Positions 1-64,000 of a stretch of DNA of 64,000 nt are shown here, piece by piece (position 1 is the stretch's first letter; each line of letters starts with the position of its first letter). The notes under the pieces were generated by a model. That model searched no databases, was not told where the DNA came from, and was given only the letters and a program-made list of their open reading frames with translations. This DNA is from Unio delphinus (lineage: Eukaryota > Mollusca > Bivalvia > Unionida > Unionidae): positions 2,820,001 to 2,884,000 of the forward strand of contig JAQISU010000114.1 of assembly GCA_029339505.1 (NCBI GenBank), in the 5' to 3' direction. Position numbers and translations under genes: made by a program.

Positions 1-1473
1 CCAATGAGCCTTAAGTAAACTTCACGTTGCGTTAAGTCTGCCTTTTGTGAGTTCGATTGCTCTAGCATGGAATTTTACGTGAGAATGTTAGGACACCGTA
101 ATGTTATTAGATTAAAATACATGACGGACACTTTTTGAGAATGCGTGAGCTAGAGACGATGAATTATTAAACGGATTAGTATGAAAAGTAACATTCCAAG
201 GAAGCTAATATGAAAAGGATGTGATCGTTGGTAAGAAATAATCCTTGCAAAGGATTTATTCCCATTATGGTTTGATATTTGTGATCAAGATCTAAGATAT
301 GTTATTTTCAAGTGTTCCCTAAATGCATGGAAAAGGCTATGTTTACTGTAATTGTTTTGGTTAATACCACCCTACCCCGGGTGAGACTGTATCAGCTGCC
401 ATGGTGTCTCCTTGGAAAGAGCACTAAGCTTGGATTTTCTCAGAAGCATAGAGCCAATAGTGTTGAAAGTGCTATAAAAATACCAAAAGAAAACCATTGA
501 CAAGAATCTGAAAACAAAAGAGAAAATAAAACAATACCTGGCCCTCAACAAATATGTTAGAAAGTGAGCAAGTCATTAGCTGAATATTTCTTAAGCTGGA
601 CATCACAGACTATACATTTTTATTTCAGAGGCCAATTATTTTTCCATCTAAAATTTTGGACGGAAAATCTATCACATTCATATTAAATAATTTGTATGTT
701 TTTTTATGTGTTTGAGAGAGAAATGTAGATTCATATTTCACCAGTGAAATTTAACTTCAAATTTATTTTCTAAATATGTTTCATCGTATATAGCAGTGGT
801 TCACAAAGTGGGGGGTATGAGGGGTGGGATTACTGAGCGGGTGCTAATGCTGAATAATGCTGTCTCAAGTAGTACTTTGGGGGTAGAACAAATAAGAACA
901 AAAACAACCCTCCTTAGGAATTGGTCATGAGGCTCAAATATTGGGTGAAAACTCAATATAGTTTAACATATCGGAATGCTTGTCACACAAGTTAAGAAAA
1001 TAAAATTTTCTTTAAAACAGGGATCATCGCTGTTACAACACAAAAAGTGGCAGATGGTCCTTCTACTCTAGAAGAAGAGAACTTAAGGAAGATGATCCCA
1101 GGAGAATTAGCAGAAACATTTTACCTCAAGAACCACCATCAAATCTAGCTTTGGTGAAGGAGAAGATCTCTCGATTTTAGCTATGTAATATATGAAAGGT
1201 GCTTGATATATGGATGTGTCTGCTAAGATTACAGTAATGAAAGTGTCAGTAGTTGAAAGCAATGTATAATGTATCTGCAAGTGCTGAAATTTTTTATATT
1301 GATAATGTATGACCTTACCCAGAATCGACTGGTGTTTAAAAATATCTAAATGGAAGCATTATTGTTTGATGGTATATTATGTGCAGTTACAACAAAACAA
1401 AGAATGAAGTCAAATGATTATGTATTCACTTATATATAAATTTGTGCCCGTAAGAAGTCTTTAAAAAAAAAGT
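1..1473. other. host intergenic DNA, no gene seen
   Basis: AT-rich DNA with frequent stops in all frames. I see no domain, RNA gene or repeat that I can name. The longest frames (for example 312-500 on plus) have no recognisable composition or motif. Confidence 0.5.
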
Positions 1474-4081
1474 TCAGGCAAGCCGTGAGGGGATGAAACC
1501 AGTGTATTGTTCAAAAGCATCTGGATATTTGTCACGTATCCGCCAGACACAGCAAGAGGGAATGCTGTCATAGTATGAACGGCCTATTGGCAACATGCCT
1601 GTTAAAAAACACGCGCTCATCAAGTCAACTTCATTGTCAAGTACATGAACTTTCTGTCGGTACATCCTAGCCGACACATGTACATCTTCATCAAGGATTA
1701 GAACTTGAAAATCCTGAAAAATTATATTTAAAAAAAAATAAGGAACATGCACTTATTCAAAGTTTATTAATGTTTTATCAGAAAATTCCAATGTAAAATA
1801 AATATGGATAAAAAATGCAAAGTGTTTATTCTGACATGAGCACTAAATGTTTCATCGCAACCAGAACTGATATTAGGTGTTTGGGGAGCATTTCTAGAAG
1901 TCAGAGATACCTGCATTTGGATCAAATAGGATTGGCTGATTGCAGATGACGATATAATCTTATCTTTCTATCATCATCAGCTTAGATTTGTTTAGCATAG
2001 TGAGGTACCCACATTGAAACCAGGTAATGAATAGAATCTATTTTATGAGTATCAATTGTAAAAAATAAAACTCCTTATCATTTGCTTATGTATGCATCTC
2101 TGTTTTTTGTTTTTGGATGGCTTACAATTTTAAAATTCATTCACAGTGATTACAAAGAAATAATCCAAGCATGTCTCATTTTGTAAGAAGTCTCGCTAAA
2201 ATTCATGAAACATTATACGTTAAGTAAACTCTTAAGCATATCAAGAATAATGCATTAAGCAACAATGCGCATTATAAACAAAAGTTTATAGATTCATTAC
2301 TGGCAAAAGTGATATACAGTGCTGTCTCTCATAACACATCTTTTCCAGGTCTGTCGGCATCTTCCTGCATTTTCCACCCACACACACACACCAATCTGGC
2401 AATCCTGTTTTGGGGGATGGGTGATAACCACCACACTGCCTTGATCCTGGCTCCAAAACATTAAAGACCAGGCTTGGGTGGAACTGCAACATCTGGATGA
2501 AAAGTTCCCTCAGCCGGTCTGGCTCCACATTTGTTATGATCTCCTGGAATCAGTTGCAAACATTAGGCATACTGAATCTCCATATGCATGTGGTACATCA
2601 ACCTTGAAAACTATAATCACGATACCATGGAAATTTCAACATTTACAACAATCATGTATTTACATAAGGTTTCAATCTTTGCAAGTCCACCTTAGAAATA
2701 GAAATGACTGCAAATGTTGTATTATGAAAGTAACTACCAACGTTTTAATTATGTGTATACATGGATGCAGTATTTGATTTTATCAGTACAACGAGCAAGT
2801 TACATTTTCGTAGTCAGTTGTTACACATATCATGTATAGTGAAAAAGGTTTTTCTGTAATGTAGCCCACATACCGGTCAAGTTATTCACACCTTTTGTGA
2901 TATATAATTTGTATATCCAATAACATGCTCAAGAAATACATACAAATTATTGAAATAATTTAAAGTTTCAAAACCCATTACATCAAAATGTTATTTTAGA
3001 CATCATTTACAGTATTCACCAAAACCTGAACGCAAATCAGACAGGGCAATTAAAATTTGTACCCAAAAGATTATATCAAAGATGAAACAAAAATTATGTT
3101 TCTTGCAAGCCTTCATGTCATTCTAAAGTTTTTATGTTTATAATGATAGTGCATACATAATATTATCTTGATATATTTTGGCATGCATCATATTGAAGAC
3201 AGAAGAATTAAAGTAATGTCATTAATTTACAAGGCTTAAATAGATATATGAATTTTCACAGGTCTAATTTTTTTTATAGAAAACTGCAACGTAGTCGGGT
3301 CTAATCGCTGAAGATTTCATAGATTTTTTGTCATTACATGTATTTTAAATTTGTTTGAAAATAAAAATTATAAATTTTTATTTAATTTGTTAAAGGGGCA
3401 GGTTGACCTTGACATTATACAATATTTATTGTGTATACGACTAGTATAGATCACTTCTACCTATATATGAAATGATTTTAGCTCGTTAATATTTTGATTA
3501 TCACAGGAATTTAAATCTGTACCGCAAGCAGTTATTTACTTCACTCTATGTATTTTGCTACCTATGGTTACTATAACTCCAAAACAAATAGCCCTATATC
3601 TGTAAGTATAGTGACTACCATAGACAAAATAGATGACATGTACTATATAAGTCGGCCTCTGTATTTTCAATGGTATCTGTGAGTGGTTTTCCTTGTCAAA
3701 TGATATTAGGTTGGGTGGTATGTAGCAACAAAACGTAATGCAGTTTAAACATACATATTTGGTAAAATAAACCTTCAATAGAAGTATGTATTTTCTAAGT
3801 TGTGCAAAACACTTCTTACTTGTATATATTAGAGTATTTGTTAAGTTTTAAACATTTTTCAGTGTGGATCAATACTTGTTTTGCAAGGTATAATTAACAA
3901 TTACCCTCATTCTTTTCTGCCTTGTCTGAACTATATGTAGAGCTTGGTCAGCTCTGTTTTCAGGCTGCACTGCATGTCTTCTTCCTCTTCCTCCTCCTCT
4001 GGTTCTTGCTCCATGCCTCATCCTTCCTCTCCTTCTTAAAGATCGCTCCAGACTTGAACTCGAAAGTGAAGTGATTTCAGT
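1474..4081 (-). CDS. P2X7-receptor C-terminal-type domain protein, three exons
   Basis: Three minus-strand exons fit together in phase 0: 4081-3905, 2543-2301 and 1713-1474. Each acceptor ends in AG (cctag, attccag, tttttcag) and the two donors read GTAATT and GTAATG. Exon 1 gives a Ser-rich then Arg/Gly-rich stretch ([12 protein letters not shown]). Exon 2 has LPDWCVC followed by [14 protein letters not shown], and exon 3 has [15 protein letters not shown] then YTGFIPSRL and a stop. This Cys pattern is the zinc-binding C-terminal domain of P2X7 receptors, which in invertebrates is often found without the ion channel, behind an Arg/Gly-rich leader. The channel part is not seen. Exon joins are my inference from splice signals; a further 5' exon is possible, since the only Met in exon 1 is internal. 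Function in invertebrates is unknown to me. Confidence 0.68.
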
Positions 4082-5452
4082 CTAGGTAAAAACAAAATTT
4101 CTACATTTGAGTTTATCATTTGGTGGGTATCTTCTGTATTACATATTATAATTACTACCTTAGGTCAATTGTCTCTAATGAATTTTGATATGTAAAATTA
4201 TTTCTTAATTATACAAGTAATATATTCATACTTACTTATCAGTCGTATAGGAATCTAGTGTTATTTGAGAATCAGAAATTAATACACGAGAGTTTGTGAT
4301 GTGATGTATGTTTTTTGTGCTGAATCAAGTCATGTTTTTTTCTTCTTTTCTTATAAAAGTCCTAGATGGGCACCAAAGATAAATCTCTGTGTATATTTAC
4401 TCAGGGTGCATACTACCCTATAAACATGTGCAAGGATAAAACTAGTCTATCCCATAAGGGTACAAGTCTTAGATTAAAAAATCTCCTTGGTATCAAAACT
4501 GGGTTATAAAAAAAAGAACTTTGGTATCAAAACAGGGGATCACATTAAAAAGTTAAGGGTCTCTGAAGCGCTAATGAAGGTAAAGGGAAACACTGAATAC
4601 GGTGGTCAAACTTTGAGTGACAATGTGACGACAGTACGTTTGTGCGTGTGTATTTTTTATGATCTGTCCTGAATTCCATACTCCAGTCGAAAATTTCAAT
4701 AAAACTTATTTATGTAAGGTATAACTATTAACTTGGAGAAACATACCACGAATTTGTTTCCGCTTTGTTTGAAACGCCAAAAAGATGAGTGTTAGAGTCC
4801 ACTAGTGAGAATCTGGTTAGAAATTTATAAATTGAATAATAAAATTACTAAGTTGTTAGCATTTTTTAAATTTGCAAGATGCTTTTCGTTTATAAAATGA
4901 GGTGGAGGGTATGTGTGGGAGTGCTAAATCGAGTACGTTTGCATTACTGTACAAAGCACGTCGATTTAAATCATTATCGTACCACAAAAACTATTCAAAT
5001 ATAACCATAAGAGTAGTTCTAAATAAATTTCAACGTCTCCTCTTAAAACTAAAACTAGAAATAAAATGATAAGGAGAAAAGAACAAGATCTAAAGAAGAT
5101 AGTACTCACTGTTGTAGGCATTTTGATGCTTTTGGTAGCGTGGTTGTGTTTTACGTCATCAGCATCAGTGTACAGAATTTTGCATATAATTATGCAAATT
5201 TCGGTCAGCGGAATGATGTCTGTTATTCGTTCGGGATCTGCCGAAAACTGCCGAGCGCGATTTCAATATGGAGACGATAGATTCGTTATGCTTCGTACGA
5301 AGATTTCAGTTAGCTCGTATTTCATAAAAAGAACCTTTACGTACTTGATATTACTCTAGAATTGCCATTTCAATAGTATTTAATCAGTTGATATGCATAA
5401 ATGTCCAAACATTTTTGTAAGCAAATTCACCCTCAGCTGCACTATTGTGCAT
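4082..5452. other. host intergenic DNA
   Basis: AT-rich sequence without a gene I can support. A 97-codon frame at 5066-5359 on plus starts with basic residues and a hydrophobic stretch, but it has no family signature and no neighbouring signal. It may be chance. Confidence 0.4.
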
Positions 5453-5994
5453 TTAAGGTCCTTCAGTCAAATTCAAAGCAAATGCCACCAAAAGAATCTT
5501 AAACTCTCTTTGTCTGTATAATGTTTTTTTCAACATAGCTAGATTTACTGTAGAACGTATGGCAAGCTAATCGGAATCCTTTGTATTGAATATGCTCGTC
5601 AATGGTGGGGTATACAATATTAAACCCTGTATATTCAGTAATGAGTAGAACCAAGGTCGATGAAAAATATTGAAATTTAAGCTATAATGTTACCATACAG
5701 TTACTGAATGCACATACGTAGCAAAATGTAACATATCTAAAGTATATATTCTAATTACCAAGGCATATCTACATGAAATGGAATGACCTTTCAGTAAACA
5801 ATTAATGCGAGACGGGTTAAAACTTGACTCGAATTCATTTGGATGTTAAATACAGGTCACAGAGACAAAAGCTTGGTGAAAAATTGTTTAATGATGACGA
5901 GTCTGTATTTGAAGACCATACCAATTTATTACAGTAGTCATGTATTTAAAACGATTATGCACAAATACAAACTTGCATCACAATGTATGAATAT
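5453..5994. repeat. 3' flank of GT32 copy 1, duplicated at 25979-26520
   Basis: From the sequence taaggtccttcagtca onward this stretch matches the 3' flank of the intact GT32 gene (from 25979), with many substitutions. The match marks the left limit of the segmental duplication that created the GT32 copies. No coding sequence is seen. Confidence 0.6.
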
Positions 5995-7022
5995 TTAGTT
6001 GCTTCCTTTATACAGTATTGCTTGAGGAATGATATTGTGGATATCAGACTCGTTTTTTCTAACAAACGACTCTCGATCGTGCATCACGCCCACCCGTGAG
6101 TTGTGAACGAAAAAGGGCTGATATCCATGTTAAGCAATCCCTGTTCAAAATGGCTGCATATCCATTTTAGAGGATAGGTCTTTTGTTTCTTTGTGCAGCA
6201 AGTAATCAGAAGAAATTTAAGAAAGTCAGATATGGGAACTGACATAAAATATTCCGCTGGAGCCATGTACAACCCATGTTGTTATCAGATGTCCTGCTTC
6301 TGTTGTATAGTTTATATAGAGAATATATACAAATAAGGGACCTTCAGAATCTTGTCTGTCATTTACAATGGTTTCATGAATGGATGCTTTCGTCTGAAAC
6401 CTATCATCGCGGTCCCCGCCTTGTCATGTGCAAAGCCAAAACGCATGGGACGGAGAAAGGGTTCTCGTGCCAAAAAACATGAATACTTGCGTACAAATGG
6501 GCCTAATGGACGAAAGAATCGGATATCTAAGTCGGCATATACTCCACCATACTTGTAAAGAACTATATAACGCATGGCGTTAGAGCGATGCATATCTGTT
6601 GGATAATTATCCCAAATTGGCAACATATACGGAAACGTATCACATATAAATTTCCTCAGGCTGTCGTCTGTCCAAAATCTGTACACCCAGTGTGGGTGAT
6701 TCTGTAACAAAGATTTTATATTACTCTCAAATTGACGAAGAACGTTGTTGTCGGTCAATTTCTGATGAAATATTTTTTCAATCTTCAGTGGACCCTCTGC
6801 TGGAAACGATTCTGGCTCCGATAGATACACCGGTGTTTTGGTTGGGTTGAATAGTTCAAACCTTTCTATCAATTTGTCCTCATCAGGTGAAAGAGTGTTT
6901 ATGAATGGGCAACTTACATGTTCTCTTGTCTTACCCGCCAATACAAACAGATAAATTACCGTGAGAAAAAGCAGAGAATACACTATCTTCGTCCTTTGAA
7001 TACATTGTCTAGGCAAATGCAT
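5995..7022 (-). pseudogene. GT32 glycosyltransferase copy 1, broken
   Basis: This is a minus-strand copy of the gene at 26521-27585. Residues 1-217 are open from the ATG at 7022, with the N-terminal membrane anchor and the DXD-like motif DLDIRF. The frame is lost near 6363. The coding strand lacks about 27 bases between caatgg and tttcatg and has further frameshifts. The C-terminal part reappears in another frame at 6272-6084 (MAPAEYFMSVPI, LKWICSHFEQGLL). Unlike copies 2-5 it is not fused to the gypsy fragment. It also differs from them at several residues in the N-terminal half, for example NTLSPDE where the others read NILSPDE. Confidence 0.8.
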
Positions 7023-7958
7023 CTTTCTGACATTAACTATCTGGAAGAGAGATTGGAAATGGAAATATACATATTAAGCAATCAATGCAAATAGATCAAT
7101 TTGAAAAAGAAAAAAGAAAAAATTCTGATACTTTACTTTGATTATTAAGTGAAAAATAAAACCTCATTAGTTGGCACCTTCAACAACCTTACAACCTGAC
7201 TTGTCAATACTTTAAAAATATTAACCATCTTCTACTCGTACTCTTGCTTCTATTGCTAATAATGCCACCAACCCATATGCACTGCACATCGAACACTTTA
7301 ATAATTCAACCGTTATCAACATGGTATAAGAAAGTAAATATAAATGAAATTCTTCATTTTAATCTTTATTTATGGAAAAGGAATCTTAATAAAACATTTT
7401 GTATTTTAACCACCAACATCGAATAACGTTTTGCAATCTTTGCACAAATTGTTAAATTTCATCTGTTTTAAGAATAGTGCTGTTTTAATTTTATGTTACA
7501 TTTTGCCATTGTATGTTTCCTTGCCGTGGACAGTTAGTTGTGAGGAACGTAAACGTGTATCAGCGAGTGTATATCCCAGTCTGCACTGACATGTTAAATT
7601 TATTTATCGATCTCAATGAGAATGCGATTCCATCAATACAAAAAAAGTGCACCTGTGCTAGCTACATACGCAAAACTCGTGTCCTGCGAAGAAATGTTTA
7701 CATTATTCTCCGCTTTCACGTTATACTATAAACAATATCATTCCCTTTAACTCCATTATATATGGTTTACAAGGTGCATATCAACAGGAAGTCTATGGTT
7801 TTTGCCAGAGGGTTGGAAATGACTTAAATGTATATGCACCCTTTTTAAGCTACAATACATTATAGTTTGAATAATAATTTAAAATATTAAATCTAATAGC
7901 AGCATTTAAAATAGGTGGTTGGGCGTCTGAGACTTTTTCTCTCGTATTCATTTTAAGA

Positions 7959-8103
7959 CATACATACATACATACATACATACATACATACATACATACA
8001 TACATACATGCATGCATGCATGCATGCATGCATGCATGCATGCATACATACATACATACATGCATATATACACACATTGATAATACACACATACATACAT
8101 ACA

Positions 8104-8137
<34 letters not shown>

Positions 8138-8502
8138 CACATATATACATACACACATACATACATACACGCATTGATACATACACACATGCATACACAC
8201 ACATACATACATACATACATACATACATACATACATACATACATACATACATACATACATACATACATACACATATATACATACACACATACATACATAC
8301 ATACACGCATTGATACCTACACACATGCATACATACATACATACATACATACATACATACATACATACATACATACATACATACATACATGCATGCATGC
8401 ATGCATGCATGCATGCATGCATGCATACATGCATACATACATACATACATACATACATACATACATACATACATACATACATACATACATACATACATGC
8501 AC
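7959..8502. repeat. CATA microsatellite 1 with ATGC blocks
   Basis: Mostly (CATA)n with blocks of (ATGC)n and regular interruptions such as gcattgatacat and acacatgcatac. Long open frames here repeat Met-Tyr-Val-Cys or His-Thr-Tyr-Ile and are an artefact of the tetranucleotide. Confidence 0.97.
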
Positions 8503-8648
8503 GGTCAATACCTACCTCATTCCATACCATCTACCTTTTAATTACCTTACAACCTATTTACCAGGTATCAACACTAACATTGTAAGTATCCATGTACAAA
8601 GTCCATGTTAATGTTCCTCTCCATTGTGTAAATTTGTCATGAGACTTA

Positions 8649-9070
8649 GTGTCAGGACCAGTGACAGTCGGAACAGTCTCGGTTTTACCCGTTGAAGGCA
8701 CTCATTTATTGCTAGGCAAAGACTTAGCTGGAGACAAGGTTGTGGTTAATCCACTTGTAACTGACAAGCCTGATTTGGATCAGAAAGCTGATGAAATTGA
8801 AAAAGAATTTCCTGATATATTTCAAGCTTGTGCAGTTACCAGAGCTATGGAAAAGAAAGCTCTTGAGAATGATGTTGATGAAGACAGTATTCCTTCAGGT
8901 GACACGTGTATAGGTCAGGCTTTTTATCAGTTTTCTTTTACTCCTTGTTTGGATCAATCAGAAGGTATTGATCATAGTGTACCTCTTTTAACAACTCATT
9001 CTCTTTATTCTAGTCAGGGTAATAAACGACAGTCACTTGTCGTCGAACAGGAAAAAAATCCTTACAATGG
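8649..9070 (+). mobile_element. gypsy-type retrotransposon fragment, copy 1
   Basis: Open frame with THLLLGKDLAGDKV, then VTDKPDLD and FQACAVTRAMEK. This matches the stretch between the aspartic protease and reverse transcriptase of Ty3/gypsy-like polyproteins in invertebrates; that assignment is from memory of the family. No reverse transcriptase or LTR follows. The frame enters GT32 antisense sequence at caatgg (9065-9070), so its last few codons come from the glycosyltransferase gene. It is a relic, not a gene. Confidence 0.65.
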
Positions 9071-9749
9071 GAAATGAAGGGAGGTTATATAATAGGATTT
9101 TCATGAATGGGTGATTTCGCCTGCAACCCATCAACGCGGTCCCCGCCTTGTCATGCGCAAAGCCTAAACGCATGGGATGAAGAAAGGGTTCTCGTGCCGT
9201 AAAACATGAATACTTGCGCACAAATGGGTCTAATGGACGAAAGAATTTGATATCTAAGTCGGCATATACTCCACCATACTCGTAAAGAACTATATAACGC
9301 ATGGCGTTAGAGCGATGCATATCTGATGGATAATTATCCCAAATTGGCAACATATACGGAAACGTATCATATATAAACTTCCTCAGGCTGTCGTCTGTCC
9401 AAAATCTGTACACCCAGTGTGGGTGATTCTGTAACAAAGATTTTATATTACTCTCAAATTGACGAAGAACGTTGTTGTCGGTCCATTTCTGATGAAATAT
9501 TTTTTCAATCTTCAGTGGACCCTCTGCTGGAAACGATTCTGGCTCCGATAGATACACCGGTGTTTTGGTTGGGTTGAATAGTTCAAACCTTTCTATCAAT
9601 TTGTCCTCATCAGGTGAAAGAATGTTTATGAATGGGCAACTTACATGTTCTCTTGTCTTACCCGCCAATACAAGCAGATAAATTACCGTGAGAAAAAGCA
9701 GAGAATACACTATCTTCGTCCTTTGAATACATTGTCTAGGCAAATGCAT
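9065..9749 (-). pseudogene. GT32 glycosyltransferase copy 2, 3'-truncated
   Basis: ATG at 9749. Residues 1 to about 220 match the intact gene, including the membrane anchor and DLDIKF. The C-terminal 130 residues are absent because the copy is joined to the gypsy fragment at the shared bases caatgg. The frame runs on antisense through gypsy sequence to 9033, ending in unrelated residues (IVRIFFLFDDK). A working enzyme is unlikely without the C-terminal part of the catalytic domain. Confidence 0.85.
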
Positions 9750-10685
9750 CTTTCTGACATTAACTATCTGGAAGAGAGATTGGAAATGGAAATATACATA
9801 TTAAGCAATCAATGCAAATAGATCGATTTGAAAAAGAAAAAAGAAAAAATTCTGATACTTTACTTTGATTATTAAGTGAAAAATAAAACCTCATTAGTTG
9901 GCACCTTCAACAACCTTACAACCTGACTTGTCAATACTTTAAAAATATTAACCATCTTCTACTCGTACTCTTGCTTCTATTGCTAATAATGCCACCAACC
10001 CATATGCACTGCACATCGAACACTTTAATAATTCAACCGTTATCAACATGGTATAAGAAAGTAAATATAAATGAAATTCTTCATTTTAATCTTTATTTAT
10101 GGAAAAGGAATCTTAATAAAACATTTTGTATTTTAACCACCAACATCGAATAACGTTTTGCAATCTTTGCACAAATTGTTAAATTTCATCTGTTTTAAGA
10201 ATAGTGCTGTTTTAATTTTATGTTACATTTTGCCATTGTATGTTTCCTTGCCGTGGACAGTTAGTTGTGAGGAACGTAAACGTGTATCAGCGAGTGTATA
10301 TCCCAGTCTGCACTGACATGTTAAATTTATTTATCGATCTCAATGAGAATGCGATTCCATCAATACAAAAAAAAGTGCACCTGTGCTAGCTACATACGCA
10401 AAACTCGTGTCCTGCGAAGAAATGTTTACATTATTCTCCGCTTTCACGTTATACTATAAACAATATCATTCCCTTTAACTCCATTATATATGGTTTACAA
10501 GGTGCATATCAACAGGAAGTCTATGCTTTTTGCCAGAGGGTTGGAAATGACTTAAATGTATATGCACCCTTTTTAAGCTACAATACATTATAGTTTGAAT
10601 AATAATTTTAAATATTAAATCTAATAGCAGCATTTAAAATAGGTGGTTGGGCGTCTGAGACTTTTTCTCTCGTATTCATTTTAAG

Positions 10686-10803
10686 ACATACATACATACA
10701 TACATACATACATACATACATACATACATGCATGCATCCATGCATGCATACATACATACATACATACATGTATACACACATTGATAATACACACATTGAT
10801 ACA

Positions 10804-10837
<34 letters not shown>

Positions 10838-11010
10838 CACATATATACATACACACATACATACATACATACACACATTGATACATACATACATACATAC
10901 ATACATACATACATACATACATACATACATACACATATATGCATATACACATACATACATACATACACGCATTGATACATACACACATGCATACACTCAC
11001 ATACATACAT

Positions 11011-11050
<40 letters not shown>

Positions 11051-11069
11051 ACATACATACATACATACA

Positions 11070-11105
<36 letters not shown>

Positions 11106-11222
11106 TACATACACACATACATACATACACGCATTGATACATACACACATGCATACACACACATACATACATACATACATACATACATACATACATACAT
11201 ACATACATACATACATACATGC
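10686..11222. repeat. CATA microsatellite 2
   Basis: (CATA)n with short ATGC, (CA)n and gcattgatacat interruptions. It is homologous in position to the one at 7959 but has a different internal order. Confidence 0.97.
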
Positions 11223-11370
11223 ACGGTCAATACCTACCTCATTCCATACCATCTACCTTTTAATTACCTTACAACCTATTTACCAGGTATCAACACTAAC
11301 ATTGTAAGTATCCATGTACAAAGTCCATGTTAATGTTCCTCTCCATTGTGTAAATTTGTCATGAGACTTA

Positions 11371-11792
11371 GTGTCAGGACCAGTGACAGTCGGAACAGTC
11401 TCGGTTTTACCCGTTGAAGGCACTCATTTATTGCTAGGCAAAGACTTAGCTGGAGACAAGGTTGTGGTTAATCCACTTGTAACTGACAAGCCTGATTTGG
11501 ATCAGAAAGCTGATGAAATTGAAAAAGAATTTCTTGATATATTTCAAGCTTGTGCAGTTACCAGAGCTATGGAAAAGAAAGCTCTTGAGAATGATGTTGA
11601 TGAAGACAGTATTCCTTCAGGTGACACGTGTATAGGTCAGGCTTTTTATCAGTTTTCTTTTACTCCTTATTTGGATCAATCAGAAGGTATTGATCATAGT
11701 GTACCTCTTTTAACAACTCATTCTCTTTATTCTAGTCAGGGTAATAAACGACAGTCACTTGTCGTCGAACAGGAAAAAAATCCTTACAATGG
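11371..11792 (+). mobile_element. gypsy-type retrotransposon fragment, copy 2
   Basis: Near-identical to the fragment at 8649, with a few substitutions (FLDIF for FPDIF, PYLDQ for PCLDQ). It ends at the same caatgg junction (11787-11792) with a truncated GT32 copy. Confidence 0.65.
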
Positions 11793-12471
11793 AAAATGAA
11801 GGGAGGTTATATAATAGGATTTTCATGAATGGGTGATTTCGCCTGCAACCCATCAACGCGGTCCCCGCCTTGTCATGCGCAAAGCCTAAACGCATGGGAT
11901 GAAGAAAGGGTTCTCGTGCCGTAAAACATGAATACTTGCGCACAAATGGGTCTAATGGACGAAAGAATTTGATATCTAAGTCGGCATATACTCCACCATA
12001 CTCGTAAAGAACTATATAACGCATGGCGTTAGAGCGATGCATATCTGATGGATAATTATCCCAAATTGGCAACATATACGGAAACGTATCATATATAAAC
12101 TTCCTCAGGCTGTCGTCTGTCCAAAATCTGTACACCCAGTGTGGGTGATTCTGTAACAAAGATTTTATATTACTCTCAAATTGACGAAGAACGTTGTTGT
12201 CGGTCCATTTCTGATGAAATATTTTTTCAATCTTCAGTGGACCCTCTGCTGGAAATGATTCTGGCTCCGATAGATACACCGGTGTTTTGGTTGGGTTGAA
12301 TAGTTCAAACCTTTCTATCAATTTGTCCTCATCAGGTGAAAGAATGTTTATGAATGGGCAACTTACATGTTCTCTTGTCTTACCCGCCAATACAAACAGA
12401 TAAATTACCGTGAGAAAAAGCAGAGAATACACTATCTTCGTCCTTTGAATACATTGTCTAGGCAAATGCAT
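11787..12471 (-). pseudogene. GT32 glycosyltransferase copy 3, 3'-truncated
   Basis: ATG at 12471. It has the same truncation and gypsy junction as copy 2, and the remaining 220 codons are open. The open frame continues antisense into the gypsy fragment to 11755. Confidence 0.85.
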
Positions 12472-13408
12472 CTTTCTGACATTAACTATCTGGAAGAGAG
12501 ATTGGAAATGGACATATACATATTAAGCAATCAATGCAAATAGATCGATTTGAAAAAGAAAAAAGAAAAAATTCTGATACTTTACTTTGATTATTAAGTG
12601 AAAAATAAAACCTCATTAGTTGGCACCTTCAACAACCTTACAACCTGACTTGTCAATACTTTAAAAATATTAACCATCTTCTACTCGTACTCTTGCTTCT
12701 ATTGCTAATAATGCCACCAACCCATATGCACTGCACATCGAACACTTTAATAATTCAACCGTTATCAACATGGTATAAGAAAGTAAATATAAATGAAATT
12801 CTTCATTTTAATCTTTATTTATGGAAAAGGAATCTTAATAAAACATTTTGTATTTTAACCACCAACATCGAATAACGTTTTGCAATCTTTGCACAAATTG
12901 TTAAATTTCATCTGTTTTAAGAATAGTGCTGTTTTAATTTTATGTTACATTTTGCCATTGTATGTTTCCTTGCCGTGGACAGTTAGTTGTGAGGAACGTA
13001 AACGTGTATCAGCGAGTGTATATCCCAGTCTGCACTGACATGTTAAATTTATTTATCGATCTCAATGAGAATGCGATTCCATCAATACAAAAAAAAGTGC
13101 ACCTGTGCTAGCTACATACGCAAAACTCGTGTCCTGCGAAGAAATGTTTACATTATTCTCCGCTTTCACGTTATACTATAAACAATATCATTCCCTTTAA
13201 CTCCATTATATATGGTTTACAAGGTGCATATCAACAGGAAGTCTATGCTTTTTGCCAGAGGGTTGGAAATGACTTAAATGTATATGCACCCTTTTTAAGC
13301 TACAATACATTATAGTGTGAATAATAATTTAAAATATTAAATCTAATAGCAGCATTTAAAATAGGTGGTTGGGCGTCTGAGACTTTTTCTCTCGTATTCA
13401 TTTTAAGA

Positions 13409-13537
13409 CATACATACATACATACATACATACATACATACATACATGCAAGCATACATACATACATACATGCATATATACACACATTGATAATACACAC
13501 ATTGATACATACATACATACATACATACATACATACA

Positions 13538-13571
<34 letters not shown>

Positions 13572-13924
13572 CACATATATACATACACACATACATACAT
13601 ACATACACGCATTGATACATACACACATGCATACACATACATACATACATACATACATACATACATACATACATACATACATACATACACATATATACAT
13701 ACACACATACATACATACACGCATTGATACATACACACATGCATACACACACACACATACATACATACATACATACATACATACATACATACATACATAC
13801 ATACATACATACATTCATACATACATACATACATACATACATACATACATACATACATACATACATACATACATACATACATACATACATACATACATAC
13901 ATACATACATGCATACATACATGC
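13409..13924. repeat. CATA microsatellite 3
   Basis: (CATA)n with the same type of interruptions as the other copies. Confidence 0.97.
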
Positions 13925-14072
13925 ACGGTCAATACCTACCTCATTCCATACCATCTACCTTTTAATTACCTTACAACCTATTTACCAGGTATCAACACTA
14001 ACATTGTAAGTATCCATGTACAAAGTCCATGTTAATGTTCCTCTCCATTGTGTAAATTTGTCATGAGACTTA

Positions 14073-14494
14073 GTGTCAGGACCAGTGACAGTCGGAACAG
14101 TCTCGGTTTTACCCGTTGAAGGCACTCATTTATTGCTAGGCAAAGACTTAGCTGGAGACAAGGTTGTGGTTAATCCACTTGTAACTGACAAGCCTGATTT
14201 GGATCAGAAAGCTGATGAAATTGAAAAAGAATTTCCTGATATATTTCAAGCTTGTGCAGTTACCAGAGCTATGGAAAAGAAAACTCTTGAGAATGATGTT
14301 GATGAAGACAGTATTCCTTCAGGTGACACGTGTATAGGTCAGGCTTTTTATCAGTTTTCTTTTACTCCTTATTTGGATCAATCAGAAGGTATTGATCATA
14401 GTGTACCTCTTTTAACAACTCATTCTCTTTATTCTAGTCAGGGTAATAAACGACAGTCACTTGTCGTCGAACAGGAAAAAAATCCTTACAATGG
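14073..14494 (+). mobile_element. gypsy-type retrotransposon fragment, copy 3
   Basis: Near-identical to the other copies (one Ala to Thr change in EKKTLEND). It ends at the same caatgg junction (14489-14494). Confidence 0.65.
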
Positions 14495-15173
14495 AAAATG
14501 AAGGGAGGTTATATAATAGGATTTTCATGAATGGGTGATTTCGCCTGCAACCCATCAACGCGGTCCCCGCCTTGTCATGCGCAAAGCCTAAACGCATGGG
14601 ATGAAGAACGGGTTATCGTGCCGTAAAACATGAATACTTGCGCACAAATGGGTCTAATGGACGAAAGAATTTGATATCTAAGTCGGCATATACTCCACCA
14701 TACTCGTAAAGAACTATATAACGCATGGCGTTAGAGCGATGCATATCTGATGGATAATTATCCCAAATTGGCAACATATACGGAAACGTATCATATATAA
14801 ACTTCCTCAGGCTGTCGTCTGTCCAAAATCTGTACACCCAGTGTGGGTGATTCTGTAACAAAGATTTTATATTACTCTCATATTGACGAAGAACGTTGTT
14901 GTCGGTCCATTTCTGATGAAATATTTTTTCAATCTTCAGTGGACCCTCTGCTGGAAACGATTCTGGCTCCGATAGATACACCGGTGTTTTGGTTGGGTTG
15001 AATAGTTCAAACCTTTCTATCAATTTGTCCTCATCAGGTGAAAGAATGTTTATGAATGGGCAACTTACATGTTCTCTTGTCTTACCCGCCAATACAAGCA
15101 GATAAATTACCGTGAGAAAAAGCAGAGAATACACTATCTTCGTCCTTTGAATACATTGTCTAGGCAAATGCAT
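14489..15173 (-). pseudogene. GT32 glycosyltransferase copy 4, truncated plus nonsense codon
   Basis: ATG at 15173. It has the same 3' truncation as copies 2 and 3. In addition a stop codon lies at about 14613, right after SCFTAR, so only 186 residues are open. This is a second, later lesion in one unit of the array. Confidence 0.85.
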
Positions 15174-16109
15174 CTTTCTGACATTAACTATCTGGAAGAG
15201 AGATTGGAAATGGAAATATACATATTAAGCAATCAATGCAAATAGATCGATTTGAAAAAGAAAAAAGAAAAAATTCTGATACTTTACTTTGATTATTAAG
15301 TGAAAAATAAAACCTCATTAGTTGGCACCTTCAACAACCTTACAACCTGACTTGTCAATACTTTAAAAATATTAACCATCTTCTACTCGTACTCTTGCTT
15401 CTATTGCTAATAATGCCACCAACCCATATGCACTGCACATCGAACACTTTAATAATTCAACCGTTATCAACATGGTATAAGAAAGTAAATATAAATGAAA
15501 TTCTTCATTTTAATCTTTATTTATGGAAAAGGAATCTTAATAAAACATTTTGTATTTTAACCACCAACATCGAATAACGTTTTGCAATCTTTGCACAAAT
15601 TGTTAAATTTCATCTGTTTTAAGAATAGTGCTGTTTTAATTTTATGTTACATTTTGCCATTGTATGTTTCCTTGCCGTGGACAGTTAGTTGTGAGGAACG
15701 TAAACGTGTATCAGCGAGTGTATATCCCAGTCTGCACTGACATGTTAAATTTATTTATCGATCTCAATGAGAATGCGATTCCATCAATACAAAAAAAAGT
15801 GCACCTGTGCTAGCTACATACGCAAAACTCGTGTCCTGCGAAGAAATGTTTACATTATTCTCCGCTTTCACGTTATACTATAAACAATATCATTCCCTTT
15901 AACTCCATTATATATGGTTTACAAGGTGCATATCAACAGGAAGTCTATGCTTTTTGCCAGAGGCTTGGAAATGACTTAAATGTATATGCACCCTTTTTAA
16001 GCTACAATACATTATAGTTTGAATAATAATTTAAAATATAAAATCTAATAGCAGCATTTAAAATAGGTGGTTGGGCGTCTGAGACTTTTTCTCTCGTATT
16101 CATTTTAAT

Positions 16110-16836
16110 ACATACATACATACATACATACATACATACATACATACATACATACATACATACATACATACATGCATGCATGCATGCATGCATGCATGCA
16201 TGCATGCATGCATGCATACATACATACATACATGCATATATACACACATTGATAATACACACATTGATACATACATACATACATACATACATACATACAT
16301 ACATACATACATACATACATACATACACATATATACATACACACATACATACATACATACACGCATTGATACATACACACATGCATACACTCACATACAT
16401 ACATACATACATACATACATACATACATACATACATACATACATACATACATACATACATACATACATACATACACATATATACATACACACATACATAC
16501 ATACATACACGCATTGATACATACACACATGCATACACACATACATACATACATACACGCATTGATACATACACACATGCATACACTCACATACATACAT
16601 ACATACATACATACATACATACATACATACATACATACATACATACATACATACATACACATATATACATACACACATACATACATACATACACGCATTG
16701 ATACATACACACATGCATACACACATACATACATACATACATGCATACATACATTCATACATACATACATACATACATACATACATACATACATACATAC
16801 ATACATACATACATACATACATACATACATACATGC
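16110..16836. repeat. CATA microsatellite 4, the longest
   Basis: About 0.73 kb of (CATA)n. A higher-order block with tacacgcattgatacat followed by cacacatgcatac recurs at least four times. This explains the longer period of this unit (2912 bp). Confidence 0.97.
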
Positions 16837-16984
16837 ACGGTCAATACCTACCTCATTCCATACCATCTACCTTTTAATTACCTTACAACCTATTTACCAG
16901 GTATCAACACTAACATTGCAAGTATCCATGTACAAAGTCCATGTTAATGTTCCTCTCCATTGTGTAAATTTGTCATGAGACTTA

Positions 16985-17406
16985 GTGTCAGGACCAGTGA
17001 CAGTCGGAACAGTCTCGGTTTTACCCGTTGAAGGCACTCATTTATTGCTAGGCAACGACTTAGCTGGAGACAAGGTTGTGGTTAATCCACTTGTAACTGA
17101 CAAGCCTGATTTGGATCAGAAAGCTGATGAAATTGAAAAAGAATTTCCTGATATATTTCAAGCTTGTGCAGTTACCAGAGCCATGGAAAAGAAAGCTCTT
17201 GAGAATGATGTTGATGAAGACAGTATTCCTTCAGGTGACACGTGTATAGGTCAGGCTTTTTATCAGTTTTCTTTTACTCCTTGTTTGGATCAATCAGAAG
17301 GTATTGATTATAGTGTACCTCTTTTAACAACTCATTCTCTTTATTCTAGTCAGGGTAATAAACGACAGTCACTTGTCGTCGAACAGGAAAAAAATCCTTA
17401 CAATGG
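16985..17406 (+). mobile_element. gypsy-type retrotransposon fragment, copy 4
   Basis: Near-identical to the other copies (LLLGND for LLLGKD, IDYS for IDHS). It joins GT32 sequence at caatgg (17401-17406). Confidence 0.65.
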
Positions 17407-18085
17407 AAAATGAAGGGAGGTTATATAATAGGATTTTCATGAATGGGTGATTTCGCCTGCAACCCATCAACGCGGTCCCCGCCTTGTCATGCGCAAAGCC
17501 TAAACGCATGGGATGAAGAAAGGGTTCTCGTGCCGTAAAACATGAATACTTGCGCACAAATGGGTCTAATGGACGAAAGAATTTGATATCTAAGTCGGCA
17601 TATACTCCACCATACTCGTAAAGAACTATATAACGCATGGCGTTAGAGCGATGCATATCTGATGGATAATTATCCCAAATTGGCAACATATACGGAAACG
17701 TATCATATATAAACTTCCTCAGGCTGTCGTCTGTCCAAAATCTGTACACCCAGTGTGGGTGATTCTGTAACAAAGATTTTATATTACTCTCAAATTGACG
17801 AAGAACGTTGTTGTCGGTCCATTTCTGATGAAATATTTTTTCAATCTTCAGTGGACCCTCTGCTGGAAACGATTCTGGCTCCGATAGATACACCGGTGTT
17901 TTGGTTGGGTTGAATAGTTCAAACCTTTCTATCAATTTGTCCTCATCAGGTGAAAGAATGTTTATGAATGGGCAACTTACATGTTCTCTTGTCTTACCCG
18001 CCAATACAAACAGATAAATTACCGTGAGAAAAAGCAGTGAATACACAATCTTCGTCCTTTGAATACATTGTCTAGGCAAATGCAT
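17401..18085 (-). pseudogene. GT32 glycosyltransferase copy 5, 3'-truncated
   Basis: ATG at 18085. It has the same truncation and gypsy junction as copies 2-4. Its 5' flank (18086-19025) is more diverged than those of copies 1-4, which are almost identical to each other. It is therefore probably the founding or edge unit of the array. Confidence 0.85.
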
Positions 18086-19023
18086 CTTTCTGACATTAAC
18101 TATCTGGAAGAGAGATTGGAAATGGACATATACATATTAAGCAATCAATGCAAATAGATCGATTTGAAAAAGAAAAGAAAAAACAATTCTGATACTTTAC
18201 TTTGATTATTAAGTGAAAAATAAAACCTCATTAGTTGGCACCTTCAACAGCCTTACAACCTGACTTGTCAACACTTTAACAATATTAACCATCTTCTGCT
18301 CGTACTCTTGCTTCTATTGCTAATAATGCCACCAACCCATATGCACTGCACATCGAACACTTTAATAATTCAACCGTTATCAACACGAGATAAGAAAGTA
18401 AATGTAAATGAAATTCTTCATTTTAATCTTTATTTATGGAATAAGAATCTCAATAAAACATTTTGTATTTTTACCACCTATAACGAATAACGTTTTTGCA
18501 ATCATTGCACTACTTGTAATATTTCATATGTTTAGAGACATATGCTGTTTTAATTTTCTGTTACATTTTCCTTTGTATGTTCCCTTGCCGTGGACAGTTA
18601 TGAGTAACGTACACGCGTATTAGCTATAGTATATCCCAGTCTGCACGGAAATGTTAAAGTTATTTATCGATCTCAATGAGAATGCGATTCAGTCCATACA
18701 AAGAAAGTGATCCTCTCATAGCTTTAATACATACGCAAAACTCGTGTCCTGCGAAGAAGTGTTCAAGTTTTCCTCCGCTTTCACGTCATATTATGCACAA
18801 TATCATTCCCTTCAAGTCCATTATATATAGTTTACAAGGTGCATGTCAACAGGAAGTCAATGCTTTTTGCCAGAGGGTTGGAAATGTCTTAAATGCATAT
18901 GCATCCTATTTAAGCCACAATATATTTTAGTTTGAATAATAATTTAAAATATTAAATCTAATAGCAACATTTAAAATAGGTGGTTGGTCCTCTGAGTGTT
19001 TTCTCCCGTATTCATTTGAAAAC

Positions 19024-19025
<2 letters not shown>

Positions 19026-19054
<29 letters not shown>

Positions 19055-19091
19055 CATACATACATACATACATACATACATACATACATAC
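19026..19091. repeat. short CATA repeat at the left edge of element III
   Basis: About 16 repeats. The expected sequence after the repeat (gcacggtcaa in other copies) is absent; element III sequence begins at once. The left end of element III was therefore lost at this microsatellite. Confidence 0.9.
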
Positions 19092-19279
19092 GATACAACA
19101 AACCGGTCCAGGAGATCTTCTATTGACATGTTGTACATGTGGTGCGCAATATTTTCCTAAACATGAGTGTGAACACGTATTTTGTCGATCCCAGTATATT
19201 CCACATACATATTTGCTTTATGATATATAATATATTTGAAATAGTTTAATAAAGCATAAATTTGTTTATATATTATAGA

Positions 19280-22200
19280 ACGATTTTCCAAGATTACCGA
19301 TAAAAGAAAACCAGGAACACGGAAATATTGTGATCTCGATGTGAAATCCAATCGAAAATTAAAGTCGAAAGTAATTAAATGAATAAGACGAGCAAAATTT
19401 GAGTTCGACCGAGATGTAGCTGCATTTGTAACATCGACGTGGAAAACATCTCACGATGATGCAACGATGAATGCTAAACGTGCAGTGGAGATTCTCGCCA
19501 AGATGGATTTTTCTGCTGGAAAATCATATTTTATTCCAAAACAAATTGTCAAATTTGCACAACGATGACACGTCCACAATAATCGTGATCGTGTAATGTT
19601 GAAAAATAAATATGTAATTATTAACGCGAAAACGAAACTTGGATTATTGATAGGAATTTATAAAATATATTACGAACGAGCATATGCGTTAAATGTTGTT
19701 ATTTATAGATTTTATTTGACAGAAAAACCTCACCTTTTAAAAATTACCTCGAATAAAAATTTCGTTGTAAATTGTGTAGCTGAACGAATATCTGAACATT
19801 TAAAAAAATCATCAACGTGGAAATGGTTTAACAGATCAACGGCGCACAAAAATCGACACATGGGTAAGTTAACTTACTGATGGCGCGTCGATTCACAATG
19901 TTGCTGTGTTATCGAGTCAATTAAAATTTCCAATAATCGTAAAAACAATATCCGGAGATGTTTTGTTTGATTCGAAGAAATAAAAAATTGGAGCTCAAAT
20001 TATAATCATTATTCATAATTAACATGCATCGACAGATAAAATTTTGACATTTGCGTGTCAACGTTGTGTAAAGTTTAATGCAACGAACATATACGACAAG
20101 ATTTTTCAAATAAGTAAATCCGATCCTGTATCGGTATGGTTGTTTAAAAGTTTCTTCGAAGGTAGATATGATTTATTTGTTCGACCTAATGGTGAATTAT
20201 ACCAGACAGAATCTCTTCATGGTGCGATGATAAACTTATTGTCAAATATTGAACAAATAATTACGAATTAGTCGCGAATTTTTATACTATTCCGAGTGTT
20301 GCAAGTCCTTTTGCACAAGAGAAAAACTCATGGAAACCAACACGCAGACGTGTTCTTAAAGATGTCCAGCATAACTGCGTCACATATGGACATGGAGGTC
20401 TCTGGAATACTAAATATGACTTTAAAAATCTTATTTCCGTTGATATGGTTGCTTGTTATTCTAGAAGTTTTCTTGGGATGGGCGAATGTGCGGAATATTG
20501 TACGCGATTTTGATATCCAACTCAAGAAATGACGCGAGTATCGATTAATGGACCATTACCGAATTCTGATTTAGCAGGACTTGCTAAGGTCATTTCCTTT
20601 GAGTTTAGTAAACATCTACATAAGTGTTGTTATGTTTGGTTTGCGAAACATTTACATGAAAAGGCGTGGACACCAATAGTATTATTACGATATATGCTTG
20701 ATACGAAGAAATTAACATCGTTGACGGTCAGCGAGACGATTATATTGTATACAAAACAAACCGATGATTTGTTACCAACGCCGGATTTAAGTTCTGAAAC
20801 GAACCTTGAAGCGTAGGTGAACACTTTTAATGAAACCGTAACAACAAAAAACATCTGTAGAAGAATAATCAGAAAATTTACTCAGGGAGGATCATATGAT
20901 CATCGAGGACACCACACACAATAAATTCTCGATGACGCCGAAAGAGATTTTATAATCGCTGATACAATAGCGAAATAAACATTTGTATGCCGTGACGATG
21001 TTTATTTATCTAACGGAACAAAACTAGGAACCGCGGTTAATTATATAGAAGGAAAATCGCCTCAATATAACCATTTAAGATCGACGATGTTTGCATATCT
21101 CAGTATAAATTTATTATCAATGATAGACATTGTAAGATAGATGCAGTAAGAATAGCAACAGTATCGTTTTAAAACAGTAACAAATACACAAAATTAGTCT
21201 CTATTTATTGTGGTGATAATTAATGGGGAACATGGAGAATAAAAGAAGAATTATTACATAAATATTGTGAATCAGCGGACCTTGAAATAAAACATGAATA
21301 TTATCAGAATAAGATATCAGAAACATCATCTGCGCTATTGTATTACAATCCTGTATCTAGACAACAAACCGTTCATTTATCCGGACCACGAGGTTGTGGT
21401 AAAATAACACGCGTCTGCGAATTATTCGGAAGCGACTCTGACACGATCGTTTTAACACCGACACATAAATTAGCACGAGAAAAAAACAACCGAGGAATTA
21501 ATTCATGTACGTATCAGTTTTTTTCGTTGGAACGGCGATTCGTTGACATCTGCTAGAATGGGAGAAAACCATTCCTGCAATAATTATTTGGGATGGAATT
21601 TTTTATAGTATCATTAAAACCCCTAATGACGTGTTTTGATTTGTTATTAACCAAAAACACCGCTGTGATAATGTGCGGAGATCATGGTCAGCCGCCACCA
21701 TTTGCCGGATTGTCTCCGCATGAATTGTTAAAACGATTCGTCGATTTTACGAAGAATCCTATGACGAGCATAGAGCGCTCGACGAGATGTTAAAATCATA
21801 TTTTTTAAAAATCAATAAGATTACAATCAGATAGAATACAATGCGTTCGAGCTCGTGGAGTAATTTTTGGAGTGTCCATAGATGAATTTTTATGTTTATG
21901 AAAACCGTCTGATTTAATAATATTAAGTAAAAAAAATAACCAGAGATATAATTCAAATCAAATTGTTTAATCTACATGGAGACAAATATCCACAGGAAAA
22001 TTTACCATTGTGTTACTGACCAACTGATACACTACGACAAAACATCGATGCTGATATTCCAAAAGAATCTACGAAAATGAATTATTACATAAATATTGTG
22101 AATCAGCTGACCTTGAAATAAAACATGAATATTATCAGAATAAGATATCAGAAACATCATCTGCGCTATTGTATTACAATCCTGTATCTAGACAACAAAC

Positions 22201-23443
22201 CGTTCATTTATCCGGACCAGGAGGTTGTGGTAAAATAACACGCGTCTGCGAATTATTCGGAAGCGAATCTGACACGATCGTTTTAACACCGACACATAAA
22301 TTAGCACGAGCAAACAACAACCGAGGAATTAATTCATGTACGTATCAGTTTTTTTCCGTTGGAACGGCGATTCGTTGACATCTGCTAGAATGGGAGAAAA
22401 AACATTCCTGCAATAATTATTTGGGATGGAATTTTTTACAGTATCATTGAAACCCCTAATGACGTGTTTTGATTTGTTATTAACCAAAAACACCGCTGTG
22501 ATAATGTGCGGAGGTCAGCCGCCACCATTTGCCGGATTGTCTCCGCATGAATTGTTAAAACGATTCGTCGATTTTACGAAGATTCGTATGACGAGCATAG
22601 AGCGCTCGACGAGATGTTAAAATCATTTTTTTTAAAAAATCAATAAGATTACAATCAGATAGAATACAATGCGTTCGAGCTCGTGGAGTAATTTTTGGAG
22701 TGTCCATGGATGAATTTCTATGTTTATGGAAACCGTCTGATTTAATAATATTAAGAAAAAAAAATAACCAGAGATATAATTCAAATCAAATTGTTTAATC
22801 TACATGGAGACAAATATCCACAGGAAAATTTACCATTGTGTTACTGACCAACTGATACACTACGACAAAACATCGATGCTGATATTCCAAAAGAATCTAC
22901 GAAAATGAATTTAGCATTAAATGACGTTGTCAATGTTGATGGCGATCGTGTCAAAGATGCATTAAATGCTGAAAAATCTCCCTGGAAATTAGGATATGCT
23001 GCAACGATTCATTCATCTCAAGGATTAACAATTTTTGATACGCGCGTCTGAATCATCGATGACAACATCGATTTGTCAAATTTAGTTTATCTAGCGGTGT
23101 CACGAGTAAGAAGAATTTTTCAACTTGGTCGTGTGACCATAGAAGGCAAATATACGTTCAACGATATGATAAGCGAGGCAATGATAAAGAAGAAAACTCG
23201 ATAGTTACCAACGACGTGACCAAAAATTAATAATAACAAGTTTGACATAGATATTGATATTGTAACGATGCTACGGATGCAACAAGAGAATTTTCGAATT
23301 GTAATTGTATAATGTTATGGATATATTAAGAAAATAATCCCAGACAATTTACCGTAGACAGGACAGATAGTAATTACGGTCATACACGAACAAACACTAC
23401 ATTACTGTGTCACGAGTGCAATCGACGTAAAGGCGCTAATTAA
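19280..23443 (+). pseudogene. element III polymerase-helicase-HNH gene, decayed
   Basis: Fragments follow the order of the element I protein. The N-terminal part has FDRDVAA and DATMN near 19400. Then come DPVSVWLFKS and FVRPNGELYQTE, the polymerase A region and the B region (RRIIRKFTQGG, about 20860-20890). The helicase P-loop reads GGCGK-like, and SF1 motifs include HSSQGLT and LVYLAVSRVRR near 23030-23110. The HNH-like tail (PRQFTVDR, CHECNRRKG) ends at 23443. Many stops and frameshifts are present, and an 831-bp internal tandem duplication covers the helicase P-loop region. No long product is possible. Confidence 0.85.
21248..22911. repeat. 831-bp direct tandem duplication inside the element III polymerase
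   Basis: The sequence starting gaattattacataaatattg at 21248 starts again at 22079, and the two copies match almost base for base across the helicase P-loop and GDHGQPPP region. The second copy has small deletions. Both copies carry the same lesions, so the duplication came after the gene had decayed. Confidence 0.9.
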
Positions 23444-24427
23444 TCCGTGGTGATAATTGTGCGTCTGAAATTACTTGTAATCGTTCAAGGGTAAATCCCC
23501 GTTTAGGAGCGGTTGAATATAATCTGTAGATTGCCGGTCTATCTGTAGATGTAACTACGGATGAAATTGTACGTGTAGTAATACTCCTAATAGGATCGGT
23601 GGCTCTTTTTCTTACCACCTTCTTTTACCACCGTCAAGGTCACATGGTTTATATAAATATCTTAGTGTAATGTTACCAAGTACTTGCTGTTTATAAAAGT
23701 CACCTCGTCGTTGCAAAATGGGTATATATTTTTTGTGATCGCGATAATGGGTATCATATTGATTGTTTGAGTTATTTCATTATTTAATGTGGATATTACA
23801 CTTGGTAATCTTGTAACATATTCACGAGATCTAGTACCGTAAATAAATTCCTTCGCGTATTGATATCCAAACAACCTCTCAGCAAGTGTTCGATTAAATC
23901 GTTCAACAATTGCTTGATCACGATGAATCCCTATATGTCCTCGTCAAATTTTTACATTATGATGTTTCATAAATGATGATACTTCACCAAACACTCACCA
24001 GGATCAACCTGTAATAGATCTGGCCATCGCAGACCACCCTGTGGTCCAAATCCGCGTTGATAAATTCGTTCAAATGCAGAAGCTACTTCAGTTGATGTTT
24101 TATTTGATAATGGTTCTGCTTCTTTGTATCTACGTGCAACATCAAGGAGGTTTAGCGCGTATTTATATTTTATTTGACGTCGGCCAACATTAACAAAATC
24201 ATGAGGTAAAAAAAAAATATCAGCGCGATGGACTTCGTTTGGAATATTAACATCAAAAAATGTGCGTATATACTCTTTTTATGCGGACGTAGATAAACCT
24301 GCCATATTGCTTGTTCTGATAACCACAATGCTGCAGTAGAACGTGCAACATTTTCAGCTTCGGTGAGTTTATTAATAGCTGATTAACTTTTCCTGAATCC
24401 CTTTGGAGAATAATAAATAGATTTCAT
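23436..24427 (-). pseudogene. element III integrase, decayed
   Basis: Similar to the element I integrase along its length, with an ATG at 24427 and SIYYSPK-like start. It keeps the C-terminal pattern (RATDPI, RPAIYRL, RGFTLERLQVI) up to the stop at 23436-23438. The middle is broken by frameshifts and an altered second Asp region. Its stop overlaps the HNH tail of the polymerase gene tail-to-tail, as in elements I and II. Confidence 0.8.
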
Positions 24428-24446
24428 AATAATAGTAATCAGTTGA

Positions 24447-24960
24447 TTAATTACCGGCACCTAGCATTAGTTTACTTTTCATTGTGGTTTATATTAATCA
24501 ACTTGCTAATTTTTCTTTGAAAGATTTATCAGTGATAGAATCTAACGCGTAAATTAACCTTATATCTGCGAGATGTCTGTGCTCAAGATCATTACTTTTA
24601 TCTGCAACATCACGAGTTTGACAAGCTCGATCAATAGCGTTTATTGGATTCTCGCCAGATTTTAGTTGATCTTGATTATCAAGTCTGATGTCAAGTCTAG
24701 TTCCGGGACCGCAGTAATAATATCCTGGAATGTTTTTCTCCTGGATATTTAACCCATGAAGCACCTAAGTTTTGCCAATTTTGTTGCAACATCACCTCCG
24801 TGATTTTTTAAAAATTCGTTATCGTAGATTCAAATCTAAATTTCTTTGTATCACACACTGCACATTTGCCTGATAAAGCGGGTCTGTTATTGGACGTTGT
24901 TATTGATGTTAGACCATCTTTATATGTACGCGATTTGCATTTCACACAATATAGATCCAT
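24447..24960 (-). pseudogene. element III zinc ribbon / phospholipase A2, decayed
   Basis: The ATG at 24960 begins the zinc ribbon (MDLYCVKCK, then GKCAVCDTKKFRF), which ends in a stop near 24808. The phospholipase part follows in another frame (YYCGPGTRLDIRLD). The catalytic His-Asp of CHAHD in element II reads CQTRD here, so the catalytic His is lost. The slippery A-run of elements I and II is degraded. Confidence 0.8.
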
Positions 24961-24975
24961 AATAACATATAGTTC

Positions 24976-25641
24976 ATGGATGTAATTGATTTTTCGGCGA
25001 CACGCATGAAGAAAAAAATAAATCATCCGGCGCTACCACATTCTATTCGTATAATAAAAATAAGACCATCTGGGTCTGGAAAAAAAAAGTGTTATTTAAT
25101 TTAATAATGAGATGGATGAAATGGGATAAATTATATTTAGTTGCATGATCCGTTGATGATCAGCGGTGTTAATGAAGTACTTAAGGATTTTAACGATAAT
25201 GCAGCAATGATAAGCGACGATAACGTTGTTGAATTTATAACAGATATCAATGAAGCACCATCTATCGAGGATCTTGACGGAGGTATTAATAATTTAGTTA
25301 TTTATGATGACGCAATGCTACATAAACAGACAAATCTTGCAAGAATATTTTCTCGAGGACGGCATACAAATACAGATGTTATTTATGTTACTCAACGGTA
25401 TACGCAAAATCCAACGGTAATCAGGGACAATTGTAACATTCTCGCGGTGTTCAACGGCGTTGATACACACACGTTAAGAAATATTCATCTAACTTGGTGT
25501 TCTGGAGACATGGATATAAATAAATTTAGAAATATGTTTGGAAAAACTCAGCAGACTCCACACGGATTTATTCTAATACATTTACATGATCCTAGATCGC
25601 GATATCGTATCGAAATGACAAACTTTCTTAAGCTATTCTAA
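24976..25641 (+). pseudogene. element III packaging ATPase, decayed
   Basis: Starts at the ATG at 24976 (FSATR motif), with a P-loop that reads PSGSGKK where the others have PSGSGKT. A frameshift follows the P-loop and a nonsense codon follows LYLVA. From 25150 the frame is open to 25641, with VIYDDAML (Walker B), FSRGRHTNTDVIYVTQRY and the end RSRYRIEM. It is divergently placed, 15 bp from the zinc ribbon ATG. Confidence 0.85.
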
Positions 25642-25816
25642 CCGCGTTCGTGCTAATCTCGTAGTTCATGATTCTCCTACAATAATGATAGATGATACGA
25701 TTTAATTTGTAACATTAATAAAATATTATAGCAGGAGAGCAGACCGATTAACACATAGAAGGGTACGCGTTAAAAAATGGGCTATTTTGTGTCAAGAAAA
25801 AACAATAAAAAAACAT

Positions 25817-25975
25817 AGCAGCAAATAAATTGACCTTCGTTGAGAGGGATCTCAACACGTAGAAATTAAGTTTGACGGTTCTATCGTTTTTTTTTTTTGT
25901 TCTTCAGTTTCGTAAGAGACCTTATTTAACAAATGAGACCTTCTAAAAAGTGGAAGGCTCGGCCTCTCTGCTGCT
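25817..25975. repeat. terminal unit of element III
   Basis: Bounded by agcagc (25817) and ctctctgctgct (ending 25975). It is analogous to the terminal units of elements I and II, which are bounded by the same inverted words, but the interior is unrelated to either. Confidence 0.5.
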
Positions 25976-26520
25976 AAACGTAAGGTCCTTCAGTCAAAAT
26001 CAAAGCAAAAAAAAGAGAAAAGAATTTCTTAAACACTCTTTGCATAATGTTTGTTTCAACATAGCTAGGTTTATTGTATAACTATGGCACGTTAATCGGA
26101 ATCCTTTGTGTTAAATATACTCGTCCAATGTAGGGGTAGAAAAAATAGTAAAAGCTATATATTGAGAATGAATATAACCAAGGTCGATCGAAAAAATAAC
26201 AATTCAGCTTTTAATGTCACCAAACAACTGCTAAATGCACAACCATAGACAAATGTAACAAATTTAATACAACTGTTATAGTTACCAATGCAAATCCACA
26301 TGAAAACAAAACATGACTTGGATAAAAAAAAAACGCGAGGCTGACTTAAAACGGAATCGAATTCATTTGGATGTTAAAACAAGTCACCGAGACAAATGTT
26401 TGGTGGAAGGTTGTTTAATGAAGACAAGACTGTATTTTAAGACCTTAACATTTCATTACAGTATCCATGTATTGAAAACGACTATACAGGAATAACAATT
26501 TCAACAAGATTTAATTGCAT
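25976..26520. other. 3' flank of the intact GT32 gene
   Basis: Host sequence homologous to 5453-5994. I see no coding region. It resumes right after the element III end, which is therefore the boundary between element and host. Confidence 0.6.
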
Positions 26521-27585
26521 CTAGCTGCTTCCTTTATACAGTATTGCTTGAGGAACGATATTGTGGATATTAGTCTCGTTTTTTCGAACAAACCTATTTC
26601 GATCGTGCATCAGCGCCCACTCGTGAGTTGTGAACGAAAACGGGCTGATATCCGTTTTAAGCAATCCTTGTTCAAAATGGCTGCATATCCATTTCAGAGG
26701 ATGGGTCATTTGCCTCTTTGTGTGGCAAATACTCGGAAGAGATTTAAGAACGGCAGGTATGGGAACTGACATAAAATACTCCGCTGGAGCCATGTACACC
26801 CCCTCGTCATCTGTTGGTTTCAGGTCTCCTGCCTCTGTTATATAGTTTCTATAGAGAATAGATACAAATAGGGGACCTACAGAATCTTGTCTGTCATTTG
26901 CAATGGAAAATGAAGGGAGGTTATATAATAGTGTTTTCATGAATGGGTGCTTTCGTCTGCAACCCATCAACGCGGTCCCCGCCTTGTCATGCGCAAAGCC
27001 TAAACGCATGGGATGAAGAAAGGGTTCTCGTGCCGTAAAACATGAATACTTGCGCACAAATGGGTCTAATGGACGAAAGAATTTGATATCTAAGTCGACA
27101 TATACTCCACCATACTTGTAAAGAACTATATAACGCATGGCGTTAGAGCGATGCATATCTGATGGATAATTATCCCAAATTGGCAACATATACGGAAACG
27201 TATCATATATAAACTTCCGCAGGCTGTCGTCTGTCCAAAATCTGTACACCCAGTGTGGGTGATTCTGTAACAAAGATTTTATATTACTCTCAAATTGACG
27301 AAGAACGTTGTTATCGATCCATTTCTGATGGAATATTGTTTCAATCTTCAGTGGACCCACTGCTGGAAACGATTCTGGCTCCGACAGATACACCGGTGTT
27401 TTGGTTGGGTTGAATAGTTCAAACCTTTCTATCAATTTTTCCTCAGCAGGTGCAATAATGTTTATGAATGGGCCATTTACACGTTCTCTTTTCTTACCAG
27501 CCAATACAAATAGGTAAATTACCGTGAGAAAAAGCAGTGAATACACAATCTTCGTCCTTTGAATACATTGTCTAAGCAAATGCAT
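26521..27585 (-). CDS. GT32-type glycosyltransferase, intact, type II membrane protein
   Basis: 354 residues from the ATG at 27585. It has a short basic N-terminus (RQCIQRTK), one membrane anchor at about residues 13-31 (VYSLLFLTVIYLFVLAG), then a luminal catalytic domain. Visible motifs are HPHWVYRFWTDDSLRKF, the sugar-nucleotide region AMRYIVLYKYGGVYVDLDIKFF with DXD-like DLD, and a C-terminal HEWALM. This is the fold of Gly_transf_sug enzymes (GT32), the group of alpha-1,4-galactosyl- and N-acetylglucosaminyltransferases of the Golgi; donor and acceptor cannot be told. The frame is open upstream to 27723, but a splice acceptor (tctctttcag) lies 19-20 bases before the ATG, so a 5' UTR intron is likely. 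It is the only full-length copy of six in the window. Confidence 0.85.
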   Translation of the reverse strand: MHLLRQCIQRTKIVYSLLFLTVIYLFVLAGKKRERVNGPFINIIAPAEEKLIERFELFNPTKTPVYLSEPESFPAVGPLKIETIFHQKWIDNNVLRQFESNIKSLLQNHPHWVYRFWTDDSLRKFIYDTFPYMLPIWDNYPSDMHRSNAMRYIVLYKYGGVYVDLDIKFFRPLDPFVRKYSCFTAREPFLHPMRLGFAHDKAGTALMGCRRKHPFMKTLLYNLPSFSIANDRQDSVGPLFVSILYRNYITEAGDLKPTDDEGVYMAPAEYFMSVPIPAVLKSLPSICHTKRQMTHPLKWICSHFEQGLLKTDISPFSFTTHEWALMHDRNRFVRKNETNIHNIVPQAILYKGSS

Positions 27586-28491
27586 CTTTCTGTCACGAAC
27601 TACCTGAAAGAGAGGTATGAAATTGTCGTATACATATGTTATACAATCAAATATAAATAAAGTGATTTGAAGACACCAAAAGACTTCTGATACTTTGATT
27701 ATTAAATGAAAAACGAACCTCAATACTTGGCACCTGCAACCGCCCTACAACCTGAATTGTCAATACTTTAACAATATTAACCATCATCTACTTGTACTTT
27801 TGCTTCTACTGCTGATAATGCCACCAACCGATATGCACTGCACTTCTAATACTTTAATAATTCAACTGTTATCAGCATGAGATACGAAACTAAATATAAC
27901 TGAAATTCTGCATTTTTGTCTTTATCTATAGAATAATAACTGGAATAAAACATTTGATACTTTGACCACCAATTTCTAAATACGTTTTTGCAAACCTTTG
28001 CTCTAATTTGTATACTTACTATTTTTAAGACTTTAGCTGTTTTAAGTTTATGTCACATTTTGCCATGGTTTTGTTCTGTGCCGCGGACAGTTATGAGGAA
28101 TGTATACGTGTATCAGCCAGTTTATGTCTCGGTCTGCACGGACATGTTAACGTTATTTATCGATCTCAATGACAATGCGATTCCATCAATAGAAACAAAG
28201 TGAGCCTGTGCTAGCTTTAATACATACGCAAAAAAATCGTGTTCTGCGATGAATTGTTTCCATTTTCCTCCCCTTTCACGTTAAACTATAAACAATCTCA
28301 TTCCCTAAACGTCCATTATACATGATTTCTGCACGGTACGGTACACATCAACAGGAAGTCTATGCTTTTTGCCAGAGGGGTGGAAAAGTCTTACATGTAA
28401 ATAAATCGTTTTTAAGTCACAATATCTTCCTGTTTGAATAATAATTTAAAATATTGAGTCTAATAGCAGCATTTACAACAGGTGGTTGAAT
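27586..28491. other. 5' flank of the intact GT32 gene
   Basis: Homologous to the flank repeated in the array (for example 7023-7958) but clearly diverged. It presumably holds the 5' UTR exon and promoter; I cannot place either. Confidence 0.5.
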
Positions 28492-28541
28492 ACATACATG
28501 CATACATACATACATACATACATACATACATACATACATAC
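28492..28541. repeat. CATA microsatellite 6, short form
   Basis: About 12 repeats followed by gcacggtcagtaacta, the unexpanded counterpart of the long microsatellites in the array. Confidence 0.9.
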
Positions 28542-29419
28542 CGCACGGTCAGTAACTACCAGATTCCATCCCATCCACCTTGGTAAATACCCGTCTAACA
28601 ACCTACTTACCCAGTATCAACAATAGAATTTTAAGTCTCCATGTACAAATTCGTTGTTCACGTCAAGCTTTCTAAGTGGATAACTAGGAAGCAGCTTAAG
28701 AACTTTATTTTCCACTTTTGGGAGCAATGCTGACTGTTATTTGTACCTCTAAAAGCAACTCCAGCACATGAACTGCTCTTTCCATCAACCCACCATCCTT
28801 TCTCTTGATAGTGACCCTGGGATTGTAACCAAATATTTATCTAAATGTTGTACATCTTGTAATGACTTCCTGTAAAAGAAATTGCAAAATCGTCTTAAGA
28901 AATGCCAGATGTGATTGCTATCCGTTATATCCTGCCACGCAGCTGCCTGGCTTGCCGTTCACCATTTAGAGGTTAGTGGTAGGCCTGGTGTCAGGATAAT
29001 GTGACTTGGTTGGGCATGCTGCCTCAGTTCTAGTCAACACTATAAATTGACACACTGCTGCCAACGTAGTTATAGGACTAGAGAATTGTTAAAGCTACGT
29101 TAACATTGGAAATATCGCACATATATGTGTACTTCTTAGTACTTATTATTTATACCAAATAGCGACCAAGTTCAGTTTTCGTCAGTCAAATCTGTACTTG
29201 TAGCTTTCTAACTTTTCATCGTCTCTTACACCGAATTATATTGCAATACATATACTCAGCACAAAAAGATCAGCTTTCAGTGTATTTCTTGCGAAAGTTG
29301 AAAATCATTGCTGAAAAATAGAAATTGCAAATGGCCATTTAAAGCTTTAAGGCACTTCACCTTAGACGTTTTGTAAACATGTAGCAATGACCAAAAAATC
29401 ACGGTCGTGTTCCGTTAGG
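28542..29419. other. host DNA with a SINE-like fragment
   Basis: Mostly unremarkable. Bases about 28965-29030 (gaggttagtggtaggcctgg, then tgtcaggataatgtgac) resemble, in reverse orientation, a stretch at 63665-63720. The two look like copies of one dispersed repeat. Confidence 0.4.
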
Positions 29420-29925
29420 GTAGAATCAAACTATAAAAAAAAATATCACTGGTTTCGTATTTTATCTTTCTCAGTAATAGTTCATTGTCTACCAAATCAA
29501 ATACTTTTTAAAAATCGAAATAAAACGTTTAGATGTTTTCTTCCGTTAGCTACAAACATCAGACATGTATCAACCAATTTTGCGAGGTCAGTTTGGCATG
29601 AATGCTTCATTCTAAAACCAGATGGAGAGTTACATGGGGTATATTCATTTTATATGCTAAGATGAAGGGCGATGGGGTATAAAAATGTTTGTCAGATACG
29701 GTTGCTAAAACCGATATAGTTTGATGATTGATTACTGACGATCGATAATTGTTTGCTGACGATCTATCACCTTGCTTAGTGACTGGGAACACTTTGGCTA
29801 ATTGGACTCTAGTTGAATGGATTCTCACAAGAATATTTGTATTTATCAAGCTCGCAACTGAAATGGCAGTTCAGTATTTTTGCCGCGATTCCATCCAGTC
29901 CTGTTGCTATGTTACCATATAGTTT
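29420..29925 (-). mobile_element. LINE reverse-transcriptase relic
   Basis: Reading the minus strand through frameshifts gives LDGIAAKIL, then QLAKVFPVTKQGDRSSANNY, ISVLATVSDKHF and finally KVFDLVDNELLLRKI. These match, in order, the GxDGI, WKxAKVxPxxKKGDRxxxxNYRPIS and KAFDxVDHxxLLxKL signatures of non-LTR reverse transcriptases (jockey/CR1-like). Several stops are present and no other LINE part is seen. Confidence 0.7.
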
Positions 29926-31399
29926 ACCTACAATGTCAATAACATCTTGAACATGCAAGTAATGCATTTATGATATTATATACAGGAATTTCGACTCTAC
30001 AGAATCTATAAGGTGTGAAAAGTTTGTAATTTGAAAGAATGTTCTCCCATAACTCAGAGCTAAACCAGTTACGTTGTATACTTATCTCGACTCCTACAGC
30101 GTGTCGATTGGGACTGCAAGACCAAGTGCAGTACAACGTTATACATCAAGAGTATGTACTTATAAAGTAGATTGACAACTACTCTGAGCATGTTCAAGCA
30201 TGTAAGGAAGGTAATTTACTGGAAATTGTCGTAGGATCGGTATTTCATAACGGTATGGGCAAGCGTGGAGGACGACAAAGATTGGACAGAATGATGGGCC
30301 TAGAGAACGGTTATTTCAGCTCAATTTAATTAAGTTTTCAAACTTGGGATCCATATATAGTTCCGGCACAATTAGAAGCGGTCAGTGAACAATTATATGA
30401 TCATCATCTGAGAGATAATGCACAGCAGATTGTATACGTTGTTGTGTCATTTGGGGCATTTGCATTATGTAATTCATAAGCATAATTAAAACTGCATTCT
30501 ATTACTAGGTACCGCAGTGAATAGTTTTCATGGATTGTGTGATTAGCAATAAGATTTCCAATGCAGTTTCCATTTTCAAAAATCAATTAAAACGAAATAG
30601 AAATTCTGCTGGATTCATATCTACTATTTTCTAAATTATAGATGGGAGGGCATTGCTTGAGCGAGATCTTACGCCTTAACCTACTGGAACTGGATTATAA
30701 TGGTAGACACAGATTAAATAACATTGCAAAGATGATGTTTATTCACTACGACACAGAAGAAGCGATTATAAGATTTTCAATATGGCTGACATGCTAGCTA
30801 TATATTGGAAATCAGACAAGCATTAGTTACATATTGCACCAGTAAGACATCGTGCGAAGTTTTTTTTTTTAGTGAAAACCCCATGCTGACACGACTGTTC
30901 ATTAAAGACCAAACTATGCCATGGGATGAAAATGTGTGAAGAATGTTTATTCACTACTAAGCTAGAGGGAACTGAGGAATAGAAGCATTTTTCACTTTAA
31001 AGTTTTATAAATTATTTCTAACTAACATTCAAGAAATTGACATGGCACCAGCTCGTGTTAAAAAAAAAATAGACGTCCAAAACAATATAAATTACTCCAA
31101 TCGATTTGTGAATAACCAACCACCAATACAGTAAGAATCCTTATGTTAAAACCCCATGCCGACACGACTATGCATTAAGGACCAAGATAGGCCATGGGAT
31201 CAAAGTGTGTGTAAAGTTTCATGGCAATCCTATAATTTATTTGTAGTAGTGAACTTGTGCTCATGAATCAATTGAAGATAGACGAAGAACCATCCGATAG
31301 GCTCTTCCGGTATATGACGAGAAAAGCTAAAAATACAGCTTAATAGTCGACATTAACTTCTCAGTTTTAATGACCCCGCCATAGCTTTCCAAGACAAAA
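29926..31399. other. host DNA left of element II
   Basis: No gene seen. Two related stretches lie at about 30875-30950 and 31145-31215 (aaaccccatgc, gacacgact, gccatggga). They look like a dispersed or locally duplicated repeat. Confidence 0.4.
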
Positions 31400-31707
31400 A
31401 GCAGCAGAGAGGGTGAACAGACCACGTTTTCAAGCAAAAATAAGGCTTACAGATCACGTTTTCGAGCAAAATATGGCTTAGAGACCACGTTTTCAAGCAA
31501 AAAATAAGGCTTCCAACAAAATCTCATTTAACCCAAAAAAAAATCTCCATTTTTGCAAAAACGGAGATTTTACGATTTTTTAATCAATTTTGCTCGCAAC
31601 TATGTGGTCATCACCCTCTCTGCTGCTGAAACTTTCAGTTCTGGTTAACAAAAAATAATAAATGATTTCATCCGAATATTTGATCGAGTCCGATACGATA
31701 TCGTGTC
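31400..31707. repeat. element II left terminal inverted repeat
   Basis: Matches the reverse complement of 62967-63276 nearly base for base. It contains a terminal unit (31400-31627) closed by the inverted terminal word (tcaccctctctgctgct), and it runs on into the last 13 codons of the ATPase gene. The unit contains imperfect repeats of accacgttttcaagcaaaa and a hairpin around aatctccatttttgcaaaaa. Confidence 0.95.
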
Positions 31708-32330
31708 CGAGGATCATGTAAATTTATTGTTACAAATCCGTGCGGGGTTGACTGAGCATTACTAAAGAAATTTTTAAATTGATTATGATCCATATCACCG
31801 CAGCACCAAGTTTGCCAAATATTTCGACATGTATGTGTATCAACGCCGTTAAACACAGCAAGAATATTACAGTTATCTCTGATCACTTTTGGAATCTGTG
31901 TGTAGCGTTGAGTGACATATATCACGTCCGTGCTTTTATGCCTGCCTCGGGGAAATATTCTAGCTGGGTTTATTTGTTTATCTAACATCACATCGTCGTA
32001 TACAGCTAAATTGTTAATACTTCCATCGAGATCTTCTACTGATGGTGCCTCGTCAATATCGGTTATAAAATCAACGACGTTCTCGCCTGCAATCTCTGAA
32101 GCGTTTTCATTAAAATCTTTTAACACTTCATAGCATCGTTGATCATCTACGCTGGGAGCAACTAAATACAACTTATCCCACTTCATCCATCTCATTATTA
32201 AATTGAGCAATAATTGCGTCTTGCCGGATCCAGATGGCCCGATTATAATCATCCGGATAGAGTTTGGTAGCGCTGCATGATGCTTAACTGGTTCTCTTGT
32301 TTTAGTCGCTGAAAAATCAATTATATCCAT
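31668..32330 (-). CDS. packaging ATPase (A32/FtsK-like), element II
   Basis: About 220 residues. The P-loop GPSGSGKT lies near residue 31. A Walker B-like strand ends LAVYDDVML, followed by GRHKSTDVIYVTQRYTQIPK. This is the compact genome-packaging ATPase of Polintons, Polinton-like viruses and related double-jelly-roll viruses, which pumps DNA into the capsid. I chose the ATG at 32330 rather than 32342 because it matches the start in elements I and III. It lies 17 bp from the divergent zinc-ribbon ATG. The frame is intact. The 3' end lies inside the terminal inverted repeat. Confidence 0.9.
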   Translation of the reverse strand: MDIIDFSATKTREPVKHHAALPNSIRMIIIGPSGSGKTQLLLNLIMRWMKWDKLYLVAPSVDDQRCYEVLKDFNENASEIAGENVVDFITDIDEAPSVEDLDGSINNLAVYDDVMLDKQINPARIFPRGRHKSTDVIYVTQRYTQIPKVIRDNCNILAVFNGVDTHTCRNIWQTWCCGDMDHNQFKNFFSNAQSTPHGFVTINLHDPRTRYRIGLDQIFG

Positions 32331-32347
32331 ATCTCTATACATAAATT
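32331..32347. promoter_or_regulatory. 17-bp divergent start region, ATPase / zinc ribbon, element II
   Basis: Only 17 bp separate the two outward ATGs, with AT-rich TATA-like sequence (ctatacataaatt). Element I has the same 17-bp spacing and element III 15 bp. Promoter function is inferred from layout. Confidence 0.45.
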
Positions 32348-32874
32348 ATGGATCTATATTGTGTGAAGTGTAAAATGCGTACTGGCACAGATGACTTGAT
32401 GACGATTACAACTAAAAATAACCGATCAGCGCTTTCTGGTAAATGCGTACAATGTGGTACAAAGAAATTTAGATTTGTGTCTATGAAATCCGGAGATGAC
32501 TTTAAAAAAAACGAGGAGGTGATATCGCAGCCAAATTGGCAAAGCTCCCTGGAACCCCATGGGCAAAGTACTCCGGAGAAAAGCACCTTCCAGGATATAG
32601 CTACTGTGGCCCCGGAACACGATTAGATATCAGACTTGATGATCAAAATCAACCTCGACGTGGTGAAGAACCGATAAACGCTATTGATAAGGCGTGTCAT
32701 GCTCATGATGTTGCATATAGGAGCAGCGATTTGCAGCAAAGACATCTAGCAGATGTGAAATTAATTCATGCATTAAATGCTATTCCTGATAAATCTTTCA
32801 AAGAAAAATTAGCTTCATGGTTAATAAAACCGGTTATGAAAAGCAAATTGATGTTAGGTGCCGGTAATTACTAA
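32348..32874 (+). CDS. zinc ribbon joined to phospholipase A2 by -1 frameshift, element II
   Basis: Frame 0 starts at the ATG at 32348 and encodes a zinc ribbon (YCVKCK, then GKCVQCGTKKFRF, similar to DUF5679). The -1 frame encodes a phospholipase A2 of the parvovirus VP1 type: calcium loop YCGPGT, catalytic DKACHAHDVAY. That frame has no ATG before the active site. It opens only after a stop at 32503-32505, beside an in-phase slippery heptamer A AAA AAC at 32506-32512. A -1 slip there would give one protein of about 175 residues. Without it frame 0 ends at 32626. In parvoviruses this enzyme breaches endosomal membranes during entry; the same role here is inference. The 3' end lies 4 bp before the integrase ATG. 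Confidence 0.82.
32506..32512 (+). promoter_or_regulatory. candidate -1 frameshift site A AAA AAC, phospholipase, element II
   Basis: In-phase heptamer in the zinc-ribbon frame, followed by gaggaggtgatatcgc. The same heptamer and downstream bases occur at the same place in element I. A -1 slip enters the phospholipase frame. Confidence 0.7.
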
Positions 32875-32878
32875 CAAC

Positions 32879-33189
32879 ATGGAATCTATTTATTATTCTC
32901 CAAAAGGATACTGGCGGGGTAACGTTGTAATCAATAAACTCGCTAGCGCCGCAAAAGTGAAAAAGGCCACTGCGGCTAATTGGTTATCCAAACAAGCTAT
33001 ATGGCAAATTTATCTACCAGCGCCTAAACAAATTAATTACTCGCATTTTGATGTGACTGTCCCTAATGAAGTTCATCAGGCTGAGATATTATATTTGCCA
33101 CATGATCGTGGTTACAAATACGCGCTAACCGTAGTTGATGTTGCGAGTCGATACAAACAAGCAGAACCGCTGAAAACAAAATCATCAAC
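32879..33189 (+). pseudogene. integrase, 5' part, element II (split by element I)
   Basis: The ATG at 32879 begins MESIYYSPKGYW, followed by the N-terminal helical region and the first catalytic Asp region (SHFDVT). The gene is cut after LKTKSS by element I; the rest continues at 49062. The bases TCAAC are present on both sides of the insertion. The split falls between the first and second catalytic Asp, so no integrase can be made. Confidence 0.9.
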
Positions 33190-33419
33190 AGCAGCAGAGA
33201 GGGTGAATCCTACAACATTTTTTGTTTTTATTTTTGATTATACCCTCCAAATAACACTAGACCCTTCTCGCGAAATAACTAGAAAAAAAATGACTGTGAA
33301 CATGGGATTCGCATTCGCGTTTTCGTTGATGTCGCAACGTCGTTGTCACTCACCCTCTCTGCTGCTATGGGTTAACCGAATATTTGATCAAGTCCGATAC
33401 GATATCGTGTCCTAGGGTC
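33190..33419. repeat. element I left terminal inverted repeat
   Basis: Inverted match to 48782-49061 with about 50 bp of net deletions. It contains a terminal unit (33190-33366) closed at its inner side by the same terminal word in inverse orientation. It also holds a copy of the last codons of the ATPase gene (ccgaatatttgatcaagtcc), although no ATPase gene is next to it. Confidence 0.93.
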
Positions 33420-33445
33420 ATGTAAATCACTACGACGAAAATCAT

Positions 33446-34810
33446 TTATGATTTCACAAATAGACTAATTTGTAAAACCTCCTCTTGTAAATCAATCAGA
33501 TTATTGGACTGGTCAGTGAGTTTGAAATTAATTCTGGTTAATGAATTATTATGACATCGCATATAGACTGGATTCACCGGGGACTCAATTATTAAAAACC
33601 CTGGAGGAGCTGTTGGTGCAAATGAATACAGAATATATCCTTGCTGAGCTTGATTTGATCGTTCTAGATTAATTTGATAGCTTCCTTCGATCACATCACA
33701 CACTAAATTGAGCGCAATCACCGTTGAAATATTCACATTGAACGGAGCAATATGCCTGCCACCACCATCTGGGTCATTATTATGTTTGAGGATAGTTGTT
33801 TGTGGTTGTGATGGTGTTTTTTTCCACGTATCATGGATTTTTTTGAAACCTTCATCGATGGCATCACTGAGAGATTTTTGTAATTCTGAGATATTATATC
33901 CTGGTAGTTTAAACTCACGAATATCTTCTACGCGTATATTACCTTTCATCGCAAACTCTGTTCTCGTTTTAGGATTATCGTCACCTAATATCTCTTGAAT
34001 AATTTGTGAATGAAATGTTTCCATGTCATTGATGATTTTGTTACATATTTCTACAACGCTGATAAATTCATCTCGGGTGAGAGTGCCGGATTTAATGGAT
34101 ATTAACAACAGTAAAAAATCATATTCCATCGCTGTGAAATTTTCAGTAATTTTGTTCTGTCGGGGTACGAATTTGACAACGTTATTTTCTACTATTCCAT
34201 TGAAAAGTTCCCACTTATTATAATCTTTATAACTCTTTATTGGATTATCAGATTTTATCCTGTCTGTGATATAATCGGTTTGTTTGGGTTCTGGTAAATC
34301 AACGGTTTTTCCCCCGGGTGGTAATTCAGGCCATCCTAGTACGGTTCTAATAGAACTCTGATAGATATCTACGACGTATCCTTCTGTGCTTATTTCAATG
34401 GCAGATGATAGTGTCGGCACATGAACTGTTATAGCTATTTTTGACTCTACTCCAGTAATCGATTTTATTCTACGCGCGAATTCATCATTGATTTGTTCAA
34501 TTTGATATGATCCGGTTGGTATGGAAACAACGTTCCAGTCTGGGGTACCGTCGGGTTTATTCTTATTTGCAAATACCAGTGAATTATTGGGTTGTTGACC
34601 ACCAAATGATTTTGACCTAATATTTGGCCAACTGTGGTATACTCGTAATTTTGCTAGCGCTATCTCCTTCACTGGGACCGGAGAGGGGAAATTCACACTG
34701 AATTCTGGATTCGTTGAGGTTATTGAGATCATGCTTGTTTGTACTGGGTTTGTGTTCTCCACTATTTGTTGAAGTAATTCCATCTGTGTTGTCATTGTTA
34801 TTATACTCAT
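33446..34810 (-). CDS. penton-like minor capsid protein, element I
   Basis: 454 residues, ATG at 34810. The N-terminal domain has VKEIALAKLRVYHSWPNI, then VVSIPTGSYQIEQINDEF and TVLGWPELP. The C-terminal domain has VSTVIALNLVCDVIEGSY, PTAPPGFLIIESP and LTRINFKLTDQSNNLIDL. I recognise this two-part layout from virion proteins of Polinton-like viruses in animals, where it is the likely penton or vertex protein. The assignment is by pattern and not by structure. It is the last gene of the structural block. Its first 194 bases overlap the 3' end of the membrane-protein gene in another frame. The frame is intact and well conserved in element II. Confidence 0.75.
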   Translation of the reverse strand: MSIITMTTQMELLQQIVENTNPVQTSMISITSTNPEFSVNFPSPVPVKEIALAKLRVYHSWPNIRSKSFGGQQPNNSLVFANKNKPDGTPDWNVVSIPTGSYQIEQINDEFARRIKSITGVESKIAITVHVPTLSSAIEISTEGYVVDIYQSSIRTVLGWPELPPGGKTVDLPEPKQTDYITDRIKSDNPIKSYKDYNKWELFNGIVENNVVKFVPRQNKITENFTAMEYDFLLLLISIKSGTLTRDEFISVVEICNKIINDMETFHSQIIQEILGDDNPKTRTEFAMKGNIRVEDIREFKLPGYNISELQKSLSDAIDEGFKKIHDTWKKTPSQPQTTILKHNNDPDGGGRHIAPFNVNISTVIALNLVCDVIEGSYQINLERSNQAQQGYILYSFAPTAPPGFLIIESPVNPVYMRCHNNSLTRINFKLTDQSNNLIDLQEEVLQISLFVKS

Positions 34811-35264
34811 GTTTTTGTACTTCTAATTTTGACATCGCAGAATCATATATATCTACCATCGCTGAAAACTTACTCTCTGATATAATTGTATCATCGAGCG
34901 ATGACGATATCAATGAGGATAATTGCGAGTATGCAGTAGACACAACATGAAATTGAATTATGTAGTCTTGTAGTTTCCGTTGGCTGCATGAGGATATTTT
35001 TTTTGTGATTATTGAAATAATTCCAGCGATTGTTGTTGCCGCAGAAATGCAAATTGGAACAGCTATCGGAGCCATCATTGTCACTGAAGACAGTATAATA
35101 CCAGCTCCGGTGATTACACCACTCACAGCGTACACAGTAACATCAATTGCGGTAATTTTCCTGCGGTATTTTTTAATTTTCATTGCATACTCCTCAGACA
35201 AGGTTTTGAGTCTAGTTTGATACTCCCTGACCTGATCATAGCGATATTGCGATGATGAAATCAT
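34617..35264 (-). CDS. membrane protein, element I
   Basis: 215 residues, ATG at 35264. An N-terminal basic helical part (REYQTRLKTLSEEYAMKIKKYRRK) is followed by a long hydrophobic region at about residues 40-90 (GVITGAGIILSSVTMMAPIA, then CISAATTIAGIISIITKK), enough for two membrane helices. After that come a helical stretch and a polar Asn/Ser-rich tail. The tail overlaps the start of the penton-like gene. Similar two-helix proteins lie beside the penton gene in other animal Polinton-like elements. A role in virion membrane interaction or assembly is a guess. Confidence 0.6.
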   Translation of the reverse strand: MISSSQYRYDQVREYQTRLKTLSEEYAMKIKKYRRKITAIDVTVYAVSGVITGAGIILSSVTMMAPIAVPICISAATTIAGIISIITKKISSCSQRKLQDYIIQFHVVSTAYSQLSSLISSSLDDTIISESKFSAMVDIYDSAMSKLEVQKHEYNNNDNTDGITSTNSGEHKPSTNKHDLNNLNESRIQCEFPLSGPSEGDSASKITSIPQLAKY

Positions 35265-35293
35265 TTTTATTTTAAATACGCTATCGTTTTCAA

Positions 35294-36243
35294 TTACGAT
35301 TTACTTAAATTCGCTACGAATTCCACATACCACGTTGTTGAGACCCTAACCAAATCTTTATCAGTAGATGTAATTGTAAACTTTTCAGTTCTATCCTTGT
35401 CGATGATCGTTGAAATCGTATTATTGACCCCGGATGAACTGGACGATGAAATATTAAATTGAGACAATGGTGTTACTAGTTTTAATCGATAAATACCCTT
35501 AACGGTTGCAGTGATATCTAATTTGTTGTTTGTAGGTGACCACTCAAATGATCCGTGTTGGATCGTGTATACTAAGTTGTTGGTTTTCTCATGAGGAATT
35601 TTTGTTTTTTCAATGGTTGTTATCATCCTCGAAAAATCACCTTTGACGGCTTCGATGAAAGTTTTCGTCTCATCGATGGATTTTTTAATATCAGGGAGTT
35701 TTAGTTCAATTTTATCGAATGTAGTTCCAATAAATTTATCAATGATATTTCTACGAAATGATATAAACTGTTTTATGTGTTCTTCAATTCTAGATTCAAG
35801 TGTTGTTAGTACAACCACAGAATTGTTTAACTCATCGTTGAGAATTTTTAATCGATCTGTAATCGTCGAAACGAGTACACCCGGTTTGAGTTTACCCTGA
35901 TCGGAAAATAACGCAACGGTGTTCTCGATTGCGTTTTGTTGTTTAACTAAAATATCATCCAGAGAAATATTACTGGTTTTCAATTTACCCTGATCGGAAA
36001 ATAACGCAACGGTGTTCTCGATTGCGTTTTGTTGTTTAACTAAAATATCATCCAGAGAAATATTACTAGATTTCAATTTACCCTGGCGATCTTGAAATAC
36101 AACTATTTCATTGGGTTCAACACTTTCTAAATTCAACGTCTCAGCTATTTCATCTTTAATTTTTTTGTTATATCCTTGATAGAATCAGGGGTTGCAGTGC
36201 CATCGGGTTTGGGTTTCAAAGATCTCCCCCAAATATCAATCAT
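35294..36243 (-). CDS. fibre-like protein, entered by -1 frameshift, element I
   Basis: Frame 0 starts at the ATG at 36243 (MIDIWGR), one base after the protease stop codon, and ends after 32 codons. The long frame (-1) has no ATG until far downstream and is entered at A AAA AAA (36166-36160, in phase). The product of about 310 residues has two identical 30-residue repeats (FSDQGKLK then SLDDILVKQQNAIENT), a coiled-coil-like middle and a beta-rich C-terminus ending STTWYVEFVANL. Repeats, a helical stalk and a beta-type end suggest a trimeric fibre for receptor binding. That is inference; I know no exact family. The C-terminal half is not alignable with element II. Confidence 0.6.
36160..36166 (-). 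promoter_or_regulatory. candidate -1 frameshift site A AAA AAA, fibre, element I
   Basis: In phase at codons 26-28 of the short ORF from 36243. The same site is at 59578-59584 in element II. A -1 slip enters the long fibre frame, which has no start codon of its own. Confidence 0.65.
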
Positions 36244-36244
36244 G

Positions 36245-36676
36245 TTATTGTAAAACTCTTTCTCTCTCTAAAAAGCGATTGCTGGTGTAGTCATTTACGA
36301 CAATATGAGGTGGTTTTCTAGATGCTGAAATAGCGTCAAGGACATTTAATACTTCACTGCCGCATATTGGTGGGTCATTGATTTGTTGTGTTGGTAGCGT
36401 AGAATACCAAGTCTTCATTGGAAATTGTTTTATATAACGCATAAACTCTTTTGGTGGGGCTAATCCATATGAATCAAAATAGACAATCCCACGTGGATCA
36501 ATAGCGTATGCAACCCAGTGAGTTCCAGGTCCGGTGCTGTTATCGAGATTAATAATACCTGTTTCAGTTTTGTTTGGTTGATGTGGTAATTGATCTTTCA
36601 TAAAAACACCTCTGAAATTTTTAATCACTAGTTTTTTAGCCGCATCCATTAAATCAAAATTGGACATGGGAACCAT
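36245..36676 (-). CDS. adenain-like cysteine protease, element I
   Basis: 143 residues from the ATG at 36676 (MVPMSNFDLMDAAKKL), chosen because the same start is conserved in element II; the frame is open upstream to 36811. Catalytic positions fit the adenovirus protease (C5) order: His53 in GTHWVAY, Asp68 in YFDSYG, Gln97/98 in LPTQQ and Cys105 in PPICGSEVL. This protease matures capsid proteins in adenoviruses and Polintons. It lies between the core-like gene, which its frame overlaps, and the fibre gene. The intact motif set supports function. Confidence 0.88.
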   Translation of the reverse strand: MVPMSNFDLMDAAKKLVIKNFRGVFMKDQLPHQPNKTETGIINLDNSTGPGTHWVAYAIDPRGIVYFDSYGLAPPKEFMRYIKQFPMKTWYSTLPTQQINDPPICGSEVLNVLDAISASRKPPHIVVNDYTSNRFLERERVLQ

Positions 36677-36705
36677 CGAAGATTTGGGAACCATAGGTTC
36701 CTCAA

Positions 36706-37245
36706 TTAATAAACCGTTCCTGGTAGTCTCAGGCCTGATCCGTGAACGGATCTCCCGATGTACCATGAATACGGGGTTCCTGGTAGTCTTAGACCTTTTC
36801 CGCTGTACCATGAATACGGGGTTCCTGGTAGTCTTAGACCCAATCCGTGAACGGATCGTCTCTTTTTTTTATATCCTTGTCCAGCTGCCTTTTTCAACGC
36901 CATTCCTGCTGCAGTACCAACGGCTCCTAACGCCGCTGCTTTAGCCACCGCTGGGGCTGCTGCTGCAATCAATGCTGGTATTGCAGCTAACAATGGAAAT
37001 ATACCGCCTGTTTTAATCATATTTTTGATAGCAGCCGCAGAAAGAGTAATCTGAACACCTTTTTTATCCTTGAAAGCATCATTGAAATGTTTCACCTGAC
37101 GAGTTGTCAGCGATAATTTATTTGCACCACCAGTCATTTGATTGGGTTTCAACGTGATTGTGGTTCCACATTTTTTAGCCGATTCTGATTGCAATTTTTT
37201 GATTTGACCAGGAGTTAACGTAACACTAATAACACTATATGACAT
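36706..37245 (-). CDS. hydrophobic core-like virion protein, element I
   Basis: 179 residues. The N-terminal part has SVTLTPGQIKKLQ, then MTGGANKLSLTTRQ and KGVQITLSAAAIKNM. A very hydrophobic Ala-rich helix follows (LLAAIPALIAAAAPAVAKAA), then a basic Gly-rich tail with three repeats of GLRLPGTPYSWY type. Small proteins of this layout are common next to capsid genes in animal Polinton-like elements and recall adenovirus pX/pVI by size and composition. The phrase LPGTPW also occurs in the phospholipase protein. Its 3' end overlaps the open protease frame by about 100 bases in a different frame, in both elements. Confidence 0.6.
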   Translation of the reverse strand: MSYSVISVTLTPGQIKKLQSESAKKCGTTITLKPNQMTGGANKLSLTTRQVKHFNDAFKDKKGVQITLSAAAIKNMIKTGGIFPLLAAIPALIAAAAPAVAKAAALGAVGTAAGMALKKAAGQGYKKKRRSVHGLGLRLPGTPYSWYSGKGLRLPGTPYSWYIGRSVHGSGLRLPGTVY

Positions 37246-37294
37246 TATATATAATTGATTGATTCTAATTCAATGAAAAATCGAGAAAAATCGT

Positions 37295-38713
37295 TCAAAG
37301 ATTTTCTACTGGGGCATCTACCACTCTCATTCTTCCACCAACACCTTCGAGTAGCATTGATTTATCACTGAGAATGACAGCAACCGCTCTATAATCAGCA
37401 ATAACACCACGAGTCACATTAGCTCTAAAGTGTATATCAACAACTGACTGTCTTGTCAAATCGAGATGTTCCAGTGAGAAGTAATAGATCGGATACAAAT
37501 TTTTAAAATCATATTGTGATATTTGCAAACCAGTATCGACATTTTGATCGCGTGCCATAAATGACAACAGACGATGATAAACTCGTGCAATATGATTTTC
37601 TGTGTAATTAAGTTGTATATCCTCGGATGGTTCCTGCTGGCCGTTTATTCTCAGTGAGACGTCTTTCACACCTAATTGATCAAATATCATATGGCTTCGT
37701 TCTTGATTATTAACTCGTGTGGTATCCTGTAACGCAATAAATATATGATGTGGCGCAGAAACGCCTTGATTTGATGCTAGGTTCCAAGTGAATAACCCGT
37801 TGATATTTGATTGCTTCACATCTGTACTCACGGTTAGCCAACTCAACAACGACTTTCCTCCTTGATCCATAAATGATAGTAATCGTCCTTCTGCGGTGAT
37901 TGCTGGAGTCAACACTGGCATCCACAATGATATTTTTGTTAAATCGACTCTACCGGCATCAGCATTGGCGGCTGCAGCATTTGCTGGAATCCTCCAAATT
38001 GCATCATTATCATCACTTTTTCGTACAAGCGATACTGTATGCTTCGCCCCGTAGATAACTTTTCTGACGTTTCTACAGAATCCAAATATGTGATGCAGTG
38101 GAATCGCGCATGAAAATGATTTACGCTCTCCTTGCAACATTGCGTTTCGTGTTGCAGCTCCTAGATTGAAATCAGGATCGTTGTTTATAATCATATTCTC
38201 GATACCAGCAACATTAGCAGGGTTAGCAGCACGATCCCTTGGTTGTCTTATAATAAATTGTTTTCCTCCAGCGGTATTCTTAGCATCTTTTGCAAACATC
38301 ATAGAGGGTCCTGCTGATCTTGTATAATCATCAGAATATCTCGCTAACCCGATTATTGTTGTAGCCACATCAACATCACGATCTATGGACTCAATTTCTT
38401 TTCCATCAATGAGATATCTAGCACTCTCAAATAGCGCCATAATACCATTATTGACAAAACCGACTTGAGTACCAGCTGGATACGGTGCTGGTACAGCAGT
38501 AGTATCAGCAGCTGTTACAATTTCTCCTTCTACTTCAATAAATGCTTCACAGGGTAAAAAGTATTTACTGGTATCATGGACTTGAAGATCAATTCTTGCT
38601 CGACTATTTGAGTCTATGGCATGATAGGCGTAATATTGATAATCGCGTACAGAATCATTCTTGGGGACTGGGGCATCTATATCAAATGCTGGATCAGGTG
38701 ACCTTTTGAACAT
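37295..38713 (-). CDS. major capsid protein, double jelly-roll type, element I
   Basis: 472 residues, ATG at 38713. Family marks are FVNNGIMALFESARYLIDGK with the following EIESIDR, the sequence LHHIFGFCRNVRKVIYGAKH followed by TVSLVRKSDDNDAIWR, and the C-terminal VDIHFRANVT. These match major capsid proteins of animal Polinton-like viruses (double jelly-roll fold, hexon-like trimers). It is the longest structural gene, flanked by the pVI-like and core-like genes. The frame is intact here, while element II has a nonsense codon. Confidence 0.9.
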   Translation of the reverse strand: MFKRSPDPAFDIDAPVPKNDSVRDYQYYAYHAIDSNSRARIDLQVHDTSKYFLPCEAFIEVEGEIVTAADTTAVPAPYPAGTQVGFVNNGIMALFESARYLIDGKEIESIDRDVDVATTIIGLARYSDDYTRSAGPSMMFAKDAKNTAGGKQFIIRQPRDRAANPANVAGIENMIINNDPDFNLGAATRNAMLQGERKSFSCAIPLHHIFGFCRNVRKVIYGAKHTVSLVRKSDDNDAIWRIPANAAAANADAGRVDLTKISLWMPVLTPAITAEGRLLSFMDQGGKSLLSWLTVSTDVKQSNINGLFTWNLASNQGVSAPHHIFIALQDTTRVNNQERSHMIFDQLGVKDVSLRINGQQEPSEDIQLNYTENHIARVYHRLLSFMARDQNVDTGLQISQYDFKNLYPIYYFSLEHLDLTRQSVVDIHFRANVTRGVIADYRAVAVILSDKSMLLEGVGGRMRVVDAPVENL

Positions 38714-38767
38714 TTTATTCTATTTATCAGAGTCTAAATCGTGAAATCGTAAACGATTTTTCCATTT

Positions 38768-39199
38768 TCATCGTCGTAGTTTTTTAAAGCCACTTCCTGC
38801 TATCATGTTTGCAATATTGCTTTGGTCCCCTTGATTTACCATCGACGCTAGTTTTTCATCTACTGCGTTATTTATAATTTTACTAACACTTGCAGGCATT
38901 TCTTCTGTAGACGGTAACGGTTTCTTTTTTCGCCTCACTAATGATGTTATTTTATCCTTCGCAGTTGAAAACGCTTTCCCGGCAAGATCTCCAACAGCAC
39001 CAATACCCTTATCACGAATAACATCAATGGCTTTCATTGATAATTGTTTAGCTAACGGCATCACTTTTGGGGCCATTCTTGAAAAGAATCCTAAAATGGT
39101 ATTGCCGAGGCCATCTCCATAGTATGCTTTATAAACTGGAAACCGTGAATTAACTACATAGACGGGGGTTGGTTTATCATGATTGTAATGGATGATCAT
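38768..39199 (-). CDS. pVI-like minor capsid protein, element I
   Basis: 143 residues. The N-terminus is MIIHYNHDKPTPVYVVNSRF. An amphipathic stretch GDGLGNTILGFFSRMAPKVM follows, then PLAKQLSMKAIDVIRDKGIG, a basic cluster RRKKKPLP and the end AGSGFKKLRR. A Gly-rich amphipathic helix before the capsid gene is typical of the pVI-like cement protein of Polintons and adenoviruses. The assignment is by layout and composition. Confidence 0.6.
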   Translation of the reverse strand: MIIHYNHDKPTPVYVVNSRFPVYKAYYGDGLGNTILGFFSRMAPKVMPLAKQLSMKAIDVIRDKGIGAVGDLAGKAFSTAKDKITSLVRRKKKPLPSTEEMPASVSKIINNAVDEKLASMVNQGDQSNIANMIAGSGFKKLRR

Positions 39200-39232
39200 T
39201 ATTATAAAAACAATAGTGTTTTCAATTGTTAT

Positions 39233-40333
39233 TTAATCACTATGATACCCATTTGCTAACTCGTCAATGAAATCTCGATATGTTTTGATATCCATGATAC
39301 CGCCGGCAAATAACCGTCTACAGATATCAGCTGCTTCATTAATTATTTCTGGAGAGTTATTTCCAGCTCGGAATCCTCCTACAAGAACATCTAATCGTGA
39401 TATATCATTGATAACACTATCAGGACAAGTGTTTCCAATCCTTGGATTTTGCAGTCCACTTCCGCTATAACCAGCTGCTTCATCTAGTTTTTCTAAACCC
39501 GTTTCTTGTAAATAATCATCATTAGGGTCTTCTTGTTTTTTTTGTCTCCGTGTTGGTGTTTGACGTCGTTCTTCTAAATCATCATCATTAGGGTCTTCTT
39601 GTTTTTTTTGTCTCCGTGTTGGTGTTTGACGTCGTTCTTCTAAATCATCATCATCATCAGGTGGTAGTTGTTGTTTTTTTTGTCTTCTTGTTTGTCTACG
39701 TGTTGGTGTTTGACGTTTTAGTTCTTGCCGTTCTTCTATTTCTCGTTGTCGCTCTTCTATTTGTTCTCTTTTATAATTACTAATTCCCTTTTTAAATTCC
39801 TTGTATCCTATCTCATCCTTATTCAAACGACCAATCCCTTTATTTAGTTTATACAAATAATCGAACCAATCATTACTTGATATTCTATCATTTTTATACT
39901 CGTCCTTTAAAAAATCTTTTTTTGAATTATAGCTTTGAGCAGCAAAATTACCAAAGGCTTGATAATCCTTTGATTTCAATAAAATAGGTTTTTTTATTAA
40001 TATTTTAGCATGATCAGTAAATTTATTCAACAGAGAAACAGTCGTTTTTTTCGGATCAGTTTTTTCAGTTTGTTCAGTTTTCGCTGCTAGTTTTTCAAGT
40101 TCACCAATAACAGATTTTCCCGTCTCGGGACCATCTCCCAGTAAAGCACGCTCTACCCCTTTCGTTGCTGTGGTTACTGGTTTAAACAATTCTTCAGACC
40201 CCAGAGCAAAATCAGTTTGTAAACTCTGTCGTTGTTGCAGTTTATTTCTTACAGAGTCGCGAATTGGTATAAATTTCTTAATTGCATCTAGTCGCTCACG
40301 AGCCAATCGGGTCGTTAATGCTTCATTGACCAT
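39233..40333 (-). CDS. basic repeat-containing protein, structural block, element I
   Basis: 366 residues from the ATG at 40333 (MVNEALTTRLARERLDAIKK). The N-terminal half is helical. The middle is a low-complexity region rich in Gln, Arg, Glu and Asp with three tandem copies of RRQTPTRRQKKQ followed by acidic residues. The C-terminal domain (VLVGGFRAGNNSPEIINEAA, DICRRLF, TYRDFI) is the best conserved part with element II. I do not know its function. The position next to capsid genes and the charged linker suggest a virion or scaffold protein. Confidence 0.6.
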   Translation of the reverse strand: MVNEALTTRLARERLDAIKKFIPIRDSVRNKLQQRQSLQTDFALGSEELFKPVTTATKGVERALLGDGPETGKSVIGELEKLAAKTEQTEKTDPKKTTVSLLNKFTDHAKILIKKPILLKSKDYQAFGNFAAQSYNSKKDFLKDEYKNDRISSNDWFDYLYKLNKGIGRLNKDEIGYKEFKKGISNYKREQIEERQREIEERQELKRQTPTRRQTRRQKKQQLPPDDDDDLEERRQTPTRRQKKQEDPNDDDLEERRQTPTRRQKKQEDPNDDYLQETGLEKLDEAAGYSGSGLQNPRIGNTCPDSVINDISRLDVLVGGFRAGNNSPEIINEAADICRRLFAGGIMDIKTYRDFIDELANGYHSD

Positions 40334-40846
40334 TATTTGAAATCAGAAACCATTTTTCAATTGCAAAACAATTTTCCCCATCGATGATTCCATCCTTAAC
40401 GGTCCAATTTTTTATTGCTGTGAAATATTTTTATTTTTTATTCATTGATTTTGCCTGTTTTTGACAGTTTTGGTGGTTTTCAGTTGAAAATCTCAAAGAG
40501 ATTTTACAGTCAAGTAGTCGATTTTACATGGGATTTTCCATAAGGAAAAGCTGTTAAAACTCATTTTTGATGATTTTTAGCCATTTTTCATCAATTTTTG
40601 CCTGTTTTCAGTGATGTTTGGTCATTTTTCATCGATTTTCATCAAAAAACCTCGTAGGGTCAAGTAGTCGATTTTGCATTGGATTTTCCATAGAGAAAAG
40701 TTCTTAAAAGAACTTTCAAAGCTGTTAGGATTCTATTTTATTTTCGCAGTGTGAAATATTTTCACTGATTCAATCAAAAAATGACAAAAAAATGAAAATC
40801 TCAAGGAGATTTTACTGTCTGACAAAATCTTTTGAGGGTCGGTCAA
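40334..40846. other. intergenic region with direct repeats, element I
   Basis: Non-coding. Two copies of a 40-bp direct repeat lie at about 40511-40551 and 40662-40702 (tcaagtagtcgatttt, then ggattttccata). Many T-rich words such as catttttcatc are also present. The function could be regulatory. Element II has two hairpins in the corresponding gap instead. Confidence 0.5.
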
Positions 40847-41203
40847 TCAAAATAGTTCATTTTCTTGAATTAACGCTCGTAAGTTTCTAATTTTAGAATT
40901 AACTTCCTTTTTCAATTCATATTCGTTACCCAATTCTTTTCGTATTCCTTCCACGATAGTATATAACGGAACAAACACATCTACTTCACTGGAAAATGCA
41001 AGAGAGTCTCGAATAGAATTTTGAATTTTTTTGATGAGTGCATATTTCTTTGGTAACATATACTTGTTAGTGCTAACTCCGTATTCTATATCCTGAAAAT
41101 CCGACTTGATTTGATCAGTATTTAACCCATCTGACAATTTAATATTCTGATTTTTCAATTTTGCAATTTTAACTATGATGCTATTCATAATTTCAGAATT
41201 CAT
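40847..41203 (-). CDS. small helical protein, unknown, element I
   Basis: 118 residues, ATG at 41203. Predominantly helical by composition, with KLSDGLNTDQIKSDFQDIEY and KYMLPKKYALIKKIQNSIRD. There are no cysteines and no membrane segment. It is strongly conserved in element II (54664-55020), which shows selection. I do not recognise a family. Confidence 0.65.
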   Translation of the reverse strand: MNSEIMNSIIVKIAKLKNQNIKLSDGLNTDQIKSDFQDIEYGVSTNKYMLPKKYALIKKIQNSIRDSLAFSSEVDVFVPLYTIVEGIRKELGNEYELKKEVNSKIRNLRALIQENELF

Positions 41204-41264
41204 ATATGATAATACATATTTCTAATTCATTTTTCAAAAATAAATGAGCCGTTAATATTTTTAA

Positions 41265-41690
41265 AATTCAGTCTGTATATATAAATATCTTTTTTAAAAT
41301 AATTCTGTACATATAACTATATTTTTTAAAATTCAGTCTGTATATATAAATATCTTTTTTAAAAATTCAGTCTGTATATATAAATATCTTTTTTAAAAAT
41401 TCAGTCTGTATATATAAATATCTTTTTAAAAATTAATTCTGTATATATAAATATCTTTTTAAAAATTAATTCTGTATATATAAATATCTTTTTAAAAATT
41501 AATTCTGTATATATAAATATCTTTTTTAAAATTCAGTCTGTATATATAAATATATTTTTTAAAATTAATTCTGTATATATAAATATATTTTTTTAAATTA
41601 ATTCTGTATATATAAATATATTTTTTAAAATTAATTCTGTATATATAAATATATTTTTTAAAATTAATTCTGTATATATAAATATAAATG
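41265..41690. repeat. AT-rich tandem repeat, about 13 units of 33-36 bp
   Basis: The core word is attctgtatatataaatat followed by a T/A run. Two variants alternate (cagtctg and aattctg). Length changes are in the T and A runs. Confidence 0.92.
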
Positions 41691-42387
41691 CAGACAAAAA
41701 TAAATATCAACCATGATGAGCGGTTATCAGTCATTTGACCCCCTTGATATAGGCCGCTGTGGTTCTATTTGCATTCATTGGGTCCCTTATTAGGCCTTTG
41801 TGTCTTTCATAGGGTTCCTTTGTTAGAGCATTTTTCTGTTTCTGTTTTATATCAGAATGTTTTTGCTCTTTGAGATATGACCCTATGACCGTTTCTTTTA
41901 GCCGATAATTCATTCTGGGGTTACCCAATGTGCATCCACGAACCTTTTTTTGGCCGGTAATTCATTTTGAACACCATATGGGGCTACCCAAATGTGATGG
42001 AGAGCTAATTACATCCATGGATGTTATTTATTTTAGGGCATTTATGTGTTTACATTCAACATGCAACCCATGAAATCAAATTCATGGTTGCGTAAGTTGT
42101 CAAAAACTGACAACCCACCGCTACCGTAAATTTGATAGCATGGGTTTGCATGTTATGTGAATGCACACAGAGGGGTTGCCCTCCCCCCCCTCAATTAAAT
42201 AGAAAAAAAAAACATCCACCGTTTCACCATCAGACAATTTGTCTGCTATGGGGCGCGAACATGTGAAGAATAATTGTCTGGGTTTACAAGCCAAACACGA
42301 TACCGTTAGACCACTGTTCACGTCCATAAAGAATAACGTTTTTTAACATATATATGTTGTAAATATTCATATAGTATATAAAGGGAC

Positions 42388-42770
42388 TTAATACAGCAAT
42401 CTGCAAGGTATGCTATTTTATTTTCTTGAATTACTTATTAATGGTGTTTCACGGTATTTAAAGGAGACAGCATATTTGACTTAAACACTAAAACAAAGAA
42501 TATAATTGTTTGAAAACATTTCTTTTCTTACAAAACAATGCCCAGCCGCTGAATCACAATAACCCATAAAACAAGTTAACACAATCTAAGGGAGAAAGTA
42601 TAAAGGTAACTTAATACAGCAATCCACAGGGTGTTATTTTATTTTCTTAAATTACTTATTAATGGTGTTTCACGGTATTTAAATGAGACAGAATATTTGA
42701 CTTAAACACTAAAAAAAAAGAAAATATTTCTTTTCTTATAAAACAATACCCAGCCGCTGAGGGAGATAAC
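42388..42770. repeat. 221-bp direct repeat pair
   Basis: cttaatacagcaatc at 42388 recurs at 42609. The two copies share ttattaatggtgtttcacgg and cccagccgctga and differ by substitutions and small deletions. Confidence 0.85.
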
Positions 42771-42794
42771 TCCCTTGGTTCATTTGCATACTAA

Positions 42795-43163
42795 CTATTG
42801 TTTGTCTAATTCATTAATAACATCACTGGAGAATCTTTCAATGTAGTCTTGAGGGGATTTTATGATTTTGTCGCTGACTTTGTCAGTGTCAGGTTCATAA
42901 TTTCTGATTGATTGTCCATTTTTTATTCGTTTGTCATAATAGCGTTTTAGTTCCCTGTATCGTTTGCCGCCACACCTAAGACATAATTGCGACCTTCCCC
43001 TAACCCCAACCCCACATCGAATACAGGGTAACGGACCAAGGCTTCCACGACGAAAGCTTTGCATATGATACCAACAGAATTCATTTCTGCATGATTTGTT
43101 ACACGGTGTCACTGATCCAATCATAAGCCATTTGCAATGATTCATTATACTTAAATCTTTCAT
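42795..43163 (-). CDS. Cys-rich zinc-binding protein, element I
   Basis: 122 residues, ATG at 43163. Cysteines are arranged as C-HK..., PCNKSC, FCWYH, PCIRCG and LCLRCG, enough for two zinc sites, followed by a basic helix (KRYRELKRYYDKR) and an acidic tail. Similar small Cys/His proteins occur in Polinton-like viruses; the function is not known to me, and nucleic-acid binding is plausible. It is divergent from the polymerase gene, with 24 bp between the ATGs. Confidence 0.7.
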   Translation of the reverse strand: MKDLSIMNHCKWLMIGSVTPCNKSCRNEFCWYHMQSFRRGSLGPLPCIRCGVGVRGRSQLCLRCGGKRYRELKRYYDKRIKNGQSIRNYEPDTDKVSDKIIKSPQDYIERFSSDVINELDKQ

Positions 43164-43187
43164 TTAAATACTTGTTTTAATTATAGT
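43164..43187. promoter_or_regulatory. 24-bp divergent start region, Cys-rich protein / polymerase, element I
   Basis: The AT-rich 24-bp gap is identical at 23 of 24 positions to the one in element II (53701-53724). It must hold or sit between two promoters. Part of the control sequence probably lies inside the coding regions. Confidence 0.5.
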
Positions 43188-46100
43188 ATGGAGGAGTTCG
43201 AGAGATTATCGAAAATTAAGCCCTGGAAAAGTGTTCAATTCAATCTTGATAGAGTTTCTGATACACCAAAGAATAAAATTCTTGATAGAACCTTGATTAG
43301 TAAAATCAGAGACTGTTTTAATGAATTCAAGCGTGATGGGGCAGCTCATTGTTGGTCAACATTTCGAATTGATGGTGTTGTTGACGCTACCATGAATGAT
43401 GAAAAAGCAGCAGTGATAATCTCACGTCTTGGGGAAGAAAGAAATTTTTTTCGAATAAAATTCCTTATCCGTGATAATGGAAAATGGATCATTAGGGACA
43501 AATACGAGCCTATTCTTAAGGACAAAAAAACTGTCACTGTGACTCAGGATTCAAAACCAGGAATTTTGACTGGAATTGACAAACCCTACTACGAAAGATC
43601 TTATCCTGTCACAGCAGTTGTTTACGGGATATATCCGCTCAATGACAAACCTGATATTGCAAAACTAGCACCCATGAAATATTCGACAGGGCTCAATTGT
43701 GTAGCAGCACGAATAATGGAACACTTCACAAATGCGTCCCGGGGAAATAAACTAACTGATCTAAGACGAAAAAAAATAACCGAATGGGAACTGACAGTGA
43801 AACAGCATGGGGCAACAATTCAAGATATAGCCAAATTAGAAACATCATTGAGATTTCCAATATCGGTAAGGACAATCACCGGTGAAGTATTATACGAATC
43901 GAAATATAATAAAAATGGAACCCCAATACAGATTATTGATCATAACGAACACGCGTGGTCATCTGCAGTAACAATATTCCCACGGGATAGAACCGTAAAA
44001 TATCTATCCCAAACTCTGTTTGGAACCGAAGAGTTTTTTTCAGAGCAGAAATTATTTGATGCTATTTACCATTTGAGTAAAAACGATCCCGTGTCAATGT
44101 GGCTATTTCATAGTACTTCAGACGAAGAATGTAGATTTGATCAGTTTGTAAGGCCCAACGGAGAATTGTACCGTACTGAAGAACTGCATAATCAAATGAA
44201 ACAACTAGCTAGTGAGTTTTCTCTGGAGGAAGACAACGATCAATTATTAGCAAACTGTTTTACACTTCCATCAGTTGTAGCACATTTTGCTAGGAAGAAA
44301 AACGCGTGGAAACCAACACGAAGTGAGTTCTTATCAGAGGTCAAATTGTCTTGTCTTGAATACGGTCATGGAGGATTATGGAATACAAAATACACCGCTG
44401 ATACCGTTATTTCAGTTGATATGATTGCGTGTTATCCAGGAAGTTTTCTTGGGTATGGAGAATGCGAGAAATATTTCAAACGATTTGGACACCCTACACA
44501 CGAAATGACCCGTGTTGCTATTAATGGACCACTGCCACATTTCGATTTAACCGGATTCGCTTGTGTAGTATCATTTGAAATGGCTGAAGGACTTCATCCG
44601 TGTAGTTATCTTTGGATTGGTAAACACATGTCTGAAAAACACTGGATGCCAATAGTGTTATTACGGTATATGCTTGATTGTAAGATGTTAAAATCATTAA
44701 TTGTCAGTGAAGCAATTATATCCTATCGAGCACAGAAATCAGTCTGGTTACCACAACCTGATCTAGAAAAAATAATTAGCAAAGAGCGAAAACTGTTTCC
44801 AAATTTCAGTGAACAACAAATCATGGATTGGTCCCAACAGTTATTTGAAATCAGAAACAATGAAGCAAAAGACCTTGGACGAAGAATAATCGGTAAATTT
44901 ACCCAAGGTGGCAAAGATGATAATACGAGATATTCTTCACGATTGATTGTAGACAATGCTGAATACGATTTTGTAATCACGGATTTAACGAATAGGGGCC
45001 TATATGTCAATCGTAAGGACGCATTTATGTCCGATGGAACCAAATTGGGTACAATTGTTACTTACACTGATGGATACAATCCGCAGTACACACATTTGAG
45101 AGCTTCTATGCTTGGTTATGCTTCTATTAATTTATTTTCAATGATCAATAGATTTCCTACCACCGCAGTTAGAGTTGCTACTGACTCATTTTACATAAAT
45201 AGCAAAATGGCTGATTTTAAGGCTACTGGCAACGAGAATTGGGGGTCATGGAGAATTAAGAAGGAAATACTTCATGATTATATTCCATCAGCAGATGTTA
45301 CCATTGAAAATAATTACTTAGAAAGCAATCAGTGTTCAGAATTTTCTAGTGCACCACCGATTTCTGATCCAATCTGTAGATATAAAACAGTTTATTTAAA
45401 CGGCTGTGGTGGGTCAGGAAAAACAACCCGGGCAATTGAGTTATTTCGTGTTTCCAATCCAAACATGATTGTACTAACACCGACTCACAGACTTGCAAGA
45501 GAAATGATACAGAGAGGGGTAAATGCCTGCACTTATCATAGTTTCTTTAGATGGAAGGGAGATAAATGGACTCCTGAGCGCATGGGAGAGAAATTTATTC
45601 CTGAATTCATCATGTGGGATGAAATAGACACAGTGTCCGAAGATGTCTTAAAAATATTTCTTGAGTGGTTGTTATTGAAGAATACAAAAGTCGTCATGTG
45701 CGGTGATCACCGCCAACCACCACCATTTGTCGGTGCTTCCCCCCATGAATGGCTAAAGGGTTTTGTAGACTATTATGAAGAAATTGATACCGATCATAGA
45801 TCACTTGATAATGAATTAAAAGAATTGAAGAAACTAATTAGATTACAACCGGATAAAATCCAGTGTGAAATAGCCCGTGAAATAATTTCGGAAACTCCCA
45901 TGAATGAGTTTTGGGAAGCGTGGAGACCAAATGATTTAATCATTGCAAGTAGAAAAATAGTCAGGGACACACTTCAGATGAAGTTATTTGAATTGCATAA
46001 ACAAAAATTTGCAACACTTCCAGTGCCCCTCTGTTATAGGCCATCGGATACACGAAAACAGAACATCGAAGTTGATATTCCAGGCCTGACAGAGTCAGGG

Positions 46101-46663
46101 CGTGAAAAGAAGATTCTCGTATTAAATGATATTGTGCTGGTTGATATCAATGTCGTTGAAGATGCATTGCGTGCTAATAAATCCCCATGGACGCTAGATT
46201 ATGCAGCAACAATACACTCTTCACAGGGATTGACTATATCGGATACAATTGTTTGGATGGTAGATAATCGCATAGAATGGTCGAATTTAGTCTATCTCGC
46301 AGTGTCTAGAGTACGAAAAATAAATCAACTTCGAAGAATTGTCTTCGATGATGAAATCATTGGTGGCGATGATGAAATCATTGGCGATGATAATGATATT
46401 ATTGATAAAAAAAACTCTCCGGTTACAAACAACAAGACAAAAAAAAACAACGAGAATTTGATATTGATGCTGAATTAATAATCACTTTGAAGCAACAACA
46501 AAATAATCACTGCGCAAGTTGCAATTGTATAATGCGTTGGCAGTATTCGGATAAGGATCCTCGCCAATTCACCGTTGACAGAAAAAATAACAATCTCGGT
46601 CATGTCAGAAATAATGTGATGTTGACTTGTCTTGAGTGCAATAGACGCAAGGGTGCTAGTTAA
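43188..46663 (+). CDS. B-family polymerase / SF1 helicase / HNH tail protein, element I
   Basis: Frame 0 gives 1096 residues (to 46478) and the -1 frame continues to 46663. Polymerase motif A is VDMIACYPGS (Asp411), the B region GRRIIGKFTQGG (about 563) and motif C ATDS (664-667, usually DTDS). I see no clear exonuclease motifs. The helicase part is SF1, Pif1/Dda-like: P-loop GCGGSGKTT (739), motif II WDEID (810), motif III GDHRQPPP (839), HSSQG (1010) and LVYLAVSRVR. The tail has CASCNC, FTVDR, LGHVRNN and CLECNRRKG, an HNH/endonuclease VII-like zinc fold, reached through an A-run in the -1 frame. It is the replication protein of the element. Protein priming, usual for Polinton polymerases, is assumed only. 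Confidence 0.85.
46409..46448 (+). promoter_or_regulatory. two candidate -1 frameshift sites before the HNH tail, element I
   Basis: A AAA AAC occurs in phase at 46409-46415 and again at 46442-46448. The -1 frame is open from 46409 to 46663, so a slip at either site gives the HNH tail. In element II only the second position is relevant, and it reads G AAA AAC. Confidence 0.55.
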
Positions 46664-46706
46664 GCCCATGCGGTGGTAATTGAGTATCCTCAGGTATCAC
46701 TTGTAA

Positions 46707-47609
46707 TTATTGTCTAGTAAAACCCCGTTGAGGGGCAGTTGAATCCAGTTTATAGATTGGAGGTCTACCCGTAGATCGTGTTATACTAGATATCTTGTGT
46801 GCAGTAACACTCCAAATAGGATCAGTAGCCCTTTTTGTGCCACCCTCAAGCTCTCCTGGTTCGTATAAGTACCTCACAATGACATTACTACCAAGAATTG
46901 GTTGGGAAACGCTAAAATCTTTTTGAATTTCCATTTCAGGTATTGACTTCTTTTTAATCGCATTGATAGGTTTCATGTTGATGGTTCTAGTAATCTCGTT
47001 ATTCAGTGCAGTAATCACAGCTGGTAACCTTTTAACCCATTCACGGGATCTTTTTTCTTGGATGAATTCTTTTGCGTATTGATATCCAAATAACCGTTCA
47101 GCAAGAGTCCGATTAAACCGTTCTACAATGGCCTGATCACGATGTAGCGCAGTATGTCCTCGTCTGATAGTGACTTTATGATTTTTCATTGTAGATAACA
47201 CTACACCCTGAAATTCTTTGCCGGGATCAATTTGTAATAGATTTGGCCAGTGCAGAGGGCCCCTTCGATAAATCCTTTCAAATGCAGAAGCTACTTCAGT
47301 GGCCGATTTTGTTTTTAACGGTTCTGCTTCTTTGTATCGACTTGCAATATCAACTACGGTTAATGCGTATTTGTAACCACGATCATGTAGCAAATATAAT
47401 ATCTCAGCCTGATGAACTTCATTGGGTCCGGTCACATCAAAATGCGAGAATTGAATTTGTTTAGGCGGTGGTAGATAAATTTGCCATAGTGCCTGTTTGG
47501 ATAACCAATGAGCCGCAGTGGTTTTTTTCACTTTTGCAGCGCTAGCGAGTTTATGGATTGCTGATTTACCCCTCCAGTATCCTCTTGGGGAATAATAAAT
47601 AGATTCCAT
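46707..47609 (-). CDS. retroviral-type (rve) integrase, element I
   Basis: 300 residues from the ATG at 47609 (MESIYYSPRGYW), preferred to 47630 by match with element II. The N-terminal helical zinc-like region includes WLSKQALWQIYLP. The catalytic triad is Asp58 (SHFDVTG), Asp128 (LLQIDPGKEF) and Glu163 (AIVERFNRT), with 34 residues between the last two. The C-terminal SH3/chromo-like part has PGELEGGTKRATDPIWSV and IYKLDS. This is the Polinton integrase that inserts the DNA. A nonsense codon (Gln to stop) at 46707-46709 removes about 15 residues; the original stop is at 46656-46658, where it overlaps the end of the HNH tail. The loss is at the far end, so activity may remain. Confidence 0.9.
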   Translation of the reverse strand: MESIYYSPRGYWRGKSAIHKLASAAKVKKTTAAHWLSKQALWQIYLPPPKQIQFSHFDVTGPNEVHQAEILYLLHDRGYKYALTVVDIASRYKEAEPLKTKSATEVASAFERIYRRGPLHWPNLLQIDPGKEFQGVVLSTMKNHKVTIRRGHTALHRDQAIVERFNRTLAERLFGYQYAKEFIQEKRSREWVKRLPAVITALNNEITRTINMKPINAIKKKSIPEMEIQKDFSVSQPILGSNVIVRYLYEPGELEGGTKRATDPIWSVTAHKISSITRSTGRPPIYKLDSTAPQRGFTRQ

Positions 47610-47616
47610 GTTGTTA

Positions 47617-48146
47617 TTAATTACCAGCACCTAACATCAATTTACTTTTCATAGCCGATTTTATCAAAAAGGAAGCCAATTTTTCCTTGAAAGATTTATC
47701 AGAAATAGCATTTAACGCATGAATTAATTTCACATCTGCTAGATGCCTGTGCTGCAGATTACTGCTTTTATAAGATACATCATGAAGGTGACAGGTCTTA
47801 TCAATAGCGTTTATTGGTTCCTCACCGGGTCGGGGCTGATTTTGATCATTGAGTCTGATATCAAGTCTTGTTCCCGGTCCACAGTAGCTATATCCTGGAA
47901 GGTGCTTTTCTCCAGGGTATTTTGCCCATGGGGTTCCAGGGAGTTTAGTTAGCTTGGCTGCGATATCACCTCCTCGTTTTTTTTTAAAGGTTCCTTGAGT
48001 TCCTTGGGTTTAGAAACAAATCTAAATTTCTTTGTACTACATTGTACGCATTTACCAGAAAGCGCTGATCGGTTATTTTTAGTTGTAATCGTCGTCAAGT
48101 CATCTGTGCCAGTACGTTTTTTACACTTCACACAATATAGATCCAT
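47617..48146 (-). CDS. zinc ribbon joined to phospholipase A2 by -1 frameshift, element I
   Basis: The ATG at 48146 starts the zinc ribbon (YCVKCKKRTG, then GKCVQCSTKKFRF), whose frame stops at 47949. The phospholipase A2 follows in the -1 frame to 47617, with calcium loop YCGPGT and catalytic DKTCHLHDVSY. That frame has no ATG before the active site; its first ATG is near the C-terminus. The heptamer A AAA AAC lies in phase at 47982-47976. The linker just before it differs from that of element II, yet the heptamer and the downstream bases are kept. The last codons end 8 bp before the integrase ATG on the same strand. Confidence 0.82.
47976..47982 (-). promoter_or_regulatory. candidate -1 frameshift site A AAA AAC, phospholipase, element I
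   Basis: In phase with the zinc-ribbon frame and at the same place as 32506-32512 in element II. It lies in a run of nine A, so polymerase slippage during transcription is an alternative. Confidence 0.7.
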
Positions 48147-48163
48147 GATTTATATATAACGGC
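48147..48163. promoter_or_regulatory. 17-bp divergent start region with TATA-like core, element I
   Basis: gatttatatataacggc between the two outward ATGs. The tatata core is close to symmetric, so it could serve both directions. Function is inferred from layout. Confidence 0.45.
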
Positions 48164-48829
48164 ATGAATATAATTGATTATTCAGCTACCCGACGACGGG
48201 AACCTATTAAACATCATGAAATGTTGCCGAATTCAATTAGAATGATTATAATCGGACCATCTGGAAGCGGAAAGACACTACTGCTACTTAATTTGATAAC
48301 GAGATGGATGAAATGGAACAAATTGTATTTAATAGCCCCGAGTGTAGACGATCAGCGATGCTATGAAGTGCTAAAGGATTTTAACGAGAAAGCAAAAGAA
48401 TTTCAAATCGATGAAGATTTTATTGAGTTTATTACTGATATAGAGGAAGCCCCGAGCATTGATGCTATTGATGGAAGTATTAACAATTTAGTGGTATACG
48501 ATGATATCATGTTAGACAATCAAAAAAATCCTGCTAGAATATTTTCCCGAGGCAGGCATAAAAACACTGATGTGATATATGTCACTCAACGATACACTCA
48601 GATACCAAAAGTGATCAGAGATAACTGCAATGTGTTGTGTGTATTTAACGGCGTTGATACTCATACGCTACGAAATATTCATCAGACCTGGTGCAGCGGT
48701 GATATGAATCATAATCAATTTAGAAATTTCTTTAGTCACGCTCAGTCAAAACCACACGGATTTGTGACAATAAATTTAGCAGACCCTAGGACACGATATC
48801 GTATCGGACTTGATAAAATATTCGGTTAA
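48164..48829 (+). CDS. packaging ATPase (A32/FtsK-like), element I
   Basis: 221 residues. The P-loop GPSGSGKT is at residues 31-38, KLYLIAPSVDDQ follows, Walker B-like VVYDDIML is near 110-116, and then comes GRHKNTDVIYVTQRYTQIPK. It is the genome-packaging motor of the double-jelly-roll virus lineage. Intact, and closely similar to the element II copy. The gene ends next to the terminal unit, and its last codons are part of the terminal inverted repeat. Confidence 0.92.
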   Translation: MNIIDYSATRRREPIKHHEMLPNSIRMIIIGPSGSGKTLLLLNLITRWMKWNKLYLIAPSVDDQRCYEVLKDFNEKAKEFQIDEDFIEFITDIEEAPSIDAIDGSINNLVVYDDIMLDNQKNPARIFSRGRHKNTDVIYVTQRYTQIPKVIRDNCNVLCVFNGVDTHTLRNIHQTWCSGDMNHNQFRNFFSHAQSKPHGFVTINLADPRTRYRIGLDKIFG

Positions 48830-49061
48830 AATCACCGTAAACCTAGAACTGAAAGTTCCAGCAGCAGAGAGGGTGAGTGACAACGACGTTGCGACATTTT
48901 ATGATTCATCAACGAAAACGCGAATGCGAATCCCATGTTTTCAGACAACAATCACTGTCATTTTTTTTCTAGTTATTTCGCGAGAAGGGTCTAGTGTTAT
49001 TTGGAGGGTATAATCAAAAATAAAAACAAAAAATGTTGTAGGATTCACCCTCTCTGCTGCT
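48782..49061. repeat. element I right terminal inverted repeat
   Basis: Inverted match to 33190-33419. The terminal unit 48860-49061 (202 bp) is bounded on both sides by the AGCAGCAGAGAGGGTGA word in inverse orientation. The repeat reaches into the ATPase 3' end. Confidence 0.93.
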
Positions 49062-49721
49062 TCAACTGAAGTAGCTTCTGCATTTGAAAGGATTTATCGA
49101 CGAGGCCCACTACGCTGGCCAAATCTATTGCAGGTTGATCCTGGCAAGGAATTTCAAGGCGCTGTTTTATCAGCGATGAAACATCATAATGTCACCATCA
49201 GACGAGGGCATACTGCGTTACATCGCGATCAGGCAATTGTAGAACGATTTAATCGGACTCTTGCTGAGCGGTTATTTGGATATCAATACGCGAAGGAGTT
49301 TATTCAGGATAAAAGATCCCGTGAATGGGTTAAGAGATTACCAGCTGTGATTACCGCGCTCAATAACGAGATTACTCGAACAATTAACATGAAACCTATC
49401 AACGCGATTAAAAAGAAGTCTATACCTAAAATGGAAATAGAAGGAATTTCGCAAAATGATTCTAGCGTTTCCCAACCAATTCTTGGTACTAATGTCACTG
49501 TTAGGTATTTATAAGAACCAGGAGAGCTGGAAGGTGGCACAAAAAGTGCTACTGATCCTATTTGGAGTGTTACTTCACACAAGATATCTACTATAACACG
49601 ATCAACTGGTAGACCTCCAATCTATAAACTGGATTCAACTGTCCCTCAGCGGGGTTTTACACGCGAACAACTCCAAGTGATTCCTGACGATACTCAATTA
49701 CCACCACAGGGTCTTAACTAG
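49062..49721 (+). pseudogene. integrase, 3' part, element II
   Basis: Continues the frame interrupted at 33189, starting from the duplicated TCAAC. It has the second catalytic Asp (LLQVDPGKEF) and the Glu (AIVERFNRT). A nonsense codon at 49512-49514 precedes EPGELEGG; the remaining C-terminal part is open to 49721. The lesion is independent of the insertion. Confidence 0.9.
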
Positions 49722-52700
49722 CGCCGTTGCGTCTATTACACTCAAGACAAGTCAACATCACATTCTTTCTGATATGACCGAGACTGCTATTCTTTCTGTC
49801 TACGGTAAATTGGCGAGGATCCTTATCTAAATACTGCCAACGCATTATACAATTGCAACTTGCGCAGTGATTATTCTGTTGTTGTTTCAGCGTAATTATT
49901 AATCCAGCATCAATGTCAAATTCTCGTTGTTTTTCTTGTCTTGTTGTTTGTAACCGGAGAGTTTTTTATCAATAATTTTAACATCAATATCATCCATTGT
50001 TGTGTCATTATCATCGAAAACAATTCTTCGAAGCTGATTTTTTTTTCGTATTCTGGATACTGCAAGATAGACTAAATTTGACCATTCGATGCGATTATCT
50101 ACCATCCAAACAATTGTATCCGATATAGTCAATCCCTGTGAAGAATGTATCGTCGCTGCGTATCCTAGCGTCCACGGGGATTTATTAGCACGCAATGCAT
50201 CTTCAACAACGCTGATATCAACCAGCACAATATCATTTAATACGAGAATTTGTTTTTCACGCTGTCCTGGAATATCAACTTCGATATTCTGTTTTCGTGT
50301 ATCCGAAGGCCTATAACAAAGAGGTACTGGAAGTGTTGCAAATTTTTCTTTATGCAATTCAAATAACTTCATCTGAAGTGCGTCTCTGACAATTTTTCTA
50401 CTTGCAATTATCAAATCGTTTGGTCTCCACGTTTCCCAAAAATCATTCATTGGAGTCTCTGAAATCACTTCACGCGCTATTTCACACTGGATTTTATCCG
50501 GTTGTAATCTAATTAGCGCTTTGAATTCTCGTAATCGTTTATCAAGTGATCTATAATCAGTGTTAATTTCTTCATAATAGTCTACAAAACCCTTTAGCCA
50601 TTCATGTGAGGATGCACCGACACATGGCGGTGGTTGGCCGTGATCCCCGCACATAACGACTTTTGTGTTTTTGTTTAACAACCACTCGAGAAATGTTTGT
50701 AATACATCTAATGACACTGTGCATATTTCATCCCAGATTATGATTTCAGGAATGAATTTATCACCCATTCGATCAGGAGTCCATTTGTCACCCTTCCATC
50801 GAAAGAAGCTATGATAAGTACAGGCATTTATCCCTCGTTGTTTCATCTCTCTGGCGAGTCTGTGAGTCGGTGTTAACACAATCATGTTTGTGAAATCCGT
50901 AGGATTTTTCCCACGGAATAATTCGATTGCACGAGTTGTCTTTCCTGACCCACCACAACCGTTTAAATAAACTGTCTTGTATATACAGATTGGATCAGAT
51001 ACCGGTGGTGCATTAGAAAATTCTGATTGAATTTCAATATGGTTACAACAAAGATATTTATCATCCATGGCAACGTCTGCGGATTCACAATACTCATGTA
51101 GTGTTTCCTTTTTAAATCGCCAACGTCCCCACGCTTCCTCGGGATCTGTGAATGCCGCTACAGCTGATTTGTATTTACTGTGTATATACATCGAATCAGT
51201 GGCTACTCTAACTGCGGTATTAGGAAATCTATTTATCATCGAAAATAGATTAATAGAAGCATAGGCTAGCATAGAACTTCTTAAGTGTGTGTACTGGGAA
51301 TTATATCCATCACAGAAGGTAACAACCGTACCTAATTTCTCACCATTGGATAGAAAAGCATCCTTACGGGATACAAGTTTTCCATGTTTTGTTAAATCCG
51401 CTACAATAAAATCGTATTCAGCGACGTCTATGATCAACCGCGAAGAGTATTTTGCATTGTCGTATCTTCCACCCTGGGTAAATTTACCGATTATTCTTCG
51501 TCCAAAATCTTTTGCTTGTTCTTTTTTAATTTCAAATACCTTCTTAGACAAATTCATGATTTCTTCCTCGCTGAGATCAGGAAACAGTTTTAGCTGTTCG
51601 CTAATTATTCTATCTAGATCGGGTTGTGGTAGCCAAACTTCTTTCTGAGCTCGATAGGATATAATCGCCTCACTGACAATTAACGATATTAGCATACCAC
51701 AATCGATCATATATCTCAATAACACTATTGGTATCCAGGCCTTTTCAGATAGGTGTCTACCAAGCCAAAGATAACTACACGGATGTAACCCTGTAGCTAA
51801 TTCGAATGATATCACACGAGCGAATCCAGTTAAATCAAAATCAGGCAATGGACCATTAACCGCAACACGAGTCATTTCATGCGTGGGGTGTCCAAATCGT
51901 TTAAAATACTCAGAGCATTCCCCATACCCGAGAAAACTTCCAGGATAACACGCGGATATATCAATTGAAATCATACCATCACGTGAGTATTTTGTATTCC
52001 ACAGTCCTCCATGACCAAATTCGACGCAACTCAATTTAACGTCCTCGAGAAAATCACTTCGTGTTGGACGCCATGAGTTTTTTTCTCTTGCAAAGTGAGC
52101 TACCACTGATGGAATAGTAAAACTATCCGTCAATAGTTTTTCATGGAAACTCTCCGGTGAAAAATCATTTGCAATTTTTCTCATTCTGTTATCTAACTCT
52201 TCAACGCGATATAATTCACCATTTGGTCTTACAAATTGATCGAATCCTATTTCGGGATCTTCATCACTTCTAAGTAACCACACTGACACAGGATCATCCT
52301 TACACAGCGTGTGAATAGCATCGAATAATTTCTCATTATAAAAAATATCCCCGACGAACTCCTTGGGGATATATTTCACGATTCGTTCTCGTGGAAATAT
52401 TGTTACTGCAGGTGTCCACGCGTGTTCGTTATGATCAATAATTTCAATTGGCGCTCCTCGCGATTGATATTTCGGTTCGTATAATACTTCTCCGGTTATT
52501 GTCGTTACTGATTTTGGGAATTTTAATGATGCTTCTAATTTAGCTATATCGGAAATCTTTGCACCGTGCTGTTTCACTGTCAATTCCCATTCGGTTATTT
52601 TCCTACGTCGCAGATCAGTTAGTTTATTTCCTCGGGATGCATTTGTGAAGTGTTCCATTACCCGTGTTGCTACACAATTCAACGTCGAAGATAGTTTCAT

Positions 52701-53700
52701 AGGAGCTAGTTTAGCAATATTGGGTTTATCATTTAGCGGGTATATTCCATAAACAACTGCTGTTACAGGATAAGATCTCTCGTAGTATGGTTTGTCGATT
52801 CCAGTTAGAATTCCTGGTTTTGGAATCTCTACTCAGTGTGATTGTTTTTTTATTCCTAAGGATTGGTTCAAATTTATCCCTGATAATCAATTTGCCTTCG
52901 ACTTCGATAATGAATTTTATTCTGAAAAAATACTTCTGTTGAGAATTGCTTGGCCCACCAAGGTGTGAAATTATCTCGGCTGCTTTTTCATCGTTCATAG
53001 TAGCATCGATGATGGGTACATTGACACCGACATCTTCGATGTTGTTGATAATTCGAAATGTCGACCAACAATGTGCTGCACCGTCTCGGTAGAATTCATT
53101 AAAACACTCTTCGATTTTATCCAGTATAGTTCTATCACCGATTAGACGTTTTGATGTATCAGAGTCTCTATCGAGATTAAAATTAGTATTTTTCCAGGGA
53201 TTAATTTTTAATAATCTCTTAAACTCTTTCATGTTGCCGTCCACTAGACGTTTTTTTGGTTTATCGTTTACTAGACGTTTTTTTGGTTTATCGAGATTAA
53301 ATCTAGGACTAATTTTTAATAATCTCTTAAACTCCTTCATGTTACCGTCCACTAGACGTTTTTTGGTTTATCGTTTACTAGACTTTTTTTGGTTTATCGT
53401 TACCGTTTACTAGACGTTTTTTTGGTTTATCGAGATTAAATCTAGGATTAATTTTTAATAATCTCTTAAACTCCTTCATGTTACCGTCCACTAGACGTTA
53501 TTTGGTTTATCGAGATTAAATCTAGGATTAATTTTTAATAATCTCTTAAACTCCTTCATGTTACCGTCCACTAGACGTTTTTTTGGTTTATCGAGATTAA
53601 ATCTAGGACTAATTTTTAATAATCTCTTAAACTCCCTATCAGGATTGAATTGAGCATTTTTCCAAGGCTTAATTTTCGATAATCTCTCAAACTTCTTCAT
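49714..53700 (-). pseudogene. B-family polymerase / SF1 helicase / HNH tail gene, element II
   Basis: Homolog of 43188-46663. From 52700 to 49899 the frame is intact, with polymerase motifs (IDISACYPGS, GRRIIGKFTQGG, ATDS), helicase motifs (GCGGSGKTT, WDEIC, GDHGQPPP, HSSQGLT, LAVSRIR) and then the HNH-like tail in the -1 frame to 49714. Compared with element I, one extra C near 52825 shifts the frame in the N-terminal part. The extreme N-terminus has been expanded by tandem repeats of about 80 bp (53206-53640) with further frame changes. The start ATG at 53700 is kept. A full-length product is not possible from this copy. Confidence 0.85.
53206..53640. repeat. tandem repeats of about 80 bp at the polymerase N-terminus, element II
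   Basis: Four to five partial units, each with minus-strand coding sense KRLVDGNMKEFKRLLKI then RFNLDKPK. Some units are shortened and out of frame. Element I has a single copy of this segment. Confidence 0.88.
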
Positions 53701-53724
53701 ACTATAATTAAAACAAGCATTTAA
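53701..53724. promoter_or_regulatory. 24-bp divergent start region, polymerase / Cys-rich protein, element II
   Basis: Differs from 43164-43187 at one position. ATG-to-ATG gap of the divergent pair. Confidence 0.5.
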
Positions 53725-54114
53725 ATGAAAGATTTATATATAATGAATCACTGCAAATGGCTCATGATTGGATCAACGACTCCGTGTAACAAATCATGCA
53801 GAAAGGAATTCTGTGGGTATCATATGCAAAGCTTTCGTCGTGGAAGCCTTGGTCCATTACCCTGCATACGATGTGGGGTTGGGGTCAGGGGGAAATCGCA
53901 GTTATGTCTGAGTTGTGGTGGTAAACGATATAGGGAATTGAAGCGTTATTATGACAAAAGAATAAAAAATGGACAATCAATCAGAAATTATGATCTTGAA
54001 AAAATCCTTGACTCTGACAACGTCAAGGATAAAGTCATAAGAACCCCCCAAGACTACATCGAAAGATTCTCCAAAGATGTAATCATTAGACCAAACAATG
54101 AATTAGACAAATAG
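53725..54114 (+). CDS. Cys-rich zinc-binding protein, element II
   Basis: 129 residues, closely similar to the element I protein at 42795-43163. It keeps all the Cys/His positions (CKWLMIGSTTPCNKSC, FCGYH, PCIRCG, LCLSCGGK) and the basic helix after them. The C-terminal tail differs slightly. Intact. Confidence 0.7.
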   Translation: MKDLYIMNHCKWLMIGSTTPCNKSCRKEFCGYHMQSFRRGSLGPLPCIRCGVGVRGKSQLCLSCGGKRYRELKRYYDKRIKNGQSIRNYDLEKILDSDNVKDKVIRTPQDYIERFSKDVIIRPNNELDK

Positions 54115-54127
54115 TATTAGTATACGA

Positions 54128-54619
54128 ATGAACCAAGAATTCAGACCACACCCTGTGATTACAAATTATGAAGCATCCAGGGATGGTACTGTCAGAAACT
54201 GTAGACTGAAGAAACCAGTTGGTGTTGTGACTAATCAAGGGTATTTGATGTTTGGTGCTGGAAAGAAAAAATATCACAATCATCGTTTCGTGTATGAATG
54301 TTTCCATGGATTAATCGAGGATGGTTTTGTTATTGATCATAAGGATTCTAATCCAAAGAATAATTCTTTATCAAATATAGAAGTTGTTACACAGAGTGAG
54401 AATTTGAAACGAGGAAAGACTGGTACTTGCTCAAAAAAAGCGAGACCCGTAAAATCTTTGAATACAACAACTAACGAAGAAAAAATATTTCAATCAATAT
54501 ATGAAGCCAGTGGGCACTTCGATATTTGTAGAGCCTCAGTACGATTTGTTGCAGAGGGGGTTTATCGATCTGCCATTTCAAAAAATCACGGACAGAAAAT
54601 TAAATTTAGTTATGTCTGA
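54128..54619 (+). CDS. HNH homing-type endonuclease, element II only
   Basis: 163 residues. The HNH core reads HNHRFVYECFHG, then FVIDHKDSNPKNNSLSNIEV and TQSENLKRGK. This is the HNH_3 type common in free-standing homing nucleases of phages and large DNA viruses. An N-terminal segment YEASRDGTVRN recalls NUMOD4, and the C-terminal segment IFQSIYEASGHFDICRASVR is NUMOD1-like, a helix-turn-helix DNA-binding module. It lies between the Cys-rich and small helical genes, where element I has only repeats. Its stop is close to the start of the next gene. It is distinct from the HNH tail of the polymerase. Confidence 0.85.
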   Translation: MNQEFRPHPVITNYEASRDGTVRNCRLKKPVGVVTNQGYLMFGAGKKKYHNHRFVYECFHGLIEDGFVIDHKDSNPKNNSLSNIEVVTQSENLKRGKTGTCSKKARPVKSLNTTTNEEKIFQSIYEASGHFDICRASVRFVAEGVYRSAISKNHGQKIKFSYV

Positions 54620-54663
54620 TGCGTCATATTTTTCATTTAGAAATATATAATTGTTATAGAATA

Positions 54664-55020
54664 ATGAATTCTCAAAAAATGAATAGCATTATTGATGAAA
54701 TTTCAAAATTGAAAAGTCAGGATATCAAACTATCAGATGGTTTAAATCCTGATCAAATCATGTCAGATTTTCAGGATATAGAATACGGAGTTAACACTAA
54801 CAAATATATGCTGCCCAAGAAATACGCGCTAATCAAGAGAATTCAGAATTCTATTCGAGACTCTCTTTCATTTTCCAGTGACGTAAGTGTGTTTGTTCCG
54901 TTATATACTATCGTTGAACGAATACGAAAAGAATTAGGTAACGAATACGAATTGAAAAGGGATGTCAATTCTAAAGTTAGAAACCTACGAGCGTTAATTC
55001 AAGAAAATGAACAATTTTGA
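54664..55020 (+). CDS. small helical protein, unknown, element II
   Basis: 118 residues from the ATG at 54664, matching the start of the element I protein; an upstream ATG at 54619 is in frame. It has the same conserved core (KLSDGLNPDQIMSDFQDIEY, KYMLPKKYALIK). Intact, function unknown. Confidence 0.65.
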   Translation: MNSQKMNSIIDEISKLKSQDIKLSDGLNPDQIMSDFQDIEYGVNTNKYMLPKKYALIKRIQNSIRDSLSFSSDVSVFVPLYTIVERIRKELGNEYELKRDVNSKVRNLRALIQENEQF

Positions 55021-55523
55021 CCGTGACCGATCTTCAAAGAGATTTTGTCATTTTTTGATTGTGACCGATCCTCAAAGAGATTTTCATTTTTTTTAGCATT
55101 TTTTGATTGAAAACAACACAATCAGTGAATAAAAAATATTTCACACACACTGAATAAAAAATCGATGGGCCGTTAATGGATGGTTTTCTCGATATGATAT
55201 GTCAGATTGATCAGCGTAGAATGGCGAAAGTCACAGAATTAATTATTTTATTAGGAAATATGTGACTTTCGCCATCGATGATAGGGCTGTTAAAACAACA
55301 AAATAACGCTTCCATGATCGTGTTAAAAATCATCTGACATATCTGACATGTAACAAAGAGTGGCGAAAGTCACAGAATTAATTATTTTATTAGGAAATAT
55401 GTGACTTTCGCCATCACTGATAACGCCCTTAAAACGCTTCCATGATCGTGTTAAAAATCATCCGAAGTGTTGAATTAACTGAAAATTGTTTTACAATTGA
55501 AAAATTGTTTACGATTTCAAATA
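55021..55523. other. intergenic region with two hairpins, element II
   Basis: Non-coding gap before the basic repeat-containing protein gene. It holds repeated gaccgatc-caaagagattt words near 55024-55085 and a duplicated segment with hairpins (see 55222-55413). Confidence 0.6.
55222..55413. repeat. two identical hairpins with 14-bp arms
   Basis: tggcgaaagtcaca pairs perfectly with tgtgactttcgcca at 55222-55235/55261-55274 and again at 55361-55374/55400-55413. Both loops carry the same 25 bases. The flank cttccatgatcgtgttaaaa is also duplicated. Confidence 0.9.
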
Positions 55524-56510
55524 ATGGTCAATGAAGCATTAACGACCCGATTGGCTCGTGAACGACTAGATGCAATCAAGAAATTTATACCAATTCGCGA
55601 CTCTGTAAGAAATAAACTGCAACAACGACAGAGTTTACAAACGGATTTTGCTGTGGGATCTGAAGAATTGTTTAAACCAGTAACCACAGCAACGAAAGGG
55701 GTAGAGCGTGCTATACTGGGAGATGTTCCCGAGACGGGGAAATTTGTTATCGGTGAACTTGAAAAAATAGCAGCGAAAACTGAACAAACAAACCTGGAGT
55801 CTAAAACACCTAAATCAAAAGAAACAGTAGATGATTTACGCGTGATATTTAACGAGGCGGGGTTAGCAGCAATTATTGAGACTAAACTAGCAAAAATTCC
55901 TGCGCTTGTTGTTACGACTTATGAAAACAAGAAAAATTTGTTGAAACCAGAATATCATAAGTTTGTTAAGAATTTAGATCATTGGGCTGATATATTCTAC
56001 AAAATCAAAACTGAAAAAACAGGCAGAATTAGGAAGAAGGGTAACGCATCATACATTGGATATATCAATGAGGTGGATAAAGTGTATAATCAATACGAAG
56101 AGTTTAAACAACAACAAAAACCGCGAAAACCGCAAAGGCGACAGCAACCTGCAAAGAAAATATCTTTTTCACCTAAAAAACAACAACTACCACCCGATCG
56201 AGATGATGATGTTCTTGATTATTTACAAGAAACCGATTTAGAAGAACTGGATGAAGCAACTGGTTATAGCGGAAGTGGATTGCAAAACGCTAGCGTTGGA
56301 AACTCTTCGGGTTTCTGTCCTGGTAGTGTTCTCAGTGATATATCACGATTAGAAGTTCTTGTAGGAGGGTTTCGAGCTGGAAATAACTCACCTGAAATAA
56401 TTAATGAAGCATCTGATATCTGTAGACGATTATTTCAAGGTGGTATCATGGATATCAGCACATATCGAGATTTCATTGGCGAGTTAGTGGAGGATTATCA
56501 CAGTGATTAA
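55524..56510 (+). CDS. basic repeat-containing protein, structural block, element II
   Basis: 328 residues from the ATG at 55524 (MVNEALTTRLARERLDAIKK), as in element I. The N-terminal and C-terminal (VLVGGFRAGNNSPEIINEAS) parts are conserved. The middle is different: the Gln/Arg/Asp repeats of element I are reduced to one Lys/Gln/Arg-rich linker (KPQRRQQPAKK). Intact, function unknown, probable virion or scaffold protein. Confidence 0.6.
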   Translation: MVNEALTTRLARERLDAIKKFIPIRDSVRNKLQQRQSLQTDFAVGSEELFKPVTTATKGVERAILGDVPETGKFVIGELEKIAAKTEQTNLESKTPKSKETVDDLRVIFNEAGLAAIIETKLAKIPALVVTTYENKKNLLKPEYHKFVKNLDHWADIFYKIKTEKTGRIRKKGNASYIGYINEVDKVYNQYEEFKQQQKPRKPQRRQQPAKKISFSPKKQQLPPDRDDDVLDYLQETDLEELDEATGYSGSGLQNASVGNSSGFCPGSVLSDISRLEVLVGGFRAGNNSPEIINEASDICRRLFQGGIMDISTYRDFIGELVEDYHSD

Positions 56511-56591
56511 TCACCGGGACTGAATAAAAACGCTAGCGTTTCCAATTGACAAATTGTTTTACAATTGAAAAATTGTTTCTGATTTCAAATA

Positions 56592-57035
56592 ATGATCATA
56601 CACTACAATCATGATAAACCAATCCCCGTCTATGTAGTTAATTCAAGGTTTCCAGTTTATAGAGCATACTATGGCGATGGTTTAGGTAATACCATTGCTG
56701 GGTTATTTGCAAGAATGGCTCCAAAAGTGATGCCGTTAGCTAAACAATTGTCAATGAAAGAAATTGATGTTATTCGTGATAAGGGTATCAGTGCTGTTGG
56801 AGATCTTGCCGGGAAAGCGTTTTCAGCCGCGAAGAATAAAATAACCTCATTGGTGCGACGAAAAAAGAAACCGTTACCGTCTACCGCGGAAATGCCTGCA
56901 CGGGTTAGTAAAATAATAAATAACGCAGTAGACGAAATACTAGCGTCAATGGCTTTGCCATCGTTGATAACTCCCGACCAAAGCAATATTGCAAATATGA
57001 TAGCAGGAAGCGGCTTTAAAAAACTACGTCGATGA
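56592..57035 (+). CDS. pVI-like minor capsid protein, element II
   Basis: 147 residues, nearly the same as the element I protein (GDGLGNTIAGLFARMAPKVM, RRKKKPLPSTAEMP, AGSGFKKLRR), with a small insertion near the C-terminus. Intact. Confidence 0.6.
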   Translation: MIIHYNHDKPIPVYVVNSRFPVYRAYYGDGLGNTIAGLFARMAPKVMPLAKQLSMKEIDVIRDKGISAVGDLAGKAFSAAKNKITSLVRRKKKPLPSTAEMPARVSKIINNAVDEILASMALPSLITPDQSNIANMIAGSGFKKLRR

Positions 57036-57081
57036 AAATTGTTTACGATTTCACGATTTAGACTCTGATAAATAGAATAAA

Positions 57082-58479
57082 ATGTTCAAAAAGTCACATG
57101 ATCCAGCGTTTGATATAGACGCCCCAGTTGGCAAGGATGATTCTGTACGCGATTATCAATATTACGCCTATCATGCAATAGACCCAGATAGTCGATCAAG
57201 AATTGAACTTCAAGTTCATGATACCAGTAAATACTTTCTACCCGCTGAAGCGTTTATCGAAGTAGAAGGTGAACTTGTAACAGCTGCTGGAGCACCGTAT
57301 CCAGCTGGTACTCCAGTCGGTTTTGTCAATAATGGTATTATGGCGTTATTTGAGAGTGCAAGATACCTCATTGATGGAAAAGAAATCGAGTCGATAGATC
57401 GCGATGTTGATGTGGCTACAACAATAATCGGGTTAGCGAGATATTCTGATGATTATACAAGATCGGCGGGACCTTCCATGATGTTTGCAAAGGATGTTAA
57501 AAATACCGCTGGAGGAATTCAATTTATTATAAGACGACCACAGAATAATGCTGGTGCTGCTAATGTTGATGTCGAGAATATGATTATAAACAACGATCCT
57601 AACTTCAATCTAGGGGCTGCAACACGTATTTCAATGTTGCAAGGGGCTCGTAAATCATTTGTATGCGCGATTCCACTGCATCACATATTTGGATTCTGTA
57701 GAAACGTCCAAAAAGTTATCTACGGGGCGAAGCATACAGTAGCGCTTGTAAGAAAGGGTGATGATAATGACGCAATTTGGAGGATTCCATCAGACAATGC
57801 AAATCCAAATGCTGATGCCGGTAAAGTCAAATTAACAAAAATATCATTGTGGATGCCAGTGTTGACTCCATCAATCACCGCAGAAGGACGATTACTATCA
57901 TTTATGGATCAAGGAGGAAAGTCGTTGTTGAGTTGGTTATCAGTGGGTACAGATGTTAAACAATCAAATCTGAACGGGTTATTCACGTGGAATCTAGCAT
58001 CAAAACAAGGCGTTGCTGCTCCACGTCATATATTTGTAGCGCTACGGGATAACGCACGAGTTGGCGATCAACGTTTCAGTCATATGATATTTGATCCATT
58101 AGGTGTTAAAGACGTCTCACTGAGAATAAACGGCCAGCAGGAACCATCCGAAGATGTACAACTTGATTACGATCAAAATCATATTGCACGCGTGTATCAT
58201 AGATTGTTGTCGTTCATAGCACGTGATCAAAATGTTGATACTGGTTTGCAAATATCACAATTGGATTTTAAGAATCTATATCAGATCTATTACTTTTCGC
58301 TGTAACATCTTGATTTAACAAGACAGTCTGTCGTTGATATACACTTTAGAGCTAATGTAACCCCTGGTGGTATTGCTAATTATAGAGCGGTTGCTGTCAT
58401 TCCCAGCGACAAATCAATGCTACTTGAAGGTGTTGGAGGAAGAATGAGAGTGGTAGATGCGCCAGTGGAAAACATGTAA
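57082..58479 (+). pseudogene. major capsid protein with one nonsense codon, element II
   Basis: 465 codons matching the element I capsid protein end to end, with the same marks (FVNNGIMALFESARYLIDGK, HHIFGFCRNVQKVIYGAKH). A TAA at 58303-58305 replaces a Glu codon after YYFSL and removes the last 58 residues, including the final beta strands of the second jelly roll. The reading frame after the stop is otherwise kept, so the lesion is recent. Particles from this element alone are unlikely. Confidence 0.9.
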
Positions 58480-58517
58480 TTGAAATCCTCGATTTAGAAT
58501 TAATCTGTTATTGTATA

Positions 58518-59009
58518 ATGTCGTATAGTAATATCAATGTGTCGTTGACACCTGGTCAATTAAAAAAATTACAATCCAAATCAGCTAAGCAATGTGGAAC
58601 CACTATCACGCTAAAACCCAATCAAATGACTGGCGGGGCGAATAAATTATCGCTTACAACTCGTCAAGTAAAACATTTCAATGATGCACTTGTAGCAAAA
58701 AAGGGTGTTCAGATTACTATTTCTGCGGCTGCTATCAAAAACATGGAAAAGACTGGTGGTATATTGCCGCTGTTAGGGTTGATTCCAGGGTTGATTGCCG
58801 CAGCAGCCCCAGCGGTGGCTAAAGCGGCAGCGTTAGGGGCTGTTGGTACCGCGGCAGGAATGGCACTAAAGAAAGCAGCGGGTGGATCCGCTCGCGGTAG
58901 ATCCACGAGTGGATCCGGGTATAACAAAAAGGGAAAGGGTCTAAGACTACCAGGAACCCCGTATTTGTGGTACAGCGGAAAAGGTCTAAGACTAGGACCG
59001 GTTTATTAA
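58518..59009 (+). CDS. hydrophobic core-like virion protein, element II
   Basis: 163 residues. It has the same layout as the element I protein: MTGGANKLSLTTRQ, an Ala-rich hydrophobic helix and a Gly/Arg-rich tail with GLRLPGTPYLWY. The tail repeats number fewer than in element I. It overlaps the upstream open frame of the protease. Confidence 0.6.
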   Translation: MSYSNINVSLTPGQLKKLQSKSAKQCGTTITLKPNQMTGGANKLSLTTRQVKHFNDALVAKKGVQITISAAAIKNMEKTGGILPLLGLIPGLIAAAAPAVAKAAALGAVGTAAGMALKKAAGGSARGRSTSGSGYNKKGKGLRLPGTPYLWYSGKGLRLGPVY

Positions 59010-59038
59010 CTCTGGAACCTTCGGTTCAGGAATCTTCG

Positions 59039-59476
59039 ATGGTTCCTATGTCCAATTTTGATTTAATTGATGCTGCTAAAAAACTCGCCATAAAAAACTT
59101 CAGAGGTGTCTTTATGAAAGATCAATTACCGACACAACCCAACAGCGTTGAAACCGGTATCATTAATCTCGATAACAGCACCGGACCTGGTACTCACTGG
59201 GTTGCATACGCTATTGATCCACGTGGGATTGTCTATTTTGATTCATATGGATTAGCACCGCCGAAGGAATTCATGCGTTATATAAAATCTTTTCCAATGA
59301 AGACTTGGTATTCTACGCTACCAACACAACAAATGAATGATCCACCAATATGCGGCAGCAAAGTATTAAATATCCTTGACGCTATTTCTAACTCCTTGGG
59401 TAACCCAAGGGGAAAACCACCTCATGTTGTCGTAAATGAATACACCAGCAATCGCTGGAAATCGAAACGATTTTAG
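59039..59476 (+). CDS. adenain-like cysteine protease, element II
   Basis: 145 residues from MVPMSNFDLIDAAKK. Catalytic His in GTHWVAY, Asp in YFDSYG, Gln in LPTQQ and Cys in PPICGSKVL are all present. A short insertion (SLGNPRG) lies after the Cys. Intact. The frame is open upstream to 58967, overlapping the core-like gene. Confidence 0.88.
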   Translation: MVPMSNFDLIDAAKKLAIKNFRGVFMKDQLPTQPNSVETGIINLDNSTGPGTHWVAYAIDPRGIVYFDSYGLAPPKEFMRYIKSFPMKTWYSTLPTQQMNDPPICGSKVLNILDAISNSLGNPRGKPPHVVVNEYTSNRWKSKRF

Positions 59477-59500
59477 AGAGAGAGAGAGTTTTACAATAAT

Positions 59501-60870
59501 ATGATTGATATTTGGGGAAGACCTCTGAAACCTAAACCCGATGGCGTTGCAACCGGTGATTCTATCAAGGATATAAAAAAAAAATTAAAGATGAAATCGC
59601 TGAGACTTTGAACTTAACAGATGTTGATCCCAATGAAATAGTTGTATTTCAAGATCTCCAGGGTAAATTAAAAAGCAGTAATGTGTCGTTGATTGATATT
59701 TTGATACGACAACGAAACGCAATCGAAAATACTATCGCGTTATTTTCCGATCAGGGTAAATTGAAAACTAGTGATGTGTCGTTGAATGATATTTTGATAC
59801 GGCAGCGCAACGCAATCGAAAATACTATCGCGTTATTTTCCGATCAGGGTAAATTGAAAACTAGTGATGTGTCGTTGAATGATATTTTGATACGGCAGCG
59901 CAACGCTGCTGAAAACTCTACTGCGCTGTATTCCAACGATGGACAACTTAAACCAGGCGCACTTGTGTCTACGATCACCGACGCAATTGCCGCCCAAGAC
60001 AGCATGATTGCCTCCCAAGACAGCATGATTTCCACCCGCGGCCGTGAGCTGGATGATCATATACGAGGTTATAATAATTTTCGCAAAAATGTCGTACATA
60101 AATTTTTTGGAACCCCGCTTGTGGTTGGCATGACTCTCGCTGAAATTAACGAGTTTATTAGCAAGCATGCTCACAATATCCACGTCGCTAATAATTTCTT
60201 TGGTGTCCCGGCTACATCTACAATGACTCTCAAAGATATTAATATGTTTATGGTGAGACAAACAACACTTAATACCATCGTTGATAAATGTTTAGGGAGA
60301 ACACCTGCGTCTGAAACCACATCGTTGACAGGCATGACTCTCGCGGAAATTAAAATCACGTTTGACGAACAAAAACGCATCAGCGAAATGGCTAAAAATT
60401 TCTTTGAGGGCTCTGAAAGTTACAATATCACGACGACATATTCTCAACTCAGCGGGCATTATGGCATACAAAAAGATATGGAAATAGACCTCCTTTTGAT
60501 TTCATTTTTTAAACGCCGCAATGAAACGATGATGAAATATACCGAAATCAATAAAACCTATCTCGACGTTTACGACGATATTCTTAAACTAAAAGAAAAA
60601 TCTGAAAGGGTAAAGCATGGGACTTTTGATTGGGTAAAAGAATCTAATGCTAAATTGAAAGTCAATATCGAGAAGTGGCCTCATGGTATCTACAGGATGA
60701 CGTTAATCTCTAACAAGCAGTTTGATATCATCGTGAGCGGTAAAACCTACTTTGGTGGTACCGCGACAGTAATTATCAGGGGTGAAGAAGAATTTGAGAT
60801 TGTCGCGGTTGATAGTACGATTAGATCAAAACTATCCTGGTGCTTAGAATTCGTATGCGAAAGTAAATAA
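59501..60870 (+). CDS. fibre-like protein, entered by -1 frameshift, element II
   Basis: The ATG at 59501 opens a 37-codon ORF (MIDIWGRPLKPKPDG). The long -1 frame lacks an ATG near its start and is entered at A AAA AAA (59578-59584). The product is about 450 residues: three copies of the 30-residue repeat (SLNDILIRQRNAIENT type), then two or three looser repeats with MTLAEIN or MTLKDIN, a helical region, and a beta-type end (SWCLEFVCES). It is about 140 residues longer than the element I protein, and only the N-terminal repeats align. This fits fast change of a receptor-binding fibre, which is inference. Confidence 0.6.
59578..59584 (+). promoter_or_regulatory. candidate -1 frameshift site A AAA AAA, fibre, element II
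   Basis: In phase with the short ORF and part of a run of ten A. Same position as 36160-36166 in element I. Confidence 0.65.
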
Positions 60871-60949
60871 TAAAACCACTAGTGGTTTCAATTGAAAGGA
60901 AAATCCTTTAGATTTCACAATTGAAAACGCTAGCGGATTTAAAATAAAA

Positions 60950-61498
60950 ATGATTTCATCAACGCAATGTCGCTATTATCAGGTCAGAGAATTTCAAACT
61001 AGACTCAAAACCCTCGCCGAGGAGTATCAAATACAAATAAAAAAATACCGACGAAGAATCACCGCAATTGATATTACTATGTACTCGGTGTCAAGCGTTC
61101 TCACTGGTGCCGGAATAATACTTGCATCGGTTACAATGATTGCCCCGGTCGTAGTTCCAATTTGCATTTCTGCGGTGGCTACAATCGCGGGTAAATCAAC
61201 CGGGATAACAAAAAAGATATCATCATGCAGCCAGAGTAAACTGCAAGATTACTTAATTCAATTTCATATTGTATCAACCGCGTACTCGCAATTATCCTCG
61301 ATGATATCGTCGTCACTCGATAATACAATTATATCAGATAGTGAGTTCTCAGCGATGCTCAGTATTTTTGATTCCGCGATATCAAAATTAGAGCGACAAC
61401 AACAGTATAATAATAATGACAACACCGATGGAATTAGAAAACACAAACCCAGTACAAACAAGTATGATCTCAATAACCTCAACGATATCAGATTCTGA
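60950..61498 (+). CDS. membrane protein, element II
   Basis: 182 residues. It has a basic helical N-terminus and two hydrophobic stretches (VLTGAGIILASVTMIAPVV, CISAVATIAGKSTGI), as in element I. The C-terminal tail is changed by a 155-bp tandem duplication that begins near its end, so it no longer overlaps the penton-like gene. Confidence 0.6.
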   Translation: MISSTQCRYYQVREFQTRLKTLAEEYQIQIKKYRRRITAIDITMYSVSSVLTGAGIILASVTMIAPVVVPICISAVATIAGKSTGITKKISSCSQSKLQDYLIQFHIVSTAYSQLSSMISSSLDNTIISDSEFSAMLSIFDSAISKLERQQQYNNNDNTDGIRKHKPSTNKYDLNNLNDIRF

Positions 61499-61655
61499 GT
61501 TCTCAGTGATGGTCAGTATTTTTGATTCCGCGATGTCAAAATTAGAGCGACAACATGAGTATAGCAACGATGACAACACCGATAGAATTACTTCAACAAA
61601 TAGTAGAAAACACAAACCCAGTACAAACAAGTATGATATCAATAACATCAACGAA
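61342..61655. repeat. 155-bp tandem duplication at the membrane/penton gene border, element II
   Basis: gagttctcag at 61342 recurs at 61497 with the following 150 bases closely matched. As 155 is not a multiple of three, the second copy is read in other frames and separates the two genes that overlap in element I. Confidence 0.85.
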
Positions 61656-62937
61656 ACCCGAGTTTAGTGTAAATTTTCCTAGCCCAGTCCCCGTGAAGGA
61701 GATAGCGCTAGCAAAACTACGAGTGTATCACAGTTGGCCTAATATCAGATCAAAATCATTTGGTGGTCAACAACCGAATAATTCACTGGTGTTCGCGAAT
61801 AAGAATAAACCAGACGGGACTCCAGACTGGAACGTCGTTTCAATACCAACCGGATCATATCAAATTGAACAAATCAATAATGAATTCGCTCGTAGAATAA
61901 AATCGATTACTGGAAAAGAATCAAAAATCGCTATAACGGTTCATGAGCCGACGCTATCATCTGCCATTGAAATAAGCACAGAAGGATACGTCGTAGATAT
62001 CTATCAGAGTTCTATTAGAACCGTACTAGGATGGCCTGAATTACCACCCGGGGGAAAAACCGTTGATATACCCGAACCACAAAAAAATGATTATGTCACC
62101 GACAGAATAAAACCTGATAATCCATTAAAAAGTTATAAAGATCACCAATTCACTATAGATTTTTTTGATTTCGCATACCAACCTGCGGAGGTGGGGAGAA
62201 GAAGAGAGGGATATCATGTTGTTAGCGACAGTAGAATTAGTGAAAATTTCATAGCAATGACTAATGATATTTCGTTGTTGTTAATACCCCTTAAATCCGG
62301 CTCTCTCACCCGAGATGAATTTATCAGCGTCGTAGAAACATGCAATAAAATTATCGACGATATGGAAACATTTAATTTGCAAATTATTCAGGATATACTA
62401 GGTGACGATAATCCCATGTCGAGAACAAAGTTTGCAAAAAAAATTAATATCCCCGTCAATGATATTCCAACATTTAAACTACCAGGATATAGCGTACCAG
62501 AACTAAAAAAATTTCTCAGTGATGCCATCGATGTTGGTTTTAAAATAATTCATGATGAATGGGAAAAAACAGCATCATCGGAAATAAAAATCCTCAAACA
62601 TAATAATGACCCAGACGGTGGCGGCAGACATATCGCTCCGTTCAACGTGAATATTTCATCGGTGATTGCAATCAATTTAGTATGCGATGTTATAGAAGGA
62701 AGCTATCAAATTAATCTCGAACGATCAAATCAAGCTCAGCAAGGGTATATTCTTTATTCGTTTGCACCAACAGCTCCTCTAGGATGGTTAATTATTGAGT
62801 CTCCGGTTAATCCTGTCTATATGCGGTGTCATAATGATTCGCTAACGAGAATTAATTTCAAACTCACAGACCAGTCAAATAATTTGATTGATCTACAAGA
62901 TGAGGTGTTAGCGATTAGTCTGTTTGTGAAGTCTTAA
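61555..62937 (+). CDS. penton-like minor capsid protein, element II
   Basis: 460 residues, collinear with the element I protein. The N-terminal (EIALAKLRVYHSWPNI, PTGSYQIEQINNEF) and C-terminal (LVCDVIEGSYQINLERSNQA) domains are nearly identical. The middle (about 205-230) differs. Intact. Confidence 0.75.
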   Translation: MSIATMTTPIELLQQIVENTNPVQTSMISITSTKPEFSVNFPSPVPVKEIALAKLRVYHSWPNIRSKSFGGQQPNNSLVFANKNKPDGTPDWNVVSIPTGSYQIEQINNEFARRIKSITGKESKIAITVHEPTLSSAIEISTEGYVVDIYQSSIRTVLGWPELPPGGKTVDIPEPQKNDYVTDRIKPDNPLKSYKDHQFTIDFFDFAYQPAEVGRRREGYHVVSDSRISENFIAMTNDISLLLIPLKSGSLTRDEFISVVETCNKIIDDMETFNLQIIQDILGDDNPMSRTKFAKKINIPVNDIPTFKLPGYSVPELKKFLSDAIDVGFKIIHDEWEKTASSEIKILKHNNDPDGGGRHIAPFNVNISSVIAINLVCDVIEGSYQINLERSNQAQQGYILYSFAPTAPLGWLIIESPVNPVYMRCHNDSLTRINFKLTDQSNNLIDLQDEVLAISLFVKS

Positions 62938-62966
62938 AAGGATTTCCGTCCCCCAGACAAGGTCTG

Positions 62967-63276
62967 GGACACGATATCTTATCGGACTCGATCAAATATT
63001 CGGTTGAAATCATTTATTATTTTTTGTTAACCGGAACTGAAAGTTTCAGCAGCAGAGAGGGTGATGACCACATAGTTGCGAGCAAAATTGATTAAAAAAT
63101 CGTAAAATCTCCGTTTTTGCAAAAATGGAGATTTTTTTTTTTGGTTAAATGAGATTTTGTTGGAAGCCTTATTTTTTGCTTGAAAACGTGGTCTCTAAGC
63201 CATATTTTGCTCGAAAACGTGATCTGTAAGCCTTATTTTTGCTTGAAAACGTGGTCTGTTCACCCTCTCTGCTGCT
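62967..63276. repeat. element II right terminal inverted repeat
   Basis: Reverse complement of 31400-31707 with few differences. It includes a copy of the ATPase 3' end although the ATPase gene is at the other end of the element. The inner closing word is at about 63048-63064. Confidence 0.95.
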
Positions 63277-64000
63277 AAAAAGCATCGTCTCACAGACTCA
63301 TTTTTTTACCCCGTCAAATGATTATATCTTACTTAGCTGTTTTTGAAAAGAGGTGCTAATTGTCATTGGGCATTAGCTGAATAACTTTTAAATATTTTCA
63401 TTCCATTTAGTGATTCTTAAGATGTCTTTTGAAACCGTGTTTCTATCAAGTCTGATCACACATCAGCATCGTTATCAAATCTGAAATGACGTTAACCATT
63501 ACAATTTCATTCCGACTTTGTTACAATTTCTTCAGTGGTTCTTGAGAAGAAATTGTGCGTTGTTATGGGATGTGATTTGGATTTTTAACGTAGATTTAAA
63601 AACATTTCAGTCATATCGCTACGATGTCTGCATAATGGCAGTTTATTGTGATGTCTAGCCCTGTCGCACTATCCTGGCACCAGGCCGACCGATCCTACCA
63701 CTAACCTCTTAAAGCTTAACACCAAGTGAGGCAGCTGTTAGAACCATTTTTATAAGTCTTTAGTATGACTCCGCTGGACATGGAACCCACGACCTCTCGC
63801 ATCCCAGGCCGACGCTTTAAACACAAGACCATCGGAGCGGGTGAGAAAAAAATTGTCTAAGGGGTTTCCTTAGAAGTGGTGACCATATCGGATGGCAAAT
63901 CTATAAGTAAATAACTGACATGCTTTGACGTCCAATGCCACAACACAATTTCGTTTCTAAAAACAAAAACCACGTCACCCACAATACACAATCTTTGTAA
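63277..64000. other. host flank right of element II, SINE-like part
   Basis: No protein gene seen. Bases about 63660-63840 (ctatcctggcaccaggccga, ggaacccacgacctctcgca) look like a tRNA-related SINE with its acceptor-side half. Part of it is related in reverse to 28965-29030. Confidence 0.4.

What the first reader, a model, noticed from the sequence alone, without database searches (positions are those of the whole stretch)
32348..32874. Phospholipase A2 frame without a start codon, entered through a conserved A AAA AAC heptamer
In elements I and II the phospholipase lies in the -1 frame of a zinc-ribbon ORF, has no ATG before its active site, and begins at an in-phase A AAA AAC. The bases upstream of the heptamer differ between the elements while the heptamer stays. 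This is what programmed -1 frameshifting predicts and would make a zinc ribbon-phospholipase virion protein as a minor product.
Basis: partly seen in the sequence, partly recalled or inferred. Interest (0 to 1): 0.88.

Follow-up and report, generated by a model that had tools for sequence, protein, structure and literature searches.

The report
Split viral phospholipase gene, unstable poly-A
In virus-like elements of an animal genome, a gene that in most relatives makes one zinc-ribbon/phospholipase protein is here split into two reading frames at a run of As whose length drifts between copies; the phospholipase half still looks protected by selection, so it may be made by slippage at that run, but the slip site is not a fixed, conserved signal.

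Summary
In detail: at 32348-32874 a DUF5679 zinc ribbon is followed by a start-less PLA2 frame in -1 that opens at an in-phase A AAA AAC (32506-32512); a second copy (48146-47617, minus) has the same phase with other upstream bases. One frame is the family norm: 73 of 168 relatives read are one-frame fusions against 24 in -1 and 4 in +1, and this genome holds many one-frame copies too. Of 106 anchored copies PLA2 is in -1 in 69, +1 in 24, 0 in 13, with A runs of 6-12, so the heptamer is one state of an unstable tract. No downstream pseudoknot was found. Plain decay does not explain all: a young lineage carries -1 with the heptamer in 33 of 37 copies, and PLA2 shows strong purifying selection between the two -1 window copies (dN/dS 0.10, like the ATPase) and in differences shared among -1 copies. 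Best reading: an unstable poly-A joint in a fusion gene, PLA2 perhaps still made at a low level by -1 slippage. Unproven without RNA or peptides; PLA2-null drift is nearly as likely.

The parts
32348..32626 (+). Zinc-ribbon ORF (DUF5679), zero frame, with a non-conserved tail after the tract (copy II)
32501..32512 (+). T3A8C tract with in-phase A AAA AAC at 32506-32512 (copy II)
32506..32874 (+). PLA2 frame in -1 of the zinc ribbon, no ATG start (copy II)
47949..48146 (-). Zinc-ribbon ORF, copy III, in the younger element B
47976..47988 (-). T3A9C tract with in-phase A AAA AAC (47982-47976), copy III
47617..47982 (-). PLA2 frame in -1 (copy III); the frame is open a few codons further upstream
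24450..24956 (-). Degraded copy I: no heptamer, stop in the tract, a further frame break, active-site His lost
31668..32342 (-). A32-type packaging ATPase of the older element, next to copy II
33198..49065 (.). Younger element B inserted in the integrase gene of the older element (inverted ends, shared 5-base TCAAC); approximate ends
   Evidence: flanks read by eye

Best explanation
This is the zinc ribbon-PLA2 gene of a Polinton/adintovirus-like element. The basic linker between its two domains is written by a T-A homopolymer tract that changes length easily, so lineages carry PLA2 in 0, -1 or +1 relative to the zinc ribbon. In both readable window copies it is in -1 at an in-phase A AAA AAC. 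PLA2 is probably still translated in such -1 lineages, at a low level, as a C-terminal extension of the zinc ribbon, by an unaided -1 ribosomal shift on A AAA AAC (or A AAA AAA). It is a tolerated, perhaps dose-setting state of an unstable joint, not a fixed programmed signal. Shown: anatomy, phase tallies, selection on PLA2. Inferred: translation, the route, the low level, the virion role (by analogy with parvovirus VP1 PLA2, recalled).
For: Start-less -1 PLA2 with in-phase A AAA AAC in both copies. In-phase A AAA AAC in 53 of 69 and some in-phase slippery heptamer in 61 of 69 -1 copies. Young lineage B: -1 in 33 of 37 anchored copies; joint run at modal length in 33 of 37 against 16 of 37 for an A9 at the tail of the helicase ORF in the same copies (p 5e-5); PLA2 broken in 3 of 4 phase-changed and 1 of 33 unchanged B copies. 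dN/dS between the two -1 window copies 0.103 for PLA2, 0.108 for ATPase. Within -1 copies of lineage C, shared differences are 20 N:33 S against 55 N:22 S for private ones (p 1.6e-4). One-frame copies are the rarest class in C (10 of 67; 3 of 29 in the set chosen without regard to the joint). A_AAA_AAC is among the shiftiest heptamers on mammalian ribosomes (PMC5009743, passages).
Against: No downstream stem or H-type pseudoknot. Phase not conserved: 37 of 106 anchored copies are +1 or 0; one C sublineage is mostly +1 (11 of 20), which -1 shifting cannot serve. One-frame lineages also multiply in this genome (16 listed matches with one identical score). Private differences in the 10 one-frame C copies are constrained (16 N:21 S) while those in -1 copies are nearer neutral (55:22), as if one-frame copies came from the functional source. 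In the Cpol set PLA2 is broken about equally rarely in all phases (-1 2 of 17, +1 1 of 9, 0 0 of 3). Part of the steadiness of the B joint is youth: flank divergence 0.9% there against 1.5% at the helicase tail. No RNA or peptide evidence.
Confidence: 0.4

Rival explanations
1. Hypermutable homopolymer with PLA2 dispensable: the elements multiply inside the genome as transposons, where the virion phospholipase is not needed; the tract drifts and out-of-frame copies and founders are PLA2-null, too young to have decayed further. The selection seen dates from one-frame phases.
For: All three phases occur among closely related copies; A runs 6-12; non-coding A9 and A10 runs in B also vary (modal in 10 of 30 and 13 of 30); private differences in one-frame C copies are constrained, those in -1 copies less so; one-frame lineages exist in number.
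Against: -1 rather than one-frame is the founder state of B (33 of 37), one-frame is the rarest class in C (10 of 67), the B joint run is steadier than an equal A9 nearby, and shared differences in PLA2 of -1 copies are strongly constrained. The non-coding runs have flanks about 7% diverged, so they are a poor control.
Confidence: 0.36
2. Transcriptional slippage: RNA polymerase adds or drops As at the 8-10 A run, so every phase yields some mRNA in which PLA2 is in frame; tract length then sets only the dose.
For: Would explain why -1, +1 and 0 copies all keep PLA2 (+1 shared differences 12 N:10 S, below neutral, p 0.04). Precedent: an 11-A tract in Citrobacter tssM gives two proteins by transcriptional slippage (PMC4256274, abstract and passages).
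Against: Copy II has only 8 As; slippage at such length by the host polymerase is unproven, and the precedent is bacterial.
Confidence: 0.14
3. PLA2 is reached without the tract, by splicing into its frame or by internal non-AUG initiation.
For: Six near relatives have an ATG in the -1 frame inside the zinc-ribbon region; eukaryotic host.
Against: In the window copies that -1 stretch holds stops. No ATG between frame opening and 17 codons into PLA2 in 68 of 69 -1 copies. Splice sites were only looked at by eye.
Confidence: 0.06
4. Assembly error in the A run of the window copies.
For: Homopolymers are error-prone in some long-read assemblies (recalled); no reads were available.
Against: ATPase A7 is uniform in 37 of 37 of the same copies (two core runs, 30 of 30 and 29 of 30, lie inside the segment used to pick copies and so count less); the joint run is uniform in 33 of 37 B copies; metagenome contigs from other sources show the same -1 split (18 zinc-ribbon and 6 PLA2 ORFs).
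Confidence: 0.04

Closest known systems
One-frame DUF5679-Phospholip_A2_4 proteins of metagenome contigs (e.g. P0010, P0015)
   Same: Same two domains in the same order, 64-83% identity over PLA2 for the near ones; often a lysine-rich linker
   Different: Both domains in one frame; 9 of 23 near ones have no lysine pair in the linker
Split -1 relatives in metagenomes (18 zinc-ribbon ORFs such as P0064, 6 PLA2 ORFs such as P0001)
   Same: PLA2 in -1 of the zinc ribbon, lysine run at the joint
Parvovirus VP1 phospholipase A2 domain (role recalled)
   Same: Pfam Phospholip_A2_4, calcium loop and HD pair (motif naming recalled)
   Different: Fused to a zinc ribbon, not to a parvovirus capsid protein; no solved-structure match by sequence
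Suggested -1 frameshift in adintovirus Penton genes (PMC11071296, passages)
   Same: Same broad virus group, -1 recoding suggested by computation to give an alternate C-terminus
   Different: Other gene; the passages seen do not mention PLA2 or this joint
Poly-A transcriptional slippage in tssM (PMC4256274, abstract and passages) and 'savior' indel frameshifting in herpesvirus thymidine kinase (PMC5009743, passages)
   Same: A homopolymer that leaves a domain out of frame, with some product recovered by slippage
   Different: Shown there by experiment; here only inferred

Membership tests
Programmed -1 ribosomal frameshift site | In-phase X XXY YYZ heptamer between zero frame and -1 ORF | tested here: met
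   A AAA AAC in both window copies; in 53 of 69 -1 copies
Programmed -1 ribosomal frameshift site | Downstream ORF has no start of its own | tested here: met
   No ATG before the active site in copies II and III
Programmed -1 ribosomal frameshift site | Stimulating structure a few bases downstream | tested here: not met
   Fold z-scores +0.78 and -0.87; simple H-type scan found none in either copy, while shuffles did no worse in 60 of 60 (approximate energies)
Programmed -1 ribosomal frameshift site | Site and phase conserved in homologs | tested here: not met
   Met in lineage B (33 of 37) but 37 of 106 anchored copies are +1 or 0, and one-frame relatives are the norm
Programmed -1 ribosomal frameshift site | Trans-frame protein shown | not testable with these tools
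   No RNA or peptide data
Transcriptional slippage site | Long homopolymer at the frame change | tested here: met
   A8 and A9 in the window copies, 6-12 elsewhere
Transcriptional slippage site | mRNA length heterogeneity | not testable with these tools
   No RNA reads
Polinton/adintovirus-like element | Double jelly-roll capsid protein and A32-type ATPase | tested here: met
   PF21738 E 1.7e-18; PF04665 E 3.5e-10
Polinton/adintovirus-like element | rve integrase and adenovirus-type protease | tested here: inconclusive
   rve 26.6 bits (cut-off 32.6) and Peptidase_C5 17.8 bits (cut-off 21.3): below the curated cut-offs
Polinton/adintovirus-like element | Protein-primed DNA polymerase B | tested here: inconclusive
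   The 1096-aa ORF matched only helicase families; polymerase-like motifs are a recalled resemblance
Polinton/adintovirus-like element | Terminal inverted repeats and target-site duplication | tested here: inconclusive
   Inverted ends and a shared 5-base TCAAC read by eye for element B; 6 bases are usual for Polintons (recalled)
Phospholip_A2_4 (PF08398) | Profile match above the curated cut-off, HD pair present | tested here: met
   48.1 bits against cut-off 23.9; HD present in copies II and III

The most novel reading that the evidence does not exclude
A phase-variable switch in an animal DNA virus: a poly-A tract inside a zinc ribbon-PLA2 fusion gene sets each lineage's PLA2 dose by reading frame (one-frame full, out-of-frame low by slippage); lineages of different phase coexist and multiply in one genome while selection keeps PLA2 coding in them.
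Probability: 0.25. Interest if true: 0.75.

Novelty: new variant of a known kind. Interest (0 to 1): 0.5.

Why it matters
If out-of-frame copies do make PLA2, recoding would govern the dose of a membrane-lysing virion enzyme in a DNA virus group for which I saw only one computational hint of frameshifting in print, and one genome with many copies in three phases would be a natural experiment on slippage. If they do not, the case is a caution: start-less frames at slippery heptamers in endogenous viruses can be drift of a homopolymer.

Tried and rejected
Viral contigs (IMG/VR): three scans gave no relative. Rfam: nothing in 32300-32900. Solved structures: none by sequence. Structure scans downstream: negative (the planned pseudoknot routine was missing from the library, so a simple scan of my own was used). 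A tree of 41 copies without the tract was poorly resolved (25 of 37 inner branches open) and the count of phase changes printed nothing. The integrase row of the dN/dS table was out of register and gave no value. Genome-wide pattern searches for tract length did not complete. First run-length control used loose flanks and was redone. First classing of relatives used a bad pattern and was redone, which still put 6 one-frame proteins under 'Zn other'; I count them as one-frame by eye. Dropped before counts: 3 of 40 B and 8 of 37 Cpol stretches without anchors; window copy I; two of the 39 other pol-C hits not refetched because already held (L047, L012, both +1); two -1 rows of 69 C copies dropped by a similarity filter; one of ten one-frame joints not readable (L163). 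Copies share ancestry, so p values are rough.

Full report
What is there. The window is animal DNA with several virus-like elements that carry a double jelly-roll capsid gene, an A32-type ATPase, a protease and an integrase matched below cut-off, and a long ORF with a helicase. Gene order and repeats indicate an older element interrupted in its integrase gene by a younger one, B, at about 33198-49065; the flanks show inverted ends and a shared TCAAC (by eye). Copy II of the gene in question (32348-32874) belongs to the older element, copy III (48146-47617, minus) to B. A third, degraded copy lies near 24450-24956.

The joint. In copies II and III a DUF5679 zinc ribbon runs into a T-A tract with an in-phase A AAA AAC; PLA2 lies in -1, has no ATG before its active site, and in copy II opens exactly at the heptamer. 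Upstream bases differ while phase and heptamer stay. In-phase A AAA AAC is rare in the elements' other ORFs (4 of 7840 codons).

Relatives elsewhere. PLA2 found 63 relatives and a profile 1616, of which 120 were listed. Of the 168 proteins held, a script classed 67 as one-frame zinc ribbon-PLA2 proteins and 6 more are so by eye; 6 PLA2 ORFs begin in the -1 reading of the zinc ribbon and lead into a lysine run; 18 zinc-ribbon ORFs carry the tail of a -1 split; 1 PLA2 and 3 zinc-ribbon ORFs fit +1; 62 PLA2-only proteins are uninformative. One frame is thus the norm, with 9 of 23 near one-frame linkers lacking a lysine pair. The zinc-ribbon query itself ends in a -1 tail and the tool's length limits cut long and very short ORFs, so the ratios are biased. 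These relatives come from other samples, so the split is not an error of this assembly alone.

Copies in the same genome. One search listed 40 copies among 3165 first-look candidates; I read the 39 besides the window (Cbias set). Another listed 40 copies by a segment of the helicase ORF 4.4 kb from the joint, 15 of them, the window's own included, with the top score; I read the joints of all 40 (B set; 37 anchored). A third listed 40 by the matching segment of the older element; I read 37 (Cpol set; 29 anchored). Phases: Cbias, 40 with copy II: -1 19, +1 14, 0 7. B: -1 33, 0 3, +1 1. Cpol: -1 17, +1 9, 0 3. In all 69, 24 and 13 of 106. The A run is 6 to 12 long. A search with a one-frame relative listed 150 matches, each covering its whole length in one frame, 142 without a stop and 16 with one identical score, so one-frame lineages also multiply here (this query favours one-frame copies by design). 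Nine of ten such joints could be read; in two the A run is interrupted.

Is the -1 state kept? In B the joint run has its modal length in 33 of 37, an A9 at the tail of the helicase ORF in 16 of 37 (p 5e-5), an ATPase A7 in 37 of 37, an integrase T7 in 25 of 37. Non-coding A9 and A10 runs are modal in 10 and 13 of 30, but their flanks are about 7% diverged against 0.9% at the joint and 1.5% at the helicase tail, so part of the steadiness is youth. Of four phase-changed B copies three have a broken PLA2, of 33 unchanged one (p 0.002). In C the tract moves freely; one sublineage is mostly +1 (11 of 20), and PLA2 is broken about equally rarely in all phases of Cpol (2 of 17, 1 of 9, 0 of 3).

Is PLA2 under selection? 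Between copies II and III, both -1, dN/dS is 0.103 for PLA2, 0.108 for ATPase, 0.202 for the orf454/460 pair, 0.222 for the helicase ORF, 0.310 for capsid, 0.398 for protease. In C, private differences are 74 N:30 S and shared ones 32:37 (neutral N/S 3.06); within -1 copies 55:22 against 20:33 (p 1.6e-4); within +1 copies 25:16 against 12:10 (shared against neutral p 0.04); within one-frame copies 16:21 against 4:8. In B they are 48:32 private and 3:4 shared. PLA2 was thus protected in lineages whose copies are mostly out of frame, unless the tract flips so often that selection acts only in one-frame ancestors. For that alternative speaks the constraint on private differences of one-frame copies; against it, one-frame copies are the rarest class in C (10 of 67; 3 of 29 in Cpol) and -1 is the founder state of B.

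How it most likely works. A_AAA_AAC is among the shiftiest heptamers on mammalian ribosomes (PMC5009743, passages), so a low level of trans-frame PLA2 from -1 copies is plausible; with no structure found downstream it would be an unaided, leaky shift. Transcriptional slippage would serve all phases and has a bacterial poly-A precedent (PMC4256274, abstract and passages). A PLA2-null, transposon-like state is the main sober rival, nearly as likely. A conserved programmed site is not supported; the narrower claim, that -1 copies may make PLA2 by slippage, remains open.

Print. A preprint suggests -1 frameshifting in adintovirus Penton genes by computation (PMC11071296, passages). Searches on adintovirus with phospholipase A2, polinton with frameshift, adintovir or PLA2, maverick with phospholipase A2 and parvovir, adintovirus, and DUF5679 showed no paper on this joint among the listings seen; the lists were cut and subscription journals are mostly not held.

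Noticed in passing
32348-32476 (+) and 48146-48018 (-): The zinc-ribbon stretch is nearly identical between the two elements (synonymous difference 0.018) although the flanking ATPase and PLA2 differ at 0.58 and 0.42 of synonymous sites: gene conversion or a DNA-level constraint.
   Followed up: partly
Linkers of lineage C copies, e.g. L036 and L041 against L009 and L120: Copies with near-identical PLA2 carry quite different linkers upstream of the tract, one of them resembling that of element B: recombination with a breakpoint near the tract looks likely.
   Followed up: partly
43500-44050: 15 of 40 listed genome copies of this segment, the window's own included, share the top score at 100% identity: a very recent burst of this element.
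   Followed up: partly
46407-46447: Two A runs near the end of the helicase ORF vary between copies, so its C-terminal tail changes frame from copy to copy.
   Followed up: partly
6335-28490: A host-like ORF, resembling a galactosyltransferase (recalled, not tested), repeats about every 2.7 kb with CATA-type satellites between the copies.
   Followed up: no
41257-41719: A 33-base tandem repeat that reads as a repeated YIYRINFKK-like peptide.
   Followed up: no
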